Positions 1 to 64,000 of a stretch of 64,000 bases of DNA are shown here, one piece after another (position 1 is the stretch's first letter; every line of letters starts with the position of its first letter). The notes under the pieces were generated by a model. The model had not been told where the DNA came from. It searched no databases and worked only from the letters and a program-made list of their open reading frames with translations. Position numbers and translations under genes: made by a program. The stretch covers positions 62,001 through 126,000 of the forward strand of contig CAMNRO010000003.1 in NCBI GenBank assembly GCA_946553045.1. The letters are read 5' to 3'. This stretch comes from an uncultured Porphyromonadaceae bacterium. Its GTDB lineage: Bacteria > Bacteroidota > Bacteroidia > Bacteroidales > Muribaculaceae.

Positions 1-1
1 A

Positions 2-148
2 CTCCGCCCCGCCGACACCAAAGGACACTATCGCCTCATCGGCAAAAACGCCGAGCACACCATTTCCGGCGCTACACTCATCAGACTTCTCCGCGACGGA
101 CAGTGCCACGCCCAGAACGAATCATACCTGATAACCGACCCAAGATAA
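2..148 (+). CDS. 3' fragment of a hypothetical protein truncated by the window edge
   Basis: Open frame LRPADTKGHYRLIGKNAEHTISGATLIRLLRDGQCHAQNESYLITDPR* from position 2 to the TAA at 146-148. Confidence 0.5.
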   Translation, partial: LRPADTKGHYRLIGKNAEHTISGATLIRLLRDGQCHAQNESYLITDPR

Positions 149-167
149 CCCCATATTCCGCCTAAAC

Positions 168-488
168 ATGAACGTAACATTAGAAGACTTCCTACACGCA
201 ATTAACATTCTCGGCGAAGACCGCGATGTATGCGTAGACGGCATAGACTCCATTGCAGTATGTCCGCCTGTGAAAATTACCCCTGCTGGCCGTGAACACT
301 TCAAACAGGCATTGACCGCTAACGTTGTTGTGGAATACAGAAACGACAGCCACGTCGACACTTACGTTAGCGATGCAGACGAAGCAATCGACGAAATGGC
401 ATGGGAGTTACTGAAATCCCTCGCCGGTTACTGCTACGTCGACGGTTTCGACCAGTGGTTCGAGGGAGAAAACGCAGAGTTGATTTAA
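168..488 (+). CDS. hypothetical protein
   Basis: 106-aa ORF in a co-oriented array of small genes. Confidence 0.6.
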   Translation: MNVTLEDFLHAINILGEDRDVCVDGIDSIAVCPPVKITPAGREHFKQALTANVVVEYRNDSHVDTYVSDADEAIDEMAWELLKSLAGYCYVDGFDQWFEGENAELI

Positions 489-519
489 TAGCAGCACGAC
501 TACTAAAAAACAATCTAAC

Positions 520-723
520 ATGGTCTACACCCACTACCTCAACCTCCCCGGCCTCAACGACCACGACCGTCAGCTCGTCGCCGAAGCCACACTCAGCTAT
601 TGGGATGACATCCACCCCGAACAAGCCCAGACCGCCGACGGACGCCGCGCCCTCAACGAAATACAAAACTTCAAATACCGCCAGGAAGACTGCCTCCTCT
701 CCGGCGACAACTACTACAACTAA
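520..723 (+). CDS. hypothetical protein
   Basis: 67-aa ORF (MVYTHYLNLPGLNDHDRQL...). Confidence 0.55.
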   Translation: MVYTHYLNLPGLNDHDRQLVAEATLSYWDDIHPEQAQTADGRRALNEIQNFKYRQEDCLLSGDNYYN

Positions 724-735
724 CCACCACCGACC

Positions 736-957
736 ATGACAACATCTATTCTCCGAGCCGCAATCCTGCTTACACTCGCCCTCTCGGCATTCACAACTAT
801 GTGCATGAACCCAGCCACCCCGACAGCACAGACAATCACCGGCGCCATTGGTCTCGTCTCCTTTGCCGCAATCACAATCCTATACCCTCGATGGAGTAAA
901 ACCGACCGCATAATATCAGCTTACCATCGATGGGCTTCAAAAGGAATCCGCGAATAA
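736..957 (+). CDS. small membrane protein
   Basis: 73-aa ORF with two hydrophobic segments. Confidence 0.5.
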   Translation: MTTSILRAAILLTLALSAFTTMCMNPATPTAQTITGAIGLVSFAAITILYPRWSKTDRIISAYHRWASKGIRE

Positions 958-958
958 A

Positions 959-1129
959 ATGGCATTAACTCCCAAATACAAACTCCGCCCGGCCGGTCGC
1001 CCCACCCGAACTTTCATCTGGGCCCCATGCCTTAGCCTGGCTCTGACACTAAAGAAACAAGCCGAAAGAATCACCGGCATGAAATGGAAAATAACCAATA
1101 AGGACACCTCCCATGACAATTCAGTTTAG
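959..1129 (+). CDS. hypothetical small protein
   Basis: 56-aa frame MALTPKYKLRPAGRPTRTF..., overlaps the next start. Confidence 0.35.
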   Translation: MALTPKYKLRPAGRPTRTFIWAPCLSLALTLKKQAERITGMKWKITNKDTSHDNSV

Positions 1130-1376
1130 CGATAGAGCCGTGCCTTACGGCGTATTCCTCAACGACCTTGCCGACGCCCTCGCCGAGAGAATGCGCAAAA
1201 AGGACGAGCCCGAATACATATGCCAGAACGAGGCATTCCGCCGCTTTGGCCGTGCTAATGTCGAGCGATGGCGCGCCACTGGCAAAATCGAACCCTGCCG
1301 ACGCATTCAAAAAATAGAATACAAAATTTCAGAGCTTCAAAGACTCCAAGACACCAAACAAGACTATTTCAAATAG
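1113..1376 (+). CDS. hypothetical small protein, possibly DNA-binding
   Basis: 87-aa ORF; ICQNEAFRRFGRANVERWRATGKIEPCRR resembles a helix-turn-helix segment. Confidence 0.5.
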   Translation: MTIQFSDRAVPYGVFLNDLADALAERMRKKDEPEYICQNEAFRRFGRANVERWRATGKIEPCRRIQKIEYKISELQRLQDTKQDYFK

Positions 1377-1383
1377 TCAACAC

Positions 1384-1453
1384 TGCCGAGTGGTGTAGCG
1401 GTAACACTACGGACTTTGGTTCCGTCATTGTGGGTTCGACCCCCACCTCGGCA
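1384..1453 (+). tRNA. tRNA-Gln (anticodon TTG)
   Basis: Acceptor TGCCGAG/CTCGGCA, anticodon arm ACGGA-CTTTGGT-TCCGT, T-arm GTGGG-TTCGACC-CCCAC. Confidence 0.85.
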
Positions 1454-1676
1454 ACACTCAATAAAAACGGCCCATAGTGGGTGGCCTGACCTCGCAAGGT
1501 ACGCGTACCTCAACCAATACATAGCGAGACGGTAGCTAATCTGGGAGATAAACGCCCCGACGCGACACACACGAACGGACGCTATGAGCCGCAGTAGCAA
1601 GTATGACTTTTAATGCAGCGTTAAGTCGCTGCCCTACATATTGACTCCACCAAAATAAAAACCAATATGGTGTGTG

Positions 1677-1792
1677 ACGACTGCATGCGGTGTAAGGTTT
1701 GGGTAGGTAAGCCCGACAACCGGGGCGGCCATTAAGATTACCTTAATTGACTTCGGCTTCCGACCAAGCAGGTTCGACTCCTGCCTGTCGTC
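1677..1792 (+). tRNA. tRNA-like, atypical or degenerate
   Basis: T-arm GCAGG-TTCGACT-CCTGC followed by CTGTCGT, which pairs with ACGACTG (1677-1683) with one mismatch; internal arms are non-canonical. Confidence 0.3.
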
Positions 1793-1829
1793 CTAAACAA
1801 CCACATAGATACAATTTCAATGTTCATGG

Positions 1830-1862
1830 CCGTCTTCGCTGTGAAGCGAGGGCGGTTTTTTT
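1830..1862 (+). terminator. Rho-independent terminator
   Basis: Hairpin CCGTCTTCGCT...AAGCGAGGGCGG followed by T7. Confidence 0.7.
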
Positions 1863-1863
1863 C

Positions 1864-1941
1864 GGACGGTAAGTATTAGCTGGCTGAAACACTGCGTCGG
1901 CGCGCCGACGCAGAGAGGCGGGTTCGACTCCCGCACTGTCC
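1864..1941 (+). tRNA. tRNA-like with aberrant palindromic anticodon arm
   Basis: Acceptor GGACGGT/ACTGTCC, T-arm GCGGG-TTCGACT-CCCGC; anticodon position occupied by CTGCGTCGG-CGCG-CCGACGCAG. Confidence 0.5.
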
Positions 1942-2019
1942 ACAAACCCCAAAGCGATAACAACTTTCATATTTTTTTGTTACGGGTGCTCCCGTCGTGA
2001 GACGATGGCGCCCCTTTCA

Positions 2020-2094
2020 GGAAGAATGGCGGAACTGGTAGACGCGCCGCACTCAAAATGCGGTGGCCGCAAGGGTTCGACTCCCTTTTCTTTC
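2020..2094 (+). tRNA. tRNA-Leu (anticodon CAA)
   Basis: GGAAGAA/TTCTTTC acceptor, GGCGGAACTGGTAGACGC Leu-type D-arm, CCGCA-CTCAAAA-TGCGG anticodon arm, AAGGG-TTCGACT-CCCTT T-arm. Confidence 0.85.
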
Positions 2095-2133
2095 ACAAGT
2101 AGGATTGTCTAAATTCTGCTCATGTTTAGGTAT

Positions 2134-2163
2134 GCCGGCCTCACGAGTTGGGGCTGGCTTTTT
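2134..2163 (+). terminator. Rho-independent terminator
   Basis: GCCGGCCTC...GGGGCTGGC hairpin (two G-U pairs) followed by T5. Confidence 0.65.
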
Positions 2164-2221
2164 CTAAACATGGCACACCTGACAAGACAACCCGGTTGCA
2201 AACAATTTAATAACAATCAAC

Positions 2222-3175
2222 ATGAGCAAAGTAAACGTATCAGCACAACACATCGCCGCTCTGAATCCGATGGAAATCGTCAAAGACGAACTTGTACGCC
2301 ATCGCTTCATAGACCTCTACGGAGCTTTATGGGGCGAATCAAACGCCGAAGCCGTCTACGAGCGCGAAGCAATCCACTTCAACCGCCTCCTGGCCGACAA
2401 TGCCAACCTCAAAGCATGTACATCGATATCTATCTTCATCGCCTTTATCGACCTTGCAGTCTGTGGCCTATCTGTCGAACCCGGAACGCGGGCCCTTGCC
2501 TACCTTCAGCCACGCGGATACAAAACCGGCAAAAAGGACGCCAACGGCAAAGACATCTACGAACAGCGCTGCACCCTCATAATCTCCGGCTACGGTGAAC
2601 TCATACAACGCACCCGCGCCGGTCAGATACGCCACGCCGACAACCCCGTCATCGTCTACGAAGGCGACGGTTTCAGCTTTACCGACAAAGGCGGTACAAA
2701 ATCAGTCGAATACACCCTCAACATAAACCACAACTCCCAAAAGCCGGTAGCATGCTTCATGCGCATAACACGTGCCGACGGCTCCATAGACTATGCCGTG
2801 CTTCTCGAAGAAGACTGGCGTCGCCTCGCCGAATACTCAGGCCGAGCCAACAAAAAATGGGATAACAACACAAGAACATACGTCGAGACACCCAACGCCC
2901 TCTACACATCAGGCGAAGGCAACCGTATCGACAGCGGTTTTCTCATGGCCAAATGTATCAAACACGCATTCAAGACCTACCCCAAGCTACGCATTGGCAA
3001 GGGCACAACCTACGAATCCGACGAAGCTCCGCGCCAGGAAGACGACTTCTACGGCATGGGCGACAACCAACAGAACGAAGCCCCCAAAGAGGAAAGCTTT
3101 GCACCGGCCCCCGACACGTCGGCCGGCGTAACCATTGACCCCTCTCAGTCCGAAGGCGACGACGGAATATTCTGA
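2222..3175 (+). CDS. recT: RecT-family single-strand annealing protein
   Basis: 317-aa ORF with RecT-like core (FIDLAVCGLSVEPGTRALAYLQPRGYK...LIISGYGELIQRTRAGQI). Confidence 0.85.
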   Translation: MSKVNVSAQHIAALNPMEIVKDELVRHRFIDLYGALWGESNAEAVYEREAIHFNRLLADNANLKACTSISIFIAFIDLAVCGLSVEPGTRALAYLQPRGYKTGKKDANGKDIYEQRCTLIISGYGELIQRTRAGQIRHADNPVIVYEGDGFSFTDKGGTKSVEYTLNINHNSQKPVACFMRITRADGSIDYAVLLEEDWRRLAEYSGRANKKWDNNTRTYVETPNALYTSGEGNRIDSGFLMAKCIKHAFKTYPKLRIGKGTTYESDEAPRQEDDFYGMGDNQQNEAPKEESFAPAPDTSAGVTIDPSQSEGDDGIF

Positions 3176-3238
3176 CAAACACTCAACCTGCCGTGTCTGC
3201 TTCCTCGGGAGTAGACACGGCCCAACACTCCCTTAAAC

Positions 3239-4447
3239 ATGAGCAACCAACAACTTATCCCTCTTTCCGACGCCGTAATCGTGCGTCAGGAAAACATCGC
3301 CACTATTGTCAAGGCCGGTCCCGAATCCTACCATATCAACCGTGGTATTTGCGAACGTGGTCTGAAAAAAGGTCAGGCGCTTCTCGATGAAATCTCAGCC
3401 GTAGGTATGAGCGACGAACTCGACATGCGGATTGCCAGTTACCTTTCATCAGCCCGGAAATCAGTAACCAATATGAACGAGCGCCGCTCTTCCGTCACAA
3501 AACTGTTCGACATGGTACGCTCCGAGTTTACCTTACTCGAAAACTCAATCGACCCGACAAAAAAAGACACAATTCCGTTCCGGCTCGCTCAATACCGCAA
3601 CACCTATGCAGCCCAAAAACGCGAAGAAGAAGAACGTCGCCGTCAGGCCGAACTCGCCGCTCAGGAACTCGCCAAGGCCAAAGAGACATACCGCGCTGCC
3701 GTCGAAGAAGACTACCGCCGCTCATTCAACACCCTCGTCAACGGCTCCATCAACGAGCTTACCAAGATGAACAGCAGCGTCACCCTCGACAACTACACCG
3801 CAGTCTTCGATACCGTCACCGGCTATCAGTCGGCACTCTCTGCCGATTGGTATCCGCCATCGGCTGTGCGCCTGCCACACAACCTGTCGCCCGATGAGAC
3901 AAAAGCTATCCGCAACGAGGTATTCCAGAAACTTCTTCCCCAATTCCAGGAACAATTCATAAGCGAAGTCGACGAATACCGCCGAGAGATACTCGACAAA
4001 CTCCCCTCAAAGAAAATCGAGTTGGAGCGTATGGCCAAAGCCGACGCTGCCGAGGCAGCACGGCTCAAGGCCGAAATAGCCAGACGCGAGGCCGAAGAAG
4101 CTGCCCGAAAAGAACAAGAACGTCAAAAGGCTGAGGCCGAAGCCGCCCAAAAAGCCGAGTTAGACAAATCAAATGCCGAAATGGCCGGCCTCTTCAGCAT
4201 GGCAAAAGCTGAACAAGTCTACACCCCAAAATCAAAAGTCAGCAAAAAAATCAAAGTCAACAACCCCGCTGCATACCTCGCAATAATCTCGCTCTGGTGG
4301 CAACATGAAGGCTGCAAACTCTCTGTCGACGAACTCGCCAAAATATTCAAAAAGCAACTCACCTTCTGCGAAAAACTCGCCACCAAAGAAGAAATCCTCG
4401 TAGAAAATACCGGCCTCGAATATTACGACGACGTAAAAGCGCAGTAA
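3239..4447 (+). CDS. hypothetical coiled-coil phage protein
   Basis: 402-aa ORF with long K/E/A-rich coiled coil. Confidence 0.65.
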   Translation: MSNQQLIPLSDAVIVRQENIATIVKAGPESYHINRGICERGLKKGQALLDEISAVGMSDELDMRIASYLSSARKSVTNMNERRSSVTKLFDMVRSEFTLLENSIDPTKKDTIPFRLAQYRNTYAAQKREEEERRRQAELAAQELAKAKETYRAAVEEDYRRSFNTLVNGSINELTKMNSSVTLDNYTAVFDTVTGYQSALSADWYPPSAVRLPHNLSPDETKAIRNEVFQKLLPQFQEQFISEVDEYRREILDKLPSKKIELERMAKADAAEAARLKAEIARREAEEAARKEQERQKAEAEAAQKAELDKSNAEMAGLFSMAKAEQVYTPKSKVSKKIKVNNPAAYLAIISLWWQHEGCKLSVDELAKIFKKQLTFCEKLATKEEILVENTGLEYYDDVKAQ

Positions 4448-4448
4448 T

Positions 4449-5111
4449 ATGAACCTCAACCCCGATACATACTATCTCCGTAGCGAGGTCTCAAACTCCG
4501 ACCTTACCGAACTGAAAAACATTCTCCACCCCCGTATGCAATTCGGGGATAAAGAAGCCGCTTTTCGGTTCGGTAACCTCGTAGACGCCATAATCACCGA
4601 ACCGGCACGAGTTAATTACTATCGCTTCACCGTCGATGATATTCAGTACAACGAGGACGAGTTTCGCCATGCACAAGAAATGCACAAAGCCCTGCGAATG
4701 GAAGCCCGGCGCGACCCGTTTCTCGCAAAAGTGTTAGCGGAAGCCGAAACTCAATGCTTCATGGTAAATCAGGAGCAACAATTTGAGTATGGCGGCTTCC
4801 CTTTCACTCTCGCCACTCGCTGTAAGTGGGATTGGTGGTTGAAGATGTTTCACTTCGGTGGAGACCTCAAGACCACCTTTGCAGCTTCTCAGGCAGAATT
4901 TGATGAGGCTGTCGACTTCTTCGATTGGGACCGCTCACGCGCATGGTATATGGACATCGCCCGCTCCAACCGCGATTTCATTTATGCCATATCGAAAAAG
5001 AACTGCAAGATTTTCAAAAAATTCATCGAGCGAGGCGACCAGATATACACTCGTGGCCGCGAGAAATACGAGGAGCTTGCTTTTCAGTATTGGTGTTTCA
5101 ATCTATATTGA
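4449..5111 (+). CDS. PD-(D/E)XK exonuclease-like protein (DUF3799/ExoVIII type)
   Basis: GDLKTT core motif and YYLRSEVSNSDLTELK N-terminus; located with recT. Confidence 0.65.
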   Translation: MNLNPDTYYLRSEVSNSDLTELKNILHPRMQFGDKEAAFRFGNLVDAIITEPARVNYYRFTVDDIQYNEDEFRHAQEMHKALRMEARRDPFLAKVLAEAETQCFMVNQEQQFEYGGFPFTLATRCKWDWWLKMFHFGGDLKTTFAASQAEFDEAVDFFDWDRSRAWYMDIARSNRDFIYAISKKNCKIFKKFIERGDQIYTRGREKYEELAFQYWCFNLY

Positions 5112-5113
5112 CT

Positions 5114-6622
5114 ATGACAATCGGACTTCACGCATTCATAAAGAATTTCGAGCACAACCTTAAATTAAATCCGTTTCCCTATCAATGGGAAGGGATTTAT
5201 TTCGGGGTTAAGCGGAAACGTATTATGCTCGGTGACGAGCCGGGGCTTGGAAAAACCTTGCAAAGTATAGGGATCGTTAATATTGCCAACGCCTATCCCT
5301 GTTTAGTTATCTGCCCCGCCTCGCTAAAGATAAATTGGCAACGCGAATTTGAGAAGTTTACCAATAAAAAAGCCCTCGTCCTCGACAACTCAACGCGCAC
5401 AACTTGGCCCTATCTTCTCCAGATGGGCATGTATCAGGTTGCCATTGTCAACTATGAGAGCTTGCGAAAATACTTCGTGTGGGACATTTTGACCCAGCGA
5501 GAGCAAAGCGGAGCTTGCTCCGGCTTTGCCGAGCGCAGCCAAAATCGTTCTGGAGGAAATATTAAGACCAACGACACGTTCCGATTGAAAGATGTTGTGT
5601 TTTGTCCTGATATTAAACGCTTCCGCTCCGTTATCATCGACGAGAGCCACCGCGTCAAAGACCCCGCCGCACAGCAAACAATCTTCACAAAAGGTATAAC
5701 TACTGACAAACCTTATATTGTCATGCTCTCCGGCACCCCGGTAGTTAACCGCCCCCACGACCTCGTTTCGCAGCTCTCAATAATGGGTCGCTTACATGAA
5801 TTTGGAGGCAAGAGTAAATTTCTATCTGACTATGGCGAGAAAGACAGCGACCTCTCCGAATTGTCGCGTCTACTCTATAGCAAATGCTTGATAAGGCGCG
5901 AAAAGAAAACGGTCCTGACCGACTTGCCCGACAAAACTCGCGTCGACCTACATGTCGACATCAGCAACCGCGAAGAATACGACCTTGCCGAAAACGACCT
6001 TCGTCGCTATCTCGAAGAATACACCGAGTGTACCGACGTGGAGATACGTCGTAAAATGCGCATGAAGGCATTGGTAAAGTTTATGACGCTGCGCTCACTG
6101 TCTGCCAAAGGCAAAGTGAAACAGGCCGTCGACTTCATCAAGACACATCTTGCCAACGATAAGCCGCTTGTCGTTTTCTGCTCCTATCACGATATTGTGG
6201 ACGCTCTCAAAAAGCAATTTCCGAAAGCCGTCACGATTACAGGCCGTGAAAGTCTTGTCGAGAAACAGGCTGCTGTGGATAGTTTTCAGGGCGGACACTC
6301 AAAACTCGCAATCTGCTCCATCAAGGCCGCCGGCGTAGGCCTGACCCTTACAGCCTCGTCTTCCGTGGCCTTTGTGGAATTTCCATGGACTTATGCCGAC
6401 TGCTGTCAGTGTGAGGACCGCTGCCACCGCATAGGACAAAAAGAAAACGTGACGTGCTACTATATGCTCGGCGAACATACAATCGACCATAAGCTCTACC
6501 GGATTATTCACGATAAAAAGTCAATCGCCAATCAGATATTAGGCACTGACGACGATGTACCAACCGACCAACTATACTTTGATGAGTTGGTAAATCTTTT
6601 CATGGGCTATGGAGATAAGTAA
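5114..6622 (+). CDS. SNF2/DEAD-family helicase
   Basis: DEPGLGKT Walker A, IIDESHRVKD Walker B, CEDRCHRIGQ motif VI; start moved from 4925 to the ATG just after the upstream stop. Confidence 0.9.
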   Translation: MTIGLHAFIKNFEHNLKLNPFPYQWEGIYFGVKRKRIMLGDEPGLGKTLQSIGIVNIANAYPCLVICPASLKINWQREFEKFTNKKALVLDNSTRTTWPYLLQMGMYQVAIVNYESLRKYFVWDILTQREQSGACSGFAERSQNRSGGNIKTNDTFRLKDVVFCPDIKRFRSVIIDESHRVKDPAAQQTIFTKGITTDKPYIVMLSGTPVVNRPHDLVSQLSIMGRLHEFGGKSKFLSDYGEKDSDLSELSRLLYSKCLIRREKKTVLTDLPDKTRVDLHVDISNREEYDLAENDLRRYLEEYTECTDVEIRRKMRMKALVKFMTLRSLSAKGKVKQAVDFIKTHLANDKPLVVFCSYHDIVDALKKQFPKAVTITGRESLVEKQAAVDSFQGGHSKLAICSIKAAGVGLTLTASSSVAFVEFPWTYADCCQCEDRCHRIGQKENVTCYYMLGEHTIDHKLYRIIHDKKSIANQILGTDDDVPTDQLYFDELVNLFMGYGDK

Positions 6623-6785
6623 AACCGACATCACAACCGCAATCAAGTATCTTGAAGACGCGGCGAAGCTCTACGATGCACTGGCCGCACTGCCTATGCA
6701 GAAAGCCTCGTGTCGCTCTCACATGATTAAACAACTCACCCAAAAATTAAAAAATAAACTCAATGACAAAACAAGACATCATTGA
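6609..6785 (+). CDS. hypothetical small protein
   Basis: 58-aa frame MEISKTDITTAIKYLEDAAKLYDALAALPMQKASC..., overlaps both neighbours. Confidence 0.45.
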   Translation: MEISKTDITTAIKYLEDAAKLYDALAALPMQKASCRSHMIKQLTQKLKNKLNDKTRHH

Positions 6786-7038
6786 CCACCTGACAAACAA
6801 CTGTGGTCTGCACCGTTCATCGGCCATTCGTGCCGTCGAGGGTGTAATCAACTCCATTTCCGACGCTCTCGCCCGTGACGAGGCCGTGACCTTGCGAGGC
6901 TTCGCAACAATCAAGCCGGTTGAAAAGGCCGAGAAGATTGGCCGCAATATCAGCACCGACACCCCCGTCGTTATCCCGGCACACCGCTCCGCGAAGCTTA
7001 TACTTTCCAAAGAACTCAAAGAAAAACTTAACTCGTAA
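6763..7038 (+). CDS. HU/IHF-like DNA-binding protein
   Basis: 91-aa ORF MTKQDIIDHLTNNCGLHRSSAIRAVEGVINSISDALARDEAVTLRGFATI. Confidence 0.8.
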   Translation: MTKQDIIDHLTNNCGLHRSSAIRAVEGVINSISDALARDEAVTLRGFATIKPVEKAEKIGRNISTDTPVVIPAHRSAKLILSKELKEKLNS

Positions 7039-7043
7039 TTATC

Positions 7044-7507
7044 ATGGCACTGTGGTTTGAATGTAAAATACGTTTCGACAAGATGATGGAGAATGGCTCC
7101 GTAAAAAGAGTAACTGAGTCATATCTTGTCGATGCCCTCAGCTTTACCGAGGCCGAGGCACGTATAATCCAAGAACAAACGCCTTTTATCTCCGGTGATA
7201 TGACATTCCGGCTATCAAGAAAACCAATATAGCCGAGATTTTCCCCGATGATACCGCCGATAAATGGTGGCTTGTAAAGTACAACCTCATCACGATTGAT
7301 GAAAAGTCCGCGAAGGAACGTCGTGCTGCGGTTTATGTCATGGTTCAGGCCGATAGCCAACAGGCCGCAACCGACAGCTTCAACAAAGGCATGAAGGGTA
7401 CAATGGCCGACTTCGAGATTGAGAAAGTTGCCGAGACAAAGATAATGGATGTCTATCCGGCAAAGTATCTATCCTCAACCAATGAAACAGGAAACGCTGA
7501 CGGTTGA
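7044..7507 (+). pseudogene. DUF4494-like phage protein, apparently frameshifted near 7205
   Basis: 7044-7232 encodes the N-terminus (MALWFECKIRFDKMMENGSVKRVTESYLVDALSFTEAEARI); the frame at 7205-7507 reads IPAIKKTNIAEIFPDDTADKWWLVKYNLITIDEKSAKERRA... Confidence 0.6.
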
Positions 7508-7877
7508 GCAATTCCGCGCCCTCGCCGAGAAACAAAAGTCAGGAACCGGCAAGAAGAAAACCAAGTATCACGCTGAAAAGTGCAACGGCTACGACTCAAA
7601 GAAAGAGTATTATCGCGCACAGCAGTTGAAATTATGGCTCAAAGCCGGTGTGATTTCCGACCTCCGCGAACAAGTGGTCTTTCTTCTTATCCCCTCGCAA
7701 ATCAATGGCGAGGGGATAGAGGAAAAGCCAGTGAAATATAAAGCTGACTTCGTGTATATCGACAATGCCACAGGGCAAACGGTTGTCGAAGATACTAAAG
7801 GCTTTCGCACTCCTGAATACATCATAAAACGAAAGTTGATGTTGATGGTGCATGGTATCACAATAAAAGAGATTTAA
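7482..7877 (+). CDS. DUF1064-like putative nuclease
   Basis: KYHAEKCNGYDSKKEYYRAQQLKLWLKAGVISDLREQV...YKADFVYID...VEDTKGF. Confidence 0.75.
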   Translation: MKQETLTVEQFRALAEKQKSGTGKKKTKYHAEKCNGYDSKKEYYRAQQLKLWLKAGVISDLREQVVFLLIPSQINGEGIEEKPVKYKADFVYIDNATGQTVVEDTKGFRTPEYIIKRKLMLMVHGITIKEI

Positions 7878-7878
7878 T

Positions 7879-8658
7879 ATGGCACGTCCAATCAAGCATG
7901 GCCTTGACTATTTTCCGTTTGACGTGGACTTCTTTTCCGATGAAAAGCTGTATGCGATAAGTGGGGAGTTTGGCATTAAAGGCGAGATTACGACTATCAA
8001 GCTGCTTTGTGCGGTGTACCGCAACGGTTACTACATAGAGTGGACTGAAATGCTGAAATTCAAACTCCTGAAAGAGCTGCCGAGTGTTTCCGCAGATTTG
8101 CTTGACCAGATTATAAAACGCTTGGTTAAATGGGATTTCTTTGATAAGGGCCTGTTTGACTCGGCTTCTATCCTGACAAGTAAAGGTATTCAACGCAGAT
8201 ACCAAACTATCAGCGCGAAAATGCACCGAAAAAATGCAATTTCGGAGTATTGTCTTCTCGACATTCCAACGGCGCAAGAAACGCCGCCCAAAAGCAAACC
8301 TAAAAGAGTTGCTCAACCGACACCGCCCTCGGTGGCTGACGCTCCGGCTCCCGTTATTGCAAAGTCGCCGCCAATACCAATCGAGGAGTCGGTGGCCACA
8401 ATGCTATCCGATACGATATGGAGTGAGCCGGTCTGCATGAGGTATCACTTGACCCCCGAACAGTTCAAGCAGAAGGTCGCCAACTTCCGGCTGCATTGTC
8501 TTTCGCGTGAAAAACGTGAGCATGAAGATGTGGTTGACGCTAAAAGGCATTTCTGCAATCTCCTCTCGCAGGGCAAACTCGACAATATTTCAACATCAAC
8601 AACCGACACGCCTACCGACTACACATATTCGGGTGGCTTCGGTAGCAAAGACATTTAG
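7879..8658 (+). CDS. DUF4373 / Lin1244-Lin1753-like replication protein
   Basis: MARPIKHGLDYFPFDVDFFSDEKLYAISGEFGIKGEITTIKLLCAVYRNGYYIEW. Confidence 0.75.
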   Translation: MARPIKHGLDYFPFDVDFFSDEKLYAISGEFGIKGEITTIKLLCAVYRNGYYIEWTEMLKFKLLKELPSVSADLLDQIIKRLVKWDFFDKGLFDSASILTSKGIQRRYQTISAKMHRKNAISEYCLLDIPTAQETPPKSKPKRVAQPTPPSVADAPAPVIAKSPPIPIEESVATMLSDTIWSEPVCMRYHLTPEQFKQKVANFRLHCLSREKREHEDVVDAKRHFCNLLSQGKLDNISTSTTDTPTDYTYSGGFGSKDI

Positions 8659-8660
8659 CT

Positions 8661-9518
8661 ATGGCATACCCACAAACTCTTATAGATGAACTCGCCAAAT
8701 ATGGCAAAAGGCCGACCGGCGACATTGAATGGGATAGAGCTGTCCTGCATACGCTTCGGAGTGGAAAAAAGGCTGAGCCTTGGTTGGCTTTGGACAGTAT
8801 AGTGGCTGCGGCTACTAAAGAAATTCAAATAGCCAAAACAAATACTCTTAATCTTGCCGACCAAAACACCTATCAGGCTCACGCTGACTTACTATTGTTC
8901 ATAGCCAACGAGATTGTCCTGAAGCCTCAAAACCGACGTTTTGAAATCGACGAGCATAACAAAGACGTGCTGCGCTTCCTGCTCTATTATTTCAACGGCT
9001 GTCCGCTTGCAGAGGAAGTGTTCCCGGGTCGAGGTTATAAACTGCACAAAAACATCATGCTCCAGGGCAAGAAAGGTGCTGGCAAAACCCTTTTAATGCA
9101 GATATTCAGTGAGTACCTAAAACGCACGAAAAACCCTCGATACTTTGTGAATGTTTCGGTTACTCAAATGGTTAATCACTTCTCGCTACATAACAATATC
9201 GACCTCTACACATACAACGAGGAAGGCTCGGTCGGCTTTCAAATAAAGCCTCATCATCTTTGCCTCAATGATATTGGCGTTGAAAATAGGCCATTCTACG
9301 GTATTGATACGCTCACTGTTGTTGCTGACTTCCTACACGCTCGCAACGAGCTGTGGGCTAATCAGGCAATCAGCGATCAAAAGTTTGCTCACCTCACTAC
9401 CAATCTTGATAATGCTAAATTGGCCGCTATGTTCAGTGCCAAAGATGTCTATGGCCGTTTGGTCGACCGCTTCAAAACTTATAACGTCATTCCCTTAACC
9501 GGCGAGTCGCGCCGATAA
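8661..9518 (+). CDS. AAA+ ATPase, DnaC-like helicase loader
   Basis: GKKGAGKTLLMQ Walker A, HLCLNDIGVE Walker B, downstream of a DUF4373 gene. Confidence 0.75.
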   Translation: MAYPQTLIDELAKYGKRPTGDIEWDRAVLHTLRSGKKAEPWLALDSIVAAATKEIQIAKTNTLNLADQNTYQAHADLLLFIANEIVLKPQNRRFEIDEHNKDVLRFLLYYFNGCPLAEEVFPGRGYKLHKNIMLQGKKGAGKTLLMQIFSEYLKRTKNPRYFVNVSVTQMVNHFSLHNNIDLYTYNEEGSVGFQIKPHHLCLNDIGVENRPFYGIDTLTVVADFLHARNELWANQAISDQKFAHLTTNLDNAKLAAMFSAKDVYGRLVDRFKTYNVIPLTGESRR

Positions 9519-9529
9519 ACCCCAAAATC

Positions 9530-9895
9530 ATGTTTTTAACAATCACATCCATTATCGTTGCCGCCTGTTTCGGCATAGCTTTCACAATCGCGTGTCAGCT
9601 CTCAACCCAAAATGGCAGGTTGCGCTGTAAAATCAAAGAGTTGCGAAGCCGTCTCGATGAAAGCACTCGCACGGCCAAAGATTTATCTCGTAACCTTGAT
9701 AACATCTGCAAGGCTAACGTGTCCGAAGAACCTACCTATATAGTAGTTCATCAGGGCGGCGGTGTAATGGCCGTGTACCGTCGTAGTTTCTGCGATGAAC
9801 ACGAGTATCACACATTCATCAAGAGCTTCACTGATAAAGATATAGAGTTTAATCAGCGTGAGGCCAATGAACTATGCGAAATCCTAAATTCGTAG
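9530..9895 (+). CDS. small membrane-anchored coiled-coil protein
   Basis: 121-aa ORF, N-terminal TM then coiled coil. Confidence 0.55.
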   Translation: MFLTITSIIVAACFGIAFTIACQLSTQNGRLRCKIKELRSRLDESTRTAKDLSRNLDNICKANVSEEPTYIVVHQGGGVMAVYRRSFCDEHEYHTFIKSFTDKDIEFNQREANELCEILNS

Positions 9896-9898
9896 CCT

Positions 9899-10156
9899 AT
9901 GTCAATGAACATGAAAGAGCAAGCGGTCTATCAAACCGCAGACACAAAGATTGAAAATGCTCTCAAGGAAGTCAATAATCCAGTAATTGAATTGTCGCTT
10001 ATCACATCAAGGCTCGTTACTACTTGCCTTAAATGGAGTGGCAGCGATTGGGATAAAGCAATGAAAACTATGGAACTTGCCGCAACGACATGCCGTAAGT
10101 CTATGGAAAATGCGAGAAAATTTTTTGGCGATAAAGCCTTTGTAAAAAATAAATAA
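9899..10156 (+). CDS. hypothetical helical protein
   Basis: 85-aa ORF immediately upstream of the DGR target gene. Confidence 0.55.
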   Translation: MSMNMKEQAVYQTADTKIENALKEVNNPVIELSLITSRLVTTCLKWSGSDWDKAMKTMELAATTCRKSMENARKFFGDKAFVKNK

Positions 10157-10161
10157 TCAAA

Positions 10162-10752
10162 ATGGAACAACCCAGCTTAGAAAACATCAAGGCTGCTTAT
10201 GAAGCCGCCGATGAAAACGGAAAGAAGATGCTTCGCGCACTCTATCCCGACGTGTTTACCCAGCCTAAAAGGGCTGAAAGCAACCGTCCTGTTACCGAAC
10301 GAGTAAAAACCTTTGATGATGCTTGCCACGAACTTGGCGAGGCTCATCCGCTCGTACAGCACCTCAACCTCGTTGAGCATCACTTAGCTGACCACCTCGA
10401 CGGCATGGACGATGTTCTTGCCTACCTCAAAATGCGTATCGTAGTCGCCGCTCTTAATGAGGGCTGGACGCCTGATTGGGGCAACAAGGATGAATACAAG
10501 TGGTATCCGTGGTACTATATTCTCACCGAGGAAGAATACAACGACCTCGACGATGATGCCAAGTGCCGTGTCGTTGGTCGTGCGGGCAGCTCTGCGTATG
10601 CGTATGGCGGTCTCGTTTGCTCGTACGCGAGCTTCGTTTCTTCGAGCTCGGGCACGGGCGGCGGCGCGCGGCTCGCCTTCAAGTCCAAAGAGCTTGCTGT
10701 TTACGCTGGTCAACAGTTCGGCGAATTGTGGGCTTCTTTCCTCATCGGCTGA
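10162..10752 (+). CDS. DGR target protein 1 (remote target, probably intracellular)
   Basis: 196-aa ORF containing VR1: AKCRVVGRAGSSAYAYGGLVCSYASFVSSSSGTGGGARLAFKSKELAVYAGQQF. Confidence 0.9.
   Translation: MEQPSLENIKAAYEAADENGKKMLRALYPDVFTQPKRAESNRPVTERVKTFDDACHELGEAHPLVQHLNLVEHHLADHLDGMDDVLAYLKMRIVVAALNEGWTPDWGNKDEYKWYPWYYILTEEEYNDLDDDAKCRVVGRAGSSAYAYGGLVCSYASFVSSSSGTGGGARLAFKSKELAVYAGQQFGELWASFLIG
10563..10674 (+). repeat. DGR variable repeat VR1
   Basis: 112-nt alignment to the reverse complement of 24689-24800; 17 mismatches, all at template A positions. Confidence 0.95.
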
Positions 10753-10766
10753 AATCATCATCACAG

Positions 10767-10794
10767 GGCCGGCGGCTCCGTCCGCCGGCCTTTT
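10767..10794 (+). terminator. Strong GC hairpin downstream of VR1 gene
   Basis: GGCCGGCGG-CTCCGT-CCGCCGGCC followed by TTTT. Confidence 0.75.
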
Positions 10795-10817
10795 CCTGAA
10801 ACATTCTCTACATCATC

Positions 10818-11156
10818 ATGGAAAATAACGATAAACCACTGTCAACCGACCTCCCCAAAATCAGCGAGAAGGAATTTGACGAGGTTATCAAACTCGCCAT
10901 TAAGACATACGGCAAAGAGGCTCAGACTCAAATGTTGTTCGAGGAAATGGCCGAACTCCAAAACGCACTTTGTAAACTCGCTCGTAATCGTGGCACGGCC
11001 GACCAAGTCTGCGAAGAGATTGCTGACGTAATGATTATGTGCTTACAAATGGCTCAAATCTATGGTTCAAAGCGAGTAGAACAGTGGGCGAATAGAAAAA
11101 TGCTGCGATTGAAAGACCGCCTCAAACATGATACCTCAACTGAAGCGCAGGGCTAA
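10818..11156 (+). CDS. MazG-like nucleotide pyrophosphohydrolase
   Basis: EEMAELQNALCKLARNRG...CEEIADVMIMCLQM. Confidence 0.75.
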   Translation: MENNDKPLSTDLPKISEKEFDEVIKLAIKTYGKEAQTQMLFEEMAELQNALCKLARNRGTADQVCEEIADVMIMCLQMAQIYGSKRVEQWANRKMLRLKDRLKHDTSTEAQG

Positions 11157-11316
11157 CTTGCTCTACCGGCTGCGCCGACACGGAATAACCGCCAACACCA
11201 AAGAGCGGATTATCTTCATTCCTTATGGGGATAATCCGTGGCGGTTTCCGCAGGTGCGCCGCCTCAACCAAGAGTATTATTTCATATTCAATTCATCATC
11301 ACATGAGCAAAATTAA
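11128..11316 (+). CDS. hypothetical small protein
   Basis: 62-aa ORF between mazG-like and methyltransferase genes. Confidence 0.45.
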   Translation: MIPQLKRRANLLYRLRRHGITANTKERIIFIPYGDNPWRFPQVRRLNQEYYFIFNSSSHEQN

Positions 11317-12994
11317 ACTCCTATACATAGACCTTTTTTGTGGTGCCGGTGGAACATCAACGGGCGTTAATTCTGCAAGAATTGACGGCGAACAGTGCGC
11401 TGAGGTAATAGCATGTGTAAATCACGATGCAAAGGCAATCGCATCCCACGCTTCAAACCACCCTGACGCGCTCCACTTCACCGAAGACATAAGAACACTT
11501 GAATTGTCGCCGCTTATTTCTCACGTCAATAAACGCCGAACTGATTATCCTGAAGCATTAGTTGTGCTATGGGCATCGCTTGAATGTACGAATTTCAGCA
11601 AAGCGAAAGGCGGTCAGCCGCGCGATGCAGACAGCCGGACGCTTGCAGAGCATCTATTCCGATACATCGAAGCTCTCGACCCCGATTATATTCAGATTGA
11701 GAATGTCGAAGAATTTATGTCGTGGGGAGATATTGATGAGAACGGCAAACCAATTTCACGCGATAAAGGCCGTGCATATATGCGTTGGGTTGGCAAAGTA
11801 AAGAGTTTCGGCTATAATTTTGAATATCGCATACTCAATGCCGCTGATTACGGGGCCTACACATCGCGCAAAAGATTTTTCGGCATCTTTGCACGACATT
11901 CATTGCCGATAGTCTTTCCTGAGCCGACACACAGCAAGAATGGAGAAACAGGATTATTCGGCTGCATGAAGAAATGGAAGCCGGTGTGTGAAGTGCTGGA
12001 CTTTGAAGATGAGGGCCGGTCTATCTTCCGCGATAAGCCGCTATCTGAAAAGACACTGACGCGCATCTATGCCGGGCTGATTAAGTTTGTCGCAGGCGGT
12101 AAGAAATCATTCCTGGTTAAATATAACTCCGTAAATCAGAAGACCGGCAAATACGTTCCTCCGAGCGTTGATGAACCAAGCCCGACCATAGCAACGCAAG
12201 GGCGGCTTGCCCTTGGTTCCGTGGCTTTTCTTTCAAAACAATTCAGCGGTGCGCCGGATGATAAGAACATAACAGTTGACGGCCCTGCCGGAACAATCAC
12301 GACAATAGACCACCACGCATTTGTATCAGTACATTATGGCAACGGCTTCAATACGTCAGTTGAAGTACCAGCCGCAACGCTCACAACGCATGATAGAATG
12401 GCTCTTGTGCAGACTAATTTTCTTGATATGCAATACGGCAGCAGCAAGCCGTCTTCAGTGGAATCAGTTGCCGGAACTGTAACAACCAATCCGAAGCATC
12501 ATCTTATAACAGTGAAACCGTGGCTCATGGATACCAATTTTGCAAATGTTGGAAGCTCTATTGATGAACCCTCGCGAGTTATCACAGCGAATAGGAAACA
12601 TCACTATCTGATGAATCCTCAGTTTACATCTTCCGGCGGCTCAGTCGATTCTCCGTGCTTTACCCTGATAGCTCGAATGGATAAAATGCCGCCATATCTC
12701 ATTGCAACTGAATCCGGGCAAATCGCTATTGAAATCTACGAATCAGACAGCCCGATGACGGTCAAGATTAAAGAGTTTATGGCACTCTACGGTATCGTTG
12801 ACATCAAAATGCGTATGCTCAAAATTCAGGAGCTGAAACTGATTATGGGCTTCCCTGAAGATTACGTGCTGATTGGCACACAAGCAGACCAAAAGAAGTT
12901 TATCGGCAACGCCGTAGAAGTAACAATCGCAAGAAAAATGTGTGAAGCACTTTGTTCAAAATTGGTTGATAACATAAAAATCAAGAAAGGTTAA
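11303..12994 (+). CDS. C5-cytosine DNA methyltransferase
   Basis: LYIDLFCGAGGTSTGV motif I, SLECTNFS motif IV, QIENVEEF motif VI, FIGNAVEV motif X. Confidence 0.9.
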   Translation: MSKIKLLYIDLFCGAGGTSTGVNSARIDGEQCAEVIACVNHDAKAIASHASNHPDALHFTEDIRTLELSPLISHVNKRRTDYPEALVVLWASLECTNFSKAKGGQPRDADSRTLAEHLFRYIEALDPDYIQIENVEEFMSWGDIDENGKPISRDKGRAYMRWVGKVKSFGYNFEYRILNAADYGAYTSRKRFFGIFARHSLPIVFPEPTHSKNGETGLFGCMKKWKPVCEVLDFEDEGRSIFRDKPLSEKTLTRIYAGLIKFVAGGKKSFLVKYNSVNQKTGKYVPPSVDEPSPTIATQGRLALGSVAFLSKQFSGAPDDKNITVDGPAGTITTIDHHAFVSVHYGNGFNTSVEVPAATLTTHDRMALVQTNFLDMQYGSSKPSSVESVAGTVTTNPKHHLITVKPWLMDTNFANVGSSIDEPSRVITANRKHHYLMNPQFTSSGGSVDSPCFTLIARMDKMPPYLIATESGQIAIEIYESDSPMTVKIKEFMALYGIVDIKMRMLKIQELKLIMGFPEDYVLIGTQADQKKFIGNAVEVTIARKMCEALCSKLVDNIKIKKG

Positions 12995-13350
12995 TGAATG
13001 TATTATCCAACAAACAAGTAAAAACTCGTAAACCTCACTGTTGTGCTTACTGCGGTCGAAAGATTGAAGCCGGAGCAATAGCACGAGTATGGGTATGCGA
13101 GGACGGCGGCGACATTCAGCGCAATTGCGCTCACTTCTTTTGCGACATGGCTGCCACTTTCATTAAAGAATTTGAGCAAGATGAATATATAGACTCTAAC
13201 ATATTCTATGATGACATACACGAATACTACACTGACAACTTAGCCGATGTCTTTACGCCTGAAGAATGGGCAAAATATACACCTGAGGAGCAATGTGGGA
13301 TAATCCTCGGTTGCGAAAACGTATCACCCCAAAGTGATATTCTGATTTGA
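12994..13350 (+). CDS. small zinc-ribbon-like protein
   Basis: CCAYCGRKI...CAHFFC cysteine pattern. Confidence 0.55.
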   Translation: MNVLSNKQVKTRKPHCCAYCGRKIEAGAIARVWVCEDGGDIQRNCAHFFCDMAATFIKEFEQDEYIDSNIFYDDIHEYYTDNLADVFTPEEWAKYTPEEQCGIILGCENVSPQSDILI

Positions 13351-13565
13351 ATATGGATGCACGGCAATTCTTTGAGCGAGTAAAAATCATGCGGCATTTC
13401 CAAAAGGAATATTTCAAAACCCGAAGCCGCACGGCATTACAGCAGAGCAAAGCTCTTGAGCGAGAAATCGACACCGAGATAGACCGAGTAAACAGGCTGC
13501 TCGATTTACCCGAATACAAACGGCCTGAAACACCAAATCTTTTTGATAAAAATGAGACCGATTAA
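13347..13565 (+). CDS. hypothetical protein
   Basis: 72-aa ORF, 4-bp overlap with upstream gene. Confidence 0.5.
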   Translation: MNMDARQFFERVKIMRHFQKEYFKTRSRTALQQSKALEREIDTEIDRVNRLLDLPEYKRPETPNLFDKNETD

Positions 13566-13977
13566 ATTCCGTGGAAAGTCAAAGAACTATATCTCGGAGA
13601 AACAACGATTTGTATATGGCTCTCTATCCTTTTGGGGTGATGGCCGCCTATCAATCCGATGGCGAGTAAAAGGGAGTGATACCGCCTGGAAAACGTGTGG
13701 AGTAATCCCTGAAACTGTTGGGCAATTTATCGGAATTGTTGATAGGAATGGCAAAGAGATTTATGATGGGGACATTATAACTGTAAAAGGTGATTACCCT
13801 CGCGTTGTGCTTTGGGATAAGATGATGTGGGCTTTAATGCCGACTGTGTATTACCACGATGAAGACTTTTGGGTGATGAATTTACAGCATCCGGGGGTGG
13901 ATTGGTGGGAAGAATATGCCGATGAAATTGAAGTTATCGGAAACATATATGATAATCCCGAAATGCTTCAAGATTAA
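13552..13977 (+). CDS. YopX-family phage protein
   Basis: MRPIKFRGKSK...QFIGIVDRNGKEIYDGDIITV...VIGNIYDNPEML. Confidence 0.85.
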   Translation: MRPIKFRGKSKNYISEKQRFVYGSLSFWGDGRLSIRWRVKGSDTAWKTCGVIPETVGQFIGIVDRNGKEIYDGDIITVKGDYPRVVLWDKMMWALMPTVYYHDEDFWVMNLQHPGVDWWEEYADEIEVIGNIYDNPEMLQD

Positions 13978-13988
13978 AAATTAACGCT

Positions 13989-14291
13989 ATGCTAACAACC
14001 TTCCTGAATTTCATTTGGACGCTGGCATGTTCAGTTTTCATCGTCATTGTCTGCTACTCTATTTGGCGGTGGCTCGACAAAAAACGCGGCAACAAAACGA
14101 ATTATTGGGTAACCTATGAATACATGATGTTCGTTCTCGCCAAAGACCATACCGGTGGCTCTTTCAAATTTGAGTCGTGGGAGCGGCTGAAAGCTCTCGG
14201 TGCTGACGGCTGGGAGATAGCTCAAACTATCGAAAGCGACTACGACGGCATTTCATATATCCTCAAACGCGAAACATTTCACCAATCATGA
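13989..14291 (+). CDS. membrane-anchored DUF4177-like protein
   Basis: N-terminal TM; WERLKALGADGWEIAQTIESDYDGISYILKRE. Confidence 0.55.
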   Translation: MLTTFLNFIWTLACSVFIVIVCYSIWRWLDKKRGNKTNYWVTYEYMMFVLAKDHTGGSFKFESWERLKALGADGWEIAQTIESDYDGISYILKRETFHQS

Positions 14292-14608
14292 AGATTTACA
14301 TTTCTCTACCAATCACTGGTCACGACATCGAAACTGTCAAGGCTCGTGCAGCCACTATCAAACAGTTCCTTTCAAGCGAATGGAACGAAGTGATAACCCC
14401 TTTCGATGTATGTCCTGAAACGGATAAGCCATACTCCTATTACTTGGGGCGAGATATAGAAGCCCTGTTAGAGTGCGATGCTGTGTTTATGGCTGACGGC
14501 TGGCAAAGCTCTAAAGGCTGCACCCTTGAATACAACGCCGCAATGCTGTATGGTAAAAACGTTTTCACGGAAATCATGTTGAAAAATTCTAAAACAATAC
14601 TCTTATGA
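14288..14608 (+). CDS. DUF4406-like (nucleoside deoxyribosyltransferase-like) protein
   Basis: MKIYISLPITGHD...DIEALLECDAVFMADGWQSSKGCTLEYNAA. Confidence 0.8.
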   Translation: MKIYISLPITGHDIETVKARAATIKQFLSSEWNEVITPFDVCPETDKPYSYYLGRDIEALLECDAVFMADGWQSSKGCTLEYNAAMLYGKNVFTEIMLKNSKTILL

Positions 14609-14850
14609 ACCAGACTACAACCGTTCTGACCGAGATTGTGGCGTTTATCCTCGGTCGTAAATACTACGCCAACATTATTCACACGAGAGGCACAAACAAA
14701 TGCGAGGTGTCGAGCTTCATTTTCCGCAGCAAGAAAGAGGCCAATGAACACCGGGCTGCTCTTGAAAATAACCTCTCCTATAAGTTTGTGGAAACTGTGT
14801 CGTTCCGTTCACGACACGACTATTCCAACTTAACAACATTCTCTCACTGA
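14605..14850 (+). CDS. hypothetical protein
   Basis: 81-aa ORF overlapping upstream stop. Confidence 0.5.
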   Translation: MNQTTTVLTEIVAFILGRKYYANIIHTRGTNKCEVSSFIFRSKKEANEHRAALENNLSYKFVETVSFRSRHDYSNLTTFSH

Positions 14851-14869
14851 TACATACTATCTTCGCAAT

Positions 14870-15298
14870 ATGCTACATAAACTCATCGCGTGGTGGCGCA
14901 ACCGCCACAACTTCGTGATAATGGACGCGCGCGACAACTCCGTCACATTCTCACATGGCCTGTTCCGTCACATCAAACGTGTGCATGGAGAGTCCGACAT
15001 ACAGCCCAAAGTCTTTGTGTTCTACACACCGGCTACCAAGTGCTATGGCTTCGCTGTCAACGTGCCGCTCGACCAGCCTACGCAGTTGGCCGATATACAG
15101 TACAACTCAAAACACAAGTGCATCGGCTTTGAAAGCCTCAATCCCACTGTCGCAAAGATGCTATATGATTACGGAGTTGCCCGGTTTATGAAGCCCTGCA
15201 AGCTCACTATTACGACACAAGTCACGCCGCAAGGTCGTGTCTATTTCCAAATCGAGAGGCCGCATGAAAAGTTTACTCGGAATAACTCGTCGCTCTGA
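14870..15298 (+). CDS. hypothetical protein
   Basis: 142-aa ORF. Confidence 0.6.
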   Translation: MLHKLIAWWRNRHNFVIMDARDNSVTFSHGLFRHIKRVHGESDIQPKVFVFYTPATKCYGFAVNVPLDQPTQLADIQYNSKHKCIGFESLNPTVAKMLYDYGVARFMKPCKLTITTQVTPQGRVYFQIERPHEKFTRNNSSL

Positions 15299-15653
15299 CG
15301 TTATCTTTCGCGCCGACGGCCGCTTCGACCTAACGTCTCGTGTTGTCCGTGCGCTCGGCATATCCCCCGGTGATGTGGTGGACGTGTTGAGCGACGGCAG
15401 CGAATACTACCTGTATGTGGCCAGTCATGCCGAAAATACTTCCTGTGGTCGTTTCGAGGCTCAGGTTTATTTGTCTAAACCCAAAGGCGGCGGTCTGCAC
15501 TTTCGCGGAACGTCGTCGCGATTGTGTAAAGCAATGCTGGCAGTCTGCGGCGCAGTTAATAAGGCTGCGCTCCCGTGTGGAAACGTAACCGTTGATAGTC
15601 AAGGCCGAAAACTCTTGCCTATTATTGTACGATTAAATCTCGCCGAAAAATGA
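15264..15653 (+). CDS. hypothetical protein with AbrB/SpoVT-like segment
   Basis: RFDLTSRVVRALGISPGDVVDVLSDGSEYYLYVA. Confidence 0.5.
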   Translation: MKSLLGITRRSDVIFRADGRFDLTSRVVRALGISPGDVVDVLSDGSEYYLYVASHAENTSCGRFEAQVYLSKPKGGGLHFRGTSSRLCKAMLAVCGAVNKAALPCGNVTVDSQGRKLLPIIVRLNLAEK

Positions 15654-18535
15654 TAAAGGACATCAAATATGGTGGCTACACCGCTCAACCGTCTGACTAC
15701 GAATGTCAGGACGGCGACCTGGCCACTTCAATCAATCTCATAAATGAAGACGGCAACATCACTCCAATTCTTCAACCGAAGGTCGTTATGGAAATGCCGG
15801 AAGAAGGCAAGCATAAAATCGTGTTCATCCACGAAACAACTGCCTATAAGCATTACATCATATTTGATGAAACGACCAATAAATTACTTTGGAAAAACAA
15901 CGCTTATGGCTCTACAACCGAATTAGGATATACCTATGGCCTGTCGCATTGTAACGCTGTCGGCAACACCCTGATTGTGTTTACTGAAAGTGAGATGCGT
16001 TATTATTTGTGGAGCGATAGCAGTTATATCGACCTTGGTAATTCGCTGCCGCAGATTGATGTGTCGTTTGGTCTTATCGGACACCCACGACTGTTAAGTC
16101 AATCAGACGGCAAATTCACAATCAATTTTGCCGAGGGTATTGCAGAAGGTAACATACTCTCCGACTTCTCCGATGCGAATAAGACGCGAATAACTGAGCA
16201 AGTAATGGCGAAGCTCAACAAGTTTATCCGCGAGCAAACTATCGACAAAGGCCGGTTCTGCTTTCCATTCTTTGTACGCTATGCACTTCGATTGTTCGAC
16301 GGCTCTCTCGTTTGTCATTCTGCGCCTATCTTAATGAACCCGTCAACACGGCCGGCACCGTTGGTTATGTGGGGACGCGCTCATGGTAAGAATAGTTATA
16401 GCGAGGCTAACGACTGCGATATTATGATGGTAGCCGCGTCGCTCGATTATCAGGTATCGCATGGCAACGACTATTGGATGCTCGATAGGTGGAAAGACAT
16501 TATAAAGTCTATCGACGTTTTTATCTCGAAGCCGATATACACTTACGACCAAAACGGCAAGATTAGCAATCTTACCGATACCGACAACTTTCAGACCTCG
16601 TTTATCGGCAAACTCTATCACGACAAGTATCATCGTGGTGGAGCGGCAAATTTTCCTACGACGGTAACTGAGGACTGCATGGTCGGGCCAATCAGCGTTA
16701 GCGATAGCGCAGATTTCCTTTCTCGATATATGGAATGGTCTTACTCGCGAATATACCAGCTCTATTTTACCAACGCGCAAAATAGGCCGTATCCGGGCGA
16801 AACATTCCACCTCCCGGAATACACCGACGGCAAGAATGCCGAGAGTATAAGAAACTGCGCCACATTCTACCATTTGTATTCTATTTCTCTTGAAGACGCT
16901 AAAGCAACGACGCGAAAAGAAGTGCCTATCGAAAATGACTATTTGCAGTCGTTAACTTCGCGCGAGGTTATGACTGATGATTACCTCACGCATGATAGAC
17001 TCGTGGCTTCAACTTCTCAAGTGTATAACTCTCGTATAAATCTATCGGGTGTTAAACGACAACTATTCTCCGGCTTCTCGCCAGCGGCAATGTTTGCGCA
17101 CTGTGACCGACAGTTGTCGTCATATAGCGTTTCAGGCAACACAGTATCAATGTCTATCGTTTTTGGCTATGATAACATGAGCGCAACTGTGTATGTGAAA
17201 GAGGGCGGACAAACCTTTGCGCTTAACGCTTCGTCCGACTTTACCGCCCCTTGGGGGTCGGGCATTTACTATACAAGTCAGGAAGACGCAGACAATAAGG
17301 TTAATGGTAAACGACACAAAAAGTCATGGGGGTGCTACCTCTTTTATCCAAACGTTAACGCTGTAAAAATCGTAATAAGTAGTATTTATGGTAATGAGGA
17401 TAGCGGCAACCCTTATGGCATGGCTTCGATTGTAATAGATTTGAAGCCGCACGACTTTTTGAATGGTGCATTTGCGTTGCTTGATTATGATAGTGTCCGT
17501 GTTCATAATTACACATCCGGCTCGGTTCCAAGTGTAAACACATCGCCACAAACACTGCTCGACTGTGGCAACAAGATATATACTTCCGAGGTAAACAATC
17601 CGTTCTATTTCCCATTGCTTGGTATCAACACAGTTGGCACAGGCAAGATACTTGGAATGTCGACGGCGGCAAAGGCTCTTTCGGAAGGACAGTTCGGCCA
17701 ATTTCCTCTCTATGCTTTTACTGAAGATGGGGTGTGGGCTATGGAAGTAACTGAAACAGGAACATACAGGGCGAAACAACCCATTACGCGCGACGTATGT
17801 ATCAATCCTGACGGCATTACGCAAATAGACTCTGCTGTGTTGTTCCCCACCGACCGAGGCATTATGCTAATTTCCGGCTCTAATGCGTCTTGTATATCCG
17901 AGGCTATCAACAATGACGCTCCGTTCGATATAAATCAACTGCCTCACATGGCGGAGTTACACACTATGCTCGGCCACGAGGTTGATACTTGTTTACCTGT
18001 GCAGCCTTTTACGTCTTTCCTGAAAGGCTGTCGCATGATATACGACTATCCTCATCAACGTATCATCGTATATAACAAGGATTATACCTATGCATACGTC
18101 TTTTCGCTCAAAACAAAATTGTGGGGCATGATGTATTCGCAGATACGAGATAATGTAAACTCATATCCTGAAGCTCTTGCTGTAACGAACGACGGTAAGA
18201 TGATAAACTTTGCGCTGACCGACGGCCAGAGCATCGGCGGTCTGCTCGTTACTCGCCCCATGAAGCTCGACGCGGCCGATGTGTTAAAGACCGTCGACAC
18301 TATCATACAACGCGGCAATTTCCGCAAAGGCCATGTGCAGTCCCTTGTCTATGGTTCGCGTGACCTTTATAATTGGTCGCTCGTATGGTCGAGCAAAGAC
18401 CACTATCTGCGAGGCTTCCGGGGTACGCCGTATAAATATTTCCGTATTGCGCTGCTATGCAATCTTGCCGAAGATGAAAGTATCTACGGCGCAACTGTGC
18501 AATACGAGGTACGGAAGACAAACCAACCAAGATGA
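15650..18535 (+). CDS. putative virion-associated protein (beta-propeller/tail type)
   Basis: 961-aa ORF, beta-rich, repeated DGxxY-like motifs; located between the early block and the late block. Confidence 0.5.
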   Translation: MIKDIKYGGYTAQPSDYECQDGDLATSINLINEDGNITPILQPKVVMEMPEEGKHKIVFIHETTAYKHYIIFDETTNKLLWKNNAYGSTTELGYTYGLSHCNAVGNTLIVFTESEMRYYLWSDSSYIDLGNSLPQIDVSFGLIGHPRLLSQSDGKFTINFAEGIAEGNILSDFSDANKTRITEQVMAKLNKFIREQTIDKGRFCFPFFVRYALRLFDGSLVCHSAPILMNPSTRPAPLVMWGRAHGKNSYSEANDCDIMMVAASLDYQVSHGNDYWMLDRWKDIIKSIDVFISKPIYTYDQNGKISNLTDTDNFQTSFIGKLYHDKYHRGGAANFPTTVTEDCMVGPISVSDSADFLSRYMEWSYSRIYQLYFTNAQNRPYPGETFHLPEYTDGKNAESIRNCATFYHLYSISLEDAKATTRKEVPIENDYLQSLTSREVMTDDYLTHDRLVASTSQVYNSRINLSGVKRQLFSGFSPAAMFAHCDRQLSSYSVSGNTVSMSIVFGYDNMSATVYVKEGGQTFALNASSDFTAPWGSGIYYTSQEDADNKVNGKRHKKSWGCYLFYPNVNAVKIVISSIYGNEDSGNPYGMASIVIDLKPHDFLNGAFALLDYDSVRVHNYTSGSVPSVNTSPQTLLDCGNKIYTSEVNNPFYFPLLGINTVGTGKILGMSTAAKALSEGQFGQFPLYAFTEDGVWAMEVTETGTYRAKQPITRDVCINPDGITQIDSAVLFPTDRGIMLISGSNASCISEAINNDAPFDINQLPHMAELHTMLGHEVDTCLPVQPFTSFLKGCRMIYDYPHQRIIVYNKDYTYAYVFSLKTKLWGMMYSQIRDNVNSYPEALAVTNDGKMINFALTDGQSIGGLLVTRPMKLDAADVLKTVDTIIQRGNFRKGHVQSLVYGSRDLYNWSLVWSSKDHYLRGFRGTPYKYFRIALLCNLAEDESIYGATVQYEVRKTNQPR

Positions 18536-18559
18536 GCTTTTGAGAAATATGAATATGTG

Positions 18560-18591
18560 AAAGGCCGGAGCGCGTGAGCGTCCCGGCCTTT
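18560..18591. terminator. Bidirectional terminator between convergent genes
   Basis: AAAGGCCGG...CCGGCCTTT inverted repeat. Confidence 0.75.
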
Positions 18592-18592
18592 G

Positions 18593-19138
18593 TTAAAACA
18601 TTGATTGTCCACGTCGCAGTGGCTTTCGTCGGCCAAGCAATACACGTTTCATTCGTGCAGTGAGTAATTCCAATCGCTCTTTCCAGAACGGTTGTGCCGT
18701 CGGGCAAGTAGTTCCTAACCACTCCACCAGCACCCGGCATACAAAATAGTCGTGGATAAGTTCTCTCAATAGCAACACCGTAGTGCGCGAGAATTGTTTA
18801 GGCAATGTCAATTCTATCTCGTACCGCTCCGGCACCACCAGCTTATCATCGAGTTCTTCATCTTGTATGCAAGGTGTTTTGGTGTAGGGGTAAAGACTTT
18901 CTACGCATTCGGCATGGGCGAGGTTGAGTACACGGGTGGCAAGGTCTTCGTTACCGTCCTGTGATACATCAAAGACTTGATGCTTCAGGTGTTCATCTTC
19001 TGCGGGCATGAGGTCGCCGGTGACAAACGTGTAGTTCTCGATGTCATATAGCAACTCGTTTCGGAGAAATACAAGCGTGTTCTTTATCGGCTGCTCCTGT
19101 CCGTTGCCTCGTCCGTTGCCGTTATAGCAACAGGCCAT
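18593..19138 (-). CDS. hypothetical phage protein, paralog family A1
   Basis: MACCYNGNGRGNGQEQPIKNTLVFLRNELLYDIENY...; start trimmed from 19162. Confidence 0.6.
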   Translation of the reverse strand: MACCYNGNGRGNGQEQPIKNTLVFLRNELLYDIENYTFVTGDLMPAEDEHLKHQVFDVSQDGNEDLATRVLNLAHAECVESLYPYTKTPCIQDEELDDKLVVPERYEIELTLPKQFSRTTVLLLRELIHDYFVCRVLVEWLGTTCPTAQPFWKERLELLTARMKRVLLGRRKPLRRGQSMF

Positions 19139-19139
19139 A

Positions 19140-19646
19140 TCAGTTGCCCGAAGCGGCGGCACGGCGCATAGGACGGCTGCGCTTGCTCACGCTCTTGCGT
19201 ATGTTTTCGAGGCTTCGGGCGGCGAGGCTGGTGTAGTCGGCTGCGTCGGCCTTGTTGGTTACGAGATACCAATCACTGACGGCAGAGTTGCGTATGTAGT
19301 CATGTACGGCTTCTGCTATGCCGGCGGTGGCAGCTTCGTTGAAGTTGCTCGGCATGGTCAGCGATAACACGAGGTCTGCGGTTGCAGATATAAGTTCGTT
19401 GTCGGTGGTCTGGCCGTTCTCGGAGAGATACTCGGACAACTCGGTCTTTACTTCGCTGAATGCCTTTTTGATTGAGCGAAGTATTTTATCCTGATTTTCT
19501 TCGTCAAGCGAAGCGAACATACTTGCTACCTGCTTGTAGTTAGTGTCATCCTGAATGGTACGACCGCGCAGATAGGTTTCGTTCATGATGTCATAGAGCA
19601 ATTCGTCCATGAGGATTGTTGCGGTTACAGGTTTCTTTTGTGCCAT
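19140..19646 (-). CDS. hypothetical phage protein, paralog family A2
   Basis: 168-aa ORF; LLYDIMNETY and LSLTMPSNF...VHDYIRNSAVSDWYLVTNK shared with neighbours. Confidence 0.65.
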   Translation of the reverse strand: MAQKKPVTATILMDELLYDIMNETYLRGRTIQDDTNYKQVASMFASLDEENQDKILRSIKKAFSEVKTELSEYLSENGQTTDNELISATADLVLSLTMPSNFNEAATAGIAEAVHDYIRNSAVSDWYLVTNKADAADYTSLAARSLENIRKSVSKRSRPMRRAAASGN

Positions 19647-19651
19647 AGTTC

Positions 19652-20161
19652 TTAATTATTGGGGTCTGTTAATATTGGAATGTCGGGGATAATCGGGTGA
19701 ATTGGCGGCTCCCTGTTCGGGCGGCGCGGACGCTTGCGAGAGTAGAGCTTACGCAACACATCGTCCATCATGTTTGCGGCCTCGGATAAATAACTCTCGG
19801 CCTCGGCTTTGTTGCTGAACTTATACCAACGGCCAACAATGGCCGATATAAAGTAGCTTGTCAGTGCGGCCTGTACGCTTGGATTAAGCACTTGGTCGTA
19901 GCTCTTTGACACATGGAGCGTCACTCGATAGTCGCTGTTCATCGAGCTTGCCGTCTCAAGCATTTCCTTGAGTTGGTCGTTGGCGACGGCGACGGCTTCT
20001 TCCCAAAATCGCTGAAGGCTCTTTTGGTCTTCGTCGGTTATAAGGATACGCTCATAAGCGTTCTCGTCCGCGTCGGTCATCTTATCTCCTGTATAGCCCG
20101 AAGTCTTTGCAACCTCGTTCCATACGTTTGCCTTGTTGACTGTTAATGTGATTGTGGGCAT
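19652..20161 (-). CDS. hypothetical phage protein, paralog family A3
   Basis: MPTITLTVNKANVWNEVAK...; VTLHVSKSY...LTSYFISAIVGRWYKFSNK; start trimmed from 20260. Confidence 0.65.
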   Translation of the reverse strand: MPTITLTVNKANVWNEVAKTSGYTGDKMTDADENAYERILITDEDQKSLQRFWEEAVAVANDQLKEMLETASSMNSDYRVTLHVSKSYDQVLNPSVQAALTSYFISAIVGRWYKFSNKAEAESYLSEAANMMDDVLRKLYSRKRPRRPNREPPIHPIIPDIPILTDPNN

Positions 20162-20163
20162 GA

Positions 20164-20694
20164 TTAAAAGGATTTGAAAGAGTAAGTAATTCCGGCTCCG
20201 ATATATGGTTGCACTCCTTTCGGCGTGATAGCAAAACCGGCTGTAACACCTAAATGCCAACGTTTAGGCTTCGCCGGTGGCAGCGTTACGGTCGTATAGT
20301 CATGTCGGGTAAATGTGTGTATGCTGTCAAGATTGGCAGCATATCCGCTTATCCACAAATGATAGGTGCTGTTCTGATATTCCTTTTGGGTAATCGGTAT
20401 AACGACATTTACGCTGTCGGTCGCGGTCGTGAAGGTTACTTCATTACCGACGCTGGCGGTTGTGTCCACCGGCAGTCGGTGTGTCTCGTAACGCACCACG
20501 ACACTATCCCTTGCCACAGGATAGTAGTATGGGATAGTGTCGTAGATTGTAACCGTTTCCTCCGTTGGCTCGGTAGCGGTCTTTCCGCATTGTTTGAGAT
20601 TTTGGGCGATGTAGACACACGTCGCGAGTATCAACAGGAGTTTGACCCAATCCATGACTTTACGGATTACTTTGCGTATAGAGTCGCTTCTCAT
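20164..20694 (-). CDS. membrane-anchored envelope protein, possible spanin-like
   Basis: Single N-terminal TM, periplasmic extension, C-terminal GVTAGFAITPKGVQPYIGAGITYSF; in lysis cluster. Confidence 0.5.
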   Translation of the reverse strand: MRSDSIRKVIRKVMDWVKLLLILATCVYIAQNLKQCGKTATEPTEETVTIYDTIPYYYPVARDSVVVRYETHRLPVDTTASVGNEVTFTTATDSVNVVIPITQKEYQNSTYHLWISGYAANLDSIHTFTRHDYTTVTLPPAKPKRWHLGVTAGFAITPKGVQPYIGAGITYSFKSF

Positions 20695-21344
20695 TTGTTA
20701 GGCTTGCTTATATAAGACATGATGCCGTCGGCATGGAGTCGGACGATTGCGTTCTTGCCCTCTCTCGACAGCAGAAAATCCACGTCGGCCTTATTGTCCT
20801 GAAATAGCGACTCGGTAAGCACGGCAGCACACTTCGTTCCTGTCAGCACTGTAAATCGAGCTTCATAGTCCGGGTCGCCGTCGCTCCAATCGGCACGTAT
20901 AGGGCGTTGCTTGCTGTCATATTCTCCTTTGCGTTGTAGCAGGGGGAAGTTGTCTATGTATGGTTTGAGCCATTCATTGGCTGCGTTCCATATCTCGGTG
21001 GCAAGAGTATCGGATTTAGTCTTGCCGGGCGACGTATACACACACCAGCCGCCGGCCGACTTCCATTTGCCGTCATCTCCGGCAGCGTTGGAGTGTATCG
21101 ACACAAGCAGTACATTGTCCTTGCCGTGCTTGTCGCATATCGTATTGACGCGGCGGCAACGCTCTGATAGCTTCACGTCCGTTTCCTCGGTTACAATGAG
21201 CCTCGCGTCATATCCGCAATTCTTCAGGAAATTGCAGAGCAGACCGGCAATTTCTCTCGACCATTTGTATTCGAGCAGTCGCTTGTCGGGGCTGCATTTA
21301 CCGGCGGTGTCTATGCCGTGGCCGTTGTCTATTAAGATAATCAT
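20691..21344 (-). CDS. N-acetylmuramoyl-L-alanine amidase (endolysin)
   Basis: IILIDNGHGIDTAGK...VLLVSIHSNAAG...VLTESLFQDN: Amidase_3 motifs. Confidence 0.85.
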   Translation of the reverse strand: MIILIDNGHGIDTAGKCSPDKRLLEYKWSREIAGLLCNFLKNCGYDARLIVTEETDVKLSERCRRVNTICDKHGKDNVLLVSIHSNAAGDDGKWKSAGGWCVYTSPGKTKSDTLATEIWNAANEWLKPYIDNFPLLQRKGEYDSKQRPIRADWSDGDPDYEARFTVLTGTKCAAVLTESLFQDNKADVDFLLSREGKNAIVRLHADGIMSYISKPNK

Positions 21345-21348
21345 CGGG

Positions 21349-21810
21349 TTAATCGTTTTGTGGGTTGGGTTCTTTTAATTTCTTGCTCTCGCCGAGAACG
21401 AGCTGGGCTACCAATTTGGCTATGTCCTCTTTGTTCTCGATTACGATATTCATAGTGCGCTCGGCTTTGCGAAGTTCTGCCTTTGTCCATGATTTCTCGC
21501 GGACGCTCTTAAACTCGCAGAACAGGCAATACGCCGACCACAACATCGAGAAGAATGGCGCAGGCAATATCACGCTCGCGATTAAGTCAATGCACATAAG
21601 CACGGCAAAGGGCGTGAAATACTTCTTGCCTTTCTCGCAAGTCTTTTTGTAGCCTGTACTTGTTGTGGCTTGTCCAAGCAGACGTGCTTTCTTGACCCCG
21701 AAAATGAGGTCAACAAGCATGGCAAACAACATACCACCTACACACAGGCAGATAATCACTATATGATGATAGAGGTGGTCGTGCAATAAAAATCTAACGG
21801 CTTCTTCCAT
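21349..21810 (-). CDS. phage holin family protein
   Basis: Multi-TM, next to amidase; GMLFAMLVDLIFGVKKARLLGQATTSTGYKKTCEK. Confidence 0.75.
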   Translation of the reverse strand: MEEAVRFLLHDHLYHHIVIICLCVGGMLFAMLVDLIFGVKKARLLGQATTSTGYKKTCEKGKKYFTPFAVLMCIDLIASVILPAPFFSMLWSAYCLFCEFKSVREKSWTKAELRKAERTMNIVIENKEDIAKLVAQLVLGESKKLKEPNPQND

Positions 21811-21836
21811 TTTGTGATAATATCGGTTTTGATGTT

Positions 21837-21844
21837 CAAAGATA
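21837..21844 (-). promoter_or_regulatory. candidate Bacteroidetes -7 box (TATCTTTG on - strand)
   Basis: CAAAGATA on + strand matches TAnnTTTG reversed, about 30 bp upstream of the holin start. Confidence 0.35.
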
Positions 21845-21874
21845 GGCTGTACTCCTGAAACCGCTGTGTTAACT

Positions 21875-22357
21875 TTATCCGTTCAAGGCCACAATGGTAA
21901 TCAGGTCTATGAATAGGTTGTAAAGCAGACCGGCCTCTACCCAAAACAGGAAATGTTTATGATCGAGGACGGCAATGCACAGCCCAATTATGGCAATCCA
22001 AGGACAGCCGGTTGTGAGTATGAGCCATGCGAGGGCGCAAATACCAAGCACAGTGGCGGCGGTGGCGTGTATCTTGCCAATCATTTCTTCTCGGAATGCC
22101 GGGGCAGACGCTACAAATAGAGTGGCGGCCACGATAAAGAATGCCACAAACTGATAATTCTCCGGCGTGTTGTTCATCAGCGGCACAAGTGCGCACAAGC
22201 CTGTGAGCGATATGGCCGTAGGAAATATCCATTTCTTTTCGGTCTTGTAGTAGGTGGCACTGATAGAGGCCGGAACACCAAGAGAGTTGATGTAGGCCGT
22301 GAGGTATAGGGTCATTATGAGGCACGACACCGATACTGCGATAAGTTCTAAAATCAT
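21875..22357 (-). CDS. multi-pass membrane protein
   Basis: 160-aa ORF with about five hydrophobic helices. Confidence 0.6.
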   Translation of the reverse strand: MILELIAVSVSCLIMTLYLTAYINSLGVPASISATYYKTEKKWIFPTAISLTGLCALVPLMNNTPENYQFVAFFIVAATLFVASAPAFREEMIGKIHATAATVLGICALAWLILTTGCPWIAIIGLCIAVLDHKHFLFWVEAGLLYNLFIDLITIVALNG

Positions 22358-22378
22358 GATGTGATAATGATTGATTGG

Positions 22379-22876
22379 TTACTGTACTGTCTTGTATGCT
22401 TCCAAGTCGCCAAGCTCGTTGATAGCCGTCCACTCCGCTTTGCTGACTGCGGTCTTGTGTGCAGCGATGCCGGCGGCGACTTCTCCGATTTGTTCAGGGG
22501 TGGTAAATGTGAACACCGACGGAATGCCCTCTGCCGACGAGCCAAGATTTATCTCGATAGGCAACTCCATGAAGCCGCCCTGCAAGCCGACAATGATGCC
22601 TGTAAGGTCGCTCTTGCGCTCCTCGGTGTACTCGACTGTGAGGCCGTTCCATTTCAAGCCATAGCGTAGCTGAAACTCGCTCTCCTGTTTGATAGCGTTG
22701 ATGATTGCCGTTTTGATTTCGTCGAGTGTTGGCCGGTGCGTGAAACGCTGTCGCCAATTCCAGCCTGTTTCCGAAGCTTCATCGTCCTTGCCGAAGCCGT
22801 AGATTATCTCCCATTTGTTGCGGCCGACTTTATAAAGCCCGTCCTGCCGCTTCGGGCTACCATAAACTTTTTCCAT
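22379..22876 (-). CDS. hypothetical phage protein (tail-fibre-chaperone-like)
   Basis: 165-aa ORF downstream of the RT; PTLDEIKTAIINAIKQES segment. Confidence 0.45.
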   Translation of the reverse strand: MEKVYGSPKRQDGLYKVGRNKWEIIYGFGKDDEASETGWNWRQRFTHRPTLDEIKTAIINAIKQESEFQLRYGLKWNGLTVEYTEERKSDLTGIIVGLQGGFMELPIEINLGSSAEGIPSVFTFTTPEQIGEVAAGIAAHKTAVSKAEWTAINELGDLEAYKTVQ

Positions 22877-22884
22877 AGTGGTGC

Positions 22885-24597
22885 TTATTTAGTATAGGGT
22901 TGGATGTTGAGCTGTGAAAAGAGAGAGTTGAGTTCCTCGTCGGTCGGCGGTGTATGACCGAATTTCGTGGCAGATGTGAAATTGGCTTTTGGGTATTGTG
23001 TCGAGTAGTCCATTTCTATCGACATGAAGCATGGCAGTTCATTGTCTTTTTCAAGCTGTTCAAGTATGCTCCACAATTCACGGTCGCCGGTCCACATCTT
23101 GCGAAGTGCGCCACGATATATGATTTGGCATAGATATTTGGGCTTGGGCTTTTGCACGAGGTCGGTGTTCAACCCCTTCAGGTCGGCATCCTGTAACCGA
23201 CGTTGATATTCTTCGGTTTCTCGGCGAGGGATTAATTCTCTCTCGAAGTCAACGAGGATAAAGGGTTGTTTGTCTAATTCTCGCGGGCTTATCTTTGAGC
23301 CTTTAAAGTTCTTTTTGCCGTCGAGCGATGTCGGGGCGATTTTCAATTCTCCGAAGTCTTTCACTTTTCTCTTGTGTTTTAGTTTCTTGTATTCTTGTGG
23401 GGTAATTAGCTTTTTCAGTAAGTGGCGACAGTCTGCATGAGCGGCCATGCCGAAGAATGAGCCTATAAGTGACTGTCTGCGTTTGCGCGACTTCACTTCT
23501 TTTATCTTCCTGGCAAACTTCTTTTTGGTGCGTTTCCTGATACGGGAGTACACTGCACGCTCCGGCTTGCTGTCATCAACGAAGGTGTTGTAGCCTAAAT
23601 AGTCAATGCCGACTGTGAGCGGCCTGACTGCTTCGCTCGGTTTGATAGTCAGCTCTAACTCGTCAAGCAGAGATTTAAGATAGTCGCGCAGTTGCCACAA
23701 CTCTTTTTTTGTCTTGGCTATGATTACTATGTCGTCGCAATAACGGTAGTAGTGATAGCGTATCTCTTTACCTTTGATTTTGACTTTGCCAGCACCTTTG
23801 ACGGCAACATCGGCCTCTCCCTCAACCTCGATTTCGTGGTGGCTGACCTTTTCGCACATTTTGTGATCTACGTCGCTCAGGAATAAGTTGGCGAGGCACT
23901 GCGACGAGCGTAGACCTTTCGACAACCCACGAAGCAAAAGCGTTATGAAATTGTCGAGCATATTCAGGACTAAAATGTCGCTTATATACAGCCTGACTTT
24001 CCGTTTCATGCGCCATTGTATTATATGGTCATAGAAGCCGAGAATATCGCATTGATAGAAATTCTGCATATTCTCTTGGTCGCATACTAAATCTTCTTCG
24101 ATGATTTGATGAAGCCAGTGCATACCACGACCTTTAATGCTGGCCGCTGTGTTTTTAATGAGCGTTGGGTGTAGATGTCGCTCGACGGGTACCATTACGG
24201 CATGACAGCCGACACGGTGGTAGACATAAGGGCATTGGCACACCCTCACTTTTGGGCCGTCCGTTACGGTTATCTCGCGTATGTCGTCAGGTGTTATCCT
24301 GAACGAGCCGTTTTTCAGCTCCTGTTCAAGCCTCTTACAGTATTCGGCCTTTTTAGGCCACATATGTTTCCTTTGGCTCGCGTTCTCAAGGTGGCTTATC
24401 ACATAGTCGAAACTTTCAGATATGTTGACCGGGTCGGCAATCTCGTTGATGAGGTTGTCGATTGGAAATACATCCTTGACAGGATTGTCGAGGGCTGTAT
24501 CAATCATATATGGTATTTTTTCTACGTTCATAAGGCCTTCAGGCGCTTCAGTTATGTTCCGGCTTTCTTCCTTGCGGAGAGGGTTGCCGAGGCTCAA
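22885..24597 (-). CDS. DGR reverse transcriptase
   Basis: YRYCDDIVIIAKTKKEL catalytic YxDD box; GLRSSQCLANLFLSDVDHKM matches the DGR-RT GxxxSQ motif; GIDYLGYNTF; next to template repeat. Confidence 0.95.
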   Translation of the reverse strand: MSLGNPLRKEESRNITEAPEGLMNVEKIPYMIDTALDNPVKDVFPIDNLINEIADPVNISESFDYVISHLENASQRKHMWPKKAEYCKRLEQELKNGSFRITPDDIREITVTDGPKVRVCQCPYVYHRVGCHAVMVPVERHLHPTLIKNTAASIKGRGMHWLHQIIEEDLVCDQENMQNFYQCDILGFYDHIIQWRMKRKVRLYISDILVLNMLDNFITLLLRGLSKGLRSSQCLANLFLSDVDHKMCEKVSHHEIEVEGEADVAVKGAGKVKIKGKEIRYHYYRYCDDIVIIAKTKKELWQLRDYLKSLLDELELTIKPSEAVRPLTVGIDYLGYNTFVDDSKPERAVYSRIRKRTKKKFARKIKEVKSRKRRQSLIGSFFGMAAHADCRHLLKKLITPQEYKKLKHKRKVKDFGELKIAPTSLDGKKNFKGSKISPRELDKQPFILVDFERELIPRRETEEYQRRLQDADLKGLNTDLVQKPKPKYLCQIIYRGALRKMWTGDRELWSILEQLEKDNELPCFMSIEMDYSTQYPKANFTSATKFGHTPPTDEELNSLFSQLNIQPYTK

Positions 24598-24688
24598 GTC
24601 CCTCGCAGATTGCGTCGCCCAACTCGTGAGCTTTGCAGGGTCATACGATTATATAGTCCAAAGGGGCATTTGATTTGCGCATTAATGT

Positions 24689-24800
24689 GAGCCGCGCGCC
24701 GTTGTTCGTGTTCGAGTTCGAAGAAACGTTGTTCGCGTTCGAGTAAACGAGACCGCCATTCGCATTCGCAGAGTTGTTCGCACGACCAACGACACGGCAC
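24689..24800 (-). repeat. DGR template repeat (TR)
   Basis: Non-coding 112-nt near-repeat of VR1 and VR2, 24 adenines in 11 AAY codons plus TAC and ACG, located between target gene and RT. Confidence 0.95.
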
Positions 24801-24881
24801 CGGGGACTTTCTACCTTTTTCGCCTACGCTTTCGCGTGACGTATTACGTTAAACTTTTAGTTACTTATCTCTGGGTAATGA

Positions 24882-24906
24882 CCCCGACCGCTTGACGCGG
24901 CCGGGG
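24882..24906 (-). terminator. GC hairpin downstream of VR2 gene
   Basis: - strand CCCCGGCCG-CGTCAAG-CGGTCGGGG (one G-U), no U-tract. Confidence 0.55.
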
Positions 24907-24914
24907 AATAATAG

Positions 24915-27900
24915 TTATGTTGCTTCATTTTCGTCCTCATCGTCAAAGATGATTTCTCCACTGAAGGCGAGCCGCGCGCCGACGTACGTGTACGAGTGCG
25001 AAGAAACGTAGCTCGCGACCGAGTAAACGAGACCGCCATGCGCAACCGCAGAGCCGCCCGCACGACCAACAGCACGGCACTTAGCATGGGTATACCAAGC
25101 TCCGTCGGAATAGTTCTTATTCCATGCAGAGTTGTCACTCGTCATTTTGGCCGGAACGTAATCCATGAAGCGGCCGTAGCGCACTCGACCTATACAATAG
25201 CCACTCTGCGACGATATGTTTACGCCCTGAACCTCACGCTCGGTATCGGTCTGCCTGTTGTAGATATGCCAACGTGCGTCAACGGGATAAGAGCTGTCGC
25301 CGTCAGTCGGATACTTGTCTGCTTTCCATTTCTTGAACGAAGGAACATTGACAGCAACGTGCGCCATCCACTCGTAGTTACAAGCCACGAAGTTTTGAAT
25401 ACCAAACATAAGGTTGCCTACACCCGAAGCTGTGTTTACGAGTGTACGGTTACCCCATGCGTTGATGTTCTTGCCGTTGATTGTTTGTGCGCCACAAGTG
25501 TAACCGGCACCGCAACCACGGCCACATATCGCCTGAATATCGCGGTTGCCGACAAGCTCCATGATTATGTTGGCAAGGTCTTTCGACTGTTCGTAGCTGA
25601 TACTGTGGAAGCCCTTGCCTCGCATTTCACACATATTGATGAAGTCGAGATATGTGCGGTGCATTCCTGTCGGTGCGTTCAGATTGGTTACGTTGCCCTC
25701 TGCGTCATACGTCCATGCCGATGAGCTTCCCGATGCACCGTCGCCGACTTGCGCTTTTGCGCCGGAGATTGAACGGGGTCGGCCGAGTGCGTCAATGCTC
25801 AAGCCGTAGATGCCTACAAGGCTCTGCTTTGCGAACACCCAATCAGGTTCAATAGCTTCAATGGCCGCGCTGTCGACAGCGATTGCTTCCTGTGCGTCGC
25901 TGCCGCTCTGCGATGTGAACATGAACGTGACTGCGCCGGCCGGCACGTCGGTGAAGATATAATCTTCTCCGGCGATGAAGTCAAACTGCGAATTGCTCAC
26001 GGCCATTTTGAAGATTGATATGATTTTACCGCTCGCGTCGAGGAATACACAGCCCAGGTCTTCATTGTTGATACCCGGCCAGCGTACTTGCTTCATGCCC
26101 TGTACGTCGATTTGGTAGACGTTCATGTTGGCGTTGAGGCTGGTGGTCGGAGTATCTCCTACCGACATTGCCGAAACAACGAGGGCGGCATTGGCTTCTA
26201 CAAGTAGGTTAGTGAGCTTGCTTCGGTTGATTTTCTCCCATGTGGCAATAGGACGGTCTTTGCAGATAGAACGGAAACCATATTTTTCTTGGTTCTTGTA
26301 GTCGTTCACGCCCTTATACCAATGGTTAGGTATCGTCTTGAAGAAGTCGTAGCCCATGCCGGAGCTATCCGTAAGGTCGACGCTCGTACCGTCGGCGAGG
26401 AGGTTGTAATCCTCGTTGCCGAGCTTGACGCAGTGCATTACATTGTTCACAAAGTTGCCGCGACATGGCTTGCTCAATTTCTCCAAAGCGGCGAAGTGGC
26501 CGCTCGGTACATAGTCGTTGCCGAATTTGTAACCGGTCTTGTTGTCAAGATTGGTTATGTTCTCACATTCATTCTCAAGGTCGGAATATACGACCATTGA
26601 ATACTGCGAGTTATGGAGGGTTAACTGAGGGAAGTATGAGGCGAAGCCATTGAGAGTATCTTCCTCAATCAAATCTTCCATAATCCAACGACCCGTCAAG
26701 CCTGAGCAGCGTCCTGTTTCCTCGTAGGCTGCGCCGGTGGAGTCGAGGCCGATTGCACCACTGCGTTGCAGGGCGGTGAGGATTGACGACGGTGCTGTGA
26801 TGTTCACGTTAGGTAGTCGGATATAGCGAATATTCGATGATGTAACGAGGCCGTTAATCAGCGTCATGGGGTCAATGTTCGGGCAGTTGTCAAGCATTAG
26901 ACGACTTACATTAGCCATACTTGCGATTGTAAGGCCACCGGGGTACGTCAGGGCTGGCAAGTTCACGAGGTCGAGGCGTGTTACAGTGCCGGGCAGCTCA
27001 AGGGTGTTGATAGGCGACGTTTCTGCTACCTGAAATTCGCTCAACTGTGTGCCACCGGCCAACAGTTGCTCCAATCGCGGACACTTGGAAGCGTCAACAC
27101 TTGTTGCGAGGGTGTTGCGAATATCAAGCACTTGCAGGAACGGAAGCTCCGACAGTGCAAACTGCGTGAGCGGATTGTAGCCGATAGTGTACTGCTTGTA
27201 GTTCTCGCCGCCGACGATTATCTTCTCGGCAAGTTTCATCACGGAGAAGTCGAAGTTATCCGACAGCGATACGTCGACAAATTCTATCTCCCTGATGCGG
27301 TCAGCCTGATAGATATACAGGAGTGCGCCCTGCTGGTGCGAGAAGTTTCTAAAGATGTATTCCTCGCCTTCTTCAAGGTACACAGCACCGTCGGCCGACA
27401 GTGAGCCGGACGAGTCATTGCCCATGCCGAAGTAACCGCTCTTGGCTGCGATTATGCGGATTGCAGCGTTATCACCACAGGCAATACGGCCTGATAGCAC
27501 TCCCGTAAAGAAGCCGCCTGTCTTATAGAAGCCGTCGCGGAAACGCCAACGCTGTTCGATGAATTGAGCGATAGCGGCGAGGCCGAGGCCTTGAAGCGCG
27601 TAGAAATATAGTGCGTCCGAGGTCGCGGTGTACTGTATATATTTGCGGATGCCGTCGTAGCTCGATACTACTTTCGGCCATTTTTTGAGGTGTTGGTCGA
27701 TGAAGTAGTATTTAGCACCTTCAGGAGAGAACGGATTGATTGTTCTGCCGTCAGGCAAAGTTACCTGAACGGCTCGCATAGCGGCAACCGTCTTTTGGTA
27801 TTCAATCTCTCCGCCATTGTCGTCAACCTTGATTGTTTTGGCCGCGAAGTAACCGCGCCAAGGTACTGCGCCCCAACCGGCCCACGGATTGACATAGCCG

Positions 27901-30900
27901 GTGGCTTCGTCACTCGGTTTGGTCGGGTCGGCTTCGGGCTGGCCTGTGTCGCCGCCGTCGTTGTCCGACATATACGCGCCGTCGATGTCATACTTTTTGT
28001 TGGCATTCTGCACTACGGGCTGACGTGTCAACACGAAATCACAGTTGAAGCCGGTGGGCGATGTCGCTCCCTCTTTGTCGGGGTCATAAACGCCGCCGAC
28101 AACATTATGCCCTTCAAGCAAGAAGTGCATGGGCTGGTGGTTCTTCGATAGCGAGTCAAACTCGTTTTGATAGTCAGCGTCGGCAAGATACACCATGTCG
28201 GCGCGGACGTTGCGGAATTTGTAGGCGTTGTTGCTCCAACGCTCCACCCATTCATCCTGATGCTTTGCATAGTCGCAGTAGTCGCATAGACGTAGCTGAA
28301 CATACAGCTCGAACGGAACGACACGACCCATAGCCAAATCGGCCTGTAATGCGTCGTTGTCAACCATACATTCAAAGTAGTATGTCCATGCAGGAAATTC
28401 TTCGCCTGTAACGCCGGAACTTGATTTATCAATGAGCTTCTGCACCCACTTTGCGATGTTCTTTGACGGCCTCATCATATCTTCGATTGAAGACACTCCT
28501 TGCCACCAATCAAAGCCCTCATAGGTCAGCAACTCGAAGCCGCCAACAGGGTTAAGAACGTCGCCGGTTATAGTGCGTGTTTTTGCTCCTGTCCATATCC
28601 ATGAGCCGGTGGTGTTCTTCCACTCGCCGCCTTGATAGCGCATGAAACGATAGTTACGGCTGCAATACGGATAGAGAAGATACGGCATACCCGTGTCGAG
28701 TCCTTCCATAGTTTTGAAGCGGGCTTCCATTTGGTCAAGCGTTTCTCCCGGATTACCACATACCCAGTTGAAGACTTCATCTTGGAAATTAAGACAGCCC
28801 TTGTTATAGCCGGGTACGTCTTTGAAGCCGAGTGCTACCTGTTCGCCCTTGTCCTCTTTCCAATTACCTTTGGCTTCAAACCACACGTTTTGCAGGGTGT
28901 CGCTGTTGGAACGGAACACGGCGATTGGGTGATTGGCCGTCGAGTGGTTCATCTGCAAACCGCTCAAATGCACGTCGCCTTTATCCCATGTGCCGTCATA
29001 GCAACGCTGCGCCGGTGTAAGGAAGTCGTCGCCGAGGGCGCGATATGTCGCGTTTACCATATCGCACACTGAACAGTCGTTGGCACCGCCAGAGTTGGAG
29101 TAATCGACTTTGATTGTGATAACGTCGACCGGGATAGAGTTCTCGGTAACGCGGATTTTCTTCATCGCGAAAAGCGCATAGGTTGTCAGTGCATCCTCGT
29201 TGGTGTAGTCGGGATAGAGCGGTATAACCTCGGTTGCTTTCTTGATGTAGATACGGTAGTTCTTCTTGGGACGCTTGGCCGATGTCGTACCCTGACGGCG
29301 TATTTCACAGTTGACAGCCTTGAACGACCGCCACGGCATTGTCGGGTGGTAGTAGTAGACAGTCATTTTGAATTTGTCCGATGTCGAAGTACCGTCGTCG
29401 TCTACACCCTTGCCGAAGTCGAATTGATTGTGAACATCGTCGTCTGCCACAAAGATACAGTAAGGCATACCTTGTGTGAACAGGAGCGGTGCGCTTGGGC
29501 GCATTGAGGTTGTCCCCTCGGCATTCTGCGACACAAGAACGTTCTCGCGGTTAAACTCTGCTATCATCGCGTCGGTGTCGGTCTGCTTTACGATGTAATT
29601 GCGGAATGCCTGGCTCCAATCGTAGTAGCTTTGATACGCCAGCATATAGTAGAGATATAGGTCGCCCTCGGTGCCGTCCATTGTTACATTCTTCATGTTC
29701 AACAGGCGACTGCCGCCGGGGTTATAGCCTATCGAGCCGACAAGCTCACCGTCGAGGTACATACGCATGGTGGCCCACTCCGTACCATTGCGGTTAATAG
29801 AGATTGTTGACGGCTCTACAACAACTGCTACGGTGTGCATTTCTCCGCAAGGGAAACGACGCTCGATAAGAGCCGGGGAGCCGGACTTGCATTGTAAGCC
29901 GACTTTGTTGCCCTTGATAAAGAAGCCTGCGCCGTTGTCGGGGTCGACACATTTCAGGAGCATAGCGTCTGCGTCCTTGATATTGTTGGTCGCAAACATT
30001 GTCTGATACACCATGCCGGTTGCCTCGATTGTACGCGAGGAGAAAGGCGCATGATTTTTCTCTGCCGTAACATTCTCTGCTATTCGCAGTGCGTTTTGAC
30101 CGAGATAATTCACAAAGCCGTTGCTACTCCAATTCGCGCCGTGAACGACTATGCGATAGTTGCCGACAACAATCTCGTGCGACGGCTCGGAGTTGCTGCG
30201 GCCGGAGAAGTCGAAGTGATAAAGTGCGCCGTCCATGAGCGCGGCGTCAATGGCTGAACCTTTCACAGTCAGGGTTACAGTACCCGATGTGGCAAGAACA
30301 TTGTCGCCGTCGTAGGCTTCTGCTTTGATGCTGATTTTATCGCTTCCGTCGCTCTGGTAACCTGAAACTTGCATTTCGGCTGTTTCGATTTGGTTTGCGC
30401 CAAGCTCGTAACGGCCGAGCACTCGGTCGTCAGCTTTCAGTGCGACGTTGGTTGTCAGCATTTGAGGATTGGGGTTGTACGCTGCGACTTCAACCTTTAC
30501 GCGGTCGTAAAGGCGCACAGTGCCGTCGCCCGTGTCATTGTAGCGCAGTGCAACAACAGGCACACTGCTGTTGGGGTCGATACACATCACAGCGGTGTAA
30601 ATGGTGTTGCCGGTTACTCCTGAAGCAACGTCTTTGCCGTGTATGCGCACAGGATATGCGCCGTGCTGCATTCTCTCACCGCCGCCGAAAAGGTTGGTCG
30701 GGTTGAACTGCGCACTGTTGCTGTATGCGTCGAAGTGCGTGGGGGGTGTTGCTGTGAGCGGCTTCCATGCACCTTCCCACCAAATTTCAACGAATGCCTG
30801 AATACCTTTCTCGCTGACGTTTTGAGGGAATTTGTAAAGCGGCACATTGACAGCTCGGTTGCTGCCATAGGGAATTACATAATCCGATGTGTAGTTAAGC

Positions 30901-33455
30901 ACTTGTGTACTCTCGACAGTCGCGTCTACAGCCGTAACCGTTATGAAGCGATAGCCTACATGGTCGGTGTCGTCGGTGGCTTCCAAACGGAAACGACGAG
31001 AACCGGCACCGTCAAACAAGCCGGAGAAAGGTATGTCAAAGTTGTATTCGTCCTCGTCCGATGAACGGGTGTTTACAGTCCACTCGCGGATAACTACGTT
31101 GGTGTCGCGGTCGATGAGTTTCAGAGACACAATCGAGTTGAGTTGCTCGGTTGACCCTAACTGCGTCACGGAACGGATACAGGCATGGCCGATGATGTCT
31201 TTGCCGACAGCACCGTAAAGAGGCGACTCCTGAAATTTGATATTGACGATTGTTCCTGATACCTCACCGCCACCGCCTTGCGACGCAAAGAATGTAATGG
31301 CTTCGCCAATTTCTTCTTCGGCTTCATTGAGCGGCTGAATGGTAACTGTACCGTCCTCCTGTGTTACGCGATACTTTGTCGGGATATGCTTGTATGCACC
31401 GCCGGTAGAAAGTGCGTCTTTGCCGCCGGCCGCAGGGTCGTCTTTAGTTTCGACTTCGGTTTGACCGCCGCCGCCAAATGGTATCCAAGGTTTCAGGTCT
31501 GCCGGATTGATGTCGGCGATTTCTCGCGTGAACTGATAGGCTTCCCAAACAGGTGCGCCCTTGCTGTCCTTTTCGGCTGTCTTGTAGGTCAGCACAACGC
31601 CACTCTTGAAATACTTGATACCACTCTCGGCCTCTTTGTCCTGTACGGCTTTAATGGCTGTGCTCAATGTATATTCGGTGTCGCCGCAAACATCGTTGAC
31701 ATTGACGGTGTTTCCGATGTTGTTGCCGTTCACTCCGAAGTCAGTCCATGCGCTTTCTTCGGTAAAAGAGTCGTCGCCATTCCACTGTTTGCTTTCCCAG
31801 CCATTCTTGCCACGGAAAGAAACAACGATACCGGGAATATGGAAGATTGTGCCAAACTGTGTTTCAAGGAGCTTGGAAACTTCGCCGATTGTGTAGGTAG
31901 CAGTGTAATCAAGAAGCTGATTGGCATTGATGAAAGTGCGAGGCTTCTTTACATTCTCAACCTCATTATTGAGTTTCTTGTCAGTGATGAATACCTCTAT
32001 CTCCTCGTTTTCTATACGATAGAGATAGTTATTGCAACGGTATAGATTATAGGCGTTGGCTTGTAGGTCACTGTTGTACTTTTCCTCGGCTATGCCGTAG
32101 AAGTCAGACCCGCCAAATGCGCGGAAATACCAACCGCCGTCAGGGCTGGGGCAAAGATATATACCGACTGTCGGCTCTGAACCGTTGCCGTTCCAGACAC
32201 CGTCAAAAGGTAGAATACTGATATTCTCGATTATGTTGCGGTTCTCGTTGGCCTTAATGTTCAGGTCTCTAACATCATTCTGCAACTGTACGCCTGCATC
32301 GCCCGGAAAGGCGGTGTTTGCAGTATAGCCAAGAGCAAGGTCGTTGCCGATTATCACAAGCTCGTAGCCACTCCAACGGTAGGTTTTATTATCCGAAGTG
32401 CAGATATGTACCTTTCCTGCTTCGGGGGTTGCTCCGTTATCTGTCGCTGTACCGAAGCTATCTTTGTCGCCCCATACTGCATAGTATTTGAATTGGGATT
32501 TGATAAGCTCAACCCTGCCATTGGCTTCTTCCCAATAATCCGTTAAACCCGGACGCAATAGGCTTTCGGCAAGTTGCGGTGTTTCGGCTTGAGGTGTGAT
32601 TATAGAAGCCTCACTGTTTATGCTGCGAAGTGGACGGATTACGTTGCCCCATTCAATAGTTGATGAGGGCGAAAGAATAGACACGGCGAGAAGATAGCAG
32701 TTGGTGTCCTTGTTATAGACAACCATACAGCCTACATTCGTTGACTTGAGAGTTGTTGTACTGTCTTGGAGCGTGATGTCTTCGACCATAGCATTAAACT
32801 CTATCACGTCATCAACATAGCCGGGTAGGTTTGCCGCCGGTACTTTGGCGTTAGCGTCAAGAGGCGCAAATCCGTTGGCTTTGCCCTTACTGCTGTTAAT
32901 ATTGTCAACGCCTGACTGTGCGGAGGCTGCGTCAGCCACACCTTTGTTGGCTTGTGTCTGCGCGGCTTCAACGGCTTTTTGAAGATTGTTGAGCTGGTCG
33001 CCCTGCGTCGTTTGGCCGGAGCGTAAGCTGCGGATGTCTTCCTTATTTTGGTTGACTTCGATTTTGACGGCTTCAAGGTCGCCTGTCATTTCTTCCACAG
33101 CTTCCATGTATTCCGACGAGTCGACCGTGGGGTTACCCGCAAGTTTAGGTGTGCCGTCGGCATTGGTTTGACCTACCCAAGCACCGCCGTCGGCCATGTA
33201 GACCTGAGCTGGCAGGGTGTCGCCCACCAACGCCCACCAACCCTCGTGTGGATTGGGGTATGCTTCACGCAATTGTACCGCCGTCTTGAATAGACCCTTG
33301 TTAGGTCCTTTGACATTGGGAGCGTCAAGCCAACCCTCCACTTTCAGGTTATGACCGATAGTAGCAGAGCCACGGACGGTAGCCTTACCGCCTACGCTGA
33401 CATTACGCCCTACCGCAACATCACCGTCGATTTGTTTTGTTGGGATTGAACTCAT
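24915..33455 (-). CDS. giant tail-fibre/adhesin-like protein, DGR target 2
   Basis: 2846 aa; fibre-like N-terminus (IDGDVAVGRNVSVGGKATVRGSATIGHNLKVEG), LamG-like and LRR-like regions, C-terminal variable region KCRAVGRAGGSAVAHGGLVYSVASYVSSHSYTYVGARLAFSGE. Confidence 0.9.
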   Translation of the reverse strand: MSSIPTKQIDGDVAVGRNVSVGGKATVRGSATIGHNLKVEGWLDAPNVKGPNKGLFKTAVQLREAYPNPHEGWWALVGDTLPAQVYMADGGAWVGQTNADGTPKLAGNPTVDSSEYMEAVEEMTGDLEAVKIEVNQNKEDIRSLRSGQTTQGDQLNNLQKAVEAAQTQANKGVADAASAQSGVDNINSSKGKANGFAPLDANAKVPAANLPGYVDDVIEFNAMVEDITLQDSTTTLKSTNVGCMVVYNKDTNCYLLAVSILSPSSTIEWGNVIRPLRSINSEASIITPQAETPQLAESLLRPGLTDYWEEANGRVELIKSQFKYYAVWGDKDSFGTATDNGATPEAGKVHICTSDNKTYRWSGYELVIIGNDLALGYTANTAFPGDAGVQLQNDVRDLNIKANENRNIIENISILPFDGVWNGNGSEPTVGIYLCPSPDGGWYFRAFGGSDFYGIAEEKYNSDLQANAYNLYRCNNYLYRIENEEIEVFITDKKLNNEVENVKKPRTFINANQLLDYTATYTIGEVSKLLETQFGTIFHIPGIVVSFRGKNGWESKQWNGDDSFTEESAWTDFGVNGNNIGNTVNVNDVCGDTEYTLSTAIKAVQDKEAESGIKYFKSGVVLTYKTAEKDSKGAPVWEAYQFTREIADINPADLKPWIPFGGGGQTEVETKDDPAAGGKDALSTGGAYKHIPTKYRVTQEDGTVTIQPLNEAEEEIGEAITFFASQGGGGEVSGTIVNIKFQESPLYGAVGKDIIGHACIRSVTQLGSTEQLNSIVSLKLIDRDTNVVIREWTVNTRSSDEDEYNFDIPFSGLFDGAGSRRFRLEATDDTDHVGYRFITVTAVDATVESTQVLNYTSDYVIPYGSNRAVNVPLYKFPQNVSEKGIQAFVEIWWEGAWKPLTATPPTHFDAYSNSAQFNPTNLFGGGERMQHGAYPVRIHGKDVASGVTGNTIYTAVMCIDPNSSVPVVALRYNDTGDGTVRLYDRVKVEVAAYNPNPQMLTTNVALKADDRVLGRYELGANQIETAEMQVSGYQSDGSDKISIKAEAYDGDNVLATSGTVTLTVKGSAIDAALMDGALYHFDFSGRSNSEPSHEIVVGNYRIVVHGANWSSNGFVNYLGQNALRIAENVTAEKNHAPFSSRTIEATGMVYQTMFATNNIKDADAMLLKCVDPDNGAGFFIKGNKVGLQCKSGSPALIERRFPCGEMHTVAVVVEPSTISINRNGTEWATMRMYLDGELVGSIGYNPGGSRLLNMKNVTMDGTEGDLYLYYMLAYQSYYDWSQAFRNYIVKQTDTDAMIAEFNRENVLVSQNAEGTTSMRPSAPLLFTQGMPYCIFVADDDVHNQFDFGKGVDDDGTSTSDKFKMTVYYYHPTMPWRSFKAVNCEIRRQGTTSAKRPKKNYRIYIKKATEVIPLYPDYTNEDALTTYALFAMKKIRVTENSIPVDVITIKVDYSNSGGANDCSVCDMVNATYRALGDDFLTPAQRCYDGTWDKGDVHLSGLQMNHSTANHPIAVFRSNSDTLQNVWFEAKGNWKEDKGEQVALGFKDVPGYNKGCLNFQDEVFNWVCGNPGETLDQMEARFKTMEGLDTGMPYLLYPYCSRNYRFMRYQGGEWKNTTGSWIWTGAKTRTITGDVLNPVGGFELLTYEGFDWWQGVSSIEDMMRPSKNIAKWVQKLIDKSSSGVTGEEFPAWTYYFECMVDNDALQADLAMGRVVPFELYVQLRLCDYCDYAKHQDEWVERWSNNAYKFRNVRADMVYLADADYQNEFDSLSKNHQPMHFLLEGHNVVGGVYDPDKEGATSPTGFNCDFVLTRQPVVQNANKKYDIDGAYMSDNDGGDTGQPEADPTKPSDEATGYVNPWAGWGAVPWRGYFAAKTIKVDDNGGEIEYQKTVAAMRAVQVTLPDGRTINPFSPEGAKYYFIDQHLKKWPKVVSSYDGIRKYIQYTATSDALYFYALQGLGLAAIAQFIEQRWRFRDGFYKTGGFFTGVLSGRIACGDNAAIRIIAAKSGYFGMGNDSSGSLSADGAVYLEEGEEYIFRNFSHQQGALLYIYQADRIREIEFVDVSLSDNFDFSVMKLAEKIIVGGENYKQYTIGYNPLTQFALSELPFLQVLDIRNTLATSVDASKCPRLEQLLAGGTQLSEFQVAETSPINTLELPGTVTRLDLVNLPALTYPGGLTIASMANVSRLMLDNCPNIDPMTLINGLVTSSNIRYIRLPNVNITAPSSILTALQRSGAIGLDSTGAAYEETGRCSGLTGRWIMEDLIEEDTLNGFASYFPQLTLHNSQYSMVVYSDLENECENITNLDNKTGYKFGNDYVPSGHFAALEKLSKPCRGNFVNNVMHCVKLGNEDYNLLADGTSVDLTDSSGMGYDFFKTIPNHWYKGVNDYKNQEKYGFRSICKDRPIATWEKINRSKLTNLLVEANAALVVSAMSVGDTPTTSLNANMNVYQIDVQGMKQVRWPGINNEDLGCVFLDASGKIISIFKMAVSNSQFDFIAGEDYIFTDVPAGAVTFMFTSQSGSDAQEAIAVDSAAIEAIEPDWVFAKQSLVGIYGLSIDALGRPRSISGAKAQVGDGASGSSSAWTYDAEGNVTNLNAPTGMHRTYLDFINMCEMRGKGFHSISYEQSKDLANIIMELVGNRDIQAICGRGCGAGYTCGAQTINGKNINAWGNRTLVNTASGVGNLMFGIQNFVACNYEWMAHVAVNVPSFKKWKADKYPTDGDSSYPVDARWHIYNRQTDTEREVQGVNISSQSGYCIGRVRYGRFMDYVPAKMTSDNSAWNKNYSDGAWYTHAKCRAVGRAGGSAVAHGGLVYSVASYVSSHSYTYVGARLAFSGEIIFDDEDENEAT
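24969..25080 (-). repeat. DGR variable repeat VR2
   Basis: 112-nt match to TR at a constant 280-bp offset; 16 mismatches at template adenines plus 2 non-A differences at the 5' edge. Confidence 0.95.
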
Positions 33456-34090
33456 TACTGAAAGATTGTTTTAGCTAATTCGGTTAGAGCTGAGGCTTTG
33501 TCAGCTTCGCCGTAGGTGGTTAATACTAATGCCGCCACGGTGTAGATTACCGCTGTGTAGCACCGTTCGCTAATGTCTATGCCGTCGTCCTCGTCGATAT
33601 GGGGATATGGCAAGTATGAGGCGCGAGAGACGTATGCGTCCGTGCTGTTGCACGAATAAAATTCGAGAGCCTTGCCTTCTGCTCGGTTTACTACAGCACA
33701 TACCGGCTTCTGCACGTTGCCGCGTATGCCCTTGAAGCGTGACGATTGTTTTGTATACAGCGGATCATCAACCGAGATTGCGGCATAAACAGTGCGCTCC
33801 CAATCGCTCATGCGAAAAGCTATAAGGCGCATGAAGTCGTCGGGTAATAATACCCAACCGCTTTCAAGGTTGCCCCAATACACAGCGTCGCCGAAGTCGT
33901 GACCCTCTTCCAAGAAGTGGACGGGGGCGGCGGTTTCGACGCGGCGTACTGCCTCAACTATTTTGGAGCGTATGATGTCCTCAAGCGACAGCGTTTCGAT
34001 GTCTTCAGTCGCTATCAGCTGTTCGCTCGTCATATTTTGGTCTATGGCAATGCGAACGTCACGCGCAATCTCGGTTAACTTGTATATCAT
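33455..34090 (-). CDS. putative head-tail connector/adaptor protein
   Basis: 211-aa ORF between capsid region and tail fibre; name by position only. Confidence 0.45.
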   Translation of the reverse strand: MIYKLTEIARDVRIAIDQNMTSEQLIATEDIETLSLEDIIRSKIVEAVRRVETAAPVHFLEEGHDFGDAVYWGNLESGWVLLPDDFMRLIAFRMSDWERTVYAAISVDDPLYTKQSSRFKGIRGNVQKPVCAVVNRAEGKALEFYSCNSTDAYVSRASYLPYPHIDEDDGIDISERCYTAVIYTVAALVLTTYGEADKASALTELAKTIFQ

Positions 34091-34101
34091 GGCAGCTTGG
34101 T

Positions 34102-34683
34102 TTAGATACCCTCGAAGACGATACCATTGGCGGCAGCGGCTTCTTTGATAGCTTTGAGCGATTTGATTTTGGTGCGGCTGTAGCCGAAGTGTTCTGCGAG
34201 ATATGCTTTGGCCGCGTCGGGGTCGGAGATGACGATTGTTTTAAGGCCGCTGTTTTCGGCTTCATCTTCGGCTTGGTCGTCGTCGATGATGTCGGCCTCG
34301 CTTTCATCTTCCGAGGTCTGCTGTTCGCTTTCAGGTGCGATGTCGTCGGCTTCGACGACGGCCGGTGCGCTGACAGTTTCTTCGACAGTGGTAGTTGGTG
34401 CTGGCGCGTCGCCGGTGGAGTTGACGGGCTGCTGTTCGGGTACGATTTCGGGTTGGGGCTTGGGAGCAGGTTTGTTACGCGGTTTCTCGGGGATATATCG
34501 GGGGTCTGCCCTGAAGAGTGTACCGAACTTGTAGTGACGCTCCATAGCCTTGATGATTTCGGGGTCGTCGGTATAGAATACACTGCCACCGCCTGTAAGT
34601 GCGCTGAAAGCGATGTGTCGATTTGCCCCGGACGACAGCACTACATTTATGCTGACGTTGGTTTTGGCGATGTACTTTTTCAT
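34102..34683 (-). CDS. hypothetical structural-region protein with acidic low-complexity middle
   Basis: 193-aa ORF; C-terminal AKAYLAEHFGYSRTKIKSLKAIKEAAAANGI resembles a HeH/LEM-like helix pair. Confidence 0.5.
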   Translation of the reverse strand: MKKYIAKTNVSINVVLSSGANRHIAFSALTGGGSVFYTDDPEIIKAMERHYKFGTLFRADPRYIPEKPRNKPAPKPQPEIVPEQQPVNSTGDAPAPTTTVEETVSAPAVVEADDIAPESEQQTSEDESEADIIDDDQAEDEAENSGLKTIVISDPDAAKAYLAEHFGYSRTKIKSLKAIKEAAAANGIVFEGI

Positions 34684-34741
34684 TGCTATTGGTTTGAAAT
34701 GGTTATCGGCTTGCCGCTTTTGAGCTTGCCGAAAAAGAAAA

Positions 34742-34773
34742 GGGGCGGGCGGTTGGGTTTAACCGTCCACCCC
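34742..34773 (-). terminator. Rho-independent terminator after the capsid gene
   Basis: - strand GGGGTGGACGGTT-AAACCC-AACCGCCCGCCCC followed by TTTT. Confidence 0.75.
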
Positions 34774-34813
34774 TCTTACATGAAGAAAAAACTTACTACT
34801 ACTTGTGATGAAT

Positions 34814-36265
34814 TTACACAGTGGCTGCGCCGCCGGTCGGGGGCTGTGCGAGACGCATACGGGCGTGAGCCTTGGCGTAACGCAGATAGAGGCAGGCAAC
34901 TTCCTGAATTACTACTGCGTCAGTGTTGCGAATACCGGCAGTCTTCAGGTCGAGGACATTACGGGCCCACGATACATGAGTCTTCTTCGAAAGATATTCG
35001 GGATCCATTGCGAAGCCGCAATCGCTCATACCGTTTGCGTCGAAAAGCTCGTGGTGGATAGTCAGCACTTCGCCGAAGTCAGTATCCCACGATTTGAATT
35101 TCAAGTTCCATACTTCTACGGTGTCTTTCAGACGGAATTTCTCACTCTTGATTTTCGAGAATGCCGACAACATATCGGAACCGCAGAAAAGAATTTTGCG
35201 CTTGTTGCCGATACCCGTGCCGACAAAGAGGTCTTTAGTGATGTCCACAAGGTTGTCGTCGGTAATTACGGCACATTTGGCGGTGTCGTCCCATACGCCT
35301 ACCTCGATGTCCTTACCGGCCATGTACCAAATGCCGCCGGTAAACCATGTGTTCATGCCCTCTTTGGCAACGTGTTTGATTACATTCTTTACGCCGAAAA
35401 GATAGGTGTTTTCCTGAGAGAGTCGCATATCGTAGATACCGTCTTCCTCAATGTCCGAGAAACTCCAATTTACTTCTTTGGCGGCAATCTTGTCAAAGGT
35501 CGACTGTTCTACCTGAATCATGAAGTTCTGACAATACTGCACTTCGGGCATAGGAATGTTGTTGAAGCGGCCAGTCTGCACATCAAGCTCTCCACAGGCT
35601 TTACCCATGCGCACGAGTGTAGTGCCGCTGGGAATGGCGGGTACGAGTGTGGCATAGCCGGTGGTCGCGTCCTTGTCGCCGTTCACGGCATAAACCGTTG
35701 GCATATTGGTGTCGGTACTCTTACCGCACACACACAGCACGAGGTCAGGCACATTGTCGCTGTCGGTGGGATAGGCAACACCCTTGTCGTCATACAAGCC
35801 TTTCACGCCAACAACGCGGATTGTGTCATCGAGTGTGAACATATTGGCATCGTCGACGGGCAGGGTAATCGACGCGCCGGAAGTCTGCGCCGTTACGGCT
35901 TTATTGGTCTTACATGAGATAGGTCGAGTGCCGACGCTGTAGTATTTGACTTCAAACGACTTGCACGACGAGGATTTTGCGTAGCGTGAAATCTGGTCGA
36001 TAGGCGTTGCCATAGGACGGATTTTGATGATACGCTTGTCGATGTCCTGCATGTAGAAGTTGGGGTCGCCGTCCTCGCGCCCCTGCGTCTCGGTCGCGAT
36101 ACCGTCAGTGCCACCTGTGCCGTCTGCACCGGCATTTACTTTACCTGCGTCGGGGAGGTCGCTGGCTGCGGCCATGTAAACCCCGGAGCTTGCCCCCGCA
36201 ACGAGGGCAATCATACTCAGCATGAAACTGAGCAGAAAACGAGTTGTCTTTTTAACTGTTTCCAT
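34814..36265 (-). CDS. putative major capsid protein
   Basis: 483-aa ORF downstream of a scaffold-like gene; NFYMQDIDKRIIKIRPMATPIDQISRYAKSSSCKSFEVKYYSVGTRP; hydrophobic N-terminus. Confidence 0.7.
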   Translation of the reverse strand: METVKKTTRFLLSFMLSMIALVAGASSGVYMAAASDLPDAGKVNAGADGTGGTDGIATETQGREDGDPNFYMQDIDKRIIKIRPMATPIDQISRYAKSSSCKSFEVKYYSVGTRPISCKTNKAVTAQTSGASITLPVDDANMFTLDDTIRVVGVKGLYDDKGVAYPTDSDNVPDLVLCVCGKSTDTNMPTVYAVNGDKDATTGYATLVPAIPSGTTLVRMGKACGELDVQTGRFNNIPMPEVQYCQNFMIQVEQSTFDKIAAKEVNWSFSDIEEDGIYDMRLSQENTYLFGVKNVIKHVAKEGMNTWFTGGIWYMAGKDIEVGVWDDTAKCAVITDDNLVDITKDLFVGTGIGNKRKILFCGSDMLSAFSKIKSEKFRLKDTVEVWNLKFKSWDTDFGEVLTIHHELFDANGMSDCGFAMDPEYLSKKTHVSWARNVLDLKTAGIRNTDAVVIQEVACLYLRYAKAHARMRLAQPPTGGAATV

Positions 36266-36304
36266 TGTGATTGTTGTTAAATTGGTTATTGATATTGGGT
36301 TGAA

Positions 36305-37096
36305 TTATCGTTTGATAGGTGTGCGCTTCTCGCCGCCACGTTCAAAGATGTTCATGTTGCCGTCGGCGTAGCGATCGATTGCACCCATATCGGGCATGGC
36401 CGGTTTACGACGACCGCCGCCGTTCTTGCCGTCGAGCTGTGCTGTACCGTCGCCGCGAGTGGGTTTGCGCAGGGTTTCGGTTACCTTTGCATTCTTGCCT
36501 CGCACTTCGCCTTCTTCTCCGGCTTGGGCAACGTCGTTGTCGTAGTTCTGCGCTTTGATAATCATTTCGATTGTTTCGGGCGAGAATTTGCCCATCATTG
36601 CGTCTTTGACTACGCCGATAAACCATGCCATAGCGTCGTCTATCTGCTCGTCGCTCAAGCCTTTCTCCTGTTGTGCTTTTTCGAGTAAGGTCAGTGACTC
36701 AATCAGGTTCGCGGAATACTCTTCTTCGTATTGCTTCTCTTTCGCAACACGCTCCATATATTCCTTGTTGGCCTCGGCGATGGCTTCCTGTTTTTCGGGG
36801 TCGTCGATAGCGTCTTTAATGTCGTCGCCATACAGGCGTATAAGAGCAACGGCAGGGTCGTCTCCGTCTTTCCACCCCATCATCAGCCGGGCTGAACGTG
36901 GGTCGGCTGTAAACATGTCCGAAAACTTGCCCTCGCGCTCCTTATAGCCTGCAAGCTCACTGTCGTATTGGTCGTAATCGTCGTTAATTCGGCCAAATAA
37001 TTGTTCATCGTCGTCGAATTGCTCGTCAGGGTATTTGCCCCTCAAACGCTCCAACGCCAAATCGCGCTTGCTCTTAACTGTTTCGGTTTCAGCCAT
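36305..37096 (-). CDS. putative scaffolding protein
   Basis: 263-aa charged helical protein immediately upstream of the capsid gene. Confidence 0.55.
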   Translation of the reverse strand: MAETETVKSKRDLALERLRGKYPDEQFDDDEQLFGRINDDYDQYDSELAGYKEREGKFSDMFTADPRSARLMMGWKDGDDPAVALIRLYGDDIKDAIDDPEKQEAIAEANKEYMERVAKEKQYEEEYSANLIESLTLLEKAQQEKGLSDEQIDDAMAWFIGVVKDAMMGKFSPETIEMIIKAQNYDNDVAQAGEEGEVRGKNAKVTETLRKPTRGDGTAQLDGKNGGGRRKPAMPDMGAIDRYADGNMNIFERGGEKRTPIKR

Positions 37097-37135
37097 AATG
37101 GATTGGGTTTAAGTTGTTGTTATTATTTTCCTCCG

Positions 37136-37143
37136 CAAATATA
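37136..37143 (-). promoter_or_regulatory. candidate Bacteroidetes -7 box (TATATTTG on - strand)
   Basis: TAnnTTTG match about 40 bp upstream of the scaffold-like start in a divergent intergenic region. Confidence 0.45.
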
Positions 37144-37234
37144 CATTCTAATGTATCCGGGTGGCTTTTATCTTTTACCCCTTGTTGGCTAAATTTACAA
37201 GTATAAAGAGTCAAATGGCAGAACCAATTTTGCA

Positions 37235-37666
37235 ATGAAAAACGTTGGCAGCAAAAGCGAATATCACAGGGAAAGGACGCGAGATTTACTACGGGCATAT
37301 TTCAGGTATCTGAGAAAGTGCAAACACGTCTCTATGCCCGATGTTTTTAAAAACATCGTAGACATGCCGGCCTCCCGCTTTTGGGTGTCTACGCCGCGTG
37401 CAGCAGTGGTAATTGCCAGTATCAGGCGTGGCGACAAATTGCACTACATGAGGCCAAACAAACGTGAAATGTTTTTCGAGATATACCGGAGAGTCGTAAA
37501 TCTGAGTCTCAAATACTCCGATTGGTCCATGCCAAAGCTGATTGAAACTGTAATCGCACAACCGGCCCCTAAATTCTATTTAGCTCCCGGAAGTGCGCGT
37601 GTCCTAATTCTTAAAGCGAGAAAACAATGGTTTGCGGAAAAATCGAAAAGACTGCGGGGTTGTTAA
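37235..37666 (+). CDS. hypothetical protein with internal duplication
   Basis: MPDVFKNIVDMPASRFWVSTPRAAVVIASIRRGD and MPKLIETVIAQPAPKFYLAPGSARVLILKARKQW. Confidence 0.6.
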   Translation: MKNVGSKSEYHRERTRDLLRAYFRYLRKCKHVSMPDVFKNIVDMPASRFWVSTPRAAVVIASIRRGDKLHYMRPNKREMFFEIYRRVVNLSLKYSDWSMPKLIETVIAQPAPKFYLAPGSARVLILKARKQWFAEKSKRLRGC

Positions 37667-38124
37667 TCGCAGCTTACGTCCTTGCGTCAGCACTTATATA
37701 TGTGCCGGATTGGAACGTAGTCGGTGCTACTGCTGACTGCGGCATACTTCAGCGGCTTGGCTATTCTTTCTTCCATGCGTCATTGCTACATGCGTCAATA
37801 AATGCTTGGTGTTTCATTTCTATACTTTTCCTCTACAACGTGACATGGTGGCGTATGGCCGTAGCTTATGCAATAGCCGTAGCTGCTCCTGACTTTGTTT
37901 TGTCAACAATGCCTACTGTTGGACTTTCGGCAGTTTGTTTTGCCTTGCTCGGCTCGATCGCTTTTCAGGCGAAACGCAAAATATATTACAATGGCTGTAT
38001 GGCATTGTATATCGCTCTCGGTTTTATGTTTCCACTCGTAAATGGGTGGCTTCATTTTTACAGTTATGTAGCCGGGCTGTTTGTCGGCTTCCTTAATATG
38101 CCAATACCATGCAGAAGGAAGTAA
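37627..38124 (+). CDS. rhomboid-like six-TM membrane protein
   Basis: FFHASLLHASIN (HxxxxHxxxN), TVGLSAVCFALLG (rhomboid serine loop), YVAGLFVGF TM6. Confidence 0.7.
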   Translation: MVCGKIEKTAGLLIAAYVLASALIYVPDWNVVGATADCGILQRLGYSFFHASLLHASINAWCFISILFLYNVTWWRMAVAYAIAVAAPDFVLSTMPTVGLSAVCFALLGSIAFQAKRKIYYNGCMALYIALGFMFPLVNGWLHFYSYVAGLFVGFLNMPIPCRRK

Positions 38125-40217
38125 CACAAATACTCAAAATCAATCAGGAGCGGTTGGATGAAATTCACGCTCCGTTTAATCCTATAACCGGCAAAGGGTC
38201 GGTCGGCACTCGCTTCGAGTGTGTGATTGAAGACTTCCCGATAAAACGCCAATGGCTACCGGAAGCAATGCGCAAAACCCCACTTGTGCGACGGCTTCTG
38301 GCCGCTGGCTCTATCGAGACGTTCTTATGTGATACTCTCGGCGTAGAATATGACGATGAAGAAGAATATGAGGCTGACCGCCTGAAAGTCGTTGAACAGT
38401 TTGTGCGTATACGTTCCCGACATGACTTTCCGTTTTGGGCAGCAACGTATGTTTGGATTAAGAATAAGGGCGGCGGCGAGGATGTGCTGTTTCGCCTTAC
38501 AAGACCACAGCGTCGTTTTGTAGAGCGTCTTGAAGAAAAACGTCTTGCCGGTAAGCCCATTCGTCTTATCCTTTTGAAAGCTCGACAGTGGGGCGGCTCT
38601 ACAACGTCGCAGCTGTATATGGCATGGTTGCAGCTCGTTCATCGAGTCGGCCTCAACTCGCTAATTATCGCACACCAAACATCAGGTTCGGACGAAATCC
38701 GTGATATGTTCAATCGTATGCTCGACCGATACCCGGTGGAAATGCTCTATAAGCTGGGGGCTGACTATGACGACAACGAACCTAAACTTGTCGGGGTCGG
38801 TATGTCGGGCCTTATTCATGCCGTACCACAGCGCAACTGCAAAATCAAGATTGGCACAGCTAAAAATCCCGACTCGTGTCGTGGCGGAGACTACAATCTC
38901 GTTCACTGTTCCGAGGTCGGTATATGGGAGAAGACCGAAAAGAAATCGCCTGAAGATATTGTGCGCTCGGCCTGTTCGGGTGTACTTTATAAGCCCTATA
39001 CCATGATTGTTTATGAGTCAACCGCCAATGGTACGGGCAATTTCTTTCAGGTTGAATACGACGCAGCCAAGAAAGGAAAGTCGCAATTTGAAGCAATGTT
39101 TGTCTCGTGGTTCGATATTGAGCAATATTCACTCGATTTTGAAAGCGAAGCCGAAAAACAAGAGTTTGCCGGGTGGCTGTATGACAATCGGGAGAATGGC
39201 AATGCCACTTCGGAGCGTGAGGAGTGCGGCCGTTATCTTTGGTGGTTGTGGGAAAAGGGCGCGACGCTTGAGGCTATAAATTGGTATATCCGTGAACGTG
39301 CCAAGTCTAATGAACACGCTATTATGGCTTCGGAATATCCGTCCGATGATGTAGAGGCATTCGTTCATTCCGGCACTCGTGTATTCGACAAATACCGTGT
39401 CGAGGCGTTGAAGTCTACATGCAAGCCACCCTCTCAAATTGGCGACGTATATGCTGACTTCGACGAGGGCAAAAAGGCGTTACAAAATTTGCGCTTCCGT
39501 GAGGATCGGCAGGGCTTGTTGTGGGTATGGGCGCAACCCGAAATAGACCCGGAAGAAAAAGTGACTAATCGCTACCTTACTGTTGTCGATGTCGGCGGCC
39601 GCTCTCATAAGGCCGACTGGTCGGTAATCGTTGTCTTCGACCGCCTGTTTATGGCCGAGGGTGGCAAGCCTGTTGTTGTGGCTCAATGGTATGGTCATAT
39701 CGACATAGACCTCTTGGCATGGAAAGCTGCGCAGATTGCAGCTTACTATGATAATTCATTGCTCGTTATTGAGAGCAATACTCTCGAAACGCACGATAAA
39801 GAGCGTAATGTCGACGGCGACCAATCACAATTTATTCTTAATCAGGTCAAGGACGTTTACCCAAACCTTTATGAGCGTAAGCAACCCGAAGAAGCGATTG
39901 TCGAAGGTGCGCCTAAAAGATACGGCTTCCATACCAACATCGCCACAAAGCCGATGATTATCTCAACACTCGTTAAGGTTATTCGTGAGGCTATGTATGT
40001 CGAGCGCGACGAGCGTTGTCTTGCAGAGTATAACTTCTACGAGAAGCGTAAAAACGGCAGTTTCGGAGCTATCGTAGGCAAGCATGACGACTTGTTGATG
40101 ACACGCGCCATTGGCTTGCACATCTGCTTCTACGAAATGGATATGCCTAAAATCATACCTGTGCAAAAGAAATATAACCGTGGCCGTCGGAAACCAATAT
40201 CTGCCGCCACTTTCTAA
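38109..40217 (+). CDS. terminase large subunit
   Basis: LLKARQWGGSTTSQLYMAW Walker-A-like; TVVDVGGRSHKADWSVIVVFD nuclease motif; KHDDLLMTRAIGLHI. Confidence 0.9.
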   Translation: MQKEVTQILKINQERLDEIHAPFNPITGKGSVGTRFECVIEDFPIKRQWLPEAMRKTPLVRRLLAAGSIETFLCDTLGVEYDDEEEYEADRLKVVEQFVRIRSRHDFPFWAATYVWIKNKGGGEDVLFRLTRPQRRFVERLEEKRLAGKPIRLILLKARQWGGSTTSQLYMAWLQLVHRVGLNSLIIAHQTSGSDEIRDMFNRMLDRYPVEMLYKLGADYDDNEPKLVGVGMSGLIHAVPQRNCKIKIGTAKNPDSCRGGDYNLVHCSEVGIWEKTEKKSPEDIVRSACSGVLYKPYTMIVYESTANGTGNFFQVEYDAAKKGKSQFEAMFVSWFDIEQYSLDFESEAEKQEFAGWLYDNRENGNATSEREECGRYLWWLWEKGATLEAINWYIRERAKSNEHAIMASEYPSDDVEAFVHSGTRVFDKYRVEALKSTCKPPSQIGDVYADFDEGKKALQNLRFREDRQGLLWVWAQPEIDPEEKVTNRYLTVVDVGGRSHKADWSVIVVFDRLFMAEGGKPVVVAQWYGHIDIDLLAWKAAQIAAYYDNSLLVIESNTLETHDKERNVDGDQSQFILNQVKDVYPNLYERKQPEEAIVEGAPKRYGFHTNIATKPMIISTLVKVIREAMYVERDERCLAEYNFYEKRKNGSFGAIVGKHDDLLMTRAIGLHICFYEMDMPKIIPVQKKYNRGRRKPISAATF

Positions 40218-40252
40218 TAACTCACTCTATCTAATAACTCACACTAAACGAT

Positions 40253-40612
40253 ATGAACATCTTTAGAAAATTCAAAGCAAGCCTCCGACTCCGTGAGGCA
40301 ATTAAGATGGCCGACAAGGCACATCGTGAAACAGGACACCGCTACTACGTCATGCCCCAGCATGGCAGTGGCGGCAAGAAGCTCGTCATAATGGACCGCT
40401 ACAACTTCCGTCGTCTCAAGATGAAGCACTACATTCATCGAGAGGCTCGTGTCTTCGACCTCGTGCGAGAGTGCTTCTACTGCACCGGCTACAGCGACGG
40501 CAATCAGTTCCTCGCGCCCGAAGACCGCAAGAAGAAAGTAATCCAATACTTCGCATGGGTCGAGGCCGACCGCAGAGCGACAAAAGCTCGTCGGAAGAAT
40601 GGGAAAGTATAG
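40253..40612 (+). CDS. hypothetical protein
   Basis: 119-aa ORF. Confidence 0.65.
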   Translation: MNIFRKFKASLRLREAIKMADKAHRETGHRYYVMPQHGSGGKKLVIMDRYNFRRLKMKHYIHREARVFDLVRECFYCTGYSDGNQFLAPEDRKKKVIQYFAWVEADRRATKARRKNGKV

Positions 40613-40829
40613 CGTCGGTTATCATGGCCCGAAAATAGGTCGAGACTTACAGGGTATTGCTACGCTCACGCACGACCCTGTCGCAATAGATAATCTACGG
40701 CATGAGCAAAACTCACAAGCGGACAATGAACTTGACAAGGTATGGAGCGGAGCCGCTGCCGACATAGAGAAAGTGAAACAAGTAATATTAGAAGCTACGG
40801 GCATTCCTAAAGAAGCTTTTGAAAATTAA
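40599..40829 (+). CDS. hypothetical protein
   Basis: 76-aa ORF overlapping the previous one. Confidence 0.5.
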   Translation: MGKYSVGYHGPKIGRDLQGIATLTHDPVAIDNLRHEQNSQADNELDKVWSGAAADIEKVKQVILEATGIPKEAFEN

Positions 40830-40870
40830 ACACGAGGGCGAGTTTCCGTAATGGTTTCTCGCTCTCGTGT
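40830..40870. terminator. Bidirectional terminator between convergent genes
   Basis: ACACGAGGGCGAG...CTCGCTCTCGTGT inverted repeat flanked by A/T. Confidence 0.75.
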
Positions 40871-40887
40871 TATTTTAGAGGAATTGC

Positions 40888-42861
40888 TTACGCCGCCATG
40901 GGTTGGGGGTTCATAAGCATTTGACGTGCGGCCTGAACATTCTGCATATTTGCTCCGGCCTGTACTTGCTGTTGTAACTGCGGCGACATGGCTTCCGGCA
41001 CCTGACCCTGTTCGAGTTGTTCCTTTTGACTGCGGATAGACTGCAATAGGTCGTCGGCAAATGGGAAGTCGCCGTGCTCCAGAAGCTGCTCGACCGAAAT
41101 TGCCTGTGCTTGCCACAACTGCATGAGTATGTCGTTGGCCATTTGTCGGAATGCCGGGGTGTTGGTGCTTTCGACAATAGAGAGGTCGAAGTCGACGTCG
41201 CGTATAGTTTTGGGGTCGTATTCAACCCATGCGTTTTTACCAACAATATTGAATATGCGCTTTGTGTCATAGAACTGTTGCATATTCTTCACGTCCTTTA
41301 TCGCGCCGTCCTTGACAAAGTAGCTGAAGCTGTCGAGCAAGTCAAGCAACGATGTTGTGGCGTTTTGCGTCTGCTGGTTGTAGAGTGCTGCGCTTTGATT
41401 GGCATATCCGGGCTTACCCTGCAATGCGCCGTTCACACCTGAAATGTCTTCAAAGAATTTCAGCTGTAGGTTCAGCAATTCAGTAATACCAATTTGCGTC
41501 GAGTTGTTGGCAATCTGCTGTGGAACGGCAACACCCGGTTTGGGCTTATAGTAGACAATACCGTCAAACTTGCCCCATTCTTCGGCAATATCGTCCATGC
41601 TCATATTGTCAGGCTCACAGCCCTCAGGGAACAGGAGTACGCCTTTTGCGCTTGCCCTCATGATGAAGTCGTAGAGCGTGATGAGGCGGTTGGTGTATCG
41701 TTGTTGGTCGATTACGTCTGCAACAAAACTGTGTATCTCGCCGTCGATGAAAGGGTATGCCTTGAACACATAGGGATGGCTCTTGTGTTCGTATGGTGTT
41801 TCGCCCTCTTTCAGTATGTGGCCGAATGGAGTCAGGTAATAATAGTACCAATAGTGGTCTATCATCCACGTTGCTTTTATGAGCGGAATTTCATCGTCAG
41901 GCATACCGGCCGCACGACCTCGCATAAGACGCTCTTTGTTTATAGAGCCGACCATTTCTTCGTAGTCCTCAACGTCGATTTTGTAGACGTCGCCATTGTT
42001 CAGGTCGTGGCAACGGTAACGGGGCTTGGCTTCCTTACGCCACACTTCTATAACCCTGCAACGTGTGGGGTCGCTCGTAAACAGGAAATCGAAATTTTCA
42101 AGACGTGAGTATCCGAACCGATAGGCGTAGTTGGCGATGTATTGTTTGTTGTGAGCAAAGGTGTATATTTCTCTGAAGCGTCGGTAGTCTTCCGGGCTTT
42201 CGGCAAACTGAGCACATAGCGTCTCAAAAGAAACATCGTGTACTTCGCCGAGACAAGATACATCCCAGCCTCGGAAATCGCGCATATTGTTGTCGATAAA
42301 GAAATTGTTGGGATTAACATAGTCAGTCCAACAGTCCATTTTCTCGTTACGCCAACTATACGACTTCCGATGTACGATTAAACCGCCAATCAAAAATTCT
42401 TCCATGGTTCGGGCATAAACCTCAGTCATGCGGTTTAGCTGCATATTGCACTGCAAGATTGTGGTCATTGTCTCGCCAAGTTTCTGCTCGTCGCGGTCTC
42501 GTGCATAACACGTCGGCTCTTTAGCCTGACTTCGGTATACACCCAGCACATTCCGCACAAGGCGGCGTATTAGGTTATTCTTCAGCGGAACGTTGCCCTG
42601 CTTGCCGATGTATTCTTCCTCGGTCATGGTGCAACCGTCCACCTCGATGATGTCTTTCCATTGGTCGCCGTAGCAATAGCGTTTATTGCGCTGGCGATCG
42701 CGACGGAATTGGTCCATGTTGTTCCAATGGTGTTGTGCTTCCATAAGCACGTCAAACGCTCTCCTGTCGCCTCGCCGCTTTGATGTGGCAACAGTGTCCA
42801 TGTCGTCCTCAATCTCACGAGGACGGACACGGCTCATTCTATGTAGTTTGTCCTTTGCCAT
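40888..42861 (-). CDS. portal protein
   Basis: 657-aa ORF; KNNLIRRLVRNVLGVYRSQAKEPTCYARDRDEQKLGE..., ISGVNGALQGKPGYANQSAALYNQQTQNATTSLLDLLDSF. Confidence 0.85.
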   Translation of the reverse strand: MAKDKLHRMSRVRPREIEDDMDTVATSKRRGDRRAFDVLMEAQHHWNNMDQFRRDRQRNKRYCYGDQWKDIIEVDGCTMTEEEYIGKQGNVPLKNNLIRRLVRNVLGVYRSQAKEPTCYARDRDEQKLGETMTTILQCNMQLNRMTEVYARTMEEFLIGGLIVHRKSYSWRNEKMDCWTDYVNPNNFFIDNNMRDFRGWDVSCLGEVHDVSFETLCAQFAESPEDYRRFREIYTFAHNKQYIANYAYRFGYSRLENFDFLFTSDPTRCRVIEVWRKEAKPRYRCHDLNNGDVYKIDVEDYEEMVGSINKERLMRGRAAGMPDDEIPLIKATWMIDHYWYYYYLTPFGHILKEGETPYEHKSHPYVFKAYPFIDGEIHSFVADVIDQQRYTNRLITLYDFIMRASAKGVLLFPEGCEPDNMSMDDIAEEWGKFDGIVYYKPKPGVAVPQQIANNSTQIGITELLNLQLKFFEDISGVNGALQGKPGYANQSAALYNQQTQNATTSLLDLLDSFSYFVKDGAIKDVKNMQQFYDTKRIFNIVGKNAWVEYDPKTIRDVDFDLSIVESTNTPAFRQMANDILMQLWQAQAISVEQLLEHGDFPFADDLLQSIRSQKEQLEQGQVPEAMSPQLQQQVQAGANMQNVQAARQMLMNPQPMAA

Positions 42862-42877
42862 ACTTTGTTTCTGCTAT

Positions 42878-42913
42878 GCAGCTTTAGCTGCGGTTTGCCC
42901 GAGGGCAAAGATA
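42878..42913 (-). promoter_or_regulatory. candidate promoter with two palindromes
   Basis: TATCTTTG (- strand) at 42906-42913; palindromes GCAGCTTTAGCTGC (42878-42891) and TTTGCCCGAGGGCAAA (42894-42909). Confidence 0.4.
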
Positions 42914-42941
42914 CTGAATATCCTTGCCCCCGGATTGTTAA

Positions 42942-45900
42942 CTATTCCTGTTCTTCGCCTAAAGCTATGCCATGATGTGTTTTGAGATATTCAATGTATT
43001 CCGCTGAAAGTTGTCCTGCTTTATACAAATCATTGAAATAGCCTTTGGGGTCATGCAAGGCATTGACAAGTTCTCGCATTACGTCATACATTTCAGCTTC
43101 GAGTCGAGAACGTTCTTCTTTATTGGTTTCGGTAGCTATAACTTCACGGTAAGCGTCGATGTCAGCCTTGAAATCATCGAAAATTTCATAGTTAAGATAT
43201 TCGGGCGAGTTCTCAAGGAAGTTTATCCTCTCGGCATAGCCCAATACTCCGTCCTCGTCGGCGTTCTCATACTTCCGCATGAGTTGGCCTGTGGCCTCAT
43301 ACTCTTTCAAGTATTTGAAGTATTCGTTTTGCAGCTTGCGGTTTGCCGTGCGCTCGTCGCCCGACTTGATAAGGCGGTTGGCTATGGGTATATTGCGCCA
43401 TTCAAAATCACGGTCGCCAAACATGGTTTCGCCGGTTTTCTTAATCTTATTGGGGAACGTGAATAGACCGCCGAACGTACCGTTAAGCAAGTATTCTATC
43501 TTGGCCGGGTTGATGTCGATAGAGCCTTTCTTGAAGTCGTCGCCGCCCGATGTTTCGTTGAGCCACTTGGCAAAGGAAACAAGATGTTTGTCTGCACTTG
43601 CATAGGCTTTAGTCCATTCGGGGTCGTTCTTATTGAACGGTGTGTCCTTATAAACCGGCAAGCCTGTCCAGCCCTTATTCATAATATAGGCTTCGGTAAA
43701 CGGTTTGGCTGCACTCGGTATGAATGGAGATATGCCGCCGCCACCTTCGAGCATGTCTATCGGGAATATTTGCGACACTTGAGAGGCCATTTGTCGGGCA
43801 AGCTCCGAGTTGCTATAACGCTCGTTGCCACTGATTACTCCGTGAGCAAGTTCGCCCATTCCATACATGGCTCGATACTCGATAGGTAGCGGTATGGTTA
43901 TCCATTGGTCGCCGGCATAGAAGCAGATGTTTGAACGGCGGACGTATTCAGGCAGATTGTAATATGCATTCTTATCGTCATCGTCGCCGTCTCCACCGCC
44001 CAACATTTGAGCCAGCAAAGGAATGACATACCCAAGAGTGAACAGTGCTGTTGCTCCTGCCGAGAATTTGGCAGGGTGCAATTTTGCCTGTCGACCAAAG
44101 TTGGTCATACCTTGAATACCGGCGTTCCAGAATACATATAACAGTCGGCCGCCGCCACTGAGGTATGCCCCGGTTTTGCCGAGGGCGGTCTGGCCGTTGG
44201 CATTAACCATTTTGCCGCCACTGCCTTTTTTGTTGAAGTTTACGCTAATCTCCTTTGCGTCATAGATTGCTCGGTCGATGCTTCGGCCAAAATCACGAGA
44301 CGTTACGAATGCTGCGAAGCGGGCGCAGTTTTCGGCCGAGCGGTTGAGTAGGTCTAACTGCATACCAAGAGCAGTCCATACCCTGCGGCCTGTGCTGCCT
44401 TGCTTTTTAAGTTCGGCGGCGACAGCCCTCTTGTGGCCATCAATATCACGAACGTTGGTATAGCCTGTTTCTCCGCCATTCTTCATGAATTGATAGAAAA
44501 GGCTCTCAAGGCGATTGCTCATATTGAGTGTGCCGTTCTCCCATTTTCCGAGAAGACGACGCATTACTATTGGATTGACTCTGCCAAAATTCTTGTGGAA
44601 GCGTCGGGCATATCGCGGACTTTCCTTAACCCATGTCATGCAGTTGGAGTAGAGCATATCTCGGAAAAAGTTGCCCACAACGAAGTCAGGGTTACGGGTG
44701 GTATAGAAAGCTGACAACTGACGATTTACCCATGTACCGGCTTTCAGCATGTTGCCGACTACACCATTTTGGTCAACGTCGGGATTGGTAAGACCGTTAA
44801 TTGCCTGTGCGGCTCTCGGGTTTCCGTTAATAGTCGCTACGAATGTGCGGCCATTACGCTTGATAAGTATTTGATGTTCGCGAAGATTGCCACGCACTAC
44901 CTTGTAGGGTATGTGCTGTGCCTCGCGGCCTTTCTTATACTTGTCAGGCTCGGCGGTTCGTAGAGCTTCCATGCGCTGCTCAAAGGCTTCAACTTTTTGT
45001 GCCACTTCATCGGCGGTATCGGTATCCTCAACGTCAGCGAAGACAGGCACCCACTCGTCGGTAACGTCGTTGTATTCAAGCCAAATGTCATGAACACTTA
45101 CTGCGTCGCTGGGGTGGTTGAGTATGAAGTTGAGAAAACGCTGCTTCATCAGGTTGCGGTTTCCCTGACGTATTGCATCGTCGGCCATCATGCCTATTGT
45201 TGCAATAGGATCGTCGGCCATGCTCTCGCGGCCTTCTGCCTTTTTCATGATACTGCCGCCGAGTGGTCCGTCTTTACTTGTGAGATAGCCATAGACTTGC
45301 TCACTTGTCGTTTCGTTCCAACCGCGCAGGGGTATGTAGTAGCTATACATTCCAAGTATCTTTTCGTAAGTCTCCTTGCTGATGATACCCGAAAGATAGA
45401 TTTTTTCAAGTGTGGCCTTTGTGGCATTGTTGATTGCTTCCCACAAGTCCGTGGTATCAACCATGTCCTCGTAGTCGTCTACCCACTGCTGGGCAGTGGC
45501 CTCTGCGCTTCGCCAATCGGCTTCGCCTGTCAATCCCATAAGACCCGCAAAGTCTCGGTCTGTTTCTTCGCCGTTGGCGGCCGCCTCGTTGCGCATATAC
45601 TCGTTGCGCTCAAGACCATGCTTTGCCATGATGTAGTCGGTCAGCTCTCTGCGCTTACGTTTGTTTGCACCGGCAATGCGGCCAATCTCTTTCAGGAGAG
45701 GCTGCATATAGCGTTGGAAGTATTCGTGCTGTTCTCCGGCATTCATACTGCTCATGCGGTTCTCAAACAGGTAGGCGTTCTCAAAACCGGGTACGTCCTC
45801 AATTCGGGTTTTCTTCCCGAGGACTGCCTGATAGAGCGTTTTCAAACCTAACATGCTATCCTGAACGGCCTCTTTGAATTGATAGTTGCCACTTCTTACC

Positions 45901-48900
45901 ATGCTCTCGTAGGCATAGCGGGCAAATACACGGTCACGGGGCGAGAAGTCGCCGGGGCGGTAAAGGTCACCCTCGGCTGCATATTCAGCCTCGATACCTC
46001 GCTCTGCATAGTTGCCAACTTGCAGCTCTGCCTGTTTGGCCACGTCAGCCGCTTCTCCGAGTATACTCCGCTTTCCTCCCGGCTCGGCAAGGTTCGCGTA
46101 GCTACGCCATAGTATATACCGTAGCTCGTTGTCAGTTAAGACAACGCCAACCTTATCACGGAAGCCCTCAAAACCTATCTTGTCGAGCATATCAAGGAAC
46201 AGGCGTTTGATTTTCGACCACCAACCGGTGTAGCTCTGCGCTTCGCGGAAGCTGGTGTCTTCGGCAAGACCGGCAAGATATTCCTCGGTCGCGGTGCGGA
46301 AATCCCAGCCGTTTTGAGCGGCCATTTCAGCTATCTTGCGACGTATGCTATCGTCGGCTGACTGATAGACATTATCGAGGAATGTATTAAACTGTTCCCC
46401 GAAAAGCTGACGTAGACCATAGTGGGCTACGGCTTCATGGAGAAGTGTCTGCTCTGCGTCAATGGTGCTGACATTGTTAGGAATAACAATCGTGATTTTG
46501 CCTGTACGTTTGTTATAGAAGCCTTTGGCTTTGGCTCGTTTGCCCTCAAGCTGCGAAGCGTCGGTAATAATCTCCACATTGTTGAGGTGCATACGCTCGG
46601 CAAGCTCCTTAACACGGTCGACCATGCGCTGACGCTCACGTGCGGCAAACTCGGCCTGACGTTTCTTGCTGAAACGATTTTTACCCATGACCTTTGAAAT
46701 AGGGTCATTGGCAAACGACACTTCCGCGTCGCTATATGCGCCATAGCCGTCGCCCATTCGCTGACGTTCCTGTTCACTTATCCACTGTTCAAAGGCAGGG
46801 AGCGACGCGCTACCGGCGTTGCCCTTTTCAGGCTTACCAATCTTAACGCCACGTTCAACAAGAGCGTCACGCAGAGCCGGTGGTACTGTATTAAACGGCA
46901 CTTCGATACCGTGGGCGTTCAGTCGCTGTGCGTATGCCTCGGCTACTTCCTCGACAGGAACGACACGGACAACTCTACTCCAACGGCTCAATATCACGCG
47001 TCGAGCCTGACCTATCTTGGCAAGCGCACGACCAACAGGACCGCTTTTCCATTCCTTCTCGCCAACGGTGTCTTTGGCTTTCTCGGCATGGTATTCACTT
47101 GTAAGTTCGCTTACCGGCACTTCTACTTCAACAGTAACGAGTTCAGGACGACTCCATGCGCTGCTGAATTGGTCATTGATTGGAGACCGCGACGTATGGA
47201 TATATGGATTATAGGCAGCTTTGATAGATTTGCCATTACCCTTGTCGAGCTTGAAGCGTCCGTTTTCATCGGCCATTTCCGGGTGTTCCTCGGCTTCTTC
47301 CCATACGCCGACTTCGGTCGCGTCGCGGAGTTGGCCGTCAACCTTTGCCGACATAGGCGGACGAAGACCGCCATCGATCATCTGCATTGCGCGATATACC
47401 TTAATGGTCGGTTCGCTATTAAGACGGTCGAGTGTGGCCTTGTCGGTTACAGGGCGGCACAGCACATCGTCCTCTGCTTCCTCTGCGGAAACATCGGAAA
47501 GCTGCGACTCCTGTAGCACGGTAAGATTGAACGGCGCACGGCTCAACATATCCACAACTTTTGCAATGTCGGCTTCATCAACGTAAGCAACCATGTTGTT
47601 GCCCTTGGTAATGAAGTTGTGACCCTCAACGAGTTTCAAGAGGTCGGGGTGCATTGTGTATATGCCGCCTCGTTGCTTGGATTTAGGCACACGGAGTTCG
47701 TATTGACCGCGATGTTGCCAACCAAACGAAACTTTCTCAATCTGCACATCGCCATTCTCGCTGACAACAGCTTTGCCCTCGCGTATCTGCGCAAGGCGAC
47801 TGCTCAACGACGCGCTATTGCGTAGGTCGGTCAGCTTGAAATTCTCCCCCATAAGAATGCCCTGACGAGTTTCTCCGTCGATTGTGGAGAAGCTAATGAG
47901 GTTGCCTCTGGTCTTCTCGCCTTTCTCGGTGTCAACGAGAGCCTGAAGGAGATTGCCGGTTATGATATAACGCTTTTGACGTGTTTGCGTCGGTACTTTG
48001 CTATCCCAATTCTCCAACGAGATTGCCCGGATTTCATCAGGCGAATAGCGATTGGCGATGTCGGTAGCAGATATAATCGTGTTGATTGCTTGGTCGCTCA
48101 ATGCGAGTTCTACCTTACGTCGGCCGTCGAGCGTTGCAAAGATTGCCGTCGATGAGCCGAGAGTATAGCCTTTGTTGAATTTGAAGCCGACAAACGTACC
48201 GAATGTTTGCGTGAACATTTCGGCTGTACCTTGTTTCAGGTCTTGAGGCACAACATAGATACCACCGGCGCGAAGACGTTGGAGCAATGATTGTATACGG
48301 TGCTTTATCGCCATAATTTCCTCTTGGCGTTTGCGCTGCTTCTGCAACTCTTTCTCTCGTTCCTCGTTGGCAACAGTATCAGCGAGAGATTGTATCTGCT
48401 CGTCGGTAAAGTTGTTTTCGCCTCGGCCTCGTGCTTTAGTGGCGGCGGTGACAGCCTTTTCTCTTGCTTTGGATATACGGGCTTCTCCGGCCTCTCTCAA
48501 CTTACCGATAGCCTCATCTGCCTTTGCTTGGAAGAATTGCGAGATTTCATCGCCTTTGGCTCTCACATAGTGCCGCCAATCAACACCGCCGTTCTTCTCG
48601 GTGTAATGTTCGCCCATGAGCTTACGAGTAGCTTCTACTATCTCGTCTCGCTTCATAGGTTTCTTCAACACATCGACTTCGACTTCTTCGACGTATGTGT
48701 TATCGGCAAATGCGTTGCCGCTTCCGGGGTTCTCGCCCTCATGCCAAATCTTCTTTTGCTTTGTCTCGGCACGAAGTGGCATAGTTGTGATTTCAAGGTC
48801 GTTCTCTCCGGCATCGTCGAGGAGTTGAATTTTTACACGGTATGCCTCGGTTATTTCTCGGAATATCTCGTCCTGTTCCTCTACGGAAAGGAAAGCAAGA

Positions 48901-51900
48901 TAGCGAGAGATTTTACCGGCACAGCCTGTTTTCTTTGATGTGTCCTCTTTTTCGGAAGTGCGAGGGCCGTCTTCAGCTTTCTTCTCCTGAAGCATATCCA
49001 GCGGATCGCCGAGACGTTCTGCGAGTTCGGGGTGTTCTTTCAGATACTCCCACACAACATCGTCGCCATACTTGTTGAGGTAGTCGACAATCTCCATTTC
49101 ATTGAATTTCGATTTTTGCGATGAGGTGGTGTTTGCGTCGAGGCTCTTTAACTTTGCCTTGAACATCATTTGAATGCGCTGCTCGGCAGGGATAGTCGAC
49201 ATGATATATTCGTAACGGCCACGAGTTACCTGACCGCTTCGGTCGATACGGCCTCGCATTTGCACTTCGTCGTTGATGTCGCTCTGGAATTGAGCAAACA
49301 CCATGACACGCGGACGCTGGTCTTGAAAATTGACTGACGAATGAAGCGATAAGCCGGTAGAGCCGGATTTGTTAATCATCAGTACGTCGAGTTTACCTGA
49401 ATTGAAGTCGCGAACGGCGTCCTTTTTGTCGCGGTCTTTTCGGGCCTCAACAATGTATCTACCGTCCTCGGTACGGTTGAGCTGCATGGTGCGGCCGGTA
49501 ATCTCTGCGACACTGTAACCGGCTTCCTCTATCTTCATACGGATAGCGTCCATAGGAGAAATAGGCAGGTCAGCACTCAGGTTGATTATCTTTTCACGGA
49601 TGGCGTTGTAGGCGTTCTGCCCCTCGGTAGACAAGTCGCTCAAAGAGATAGAGCCGCCCTCGGTGTTTTCGTCGGCGTCTTTTTCGGTAAAGCGCATTAC
49701 TCCGTCAAGCGCACGCATAAGAGTGAGCGAGAAGTTGGGAACGTCGTCCATAGCAACACCTTTAGGTGCTGACGACAAGAAGCCTTCCATTGTGTTCGTG
49801 AAGCTGATGACGGGTTTATATCCGTTGCGCAGATTTTCCACTACGCGGTCAGCTACAGCGTCCACTTTCAGGGCAAAGAGCAACTGATTGACAAGGTTAT
49901 ACATCTTCGACGCAAAGGGTACGTTCTTAACGCCTAAATCCTTTGTGCCTTGAGTATGGCCGACAGTAGCACCAAACTCGGCTACGGCCTCGTTTTTGGC
50001 GTCGATTATCGGAGTAATGTAGTCGTCTTGGAAATTGCGGATTGCATTGAAGATGTCGGCCACTTCGTTAAACTGTTCACGCTGGCGGCGGTTGGTTTCT
50101 TCCTCTACGCTTAACCAATCAATGGTTACACCCTCGAAGCTACGCTCACGACGTATCATTTGGCCGGACTCAACCAACTGTTTCGACATGATTTCTTGCA
50201 GGGTAACGCCGCCTTTGCTAATGGACTCAATCAATTCCGAGGCTTTAACACCGGCTTCGGCAATGGCTGTACGCTGGGCGTAGATAGGCATATTGTCGGC
50301 ACGTTTGGCAAAGGTGGCGGAGAGGAATGTAACGCCCTCGGCCGATGATGTCAACATCTGCATGTAGCGTCCACATCCACTATCTCCGCCGACAGTATGA
50401 CTTTCGTCGAGAATAGCGATGTTGCCCTCTGCGAGTTGTGCGAGTGCGTCACGTCGGGCCTGTCCGTTATAATCTGCTGTTGTATAGCCCTTGCTCTTTT
50501 TCGGGAGTTTACGAGCCTCTACGTTCCATGTTCCGTCTTCATTCTGCGCATAGTCGGCCGTGCCGTTCTTAATTTGGTCGTAGGTCGTAAGCACATAGTC
50601 GTATTCTTCAGGGAGTGTGCCATGCTCCATGATGTAATTGAATACCCTCTCCTGTTCTTTCTTGGGTGGAAGCTTATGAACTATGTTGCCGTCTTTGTCA
50701 ACAATATTTGCGTCTTTGGGATTGGACGCAATGATGAACGGACGGAGATCTCGGCTGCCGATGTCGGTGAGGTCTCGGTAGTTGTCGGTAAACAACGTTG
50801 GTTTCTGCGTGAAGTAGATAGGCACTTTGCCCTGTTTCACAGCATAGCGAATGAGTGCAGCACCCTGACGTCCTTTGCCAACGCCTGTCATGTCGCCGAT
50901 GATAAAGGCATTGCCCTTATTCATTTGATGAATGGCAAGTGCGACGGAGTCTATCTGCTCGGCGGCAAGATAATCGTAAAGTTCTACCTTGCTTGAATAG
51001 CCAAGCTCGTCAACAAGGTATTGGTCGACATCGCCAATCTCGCCGAGGCTCTTTTGAAGCACCTGAGCCTGTGCGGCCGGCACTACCGACATGAGGGTAA
51101 AGCCGTTGTCGCTTTGGTTGGGGTACGGTACTTTCTCGGTGGTAAGGTCAGGTTTTACCGCCAGTCGCTCTGCGCCACGGTCAGGTCGAGGAGCAACTGC
51201 TCCACGTCCGTCGCTTCCACTTCTTCCTGTTCCATTTTGTGTGCTTCCACTTCCGACGCTTCGGGGCTGTTCGGGATTTGGTTGCGGAACATCATCAGTG
51301 CTTCCTGCATTTCCTGTGACTGCATTATCCACTCCAGCAGGGATGCTTCCGTCATTTCCGGATGTAGGCTGTCCGCTATCGGTCCGGGGTGTATCTCGGA
51401 CTGTATCGCCTGTTTTACCGGGTCGTTGCCCTGCTCCTGTGTTCGGGCGATTGTTTCCTGTACGAACCGGCGCACTCGCTGTTCCGTCAGCGGCTGTTTC
51501 AGGGTCTCGCTGCACATTGGCAAGCTGACTCCCCATTTGCTGAATTTGCTGTATATCATCTTGAACACGTTTATAAAGTTCGTCGAATGTTGTTACTTGC
51601 TCGGCACGGGCTTTGGCCTTGACCGGCGGGAAGACGCGTTTAAATTCGCCTGTCTTGCGTCCGTCAATCAGTATCATGCGCACGTCGTAGCCAGTACCGT
51701 TGCGAGAGTAGAGAGCCTTGCCGCTTATGTTGATAACATCTGCGACGTTATAATGGCTGTAAAGATAACCAAAAAATGCGGCATCTTTAGGGTTCATCGA
51801 GCCATTTGTGCGATAACTTGTGTTTCCACCGATTACGATTGCGGCTCGACCGTCGTCTTTCATCTGCTCCAGAGCGTTGATTGCCATTTGAGCCTCAAGA

Positions 51901-54900
51901 CTCGAAATGCGAAAAACGCCGTCGTAGACCTTTTCGGTTATAGTGCCGAAAGGTGGATTGGTCATAACTACGTCCACCTTGTCGCCAGGGAATGGCAGCA
52001 ATGCGTCCTGTGCGGTTACTTGGCTGTAACCGAGTTTGCGAAGATTGGCGAGTCGTGCGTCGTCGATGTCGTTCACATGAACGAGTGAGGGGTGTACGGT
52101 AATGGTCAGTGCGCCGTTACCAGCACTCGGTTCAAGCATACTGCCGACAGCTTTACCACCGGCACGGACAAACTGCCCCATAACAAAGCCTAATGGCGTA
52201 GGTGTGGAGTATTGCTGTTTCATCAACCGCTCACTATCACGAGCGTTGAGACTCGGCTGTATTTGGTAGAGGTCGACAATGTGGTCGAATGCGCTACGCT
52301 GTGCCTCTGCTGTGCCGTCGATGTTTATAAGAGCCTCGGAGCGCGTTAGCTGCGTCATCGCCAACTCGACGAGTTCCTGAAGGTCGGTGTCGCTGATGTC
52401 TTTGAGCGCAGGGTATTTTGAGGCCATTTTCTTAACATCGGTCATGGTCAGTGGCTTTACGCTTTCAGCGTCAAGTTGAAGCATGGCGACACGGCTCTCA
52501 ATCACACCGCCGATTTCTTCTACCAACTCTGCAGTCTGCGCCTCTCTTTCCTGAAATGCGGCAGAGTCGCCGATGAGGTCGGCGGCAGGGCGTTGTTCAG
52601 GAACAACGAGTGCAGGAGTTTCTACGGTATCGTCCTCGACGGTATCGAACAAACCGCCGTCGGTCGTAGGCTTCGGCTTTGTCTTGCCGGATTTCTTCTT
52701 GCCGGGTTTTTGCTCATCAACAGTCGGGCGCACACCGGGTATGAAGTCGCCGCTGGCAATCTCAATCTCCGTGCCACTCTCGACTACGGTTTCAGTGGTA
52801 GAGCCGTCAGGATTGGTGCGTTTTTTTCGCTTCTCCTTTAATTTGGCTTCAGCTTCTTCTCGCTCCTTTTCTGCTTCCTGTTCGGCAACGACAGCGGCGG
52901 CTGTTGCCAATGCGTCGGTGCTGGGCTTGTCGAAGTTGGCGATGTCGACGCTACGCACTTCATCGTAGCTATCCATGTCGGCAATAAGCCCAGCGGCCTC
53001 GGCTTCGGGCATGTCGCGGACGGCGTTATAGAATGATTTCAGGTAAGGACGGATAGCGTCGCCGAGGTCTGCAATCATGGCAGAGGCATAGGCTTTGAAT
53101 TTCCGTGCGCCTTTCTCGATATGATAGACGGCCATTTCCGTACCGATAGCGAGAATTTCGGGATCTACACCCATGTTGAGCTGACCGCCGAGCTTCTTGC
53201 GCATACGCTCACGGAGTTCTAAATATCTCTCGTCAGTCACGAGTTTGTTTCCACTCGGGTTTATGGGCTTGTCTGCTTCCGGCTGTTGCGTTTCAGCCTC
53301 GGTTACCTGTTCCGCTTCGGTGGTGGTAGCGGTCGGGGCTTCTTCGATAGAGCTACGCATATCGTCGAGCGACAGCGGTTGCGCGTCTGCCACGGTCGCA
53401 GGGTCAGCTACAGCCTTTGCAAAAGCCTCGGCTTCCTCTTGAGTTTTGAAGCCGTAGCCTTTGGGTACGGACGTGCCGCCCATTTTCTTTGCAAGATTGA
53501 GGCGTTCTTGCCAAACGGCTTTGTCGGCACGAGGAAAGACAACACGGTGGTAGGTCTTATTCTTCTTGGTCGTGTAGGTGTCGATTGTGTAGCCGTCAGT
53601 GCTGGATACAGGATTTTCAGGAGTGCTTTCTTCAATCTCTGCCTTGTCGGCAATCTTATACTCGTGGTATGGCTTTTGCTTGCGGTGGCTGCTCTCAATC
53701 CATTTCTCGAAGTCTTCAAGATTTGCAGTAGAGAATACCAGACGACGGCCTTTCTCCCAACCGTCTTCATAGTTGGCGAGATAAGCATTGATAGCGTCGG
53801 CCTTGTCGTTGAAGCCAAGCATAACCTTATGTTCGTCGAATGTACCGTCATGATTGTATTGGTCGACAATAACGACACGTCGTCCATTCCAAGCGTCAAT
53901 GTCGGTGGAAAGGAACACGTCGATATGGTCGCCGTCTACGCCCTGCGTACCGCGAATGTAGCCGTAGGTATTCTGCATGGTGGTTTCCCACTCCTTGCCG
54001 TCAGCGTCAGTGCCACGTCGCACGGAGCCAACAGGCTGTTCGATTGTCACGTCGAATGTTCCAACCTGAACATGGCCTTTCTTATAGTTGCCGGCCTCTT
54101 TCTGCGCCTGTGTAGGTTCAGTATTGACTTCGGCCTCTGCGGCGGCGATGTCTGCGGCGAGTTTTGCCTGTTTGTCGATGTGGACTATCACATCGGTAAG
54201 GCTACCGAAGTGTTCGCCCTGATACTCGAAGCGTGAGCCGGTATAGAAGCCCTCACTGTTAGGCTCGTCTACCTGAATTACTTCGTGCTTGCCGTCGATC
54301 GTAATTGTACGCTTGTATGTCGGCGTTTTCTCGTCGCCCTCGGTCCAATCATCATCGGACACTTCGATACGCTTTTCAAGCTCCGAATTATCGAGGTCAT
54401 CAAATTCGTGCAGTTCGGCTTCTTGCGTCGACGACGGCATTACTATGTCGGTCGTCCACGACGGACTATTGAGTAGCTTGCGGATGAGATTGTGCATGAA
54501 GCGGCCAAGGCTACCGCGTTCATTTTCCATATTGCCCTTGAAAGCCGGTCGGCCGTCTTCCATAATGGTGTGGCCGGTCAGTTTGATAGTCTGCCCTGTC
54601 ACGCTGTTGGTAAACGTAGCGTGTGATAACGCCTCGATTTCTTCGGGCGTAAAGTCGGCTTCTTCGGGGGCTAATTCGTTGCTCCCTTGTCCGCTATCGC
54701 TTGCAGCTCCTGTTCCACCGTCGGCCGGTTCTGCTTCTTCCTGAGATTGTTCTGCGCCGTCAGCGTTTCCATCGCTTCCGGGTCGCCCGTCTTGGCCATC
54801 TTCACTATTGATGTCCAATACAGCACTTCCATTTGTTCCATTGTCGATTGTCGGTTTTGCTATGGGTTGATATTCGAGATTAAGCACACGATGTATGGCC

Positions 54901-57900
54901 TCGGCAAGAGGCTTGGGGGTCTTGTCGGCGACTTCAAAGAGATTATCCTGTTCCGTACCCTGCACAATGTCATACATCATATTGAACACGGACTGAATAT
55001 GTCTTTGGGTGTGGCCTTTATACATGGCCGCGAGTGCGAGCGCAAAGTTACTGAAAGTTTCCGAGGGAAGATAAGGCTCTCCCGTAACATCGTCAAAGGC
55101 AGATTGCAGTTTCCATGCCTCTACAGCATGTTGAACAGCCTCGGGGTTCGTAGCGTCACGGAACTGCTCGTAACCCATGAGTGCGTCAAAAGCGATGATA
55201 GACTGCTGGATTTCGCTAATCATACGGTCGGCAAACGCACTGTCGTAGTCGCGGAATGCCGTTGCGAGGATAGCTCGCTGTGCCTTGGCGGGCATTTTGT
55301 TGAACATTTCTTCGAGGCGAGTGCTGCCACCTGTGAAGATTGATTGATACATAATGCCCTTGAGGTCGTTGGCTGCTTCGGCTGAAAGGTTGCCTTTGCT
55401 GTCAAACGCACTTGCATATTGGGTGTTGCTGATAAAGCCCTGCTGGTTCATCCACTTTAACACGTCAACACCATTAGCGTCGACGAGTTGAGCAAACGAG
55501 GCTTCATCGTCGGCAGAACGAAGCAAGAGATTGGCAAAATTTCGTATCTTGTCGCCCATTTTCTGCACTGCATTTTTGGGCTTGATACGTTCAATGCCGC
55601 CGCTCTCGGTGTCCTGTGCTACATATTGGCCGAGAGTGATAGCGTTTTCGTCCGACACGTCAAGCATATTGGCGAGTACCGGCTGCTCAAAAGCGGCGAT
55701 AGATTCAGGAGTAAGGCCAAACTCTGCGGCATGGTCGATAAGATACTGCTTGTATCTCTCGGCCGACTGCGCATAGTTCTCATACATGAGTCGGAGAGCT
55801 TCGCTTCGGTTGTTGCCCTGAATAACCTCGCCACGAGCATTGATACTCGGTGCGCCGGTAAAGGCAGTGACGCTCGAAGTGATTTCTTCAGGGCGCATAC
55901 CCTCGGCAATCTTGGCGGCGGCGAAACGGCTTGCCGCGTCCTTGCGCTCTTTGGGCTGCGCTTCATCAAGGAAGTGCGCAGGGTTACGCTGGCCGTCACG
56001 GTGGCTCGGCTGCAACTGTGAAGCCTCAATGACAACGACATTGCCGGTTGGCATAACATCGTCGCCAAATTTAACTTCGACTGCATTGCCGATTGCATGG
56101 TTGTCGATGATTTCGGGGCGGTCGACTTTCTGCGGTCCGTTACGACGGTAGCCTCTGGCACGAGCGTCGGCCGGAGTGTCAACTGCCCAATCGGGTACGC
56201 CGTTGAGTGCTTCACGCTCTATGCGGTCAGCTTCTTCTCTTTCTGCTTTCAGTCGTGCTTCTTCCTCGGCACGTTCCTGTGCAAGACGACGAGCCTCTGC
56301 TTCTTCGGCATTGCGACGCTCACTGTCTCGACGCTGCTTTGTACCGGCAATCTTTTTCCAATGATCGAGAATTGCCTTTGCACGGTCGCGGATAGCCTGT
56401 GCCTCTGCGAGTGCTTCCTTTGCAGCATTTTTCGCGGCGATACGTTCTGCCATTGTCGGTGCTGGGTCGCCCTTTTTACGCTTCTCCGGCTTACCTTCCT
56501 TTGTTTTGTCGAGAGCCTTTTCTGCGGCATTGAAGTCGGCCTGACGCTCTGCAACGATGTCGGCTACAACTTCTGCGGCTGTTGCTTCATCGCCCTGCGC
56601 CTGTTCAACGATAGCATCCCAAGCGGTGTCGGGTTCGGCTTCATCATATTTGGGTTGTCCTTGCTCGTCGACAGGGATACGAGAAAGAGCCGACGCTTGA
56701 GGCTCTGCTTCGACAACTTCTTCGGGATTGGGAACGGTTTCCGTGGCATTTTCACTGTTTTGCTCGACAAAATCGGGGTTTTCCTCAACATTGGGAACGT
56801 TTTCCACGTTTTCGGGAACAGGCATAGTAATCGCCTCGCCGTTGTATGTGTCGAGCATTTCTTCAAGTTCGGCAGGGGTCAGGCGGTTCACACGGTTGCC
56901 GTTGATAGGTTCTTCCGTGTAAATCTCCACTGTGCCGTCCTCGTCGAGTTCGCCGGTGATTGAACCGCGAATAGGTGTGCCACTGTCGTTGAGTATGGTA
57001 AACTCATCGTTGAGGGCAAACTGTGGGCGCATAGCCTCGGCCTCGGTGGCCTGTTGCTGTGCGCGATTGGCGGCGCGTTCCTGCTCGAAGTTGTTAAGAC
57101 GTTCAATGTTGGCCGCGTCGGCAAAGGCTTGGAGTTGCTCTTTTTCTATTTCGGTTTGCTGACCGTTGGCGAACTGCACGATGATTTGGCCGTCAATAGG
57201 CATTCCGCTTTCCTCATCTACAAGAGGGCCGACTATCGTTACACCTACTACACCGCCACCGTCATTGATTTGCACCACGTCGCCCGGATTGAATGCGAGT
57301 GTGCCGTTCATGGCGTTGGCTGCGGCCTGTGCGGCCTGTTGGCGGATATTGTCGACAGCCATTGCCTTTTCCATTTCAGGGTCGATTGCTTCGCCGGCCG
57401 ATACGATAGATTTCGGGTCGGTAAATTCGAGTTCGCCTGTTACCGCGTCGCGGACAACAATACTCTCGTCGGACGCGTCACGGTCTATCGTGCCGTCGTC
57501 ATTGATAGCAAGAGAGCCGCCGACAATGTAAACCTGACGGTCGTCGAGACCCATAATGGCTGGCTGTATCATGCCGCTGGCAGGATTGACACGAGCATTT
57601 ATCATCGCGTCGCTCTGGGCAATCTGCTCGTCGATATTGTCATTGACACGTTGCAGAATGCCGTCGCGGACGGTTTTAGCATTGATGTAGTCGCGTGCTG
57701 CGTCGATTTCTTCCTGTGAATACAGGCCATTGCGCGACATTTCCATGAGTGTGGCGACCGGAGATTGTTCGAGAGCTTCAAGTATCATATTGTCAAACAT
57801 GCTCTCTGAACGTTGACGCTGATACTCAAACATATTCTGCGCGTCGTTCATCTCCTGTGGAGTGGAAGCCTCGTAGCCGTCGATGTATGACTGACTCAAT

Positions 57901-60356
57901 TCGCTATCCATTTCTACCGGTAAACCGTCGGCTTCCTCATCAGCTGCGCCACGGCTCTGCGCCATAGCACCGAGATTGAGGCCGCGAAGATTTAGGCTGC
58001 GCTCCATATAACCCATGACGGCGGCACGTTCCTCGTCGGAAAGATTAGGATCATTAACCATGCTCTCGGCGAGTGCGCCCATATCCTCGTTTGTAGTGTT
58101 GTCGATAATCTCGCGGATAGGCTCCCAGCGGTCAGGCGTGAAGATTTCGGCGGCGACACGGTCGGCGACGTTCACTTGATGTTTCATGTTGCCATAGGCA
58201 ATGCCGGAGATTGTATACTTGCCCGCACCCATTAAACCCATAGAGAGAGCCATGCCGCCCCAAATATCGCCGTGGAATTGTCCTGTAAACAACAGGTTCT
58301 TGCGCTCATAGACGGGATTGCCGTCAGCGTCTAATACCTGATTGCCCTGCTCATCGCAGACAGGCACATTGGTATATGCGTCGTCGAGATTGAGCATTGT
58401 GCGCCAAAGCTGGCCGTAGTATTCCTCGCTGACCTCGCCGAAGTAGTCCGACACGCCAAGACGCTCAAACTGCTTGCGGGTGGTCGCAAGGATTTGGCCG
58501 TAGCTCGACGCATTGGCACGAGCAAGCATACCGCTAATGCGCTTGCCGCCGAATGTCTTTGCGAGAGCTGGCACAACGCCGTCGAGGTGTGTGCCGAACA
58601 TTTCCGAGTAGTTCTCGATGATTGCGTTGGCCTCTCCCTGCCAAATAGCACTGCCCCAAGTCTTATCGTTGGAGAAGTCATAGTTGCCGTTCTCATCAAC
58701 AACCACATCGCCGAGTTTGCGGTCGATAATATCGGCCGTAGTCTTTCCTGCTTGTATGGTGTTCGTCATGAGCGGAGCGCGAATTAACAGGTCGTCCGCA
58801 GTTGTACCGAGAGCTTTGATAGTCCAATTCTCGGCCATACGACCGACACCACGGATGCCGTATTTCTTGGCATACTGCTTCACGCCAAGCTCGGTCATTT
58901 CTTTGATTGCTTCTTTGCCAATAACTTTGACAGCTCCACGGGTAGCAACTCTACCGGCGACATCTATTGCTTCATAGCCACCGCCTGTAAGAGCGAAGTC
59001 GAGCATGAACGACGGCATGTAGCCGGTCATAACACCGGCCCTGTTCCAGAAAGAGGCGTTTTCGCCAAACATCTGCTCCGTCTGCTGTGCGTCATATACG
59101 GCCTTGAGCATTTCCTGACCGGCGCGTTTCTCTCCCTCGGTTGCGTTGGGTGCTGAATATTGGTCGGCATTAAGCATGGTCATAGCGTCCAAAAGGTCGC
59201 CTGTGCCGAAATCCCATGTACGCACGTCGCTGACAGTACGGCCGAAGCCACGCCAAAAGCCCACGTCTTTGCCGATTTGCCTGTCGCGTTCTTCGTATAG
59301 GTTCTTGAGTTGCTCTTCCCTTTGACGTATGGCGACACGCAGGGCAGAGTTCTCCTTGTCGGCGGTTTGACGTGGCACATAGGTGTTGGCTGCGAGGACG
59401 GCGGCAAGCGGCGCAGAGTTCTTCTCGTAATCCTCTGCCCATTCCTTATGCACACGCTCTGAACTTTCAGTGAGTTGTTTGCGGAGTTCGGCAAGTTCTG
59501 CCTCGGCACGACGTATTTGTGCGCCGACCGACATATCGGCCGCAGCCATTGCCTGACGGAAATTATACGTTGACATATCAGCGGCGGTTTTGCTTGTTGT
59601 GCGCTCGCCGGTTGGTGTGAGATATGTTTTCTCCATTTTGCCGGTTTCAGGATTGAACACCGGCTTGCCCTCTACGGTATGGAAGCCGAGGCCACGATTA
59701 CCACGGTAATATTCCGATACGTTCTCCATGCGTTCACGACTCTCCGCAAACATAGCGTCGGTTTGCTCTTGCATTTGGTAGAGCTGGCGCGACATGGCTA
59801 TTTTCTGCTGCTCGGTGGGCTGCCACGGCTTATCTTCGATAGCTGTGCTTGTGGTGGTATATTTATAACCACGTCGTTTGCTGCGGTCGTGTGCCACCGA
59901 AAGGTCGACATGGCCGTCGAAAGGCTTGCCGTCTTCATTTGTGCCTTGCATATAGACACGGAGAGGTGCGCCGGGATTGGCTTTTGCCCACCCTGTAAGA
60001 CCGCCGGCGGCGTTTACCTCGTCGGTCGACACAGTGAAATCTTTGCCGCCACGGCGCAGTTTGAAGTACTGCGTATCCTTGGGCGAGGCTGGCGGCGGTG
60101 TCGGTGCGGCCAGTGTGTCGACAGGAGCGGCAGGGCGTTCAGGCGCAGGTGCTGGCGTTGCTGCTGCTGCCTGTCCATACCCCAACTGCTGCGAGAAGCT
60201 ATCCCATGTGCCGAGGTCATAGTCTTGGCTCGTTGCGTCATAGAGTTTACGACGCTTGGCCTCGTCGTTGAGGTCGGCGCAAAACTGCTCATAGCTGCCC
60301 ATATCGTAGTCTTGCGAGAGGGCATCGTATAATTTTCGTTTGTTGTCAGTTGCCAT
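42942..60356 (-). CDS. 5804-aa phage polyvalent protein (methylase + strawberry-notch/SNF2-like helicase + ParB/DdrB-like + other domains)
   Basis: Single open frame; VDVVMTNPPFG, GDMTGVGKGRQGAALIRYA, ILDESHTVGGDSG, GNNRSEALRLMYENY, GVDGDHIDVFLS, HEAVAHYGLRQLFG. Confidence 0.9.
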   Translation of the reverse strand: MATDNKRKLYDALSQDYDMGSYEQFCADLNDEAKRRKLYDATSQDYDLGTWDSFSQQLGYGQAAAATPAPAPERPAAPVDTLAAPTPPPASPKDTQYFKLRRGGKDFTVSTDEVNAAGGLTGWAKANPGAPLRVYMQGTNEDGKPFDGHVDLSVAHDRSKRRGYKYTTTSTAIEDKPWQPTEQQKIAMSRQLYQMQEQTDAMFAESRERMENVSEYYRGNRGLGFHTVEGKPVFNPETGKMEKTYLTPTGERTTSKTAADMSTYNFRQAMAAADMSVGAQIRRAEAELAELRKQLTESSERVHKEWAEDYEKNSAPLAAVLAANTYVPRQTADKENSALRVAIRQREEQLKNLYEERDRQIGKDVGFWRGFGRTVSDVRTWDFGTGDLLDAMTMLNADQYSAPNATEGEKRAGQEMLKAVYDAQQTEQMFGENASFWNRAGVMTGYMPSFMLDFALTGGGYEAIDVAGRVATRGAVKVIGKEAIKEMTELGVKQYAKKYGIRGVGRMAENWTIKALGTTADDLLIRAPLMTNTIQAGKTTADIIDRKLGDVVVDENGNYDFSNDKTWGSAIWQGEANAIIENYSEMFGTHLDGVVPALAKTFGGKRISGMLARANASSYGQILATTRKQFERLGVSDYFGEVSEEYYGQLWRTMLNLDDAYTNVPVCDEQGNQVLDADGNPVYERKNLLFTGQFHGDIWGGMALSMGLMGAGKYTISGIAYGNMKHQVNVADRVAAEIFTPDRWEPIREIIDNTTNEDMGALAESMVNDPNLSDEERAAVMGYMERSLNLRGLNLGAMAQSRGAADEEADGLPVEMDSELSQSYIDGYEASTPQEMNDAQNMFEYQRQRSESMFDNMILEALEQSPVATLMEMSRNGLYSQEEIDAARDYINAKTVRDGILQRVNDNIDEQIAQSDAMINARVNPASGMIQPAIMGLDDRQVYIVGGSLAINDDGTIDRDASDESIVVRDAVTGELEFTDPKSIVSAGEAIDPEMEKAMAVDNIRQQAAQAAANAMNGTLAFNPGDVVQINDGGGVVGVTIVGPLVDEESGMPIDGQIIVQFANGQQTEIEKEQLQAFADAANIERLNNFEQERAANRAQQQATEAEAMRPQFALNDEFTILNDSGTPIRGSITGELDEDGTVEIYTEEPINGNRVNRLTPAELEEMLDTYNGEAITMPVPENVENVPNVEENPDFVEQNSENATETVPNPEEVVEAEPQASALSRIPVDEQGQPKYDEAEPDTAWDAIVEQAQGDEATAAEVVADIVAERQADFNAAEKALDKTKEGKPEKRKKGDPAPTMAERIAAKNAAKEALAEAQAIRDRAKAILDHWKKIAGTKQRRDSERRNAEEAEARRLAQERAEEEARLKAEREEADRIEREALNGVPDWAVDTPADARARGYRRNGPQKVDRPEIIDNHAIGNAVEVKFGDDVMPTGNVVVIEASQLQPSHRDGQRNPAHFLDEAQPKERKDAASRFAAAKIAEGMRPEEITSSVTAFTGAPSINARGEVIQGNNRSEALRLMYENYAQSAERYKQYLIDHAAEFGLTPESIAAFEQPVLANMLDVSDENAITLGQYVAQDTESGGIERIKPKNAVQKMGDKIRNFANLLLRSADDEASFAQLVDANGVDVLKWMNQQGFISNTQYASAFDSKGNLSAEAANDLKGIMYQSIFTGGSTRLEEMFNKMPAKAQRAILATAFRDYDSAFADRMISEIQQSIIAFDALMGYEQFRDATNPEAVQHAVEAWKLQSAFDDVTGEPYLPSETFSNFALALAAMYKGHTQRHIQSVFNMMYDIVQGTEQDNLFEVADKTPKPLAEAIHRVLNLEYQPIAKPTIDNGTNGSAVLDINSEDGQDGRPGSDGNADGAEQSQEEAEPADGGTGAASDSGQGSNELAPEEADFTPEEIEALSHATFTNSVTGQTIKLTGHTIMEDGRPAFKGNMENERGSLGRFMHNLIRKLLNSPSWTTDIVMPSSTQEAELHEFDDLDNSELEKRIEVSDDDWTEGDEKTPTYKRTITIDGKHEVIQVDEPNSEGFYTGSRFEYQGEHFGSLTDVIVHIDKQAKLAADIAAAEAEVNTEPTQAQKEAGNYKKGHVQVGTFDVTIEQPVGSVRRGTDADGKEWETTMQNTYGYIRGTQGVDGDHIDVFLSTDIDAWNGRRVVIVDQYNHDGTFDEHKVMLGFNDKADAINAYLANYEDGWEKGRRLVFSTANLEDFEKWIESSHRKQKPYHEYKIADKAEIEESTPENPVSSTDGYTIDTYTTKKNKTYHRVVFPRADKAVWQERLNLAKKMGGTSVPKGYGFKTQEEAEAFAKAVADPATVADAQPLSLDDMRSSIEEAPTATTTEAEQVTEAETQQPEADKPINPSGNKLVTDERYLELRERMRKKLGGQLNMGVDPEILAIGTEMAVYHIEKGARKFKAYASAMIADLGDAIRPYLKSFYNAVRDMPEAEAAGLIADMDSYDEVRSVDIANFDKPSTDALATAAAVVAEQEAEKEREEAEAKLKEKRKKRTNPDGSTTETVVESGTEIEIASGDFIPGVRPTVDEQKPGKKKSGKTKPKPTTDGGLFDTVEDDTVETPALVVPEQRPAADLIGDSAAFQEREAQTAELVEEIGGVIESRVAMLQLDAESVKPLTMTDVKKMASKYPALKDISDTDLQELVELAMTQLTRSEALINIDGTAEAQRSAFDHIVDLYQIQPSLNARDSERLMKQQYSTPTPLGFVMGQFVRAGGKAVGSMLEPSAGNGALTITVHPSLVHVNDIDDARLANLRKLGYSQVTAQDALLPFPGDKVDVVMTNPPFGTITEKVYDGVFRISSLEAQMAINALEQMKDDGRAAIVIGGNTSYRTNGSMNPKDAAFFGYLYSHYNVADVINISGKALYSRNGTGYDVRMILIDGRKTGEFKRVFPPVKAKARAEQVTTFDELYKRVQDDIQQIQQMGSQLANVQRDPETAADGTASAPVRTGNNRPNTGAGQRPGKTGDTVRDTPRTDSGQPTSGNDGSIPAGVDNAVTGNAGSTDDVPQPNPEQPRSVGSGSTQNGTGRSGSDGRGAVAPRPDRGAERLAVKPDLTTEKVPYPNQSDNGFTLMSVVPAAQAQVLQKSLGEIGDVDQYLVDELGYSSKVELYDYLAAEQIDSVALAIHQMNKGNAFIIGDMTGVGKGRQGAALIRYAVKQGKVPIYFTQKPTLFTDNYRDLTDIGSRDLRPFIIASNPKDANIVDKDGNIVHKLPPKKEQERVFNYIMEHGTLPEEYDYVLTTYDQIKNGTADYAQNEDGTWNVEARKLPKKSKGYTTADYNGQARRDALAQLAEGNIAILDESHTVGGDSGCGRYMQMLTSSAEGVTFLSATFAKRADNMPIYAQRTAIAEAGVKASELIESISKGGVTLQEIMSKQLVESGQMIRRERSFEGVTIDWLSVEEETNRRQREQFNEVADIFNAIRNFQDDYITPIIDAKNEAVAEFGATVGHTQGTKDLGVKNVPFASKMYNLVNQLLFALKVDAVADRVVENLRNGYKPVISFTNTMEGFLSSAPKGVAMDDVPNFSLTLMRALDGVMRFTEKDADENTEGGSISLSDLSTEGQNAYNAIREKIINLSADLPISPMDAIRMKIEEAGYSVAEITGRTMQLNRTEDGRYIVEARKDRDKKDAVRDFNSGKLDVLMINKSGSTGLSLHSSVNFQDQRPRVMVFAQFQSDINDEVQMRGRIDRSGQVTRGRYEYIMSTIPAEQRIQMMFKAKLKSLDANTTSSQKSKFNEMEIVDYLNKYGDDVVWEYLKEHPELAERLGDPLDMLQEKKAEDGPRTSEKEDTSKKTGCAGKISRYLAFLSVEEQDEIFREITEAYRVKIQLLDDAGENDLEITTMPLRAETKQKKIWHEGENPGSGNAFADNTYVEEVEVDVLKKPMKRDEIVEATRKLMGEHYTEKNGGVDWRHYVRAKGDEISQFFQAKADEAIGKLREAGEARISKAREKAVTAATKARGRGENNFTDEQIQSLADTVANEEREKELQKQRKRQEEIMAIKHRIQSLLQRLRAGGIYVVPQDLKQGTAEMFTQTFGTFVGFKFNKGYTLGSSTAIFATLDGRRKVELALSDQAINTIISATDIANRYSPDEIRAISLENWDSKVPTQTRQKRYIITGNLLQALVDTEKGEKTRGNLISFSTIDGETRQGILMGENFKLTDLRNSASLSSRLAQIREGKAVVSENGDVQIEKVSFGWQHRGQYELRVPKSKQRGGIYTMHPDLLKLVEGHNFITKGNNMVAYVDEADIAKVVDMLSRAPFNLTVLQESQLSDVSAEEAEDDVLCRPVTDKATLDRLNSEPTIKVYRAMQMIDGGLRPPMSAKVDGQLRDATEVGVWEEAEEHPEMADENGRFKLDKGNGKSIKAAYNPYIHTSRSPINDQFSSAWSRPELVTVEVEVPVSELTSEYHAEKAKDTVGEKEWKSGPVGRALAKIGQARRVILSRWSRVVRVVPVEEVAEAYAQRLNAHGIEVPFNTVPPALRDALVERGVKIGKPEKGNAGSASLPAFEQWISEQERQRMGDGYGAYSDAEVSFANDPISKVMGKNRFSKKRQAEFAARERQRMVDRVKELAERMHLNNVEIITDASQLEGKRAKAKGFYNKRTGKITIVIPNNVSTIDAEQTLLHEAVAHYGLRQLFGEQFNTFLDNVYQSADDSIRRKIAEMAAQNGWDFRTATEEYLAGLAEDTSFREAQSYTGWWSKIKRLFLDMLDKIGFEGFRDKVGVVLTDNELRYILWRSYANLAEPGGKRSILGEAADVAKQAELQVGNYAERGIEAEYAAEGDLYRPGDFSPRDRVFARYAYESMVRSGNYQFKEAVQDSMLGLKTLYQAVLGKKTRIEDVPGFENAYLFENRMSSMNAGEQHEYFQRYMQPLLKEIGRIAGANKRKRRELTDYIMAKHGLERNEYMRNEAAANGEETDRDFAGLMGLTGEADWRSAEATAQQWVDDYEDMVDTTDLWEAINNATKATLEKIYLSGIISKETYEKILGMYSYYIPLRGWNETTSEQVYGYLTSKDGPLGGSIMKKAEGRESMADDPIATIGMMADDAIRQGNRNLMKQRFLNFILNHPSDAVSVHDIWLEYNDVTDEWVPVFADVEDTDTADEVAQKVEAFEQRMEALRTAEPDKYKKGREAQHIPYKVVRGNLREHQILIKRNGRTFVATINGNPRAAQAINGLTNPDVDQNGVVGNMLKAGTWVNRQLSAFYTTRNPDFVVGNFFRDMLYSNCMTWVKESPRYARRFHKNFGRVNPIVMRRLLGKWENGTLNMSNRLESLFYQFMKNGGETGYTNVRDIDGHKRAVAAELKKQGSTGRRVWTALGMQLDLLNRSAENCARFAAFVTSRDFGRSIDRAIYDAKEISVNFNKKGSGGKMVNANGQTALGKTGAYLSGGGRLLYVFWNAGIQGMTNFGRQAKLHPAKFSAGATALFTLGYVIPLLAQMLGGGDGDDDDKNAYYNLPEYVRRSNICFYAGDQWITIPLPIEYRAMYGMGELAHGVISGNERYSNSELARQMASQVSQIFPIDMLEGGGGISPFIPSAAKPFTEAYIMNKGWTGLPVYKDTPFNKNDPEWTKAYASADKHLVSFAKWLNETSGGDDFKKGSIDINPAKIEYLLNGTFGGLFTFPNKIKKTGETMFGDRDFEWRNIPIANRLIKSGDERTANRKLQNEYFKYLKEYEATGQLMRKYENADEDGVLGYAERINFLENSPEYLNYEIFDDFKADIDAYREVIATETNKEERSRLEAEMYDVMRELVNALHDPKGYFNDLYKAGQLSAEYIEYLKTHHGIALGEEQE

Positions 60357-60360
60357 TACG

Positions 60361-61482
60361 TTAACTCATTGGATTTTTCTTCTTTTGTTTGTTCCCACTG
60401 CCACTGCCGGAGTCACCATTGTCCATTGGATTAGGTTTCTTACCTTCAGGCTTCGTCGAATGGCCCTTTGCCGGTTTGGTCGTAGTAGATGATGTTGTGC
60501 CTTTGGTCTTACCCCGGCGGTCTTTTTGCTCTCGCTCGGTGGTCGACTGTTGGGTTGCCTCGCTCCATGTACCATGATTGAGGGCATTTTGCCTCATAGC
60601 CTCGTAAGATGAAGCATAGTGAAGATTGCCGTCGCGGTCGTACCATGGATATTCGGGGGCTTTACCGCCACCGCCGCGACTACCAGAGCCAATCGGACGG
60701 CGATAGTTATTTTTGTTGATACGCGACTGCCAATAGGCTTCGGCATAGTCTGCCTCAATACGTTTTGCCTCGGCGGCTGCTTCCTGTTGGTTGATTTTGC
60801 CCTGCATCAAGTCCATGCGGAGTTGAGCCATAGCCGCGTCTCGGTCTGCCTTGGCTTGCGCTCGTGCGTCTGCCGCTTCCTTATAATGGTCGGTCACTCT
60901 CTCACGCTCTATTGTGTGGTTCCAATTCCGCTCATCTCGTGCGTCGTCGGCATCCCACTTCATTGCGCGCATGAAGCCGTCCATGTACTGACGCTGGTTA
61001 TCCTCACGGTCTTTTTTCAGTTGGTCGAAACGTGCCTTTGTGGTAGCGGCCATGCCTTTTGAGGGGTCGAAAGCGTTGGGGGCGTACTGTGTTGTGAAGT
61101 AGAGATTGCTCATAGCCGAGATACCCTCGCCGATTGCGGCGAAGATAGCCTCTCGTTTCTGCTTCTTGCGCTCCTTTTCAAGTTCTTCGGGGGTCGGCGG
61201 CTTGTACGGCGATATCTGCTGAAACATCTCCGTATAAGTCATTTTCTTTGGCGCGGTCTGCTGTTCGTCTACCGGCGTTACCTGCTCGGTATCGGTCACA
61301 ACCTCGACAGTGTGTTCACTCTCGTTTTTAGGCTGTACGGTAACTTGCGGTGCCGTTGTGGTTGTTGCAGACGTGGCTGGTTGTGCAACAGTAGGAGGCA
61401 CTGTTGCATCGGCTAACGCTCCTTCGACAGGTGCGACAGGCGATTTCCCCCTTGCTAATATTTCATCGGTCGTTACTGCCAT
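60361..61482 (-). CDS. putative internal virion/structural protein
   Basis: 373-aa, low-complexity termini and coiled coil, upstream of polyvalent gene. Confidence 0.5.
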   Translation of the reverse strand: MAVTTDEILARGKSPVAPVEGALADATVPPTVAQPATSATTTTAPQVTVQPKNESEHTVEVVTDTEQVTPVDEQQTAPKKMTYTEMFQQISPYKPPTPEELEKERKKQKREAIFAAIGEGISAMSNLYFTTQYAPNAFDPSKGMAATTKARFDQLKKDREDNQRQYMDGFMRAMKWDADDARDERNWNHTIERERVTDHYKEAADARAQAKADRDAAMAQLRMDLMQGKINQQEAAAEAKRIEADYAEAYWQSRINKNNYRRPIGSGSRGGGGKAPEYPWYDRDGNLHYASSYEAMRQNALNHGTWSEATQQSTTEREQKDRRGKTKGTTSSTTTKPAKGHSTKPEGKKPNPMDNGDSGSGSGNKQKKKNPMS

Positions 61483-61487
61483 AATCG

Positions 61488-61985
61488 TTAGAGTATTCCT
61501 GCGATATTTGAGCCGGCTTGCGTCACACCCTGAATAGCTTGCGCCACATTGGCCGCTTTCTTCTGCTCAAGGTCGTTTAACTGCTGCTGAATATTCGCGT
61601 CGGTTTGTAAATATTGGCTCTCGATAGCGTCTTTTCTCGCCTCGCCATTGACGGCGATGTTGGTTGTTGCCGTTGCAAGAGCCTCGTTATTGGCCGCTTT
61701 GGCCGCTGCGACGCTTTCTTCCGTTCCACCCATGACGGCCTGAGCCGCAGCCGCCTGTTTGTTGCGGTTGCGTATAGACTCCTCGGTCTTTGTCAGGATA
61801 GCCTGTGCGTCGGCTCGTTGGGTTGCGTCCTCATTGTAGCGGCGGTCGTACCAATCTTGGTTTTTGCGTCGCTGCTCCTGCAAATTCTTTTTAACACGTT
61901 TCATGGCCTTTGACGCAGAAATGCCGCCGAAAATACTCCCGACAGCTCCTAACCCTGCGCCGATTGCGCCGCCTAATATGCCCAT
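61488..61985 (-). CDS. putative internal virion protein
   Basis: 165 aa; glycine-rich hydrophobic N-terminus MGILGGAIGAGLGAVGSIFGG then coiled coil. Confidence 0.6.
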   Translation of the reverse strand: MGILGGAIGAGLGAVGSIFGGISASKAMKRVKKNLQEQRRKNQDWYDRRYNEDATQRADAQAILTKTEESIRNRNKQAAAAQAVMGGTEESVAAAKAANNEALATATTNIAVNGEARKDAIESQYLQTDANIQQQLNDLEQKKAANVAQAIQGVTQAGSNIAGIL

Positions 61986-62037
61986 ATTACGAAATGTGAT
62001 TAGTTGAACTTAAATTATGTGGGCGAATTTACATTAT

Positions 62038-62045
62038 TATCTTTG
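62038..62045 (+). promoter_or_regulatory. candidate Bacteroidetes -7 box
   Basis: TATCTTTG matching TAnnTTTG 25 bp upstream of the 62070 start. Confidence 0.45.
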
Positions 62046-62069
62046 TGGCGATGTATTAACTTTAACCGC

Positions 62070-62354
62070 ATGGCAATAGGTAAGAAAACAGGAGGACGAA
62101 AGAAGGGCACACCCAACAAGGCAACTATGCTGGGCAAAGAGGTCATTGTGTCCTTGCTGTCCGACTACTCCAACAGCGGCCTTATGGCTTCTGACTTTAT
62201 GGCTCTCGATCCAAAGGACAGGCTTGTTATTGCTGAAAGGCTCATGCAGTACACCATGCCCAAAATGCAAGCAACAGCAATCGACCTCAACACCGGCGAG
62301 AAAGAGAAAACAATCGAAGACCGCCTCGCAGAATTGGCCGGAGAGGACGAATAA
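62070..62354 (+). CDS. DUF5681/small-terminase-like protein
   Basis: 94-aa MAIGKKTGGRKKGTPNKATMLGKEVIVSLLSDY...; start trimmed from 62004. Confidence 0.6.
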   Translation: MAIGKKTGGRKKGTPNKATMLGKEVIVSLLSDYSNSGLMASDFMALDPKDRLVIAERLMQYTMPKMQATAIDLNTGEKEKTIEDRLAELAGEDE

Positions 62355-62382
62355 TCTACTCGGCCTCCACTTTAGACAGCAA

Positions 62383-62410
62383 CCGACTGACAATCCGTCG
62401 GCGGTTTTTT
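62383..62410 (+). terminator. Rho-independent terminator
   Basis: CCGAC...GTCGG hairpin then TTTTTT. Confidence 0.6.
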
Positions 62411-62448
62411 CTTGCCACAATGCGAAAATTTATGCGAATTGGCGTGGG

Positions 62449-62690
62449 GTTTCTTCAAACTTAACCGGGGTTTTGTTTGAGGAAACATAGGGTTGGCTCT
62501 CTTTTATTCCTCGGCGACGCATCAAAAAGGGTGAAAATCGGGGCGAAATTAACTCTCGGTAGCAAATAGTAAAGTTTGAGGAAACTATGGGTTAGCTATG
62601 GGTTTTGTTTGAAGTTATTTTGAGATTTTTAGTTTCCTCAAACTTAATTGGGGTTTTGTTTGAGGAAACTATGGGTTAGCTTGGTTTAAT
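62449..62690. repeat. Repeat cluster, candidate integrase arm/attP region
   Basis: Three GTTTGAGGAAAC(T)ATGGGTTRGCT copies (62475, 62574, 62658) with inverted partners GTTTCYTCAAAC (62449, 62632). Confidence 0.6.
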
Positions 62691-62903
62691 TCCCGAATTA
62701 AGTACACAAAAGAAAAGAAAGGAAAAGAAATAAAAAGAAAATAAATAAAAGAAGATATAGTAAGAAGAAACGACGGCGACGACGGCGACGACAAAGGAAA
62801 AACTTGATTTTGAAATTTTGTTTTTTTGAAAAAGAAAAAGACCGGCGAAGCGAAAATGCCTCGTCGGTCGAATGGGTTAAAATAAAAACAGGGGGGCGCG
62901 ATT

Positions 62904-64000
62904 TCAAAAACCTTTGCCCTTCATGCGCTCGTATGTCTGCGAAAGTCCTTTGTCGATGATGTCAATTTTGAATTGCACCATTGAGCGCGTTGGCACGTCG
63001 TCATGTACGAATGGCACGAGTGCCTGAATAACCTCGTCGATGTTGTTGAAGCCGGTGTCCTCAACTTCGCCCAACAACTTGCCACGGAAATATGCGCCGC
63101 CGTGAACAAGATGTTTCGCCGAGAAACGGAACAGGCCGTCTTCCGGGTCTTTCTTCTCGCTCTCGGCTTCCGTGTAGAAAATCAGCTCGACAACTTTCTC
63201 GTTCAATCTCCATGCAGGGGAGAAGTCCAGACGAAGATAGCCGCGCGTTACCTCGTGGCCACTTGCATGGTTCATGGCAAACGCCACTTCGCTAATGGTC
63301 GCGCCGCAGTCATTCTGCGCCACTGTTCCCCATGTGTGGCGAAACGTATACACGCAGTAGCGGTCATCGCCGGTTATACCTATGCTCTCGCAAATCTTCT
63401 TTATGCCGCTGTTGGCATTTGAGCCGAGGCTATCCGAGTTGCGGTAGCGTTCATGGAAACTGAACAAGTACGGATCATCATCGCTGGTGGCGTATTTCTC
63501 AAACAACGGCAACAGGATTGACGGCACACGCATTTCGATGTAGGCGTTATCAGCTCTGAATTTCTTTGTCTTGGCTCGCTTATAGTGTATGATGCCGTCG
63601 TAGTAGTCGGTCTTCTTCATGTTGTAGAGGTCGACTGTATTAATACCGGCGAGGCACAACACCATCATGGCAACGTCGCGGCCAATCTCCTCCAACGGTG
63701 CCTTCATCTTGCTTTCAGGTATCGGCGCAGAAAAGAAAGCCCTCGCCGCCTGGGGCGTGATTGCAAGTTTCTCTGGGCGGTCAGCTTCGGGAATTTTAAC
63801 CCTCAGCCACGGATTAGTCTTGATTTTGATAATGCCGTTGTCATAATCGTTGTACTCCAGCATCGCCGCCTTGAACACCTGACGCAGACAAATCGGGTAC
63901 ATCTCCTTTGCCCTTGCTGTGGTTTCAAGAGATTTTATCCACTCGTTGACAAAGGTAGAGGTCAGTTGCGAGAACATAACCGCCGTTGTGCCGGCATGAC
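62904..64000 (-). CDS. int: tyrosine recombinase/integrase, N-terminus open at the window edge
   Basis: YTFRHTWGTVAQNDCGATISEVAFAMNHASGHEVTRGYLRLD; frame open upstream of the annotated ATG at 63977 (HAGTTAV-MFSQL...). Confidence 0.9.
   Translation of the reverse strand, partial: HAGTTAVMFSQLTSTFVNEWIKSLETTARAKEMYPICLRQVFKAAMLEYNDYDNGIIKIKTNPWLRVKIPEADRPEKLAITPQAARAFFSAPIPESKMKAPLEEIGRDVAMMVLCLAGINTVDLYNMKKTDYYDGIIHYKRAKTKKFRADNAYIEMRVPSILLPLFEKYATSDDDPYLFSFHERYRNSDSLGSNANSGIKKICESIGITGDDRYCVYTFRHTWGTVAQNDCGATISEVAFAMNHASGHEVTRGYLRLDFSPAWRLNEKVVELIFYTEAESEKKDPEDGLFRFSAKHLVHGGAYFRGKLLGEVEDTGFNNIDEVIQALVPFVHDDVPTRSMVQFKIDIIDKGLSQTYERMKGKGF

Follow-up and report, generated by a model that had tools for sequence, protein, structure and literature searches.

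Phage diversity-generating retroelements (DGRs) are usually read as diversifiers of host attachment. Phage DGRs in which one template repeat (TR) serves two targets have been described for the tentaclins, whose variable repeat (VR) belongs to a C-lectin domain at the N-terminus, with Ig domains after it (PMC10743442), and for the Bacuni phages, where one of the two targets is distant and the targets are described as fimbrial-tip-like (PMC8143477). In the Quimbyviridae the second target is distal, encoded on the opposite strand, non-structural, and located among defence-related genes (PMC8008677). LoVEphage and the Quimbyviridae were each reported to share about 95% identity with one Bacteroides dorei genome, CP011531 (PMC8525569, PMC8008677), and therefore LoVEphage appears to be of the Quimbyviridae type. 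Distal second VRs near counter-defence genes have also been reported for four gut prophage species (PMC12629997). Distal non-structural DGR targets are already known; what is new here is one further member and the evidence for a single recurring protein family. In a literature search of incomplete coverage, we found no prior statement that the distal targets of several phage and RT lineages belong to one homologous family.

The window, by which we mean the whole 64-kb stretch of DNA that was analysed, comes from a gut-type Bacteroidales bacterium, and the DGR lies within a resident virus genome, a podovirus-like prophage. Its features are:

10162 to 10752, plus strand: target gene 1, encoding a 196-aa protein (phrog_11581) in the early/replication module; carries VR1
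10563 to 10674, plus strand: VR1, inside the 196-aa ORF
10767 to 10790, plus strand: perfect 9-bp hairpin shortly 3' of target gene 1
22379 to 22876, minus strand: 165-aa ORF after the RT, a weak homologue of a hankyphage protein annotated Avd by its depositors; candidate accessory protein
22885 to 24531, minus strand: reverse transcriptase (RT), 548 aa from ATG, with a YCDD motif
24533 to 24650, minus strand: Rfam RT-3 RNA (RF03068) between TR and RT, 47.8 bits against a cut-off of 40.5
24689 to 24800, minus strand: TR, 112 nt, with 24 adenines in its 111-nt core (24690-24800; position 24689 matches too)
24882 to 24906, minus strand: GC-rich hairpin between target gene 2 and the TR, with similar hairpins in relatives
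24915 to 33455, minus strand: target gene 2, encoding a 2846-aa tail-region protein (phrog_14959), with a weak match to a minor tail protein family in its N-terminal part
24969 to 25080, minus strand: VR2, encoding the end of the 2846-aa protein
34814 to 36265: SU10-type capsid
38109 to 40217: large terminase
40888 to 42861: P22-type portal
61488 to 61985: weak T7 gp14-like match

Hankyphage (Bacteroides phage p00; PMC6199706) resembles this locus in having a TR about 76% identical, an RT of the same clade, an RT-3 RNA between TR and RT, a long target gene with a C-terminal VR, and a small ORF after the RT; it is annotated with one VR, whereas here a second, distant VR lies in an early gene. 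The cultured Bacteroides phage BS-TP4 (PQ571277) shares the gene order over the compared region, together with a homologous RT, RT-3 RNA, TR and VR2, but has one VR in the 42 kb examined and no homologous early target there. As in the Quimbyviridae and LoVEphage, a single TR serves two genes, one in the tail region and one that is non-structural, distal, on the opposite strand and close to methyltransferases; LoVEphage differs in its unrelated phage background and its much different, shorter RT ORF, and the RTs are not close in the tree. In the four gut prophages, too, the second VR is reported to be distant from the RT cassette and to have a DNA methyltransferase nearby (PMC12629997). The 196-aa protein departs from the tentaclin architecture, having a helical N-terminal part, a VR near its C-terminal end, and no match to an Ig domain. 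The DGR itself is ordinary; its interest lies in VR1 and the protein family of VR1, outside the span 22885-25080 to which the original prediction had assigned the cassette. A DGR does lie in that span, but it extends further, to VR1 at 10.6 kb and to the accessory candidate at 22379-22876.

Template repeat and variable repeats

On the minus strand the order is the 2846-aa gene, the GC-rich hairpin, the TR, the RT-3 RNA, the RT and the 165-aa ORF. The sense strand of the TR, just as predicted, holds its 24 adenines per 111 nt in 11 AAY codons plus TAC and ACG. Relative to the TR, VR1 (10563-10673) has 17 differences, 12 A-to-G and 5 A-to-T, all of them at TR adenines; VR2 (25080-24970) has 18 differences, 16 at TR adenines and 2 elsewhere. 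The hypergeometric chance of such a concentration at adenines is 7.6e-15 for VR1 and 1.2e-11 for VR2. When the 64-kb window was scanned with the TR, letting TR adenines pair with anything and counting non-A mismatches, VR1 gave 0, VR2 gave 2, and the next-best place gave 45; only three copies of the repeat (TR, VR1, and VR2) occur in the assembly. VR1 lies 14 kb from the TR on the opposite strand. Both VRs are in frame, VR2 at the C-terminus of its protein and VR1 at about codons 135-171 of 196, and directly after the shared end both read GCCTTCA, where the TR has ACATTAA. A difference of this kind would fit a 3' IMH element common to the VRs, but the two VRs also encode the same residues at that place. 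Two hallmarks of DGRs, a TR/VR pair whose mismatches concentrate at adenines and a target gene that carries its VR in frame towards the 3' end, are seen at both sites. No profile match to a C-type lectin or Ig-like fold was obtained at either VR, the models having pLDDT 34 for VR2 and below 50 across VR1; for VR2 there were too few homologues, and at that score the model was unusable.

Relatives of the prophage allowed the direction of sequence transfer to be read. In two viral contigs (G101 and G102) the TR differs from that of the window at 7 non-A sites, and VR1 and VR2 of each contig show 0 non-A differences from their own TR, the remaining 7 to 13 differences all being at adenines of that TR. 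The non-A changes of these TRs reappear in both VRs, and therefore sequence flows from the TR to both VRs. The same adenine bias, from 9/11 up to 13/13, was seen at the further VR2 loci examined. Near-identical viruses, sought by a scan of viral contigs for the exact TR/VR pattern, were not found. The predicted position of a VR at the 3' end of the 2846-aa gene, and the predicted pairing of one TR with two VRs, agree with the mismatch counts given above, and the latter also with the concordance of each relative's VRs with its own TR.

Hairpins follow both target genes; they are GC-rich and are kept in close relatives with altered sequence. As a general signal, a hairpin 3' of the VR gene was rejected: it is present in close relatives and missing from most distant VR1 genes, and because of that absence we do not claim it as part of the mechanism.

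Reverse transcriptase, RT-3 RNA and proposed mechanism

The RT carries YCDD and SQ-type motifs and matches the profiles RVT_1 and phrog_1423. In the PDB its sequence matched just one set of nine entries, whose representative, 8ub7, bears the label 'Reverse transcriptase'; we take it to be the DGR RT of BPP-1. Over 74% of its length the prophage RT is 37% identical to the hankyphage DGR RT, and in the RT tree it falls into a 100/99 clade with those of hankyphage, BT-TP2, and BS-TP4, apart from group II intron RTs; an RT of DGR type thus adjoins the TR, as is characteristic of DGRs. The ORF predicted at 22885-24597 is present, but its start at TTG 24597 (570 aa) had to be revised; the start is most likely ATG 24531 (548 aa), because the RT-3 RNA occupies 24533-24650 and ends one base before that ATG. 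The C-terminal stretch of the RT past residue 430 (22885-23240, minus strand) is unmatched in hankyphage RTs and is kept in close relatives.

The RT-3 RNA was found in the equivalent place in close relatives (45-48 bits), hankyphage (146.6), BT-TP2 (125.2), and BS-TP4 (74.5). Since it lies exactly between TR and RT here and in the latter three phages, it may be a structured or 3' part of the template RNA downstream of the TR in this DGR clade. Our literature search, which had limited coverage, yielded no papers tying RT-3 RNA to DGRs. As a separate observation, BS-TP4 (L004 20143-20803) carries a RelE-like toxin and an XRE-type regulator between its DGR target gene and RT.

We consider it very probable that a two-target prophage DGR explains the locus as a whole. 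One transcript would contain the TR and then the RT-3 RNA; the 548-aa RT, probably with the small accessory protein, would copy this transcript into cDNA mutated at template adenines. This cDNA would then overwrite VR2, in the last part of the neighbouring gene for the 2846-aa tail-region protein, and would also replace VR1 in trans, inside the gene for the 196-aa protein, which lies 14 kb away in the early/replication module. The cDNA biochemistry and the accessory role are steps that we infer. Points that count against this reading are the 2 non-A differences of VR2 and the low similarity of the accessory candidate to the annotated hankyphage Avd. That a complete DGR is present, the central claim of the original prediction, is upheld by the order target-TR-RT, adenine-directed differences at two VRs, the placement of the YCDD-bearing RT with the hankyphage DGR RTs, and a TR that co-evolves with both VRs in relatives.

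Present-day activity of the DGR in this prophage may be supposed by proxy, from relatives with both targets and from the recent adenine-only rewriting of the VR1-family gene in LoVEphage (see below). The cassette might instead be decayed and inactive, with VR differences that are old. This seems very unlikely to us, as the RT is open with its YCDD motif, the TR is intact, both VRs are in frame, the RT-3 RNA is kept, and relatives have the same arrangement with VRs concordant with their own TR.

The VR1 protein family in other phages

LoVEphage, Versailles, and BT-TP2 encode homologues of the 196-aa protein, each with a VR matching the TR of its own phage; the identity to the LoVEphage distal target is 36%. 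A search of the phage collection found 8 records of the family, all of the LoVEphage, Versailles or BT-TP2 lineage, BI-TP1 and PV4-TP1 being LoVEphage-like. A comparison of two LoVEphage genomes, MW660583 and OY731433, showed 20 differences in the VR of the family gene, each at a TR adenine, and none in the remaining 463 bp; the LoVEphage gene has undergone recent adenine-directed rewriting. The attributes of a Quimbyvirus-type distal target, namely a homologous protein encoded far from the RT and outside the structural module and carrying a TR-matched VR, are all found in the window.

Alignment searches gave 105 loci of the VR1 family. Among 29 viral contigs picked mainly for length, 20 contained an RT, and in 20/20 of these the TR adjoining the RT paired with the family gene (13-22 adenine mismatches and 2-3 others); a control with the roles reversed gave only two short matches over the 20 contigs. 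Several of the 20 are close relatives, so they do not represent 20 independent events; the RT tree nevertheless contains at least three deep lineages. The pairing of TR with family gene was seen in 9 host genomes as well. We regard these results as evidence that the VR1 protein family is a recurrent DGR target in many different phages with several RT lineages. The distance from RT to family gene ranged from 4 to 34 kb, the gene being sometimes on the opposite strand; it exceeded 5 kb in 18/20 contigs, and therefore a 10-kb scan centred on the RT would miss most of them.

This recurrence bears on the idea that VR1 is a passive bystander, a chance-captured copy of a VR that is still overwritten without benefit. 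The 196-aa protein has no assigned function, which would fit such a history. The pairing, on the other hand, repeats in all 20 contigs and across several RT lineages, and the gene stays open and in frame around the VR; because a VR captured by chance would not turn up repeatedly in a single protein family, we consider a bystander origin very improbable, the least probable of the explanations weighed here.

Shorter members of the family (about 150-160 aa; L113, L120, L122, L123, L125, L128, L132, and L133) have a Versailles-type RT no more than about 1.5 kb away, with the TR in between, and are nearby targets. Another shorter member, L115, stands beside an RT and is a candidate nearby target.

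Possible roles of the two target proteins

The diversification of VR2, at the end of a tail-region protein, most likely serves host attachment. For the 196-aa protein the surroundings are different: a Lin1244_N replication initiator and a DnaC-like loader lie upstream of its gene, and a MazG-like gene and a C5 DNA methyltransferase lie downstream. A Lin1244_N initiator was located 2.0-3.4 kb from the family gene in 6/6 contigs that have one. No signal-peptide-like or membrane stretch was seen in the protein (maximum KD19 0.9). Searches of the VR1 family against Pfam, NCBIfam, PADLOC, and PDB profiles gave no informative family. In the model of the 196-aa protein the helical N-terminal part is predicted with confidence and the VR region is unreliable; a fold search of the PDB with this model matched nothing. 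In the family a conserved helix comes after the VR, which is not at the C-terminus.

Given the lack of a signal or membrane stretch and the proximity of Lin1244_N, we favour a cytoplasmic early recognition protein over a part of the virion. The contrary possibility is that the protein is associated with the virion, for receptor binding or as an adaptor, and that its gene merely happens to lie in the early region; both targets would then serve attachment. This view draws on the TR shared with the tail-region target, and thus an identical starting loop, on the annotation of the Versailles homologue as 'tail protein', and on the assignment of most viral DGR targets to tails (PMC8144416). The Versailles name, however, is based on a profile match only; the neighbourhood is of the early/replication kind in the window, LoVEphage, and Versailles, and with Lin1244_N in the six contigs just mentioned; the family gene frequently lies at a distance from the RT and in some cases on the other strand; and VR1 is followed by the conserved helix. 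On balance we judge a virion location unlikely.

On this view VR1 would most likely diversify a recognition surface through which the cytoplasmic protein contacts a variable molecule of the host or of a rival phage, early in infection or during lysogeny. We infer the cytoplasmic location and the functions of both target proteins from these data, and we would put a non-virion recognition role for the VR1 protein at about an even chance. A counter-defence role would rest on neighbouring genes that are not constant: defence and counter-defence neighbours vary across the family, and a methyltransferase neighbourhood was rejected as a family-wide trait, since a methyltransferase (two families searched) lay within about 6 kb of the family gene in only 7/20 contigs. 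Slightly more tentative is a broader proposal: one homologous family of small, early-module, non-virion proteins may be dedicated to DGR targeting in many Bacteroidales phages with several RT lineages, usually outside the 10 kb around the RT that DGR finders scan, and its hypervariable members may work inside the cell as recognition factors directed at host defences or at rival phages. If a recurrent non-virion second target is indeed kept with quite different RTs, phages would diversify a recognition protein inside the cell as well. The cultured carriers LoVEphage, Versailles, and BT-TP2 make the intracellular-recognition reading directly testable.

Two further features of the window concern the prophage as such. 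A 5804-aa polyvalent protein with LPD38, Strawberry-notch-type helicase, InPase, and ddrB-ParB domains is encoded at 42942-60356 on the minus strand, and BS-TP4 has a similarly large gene. At the left edge, near a RecT gene, tRNA-Gln (1384-1455) and tRNA-Leu (2020-2096), both on the plus strand, may mark a prophage boundary or be phage tRNAs.
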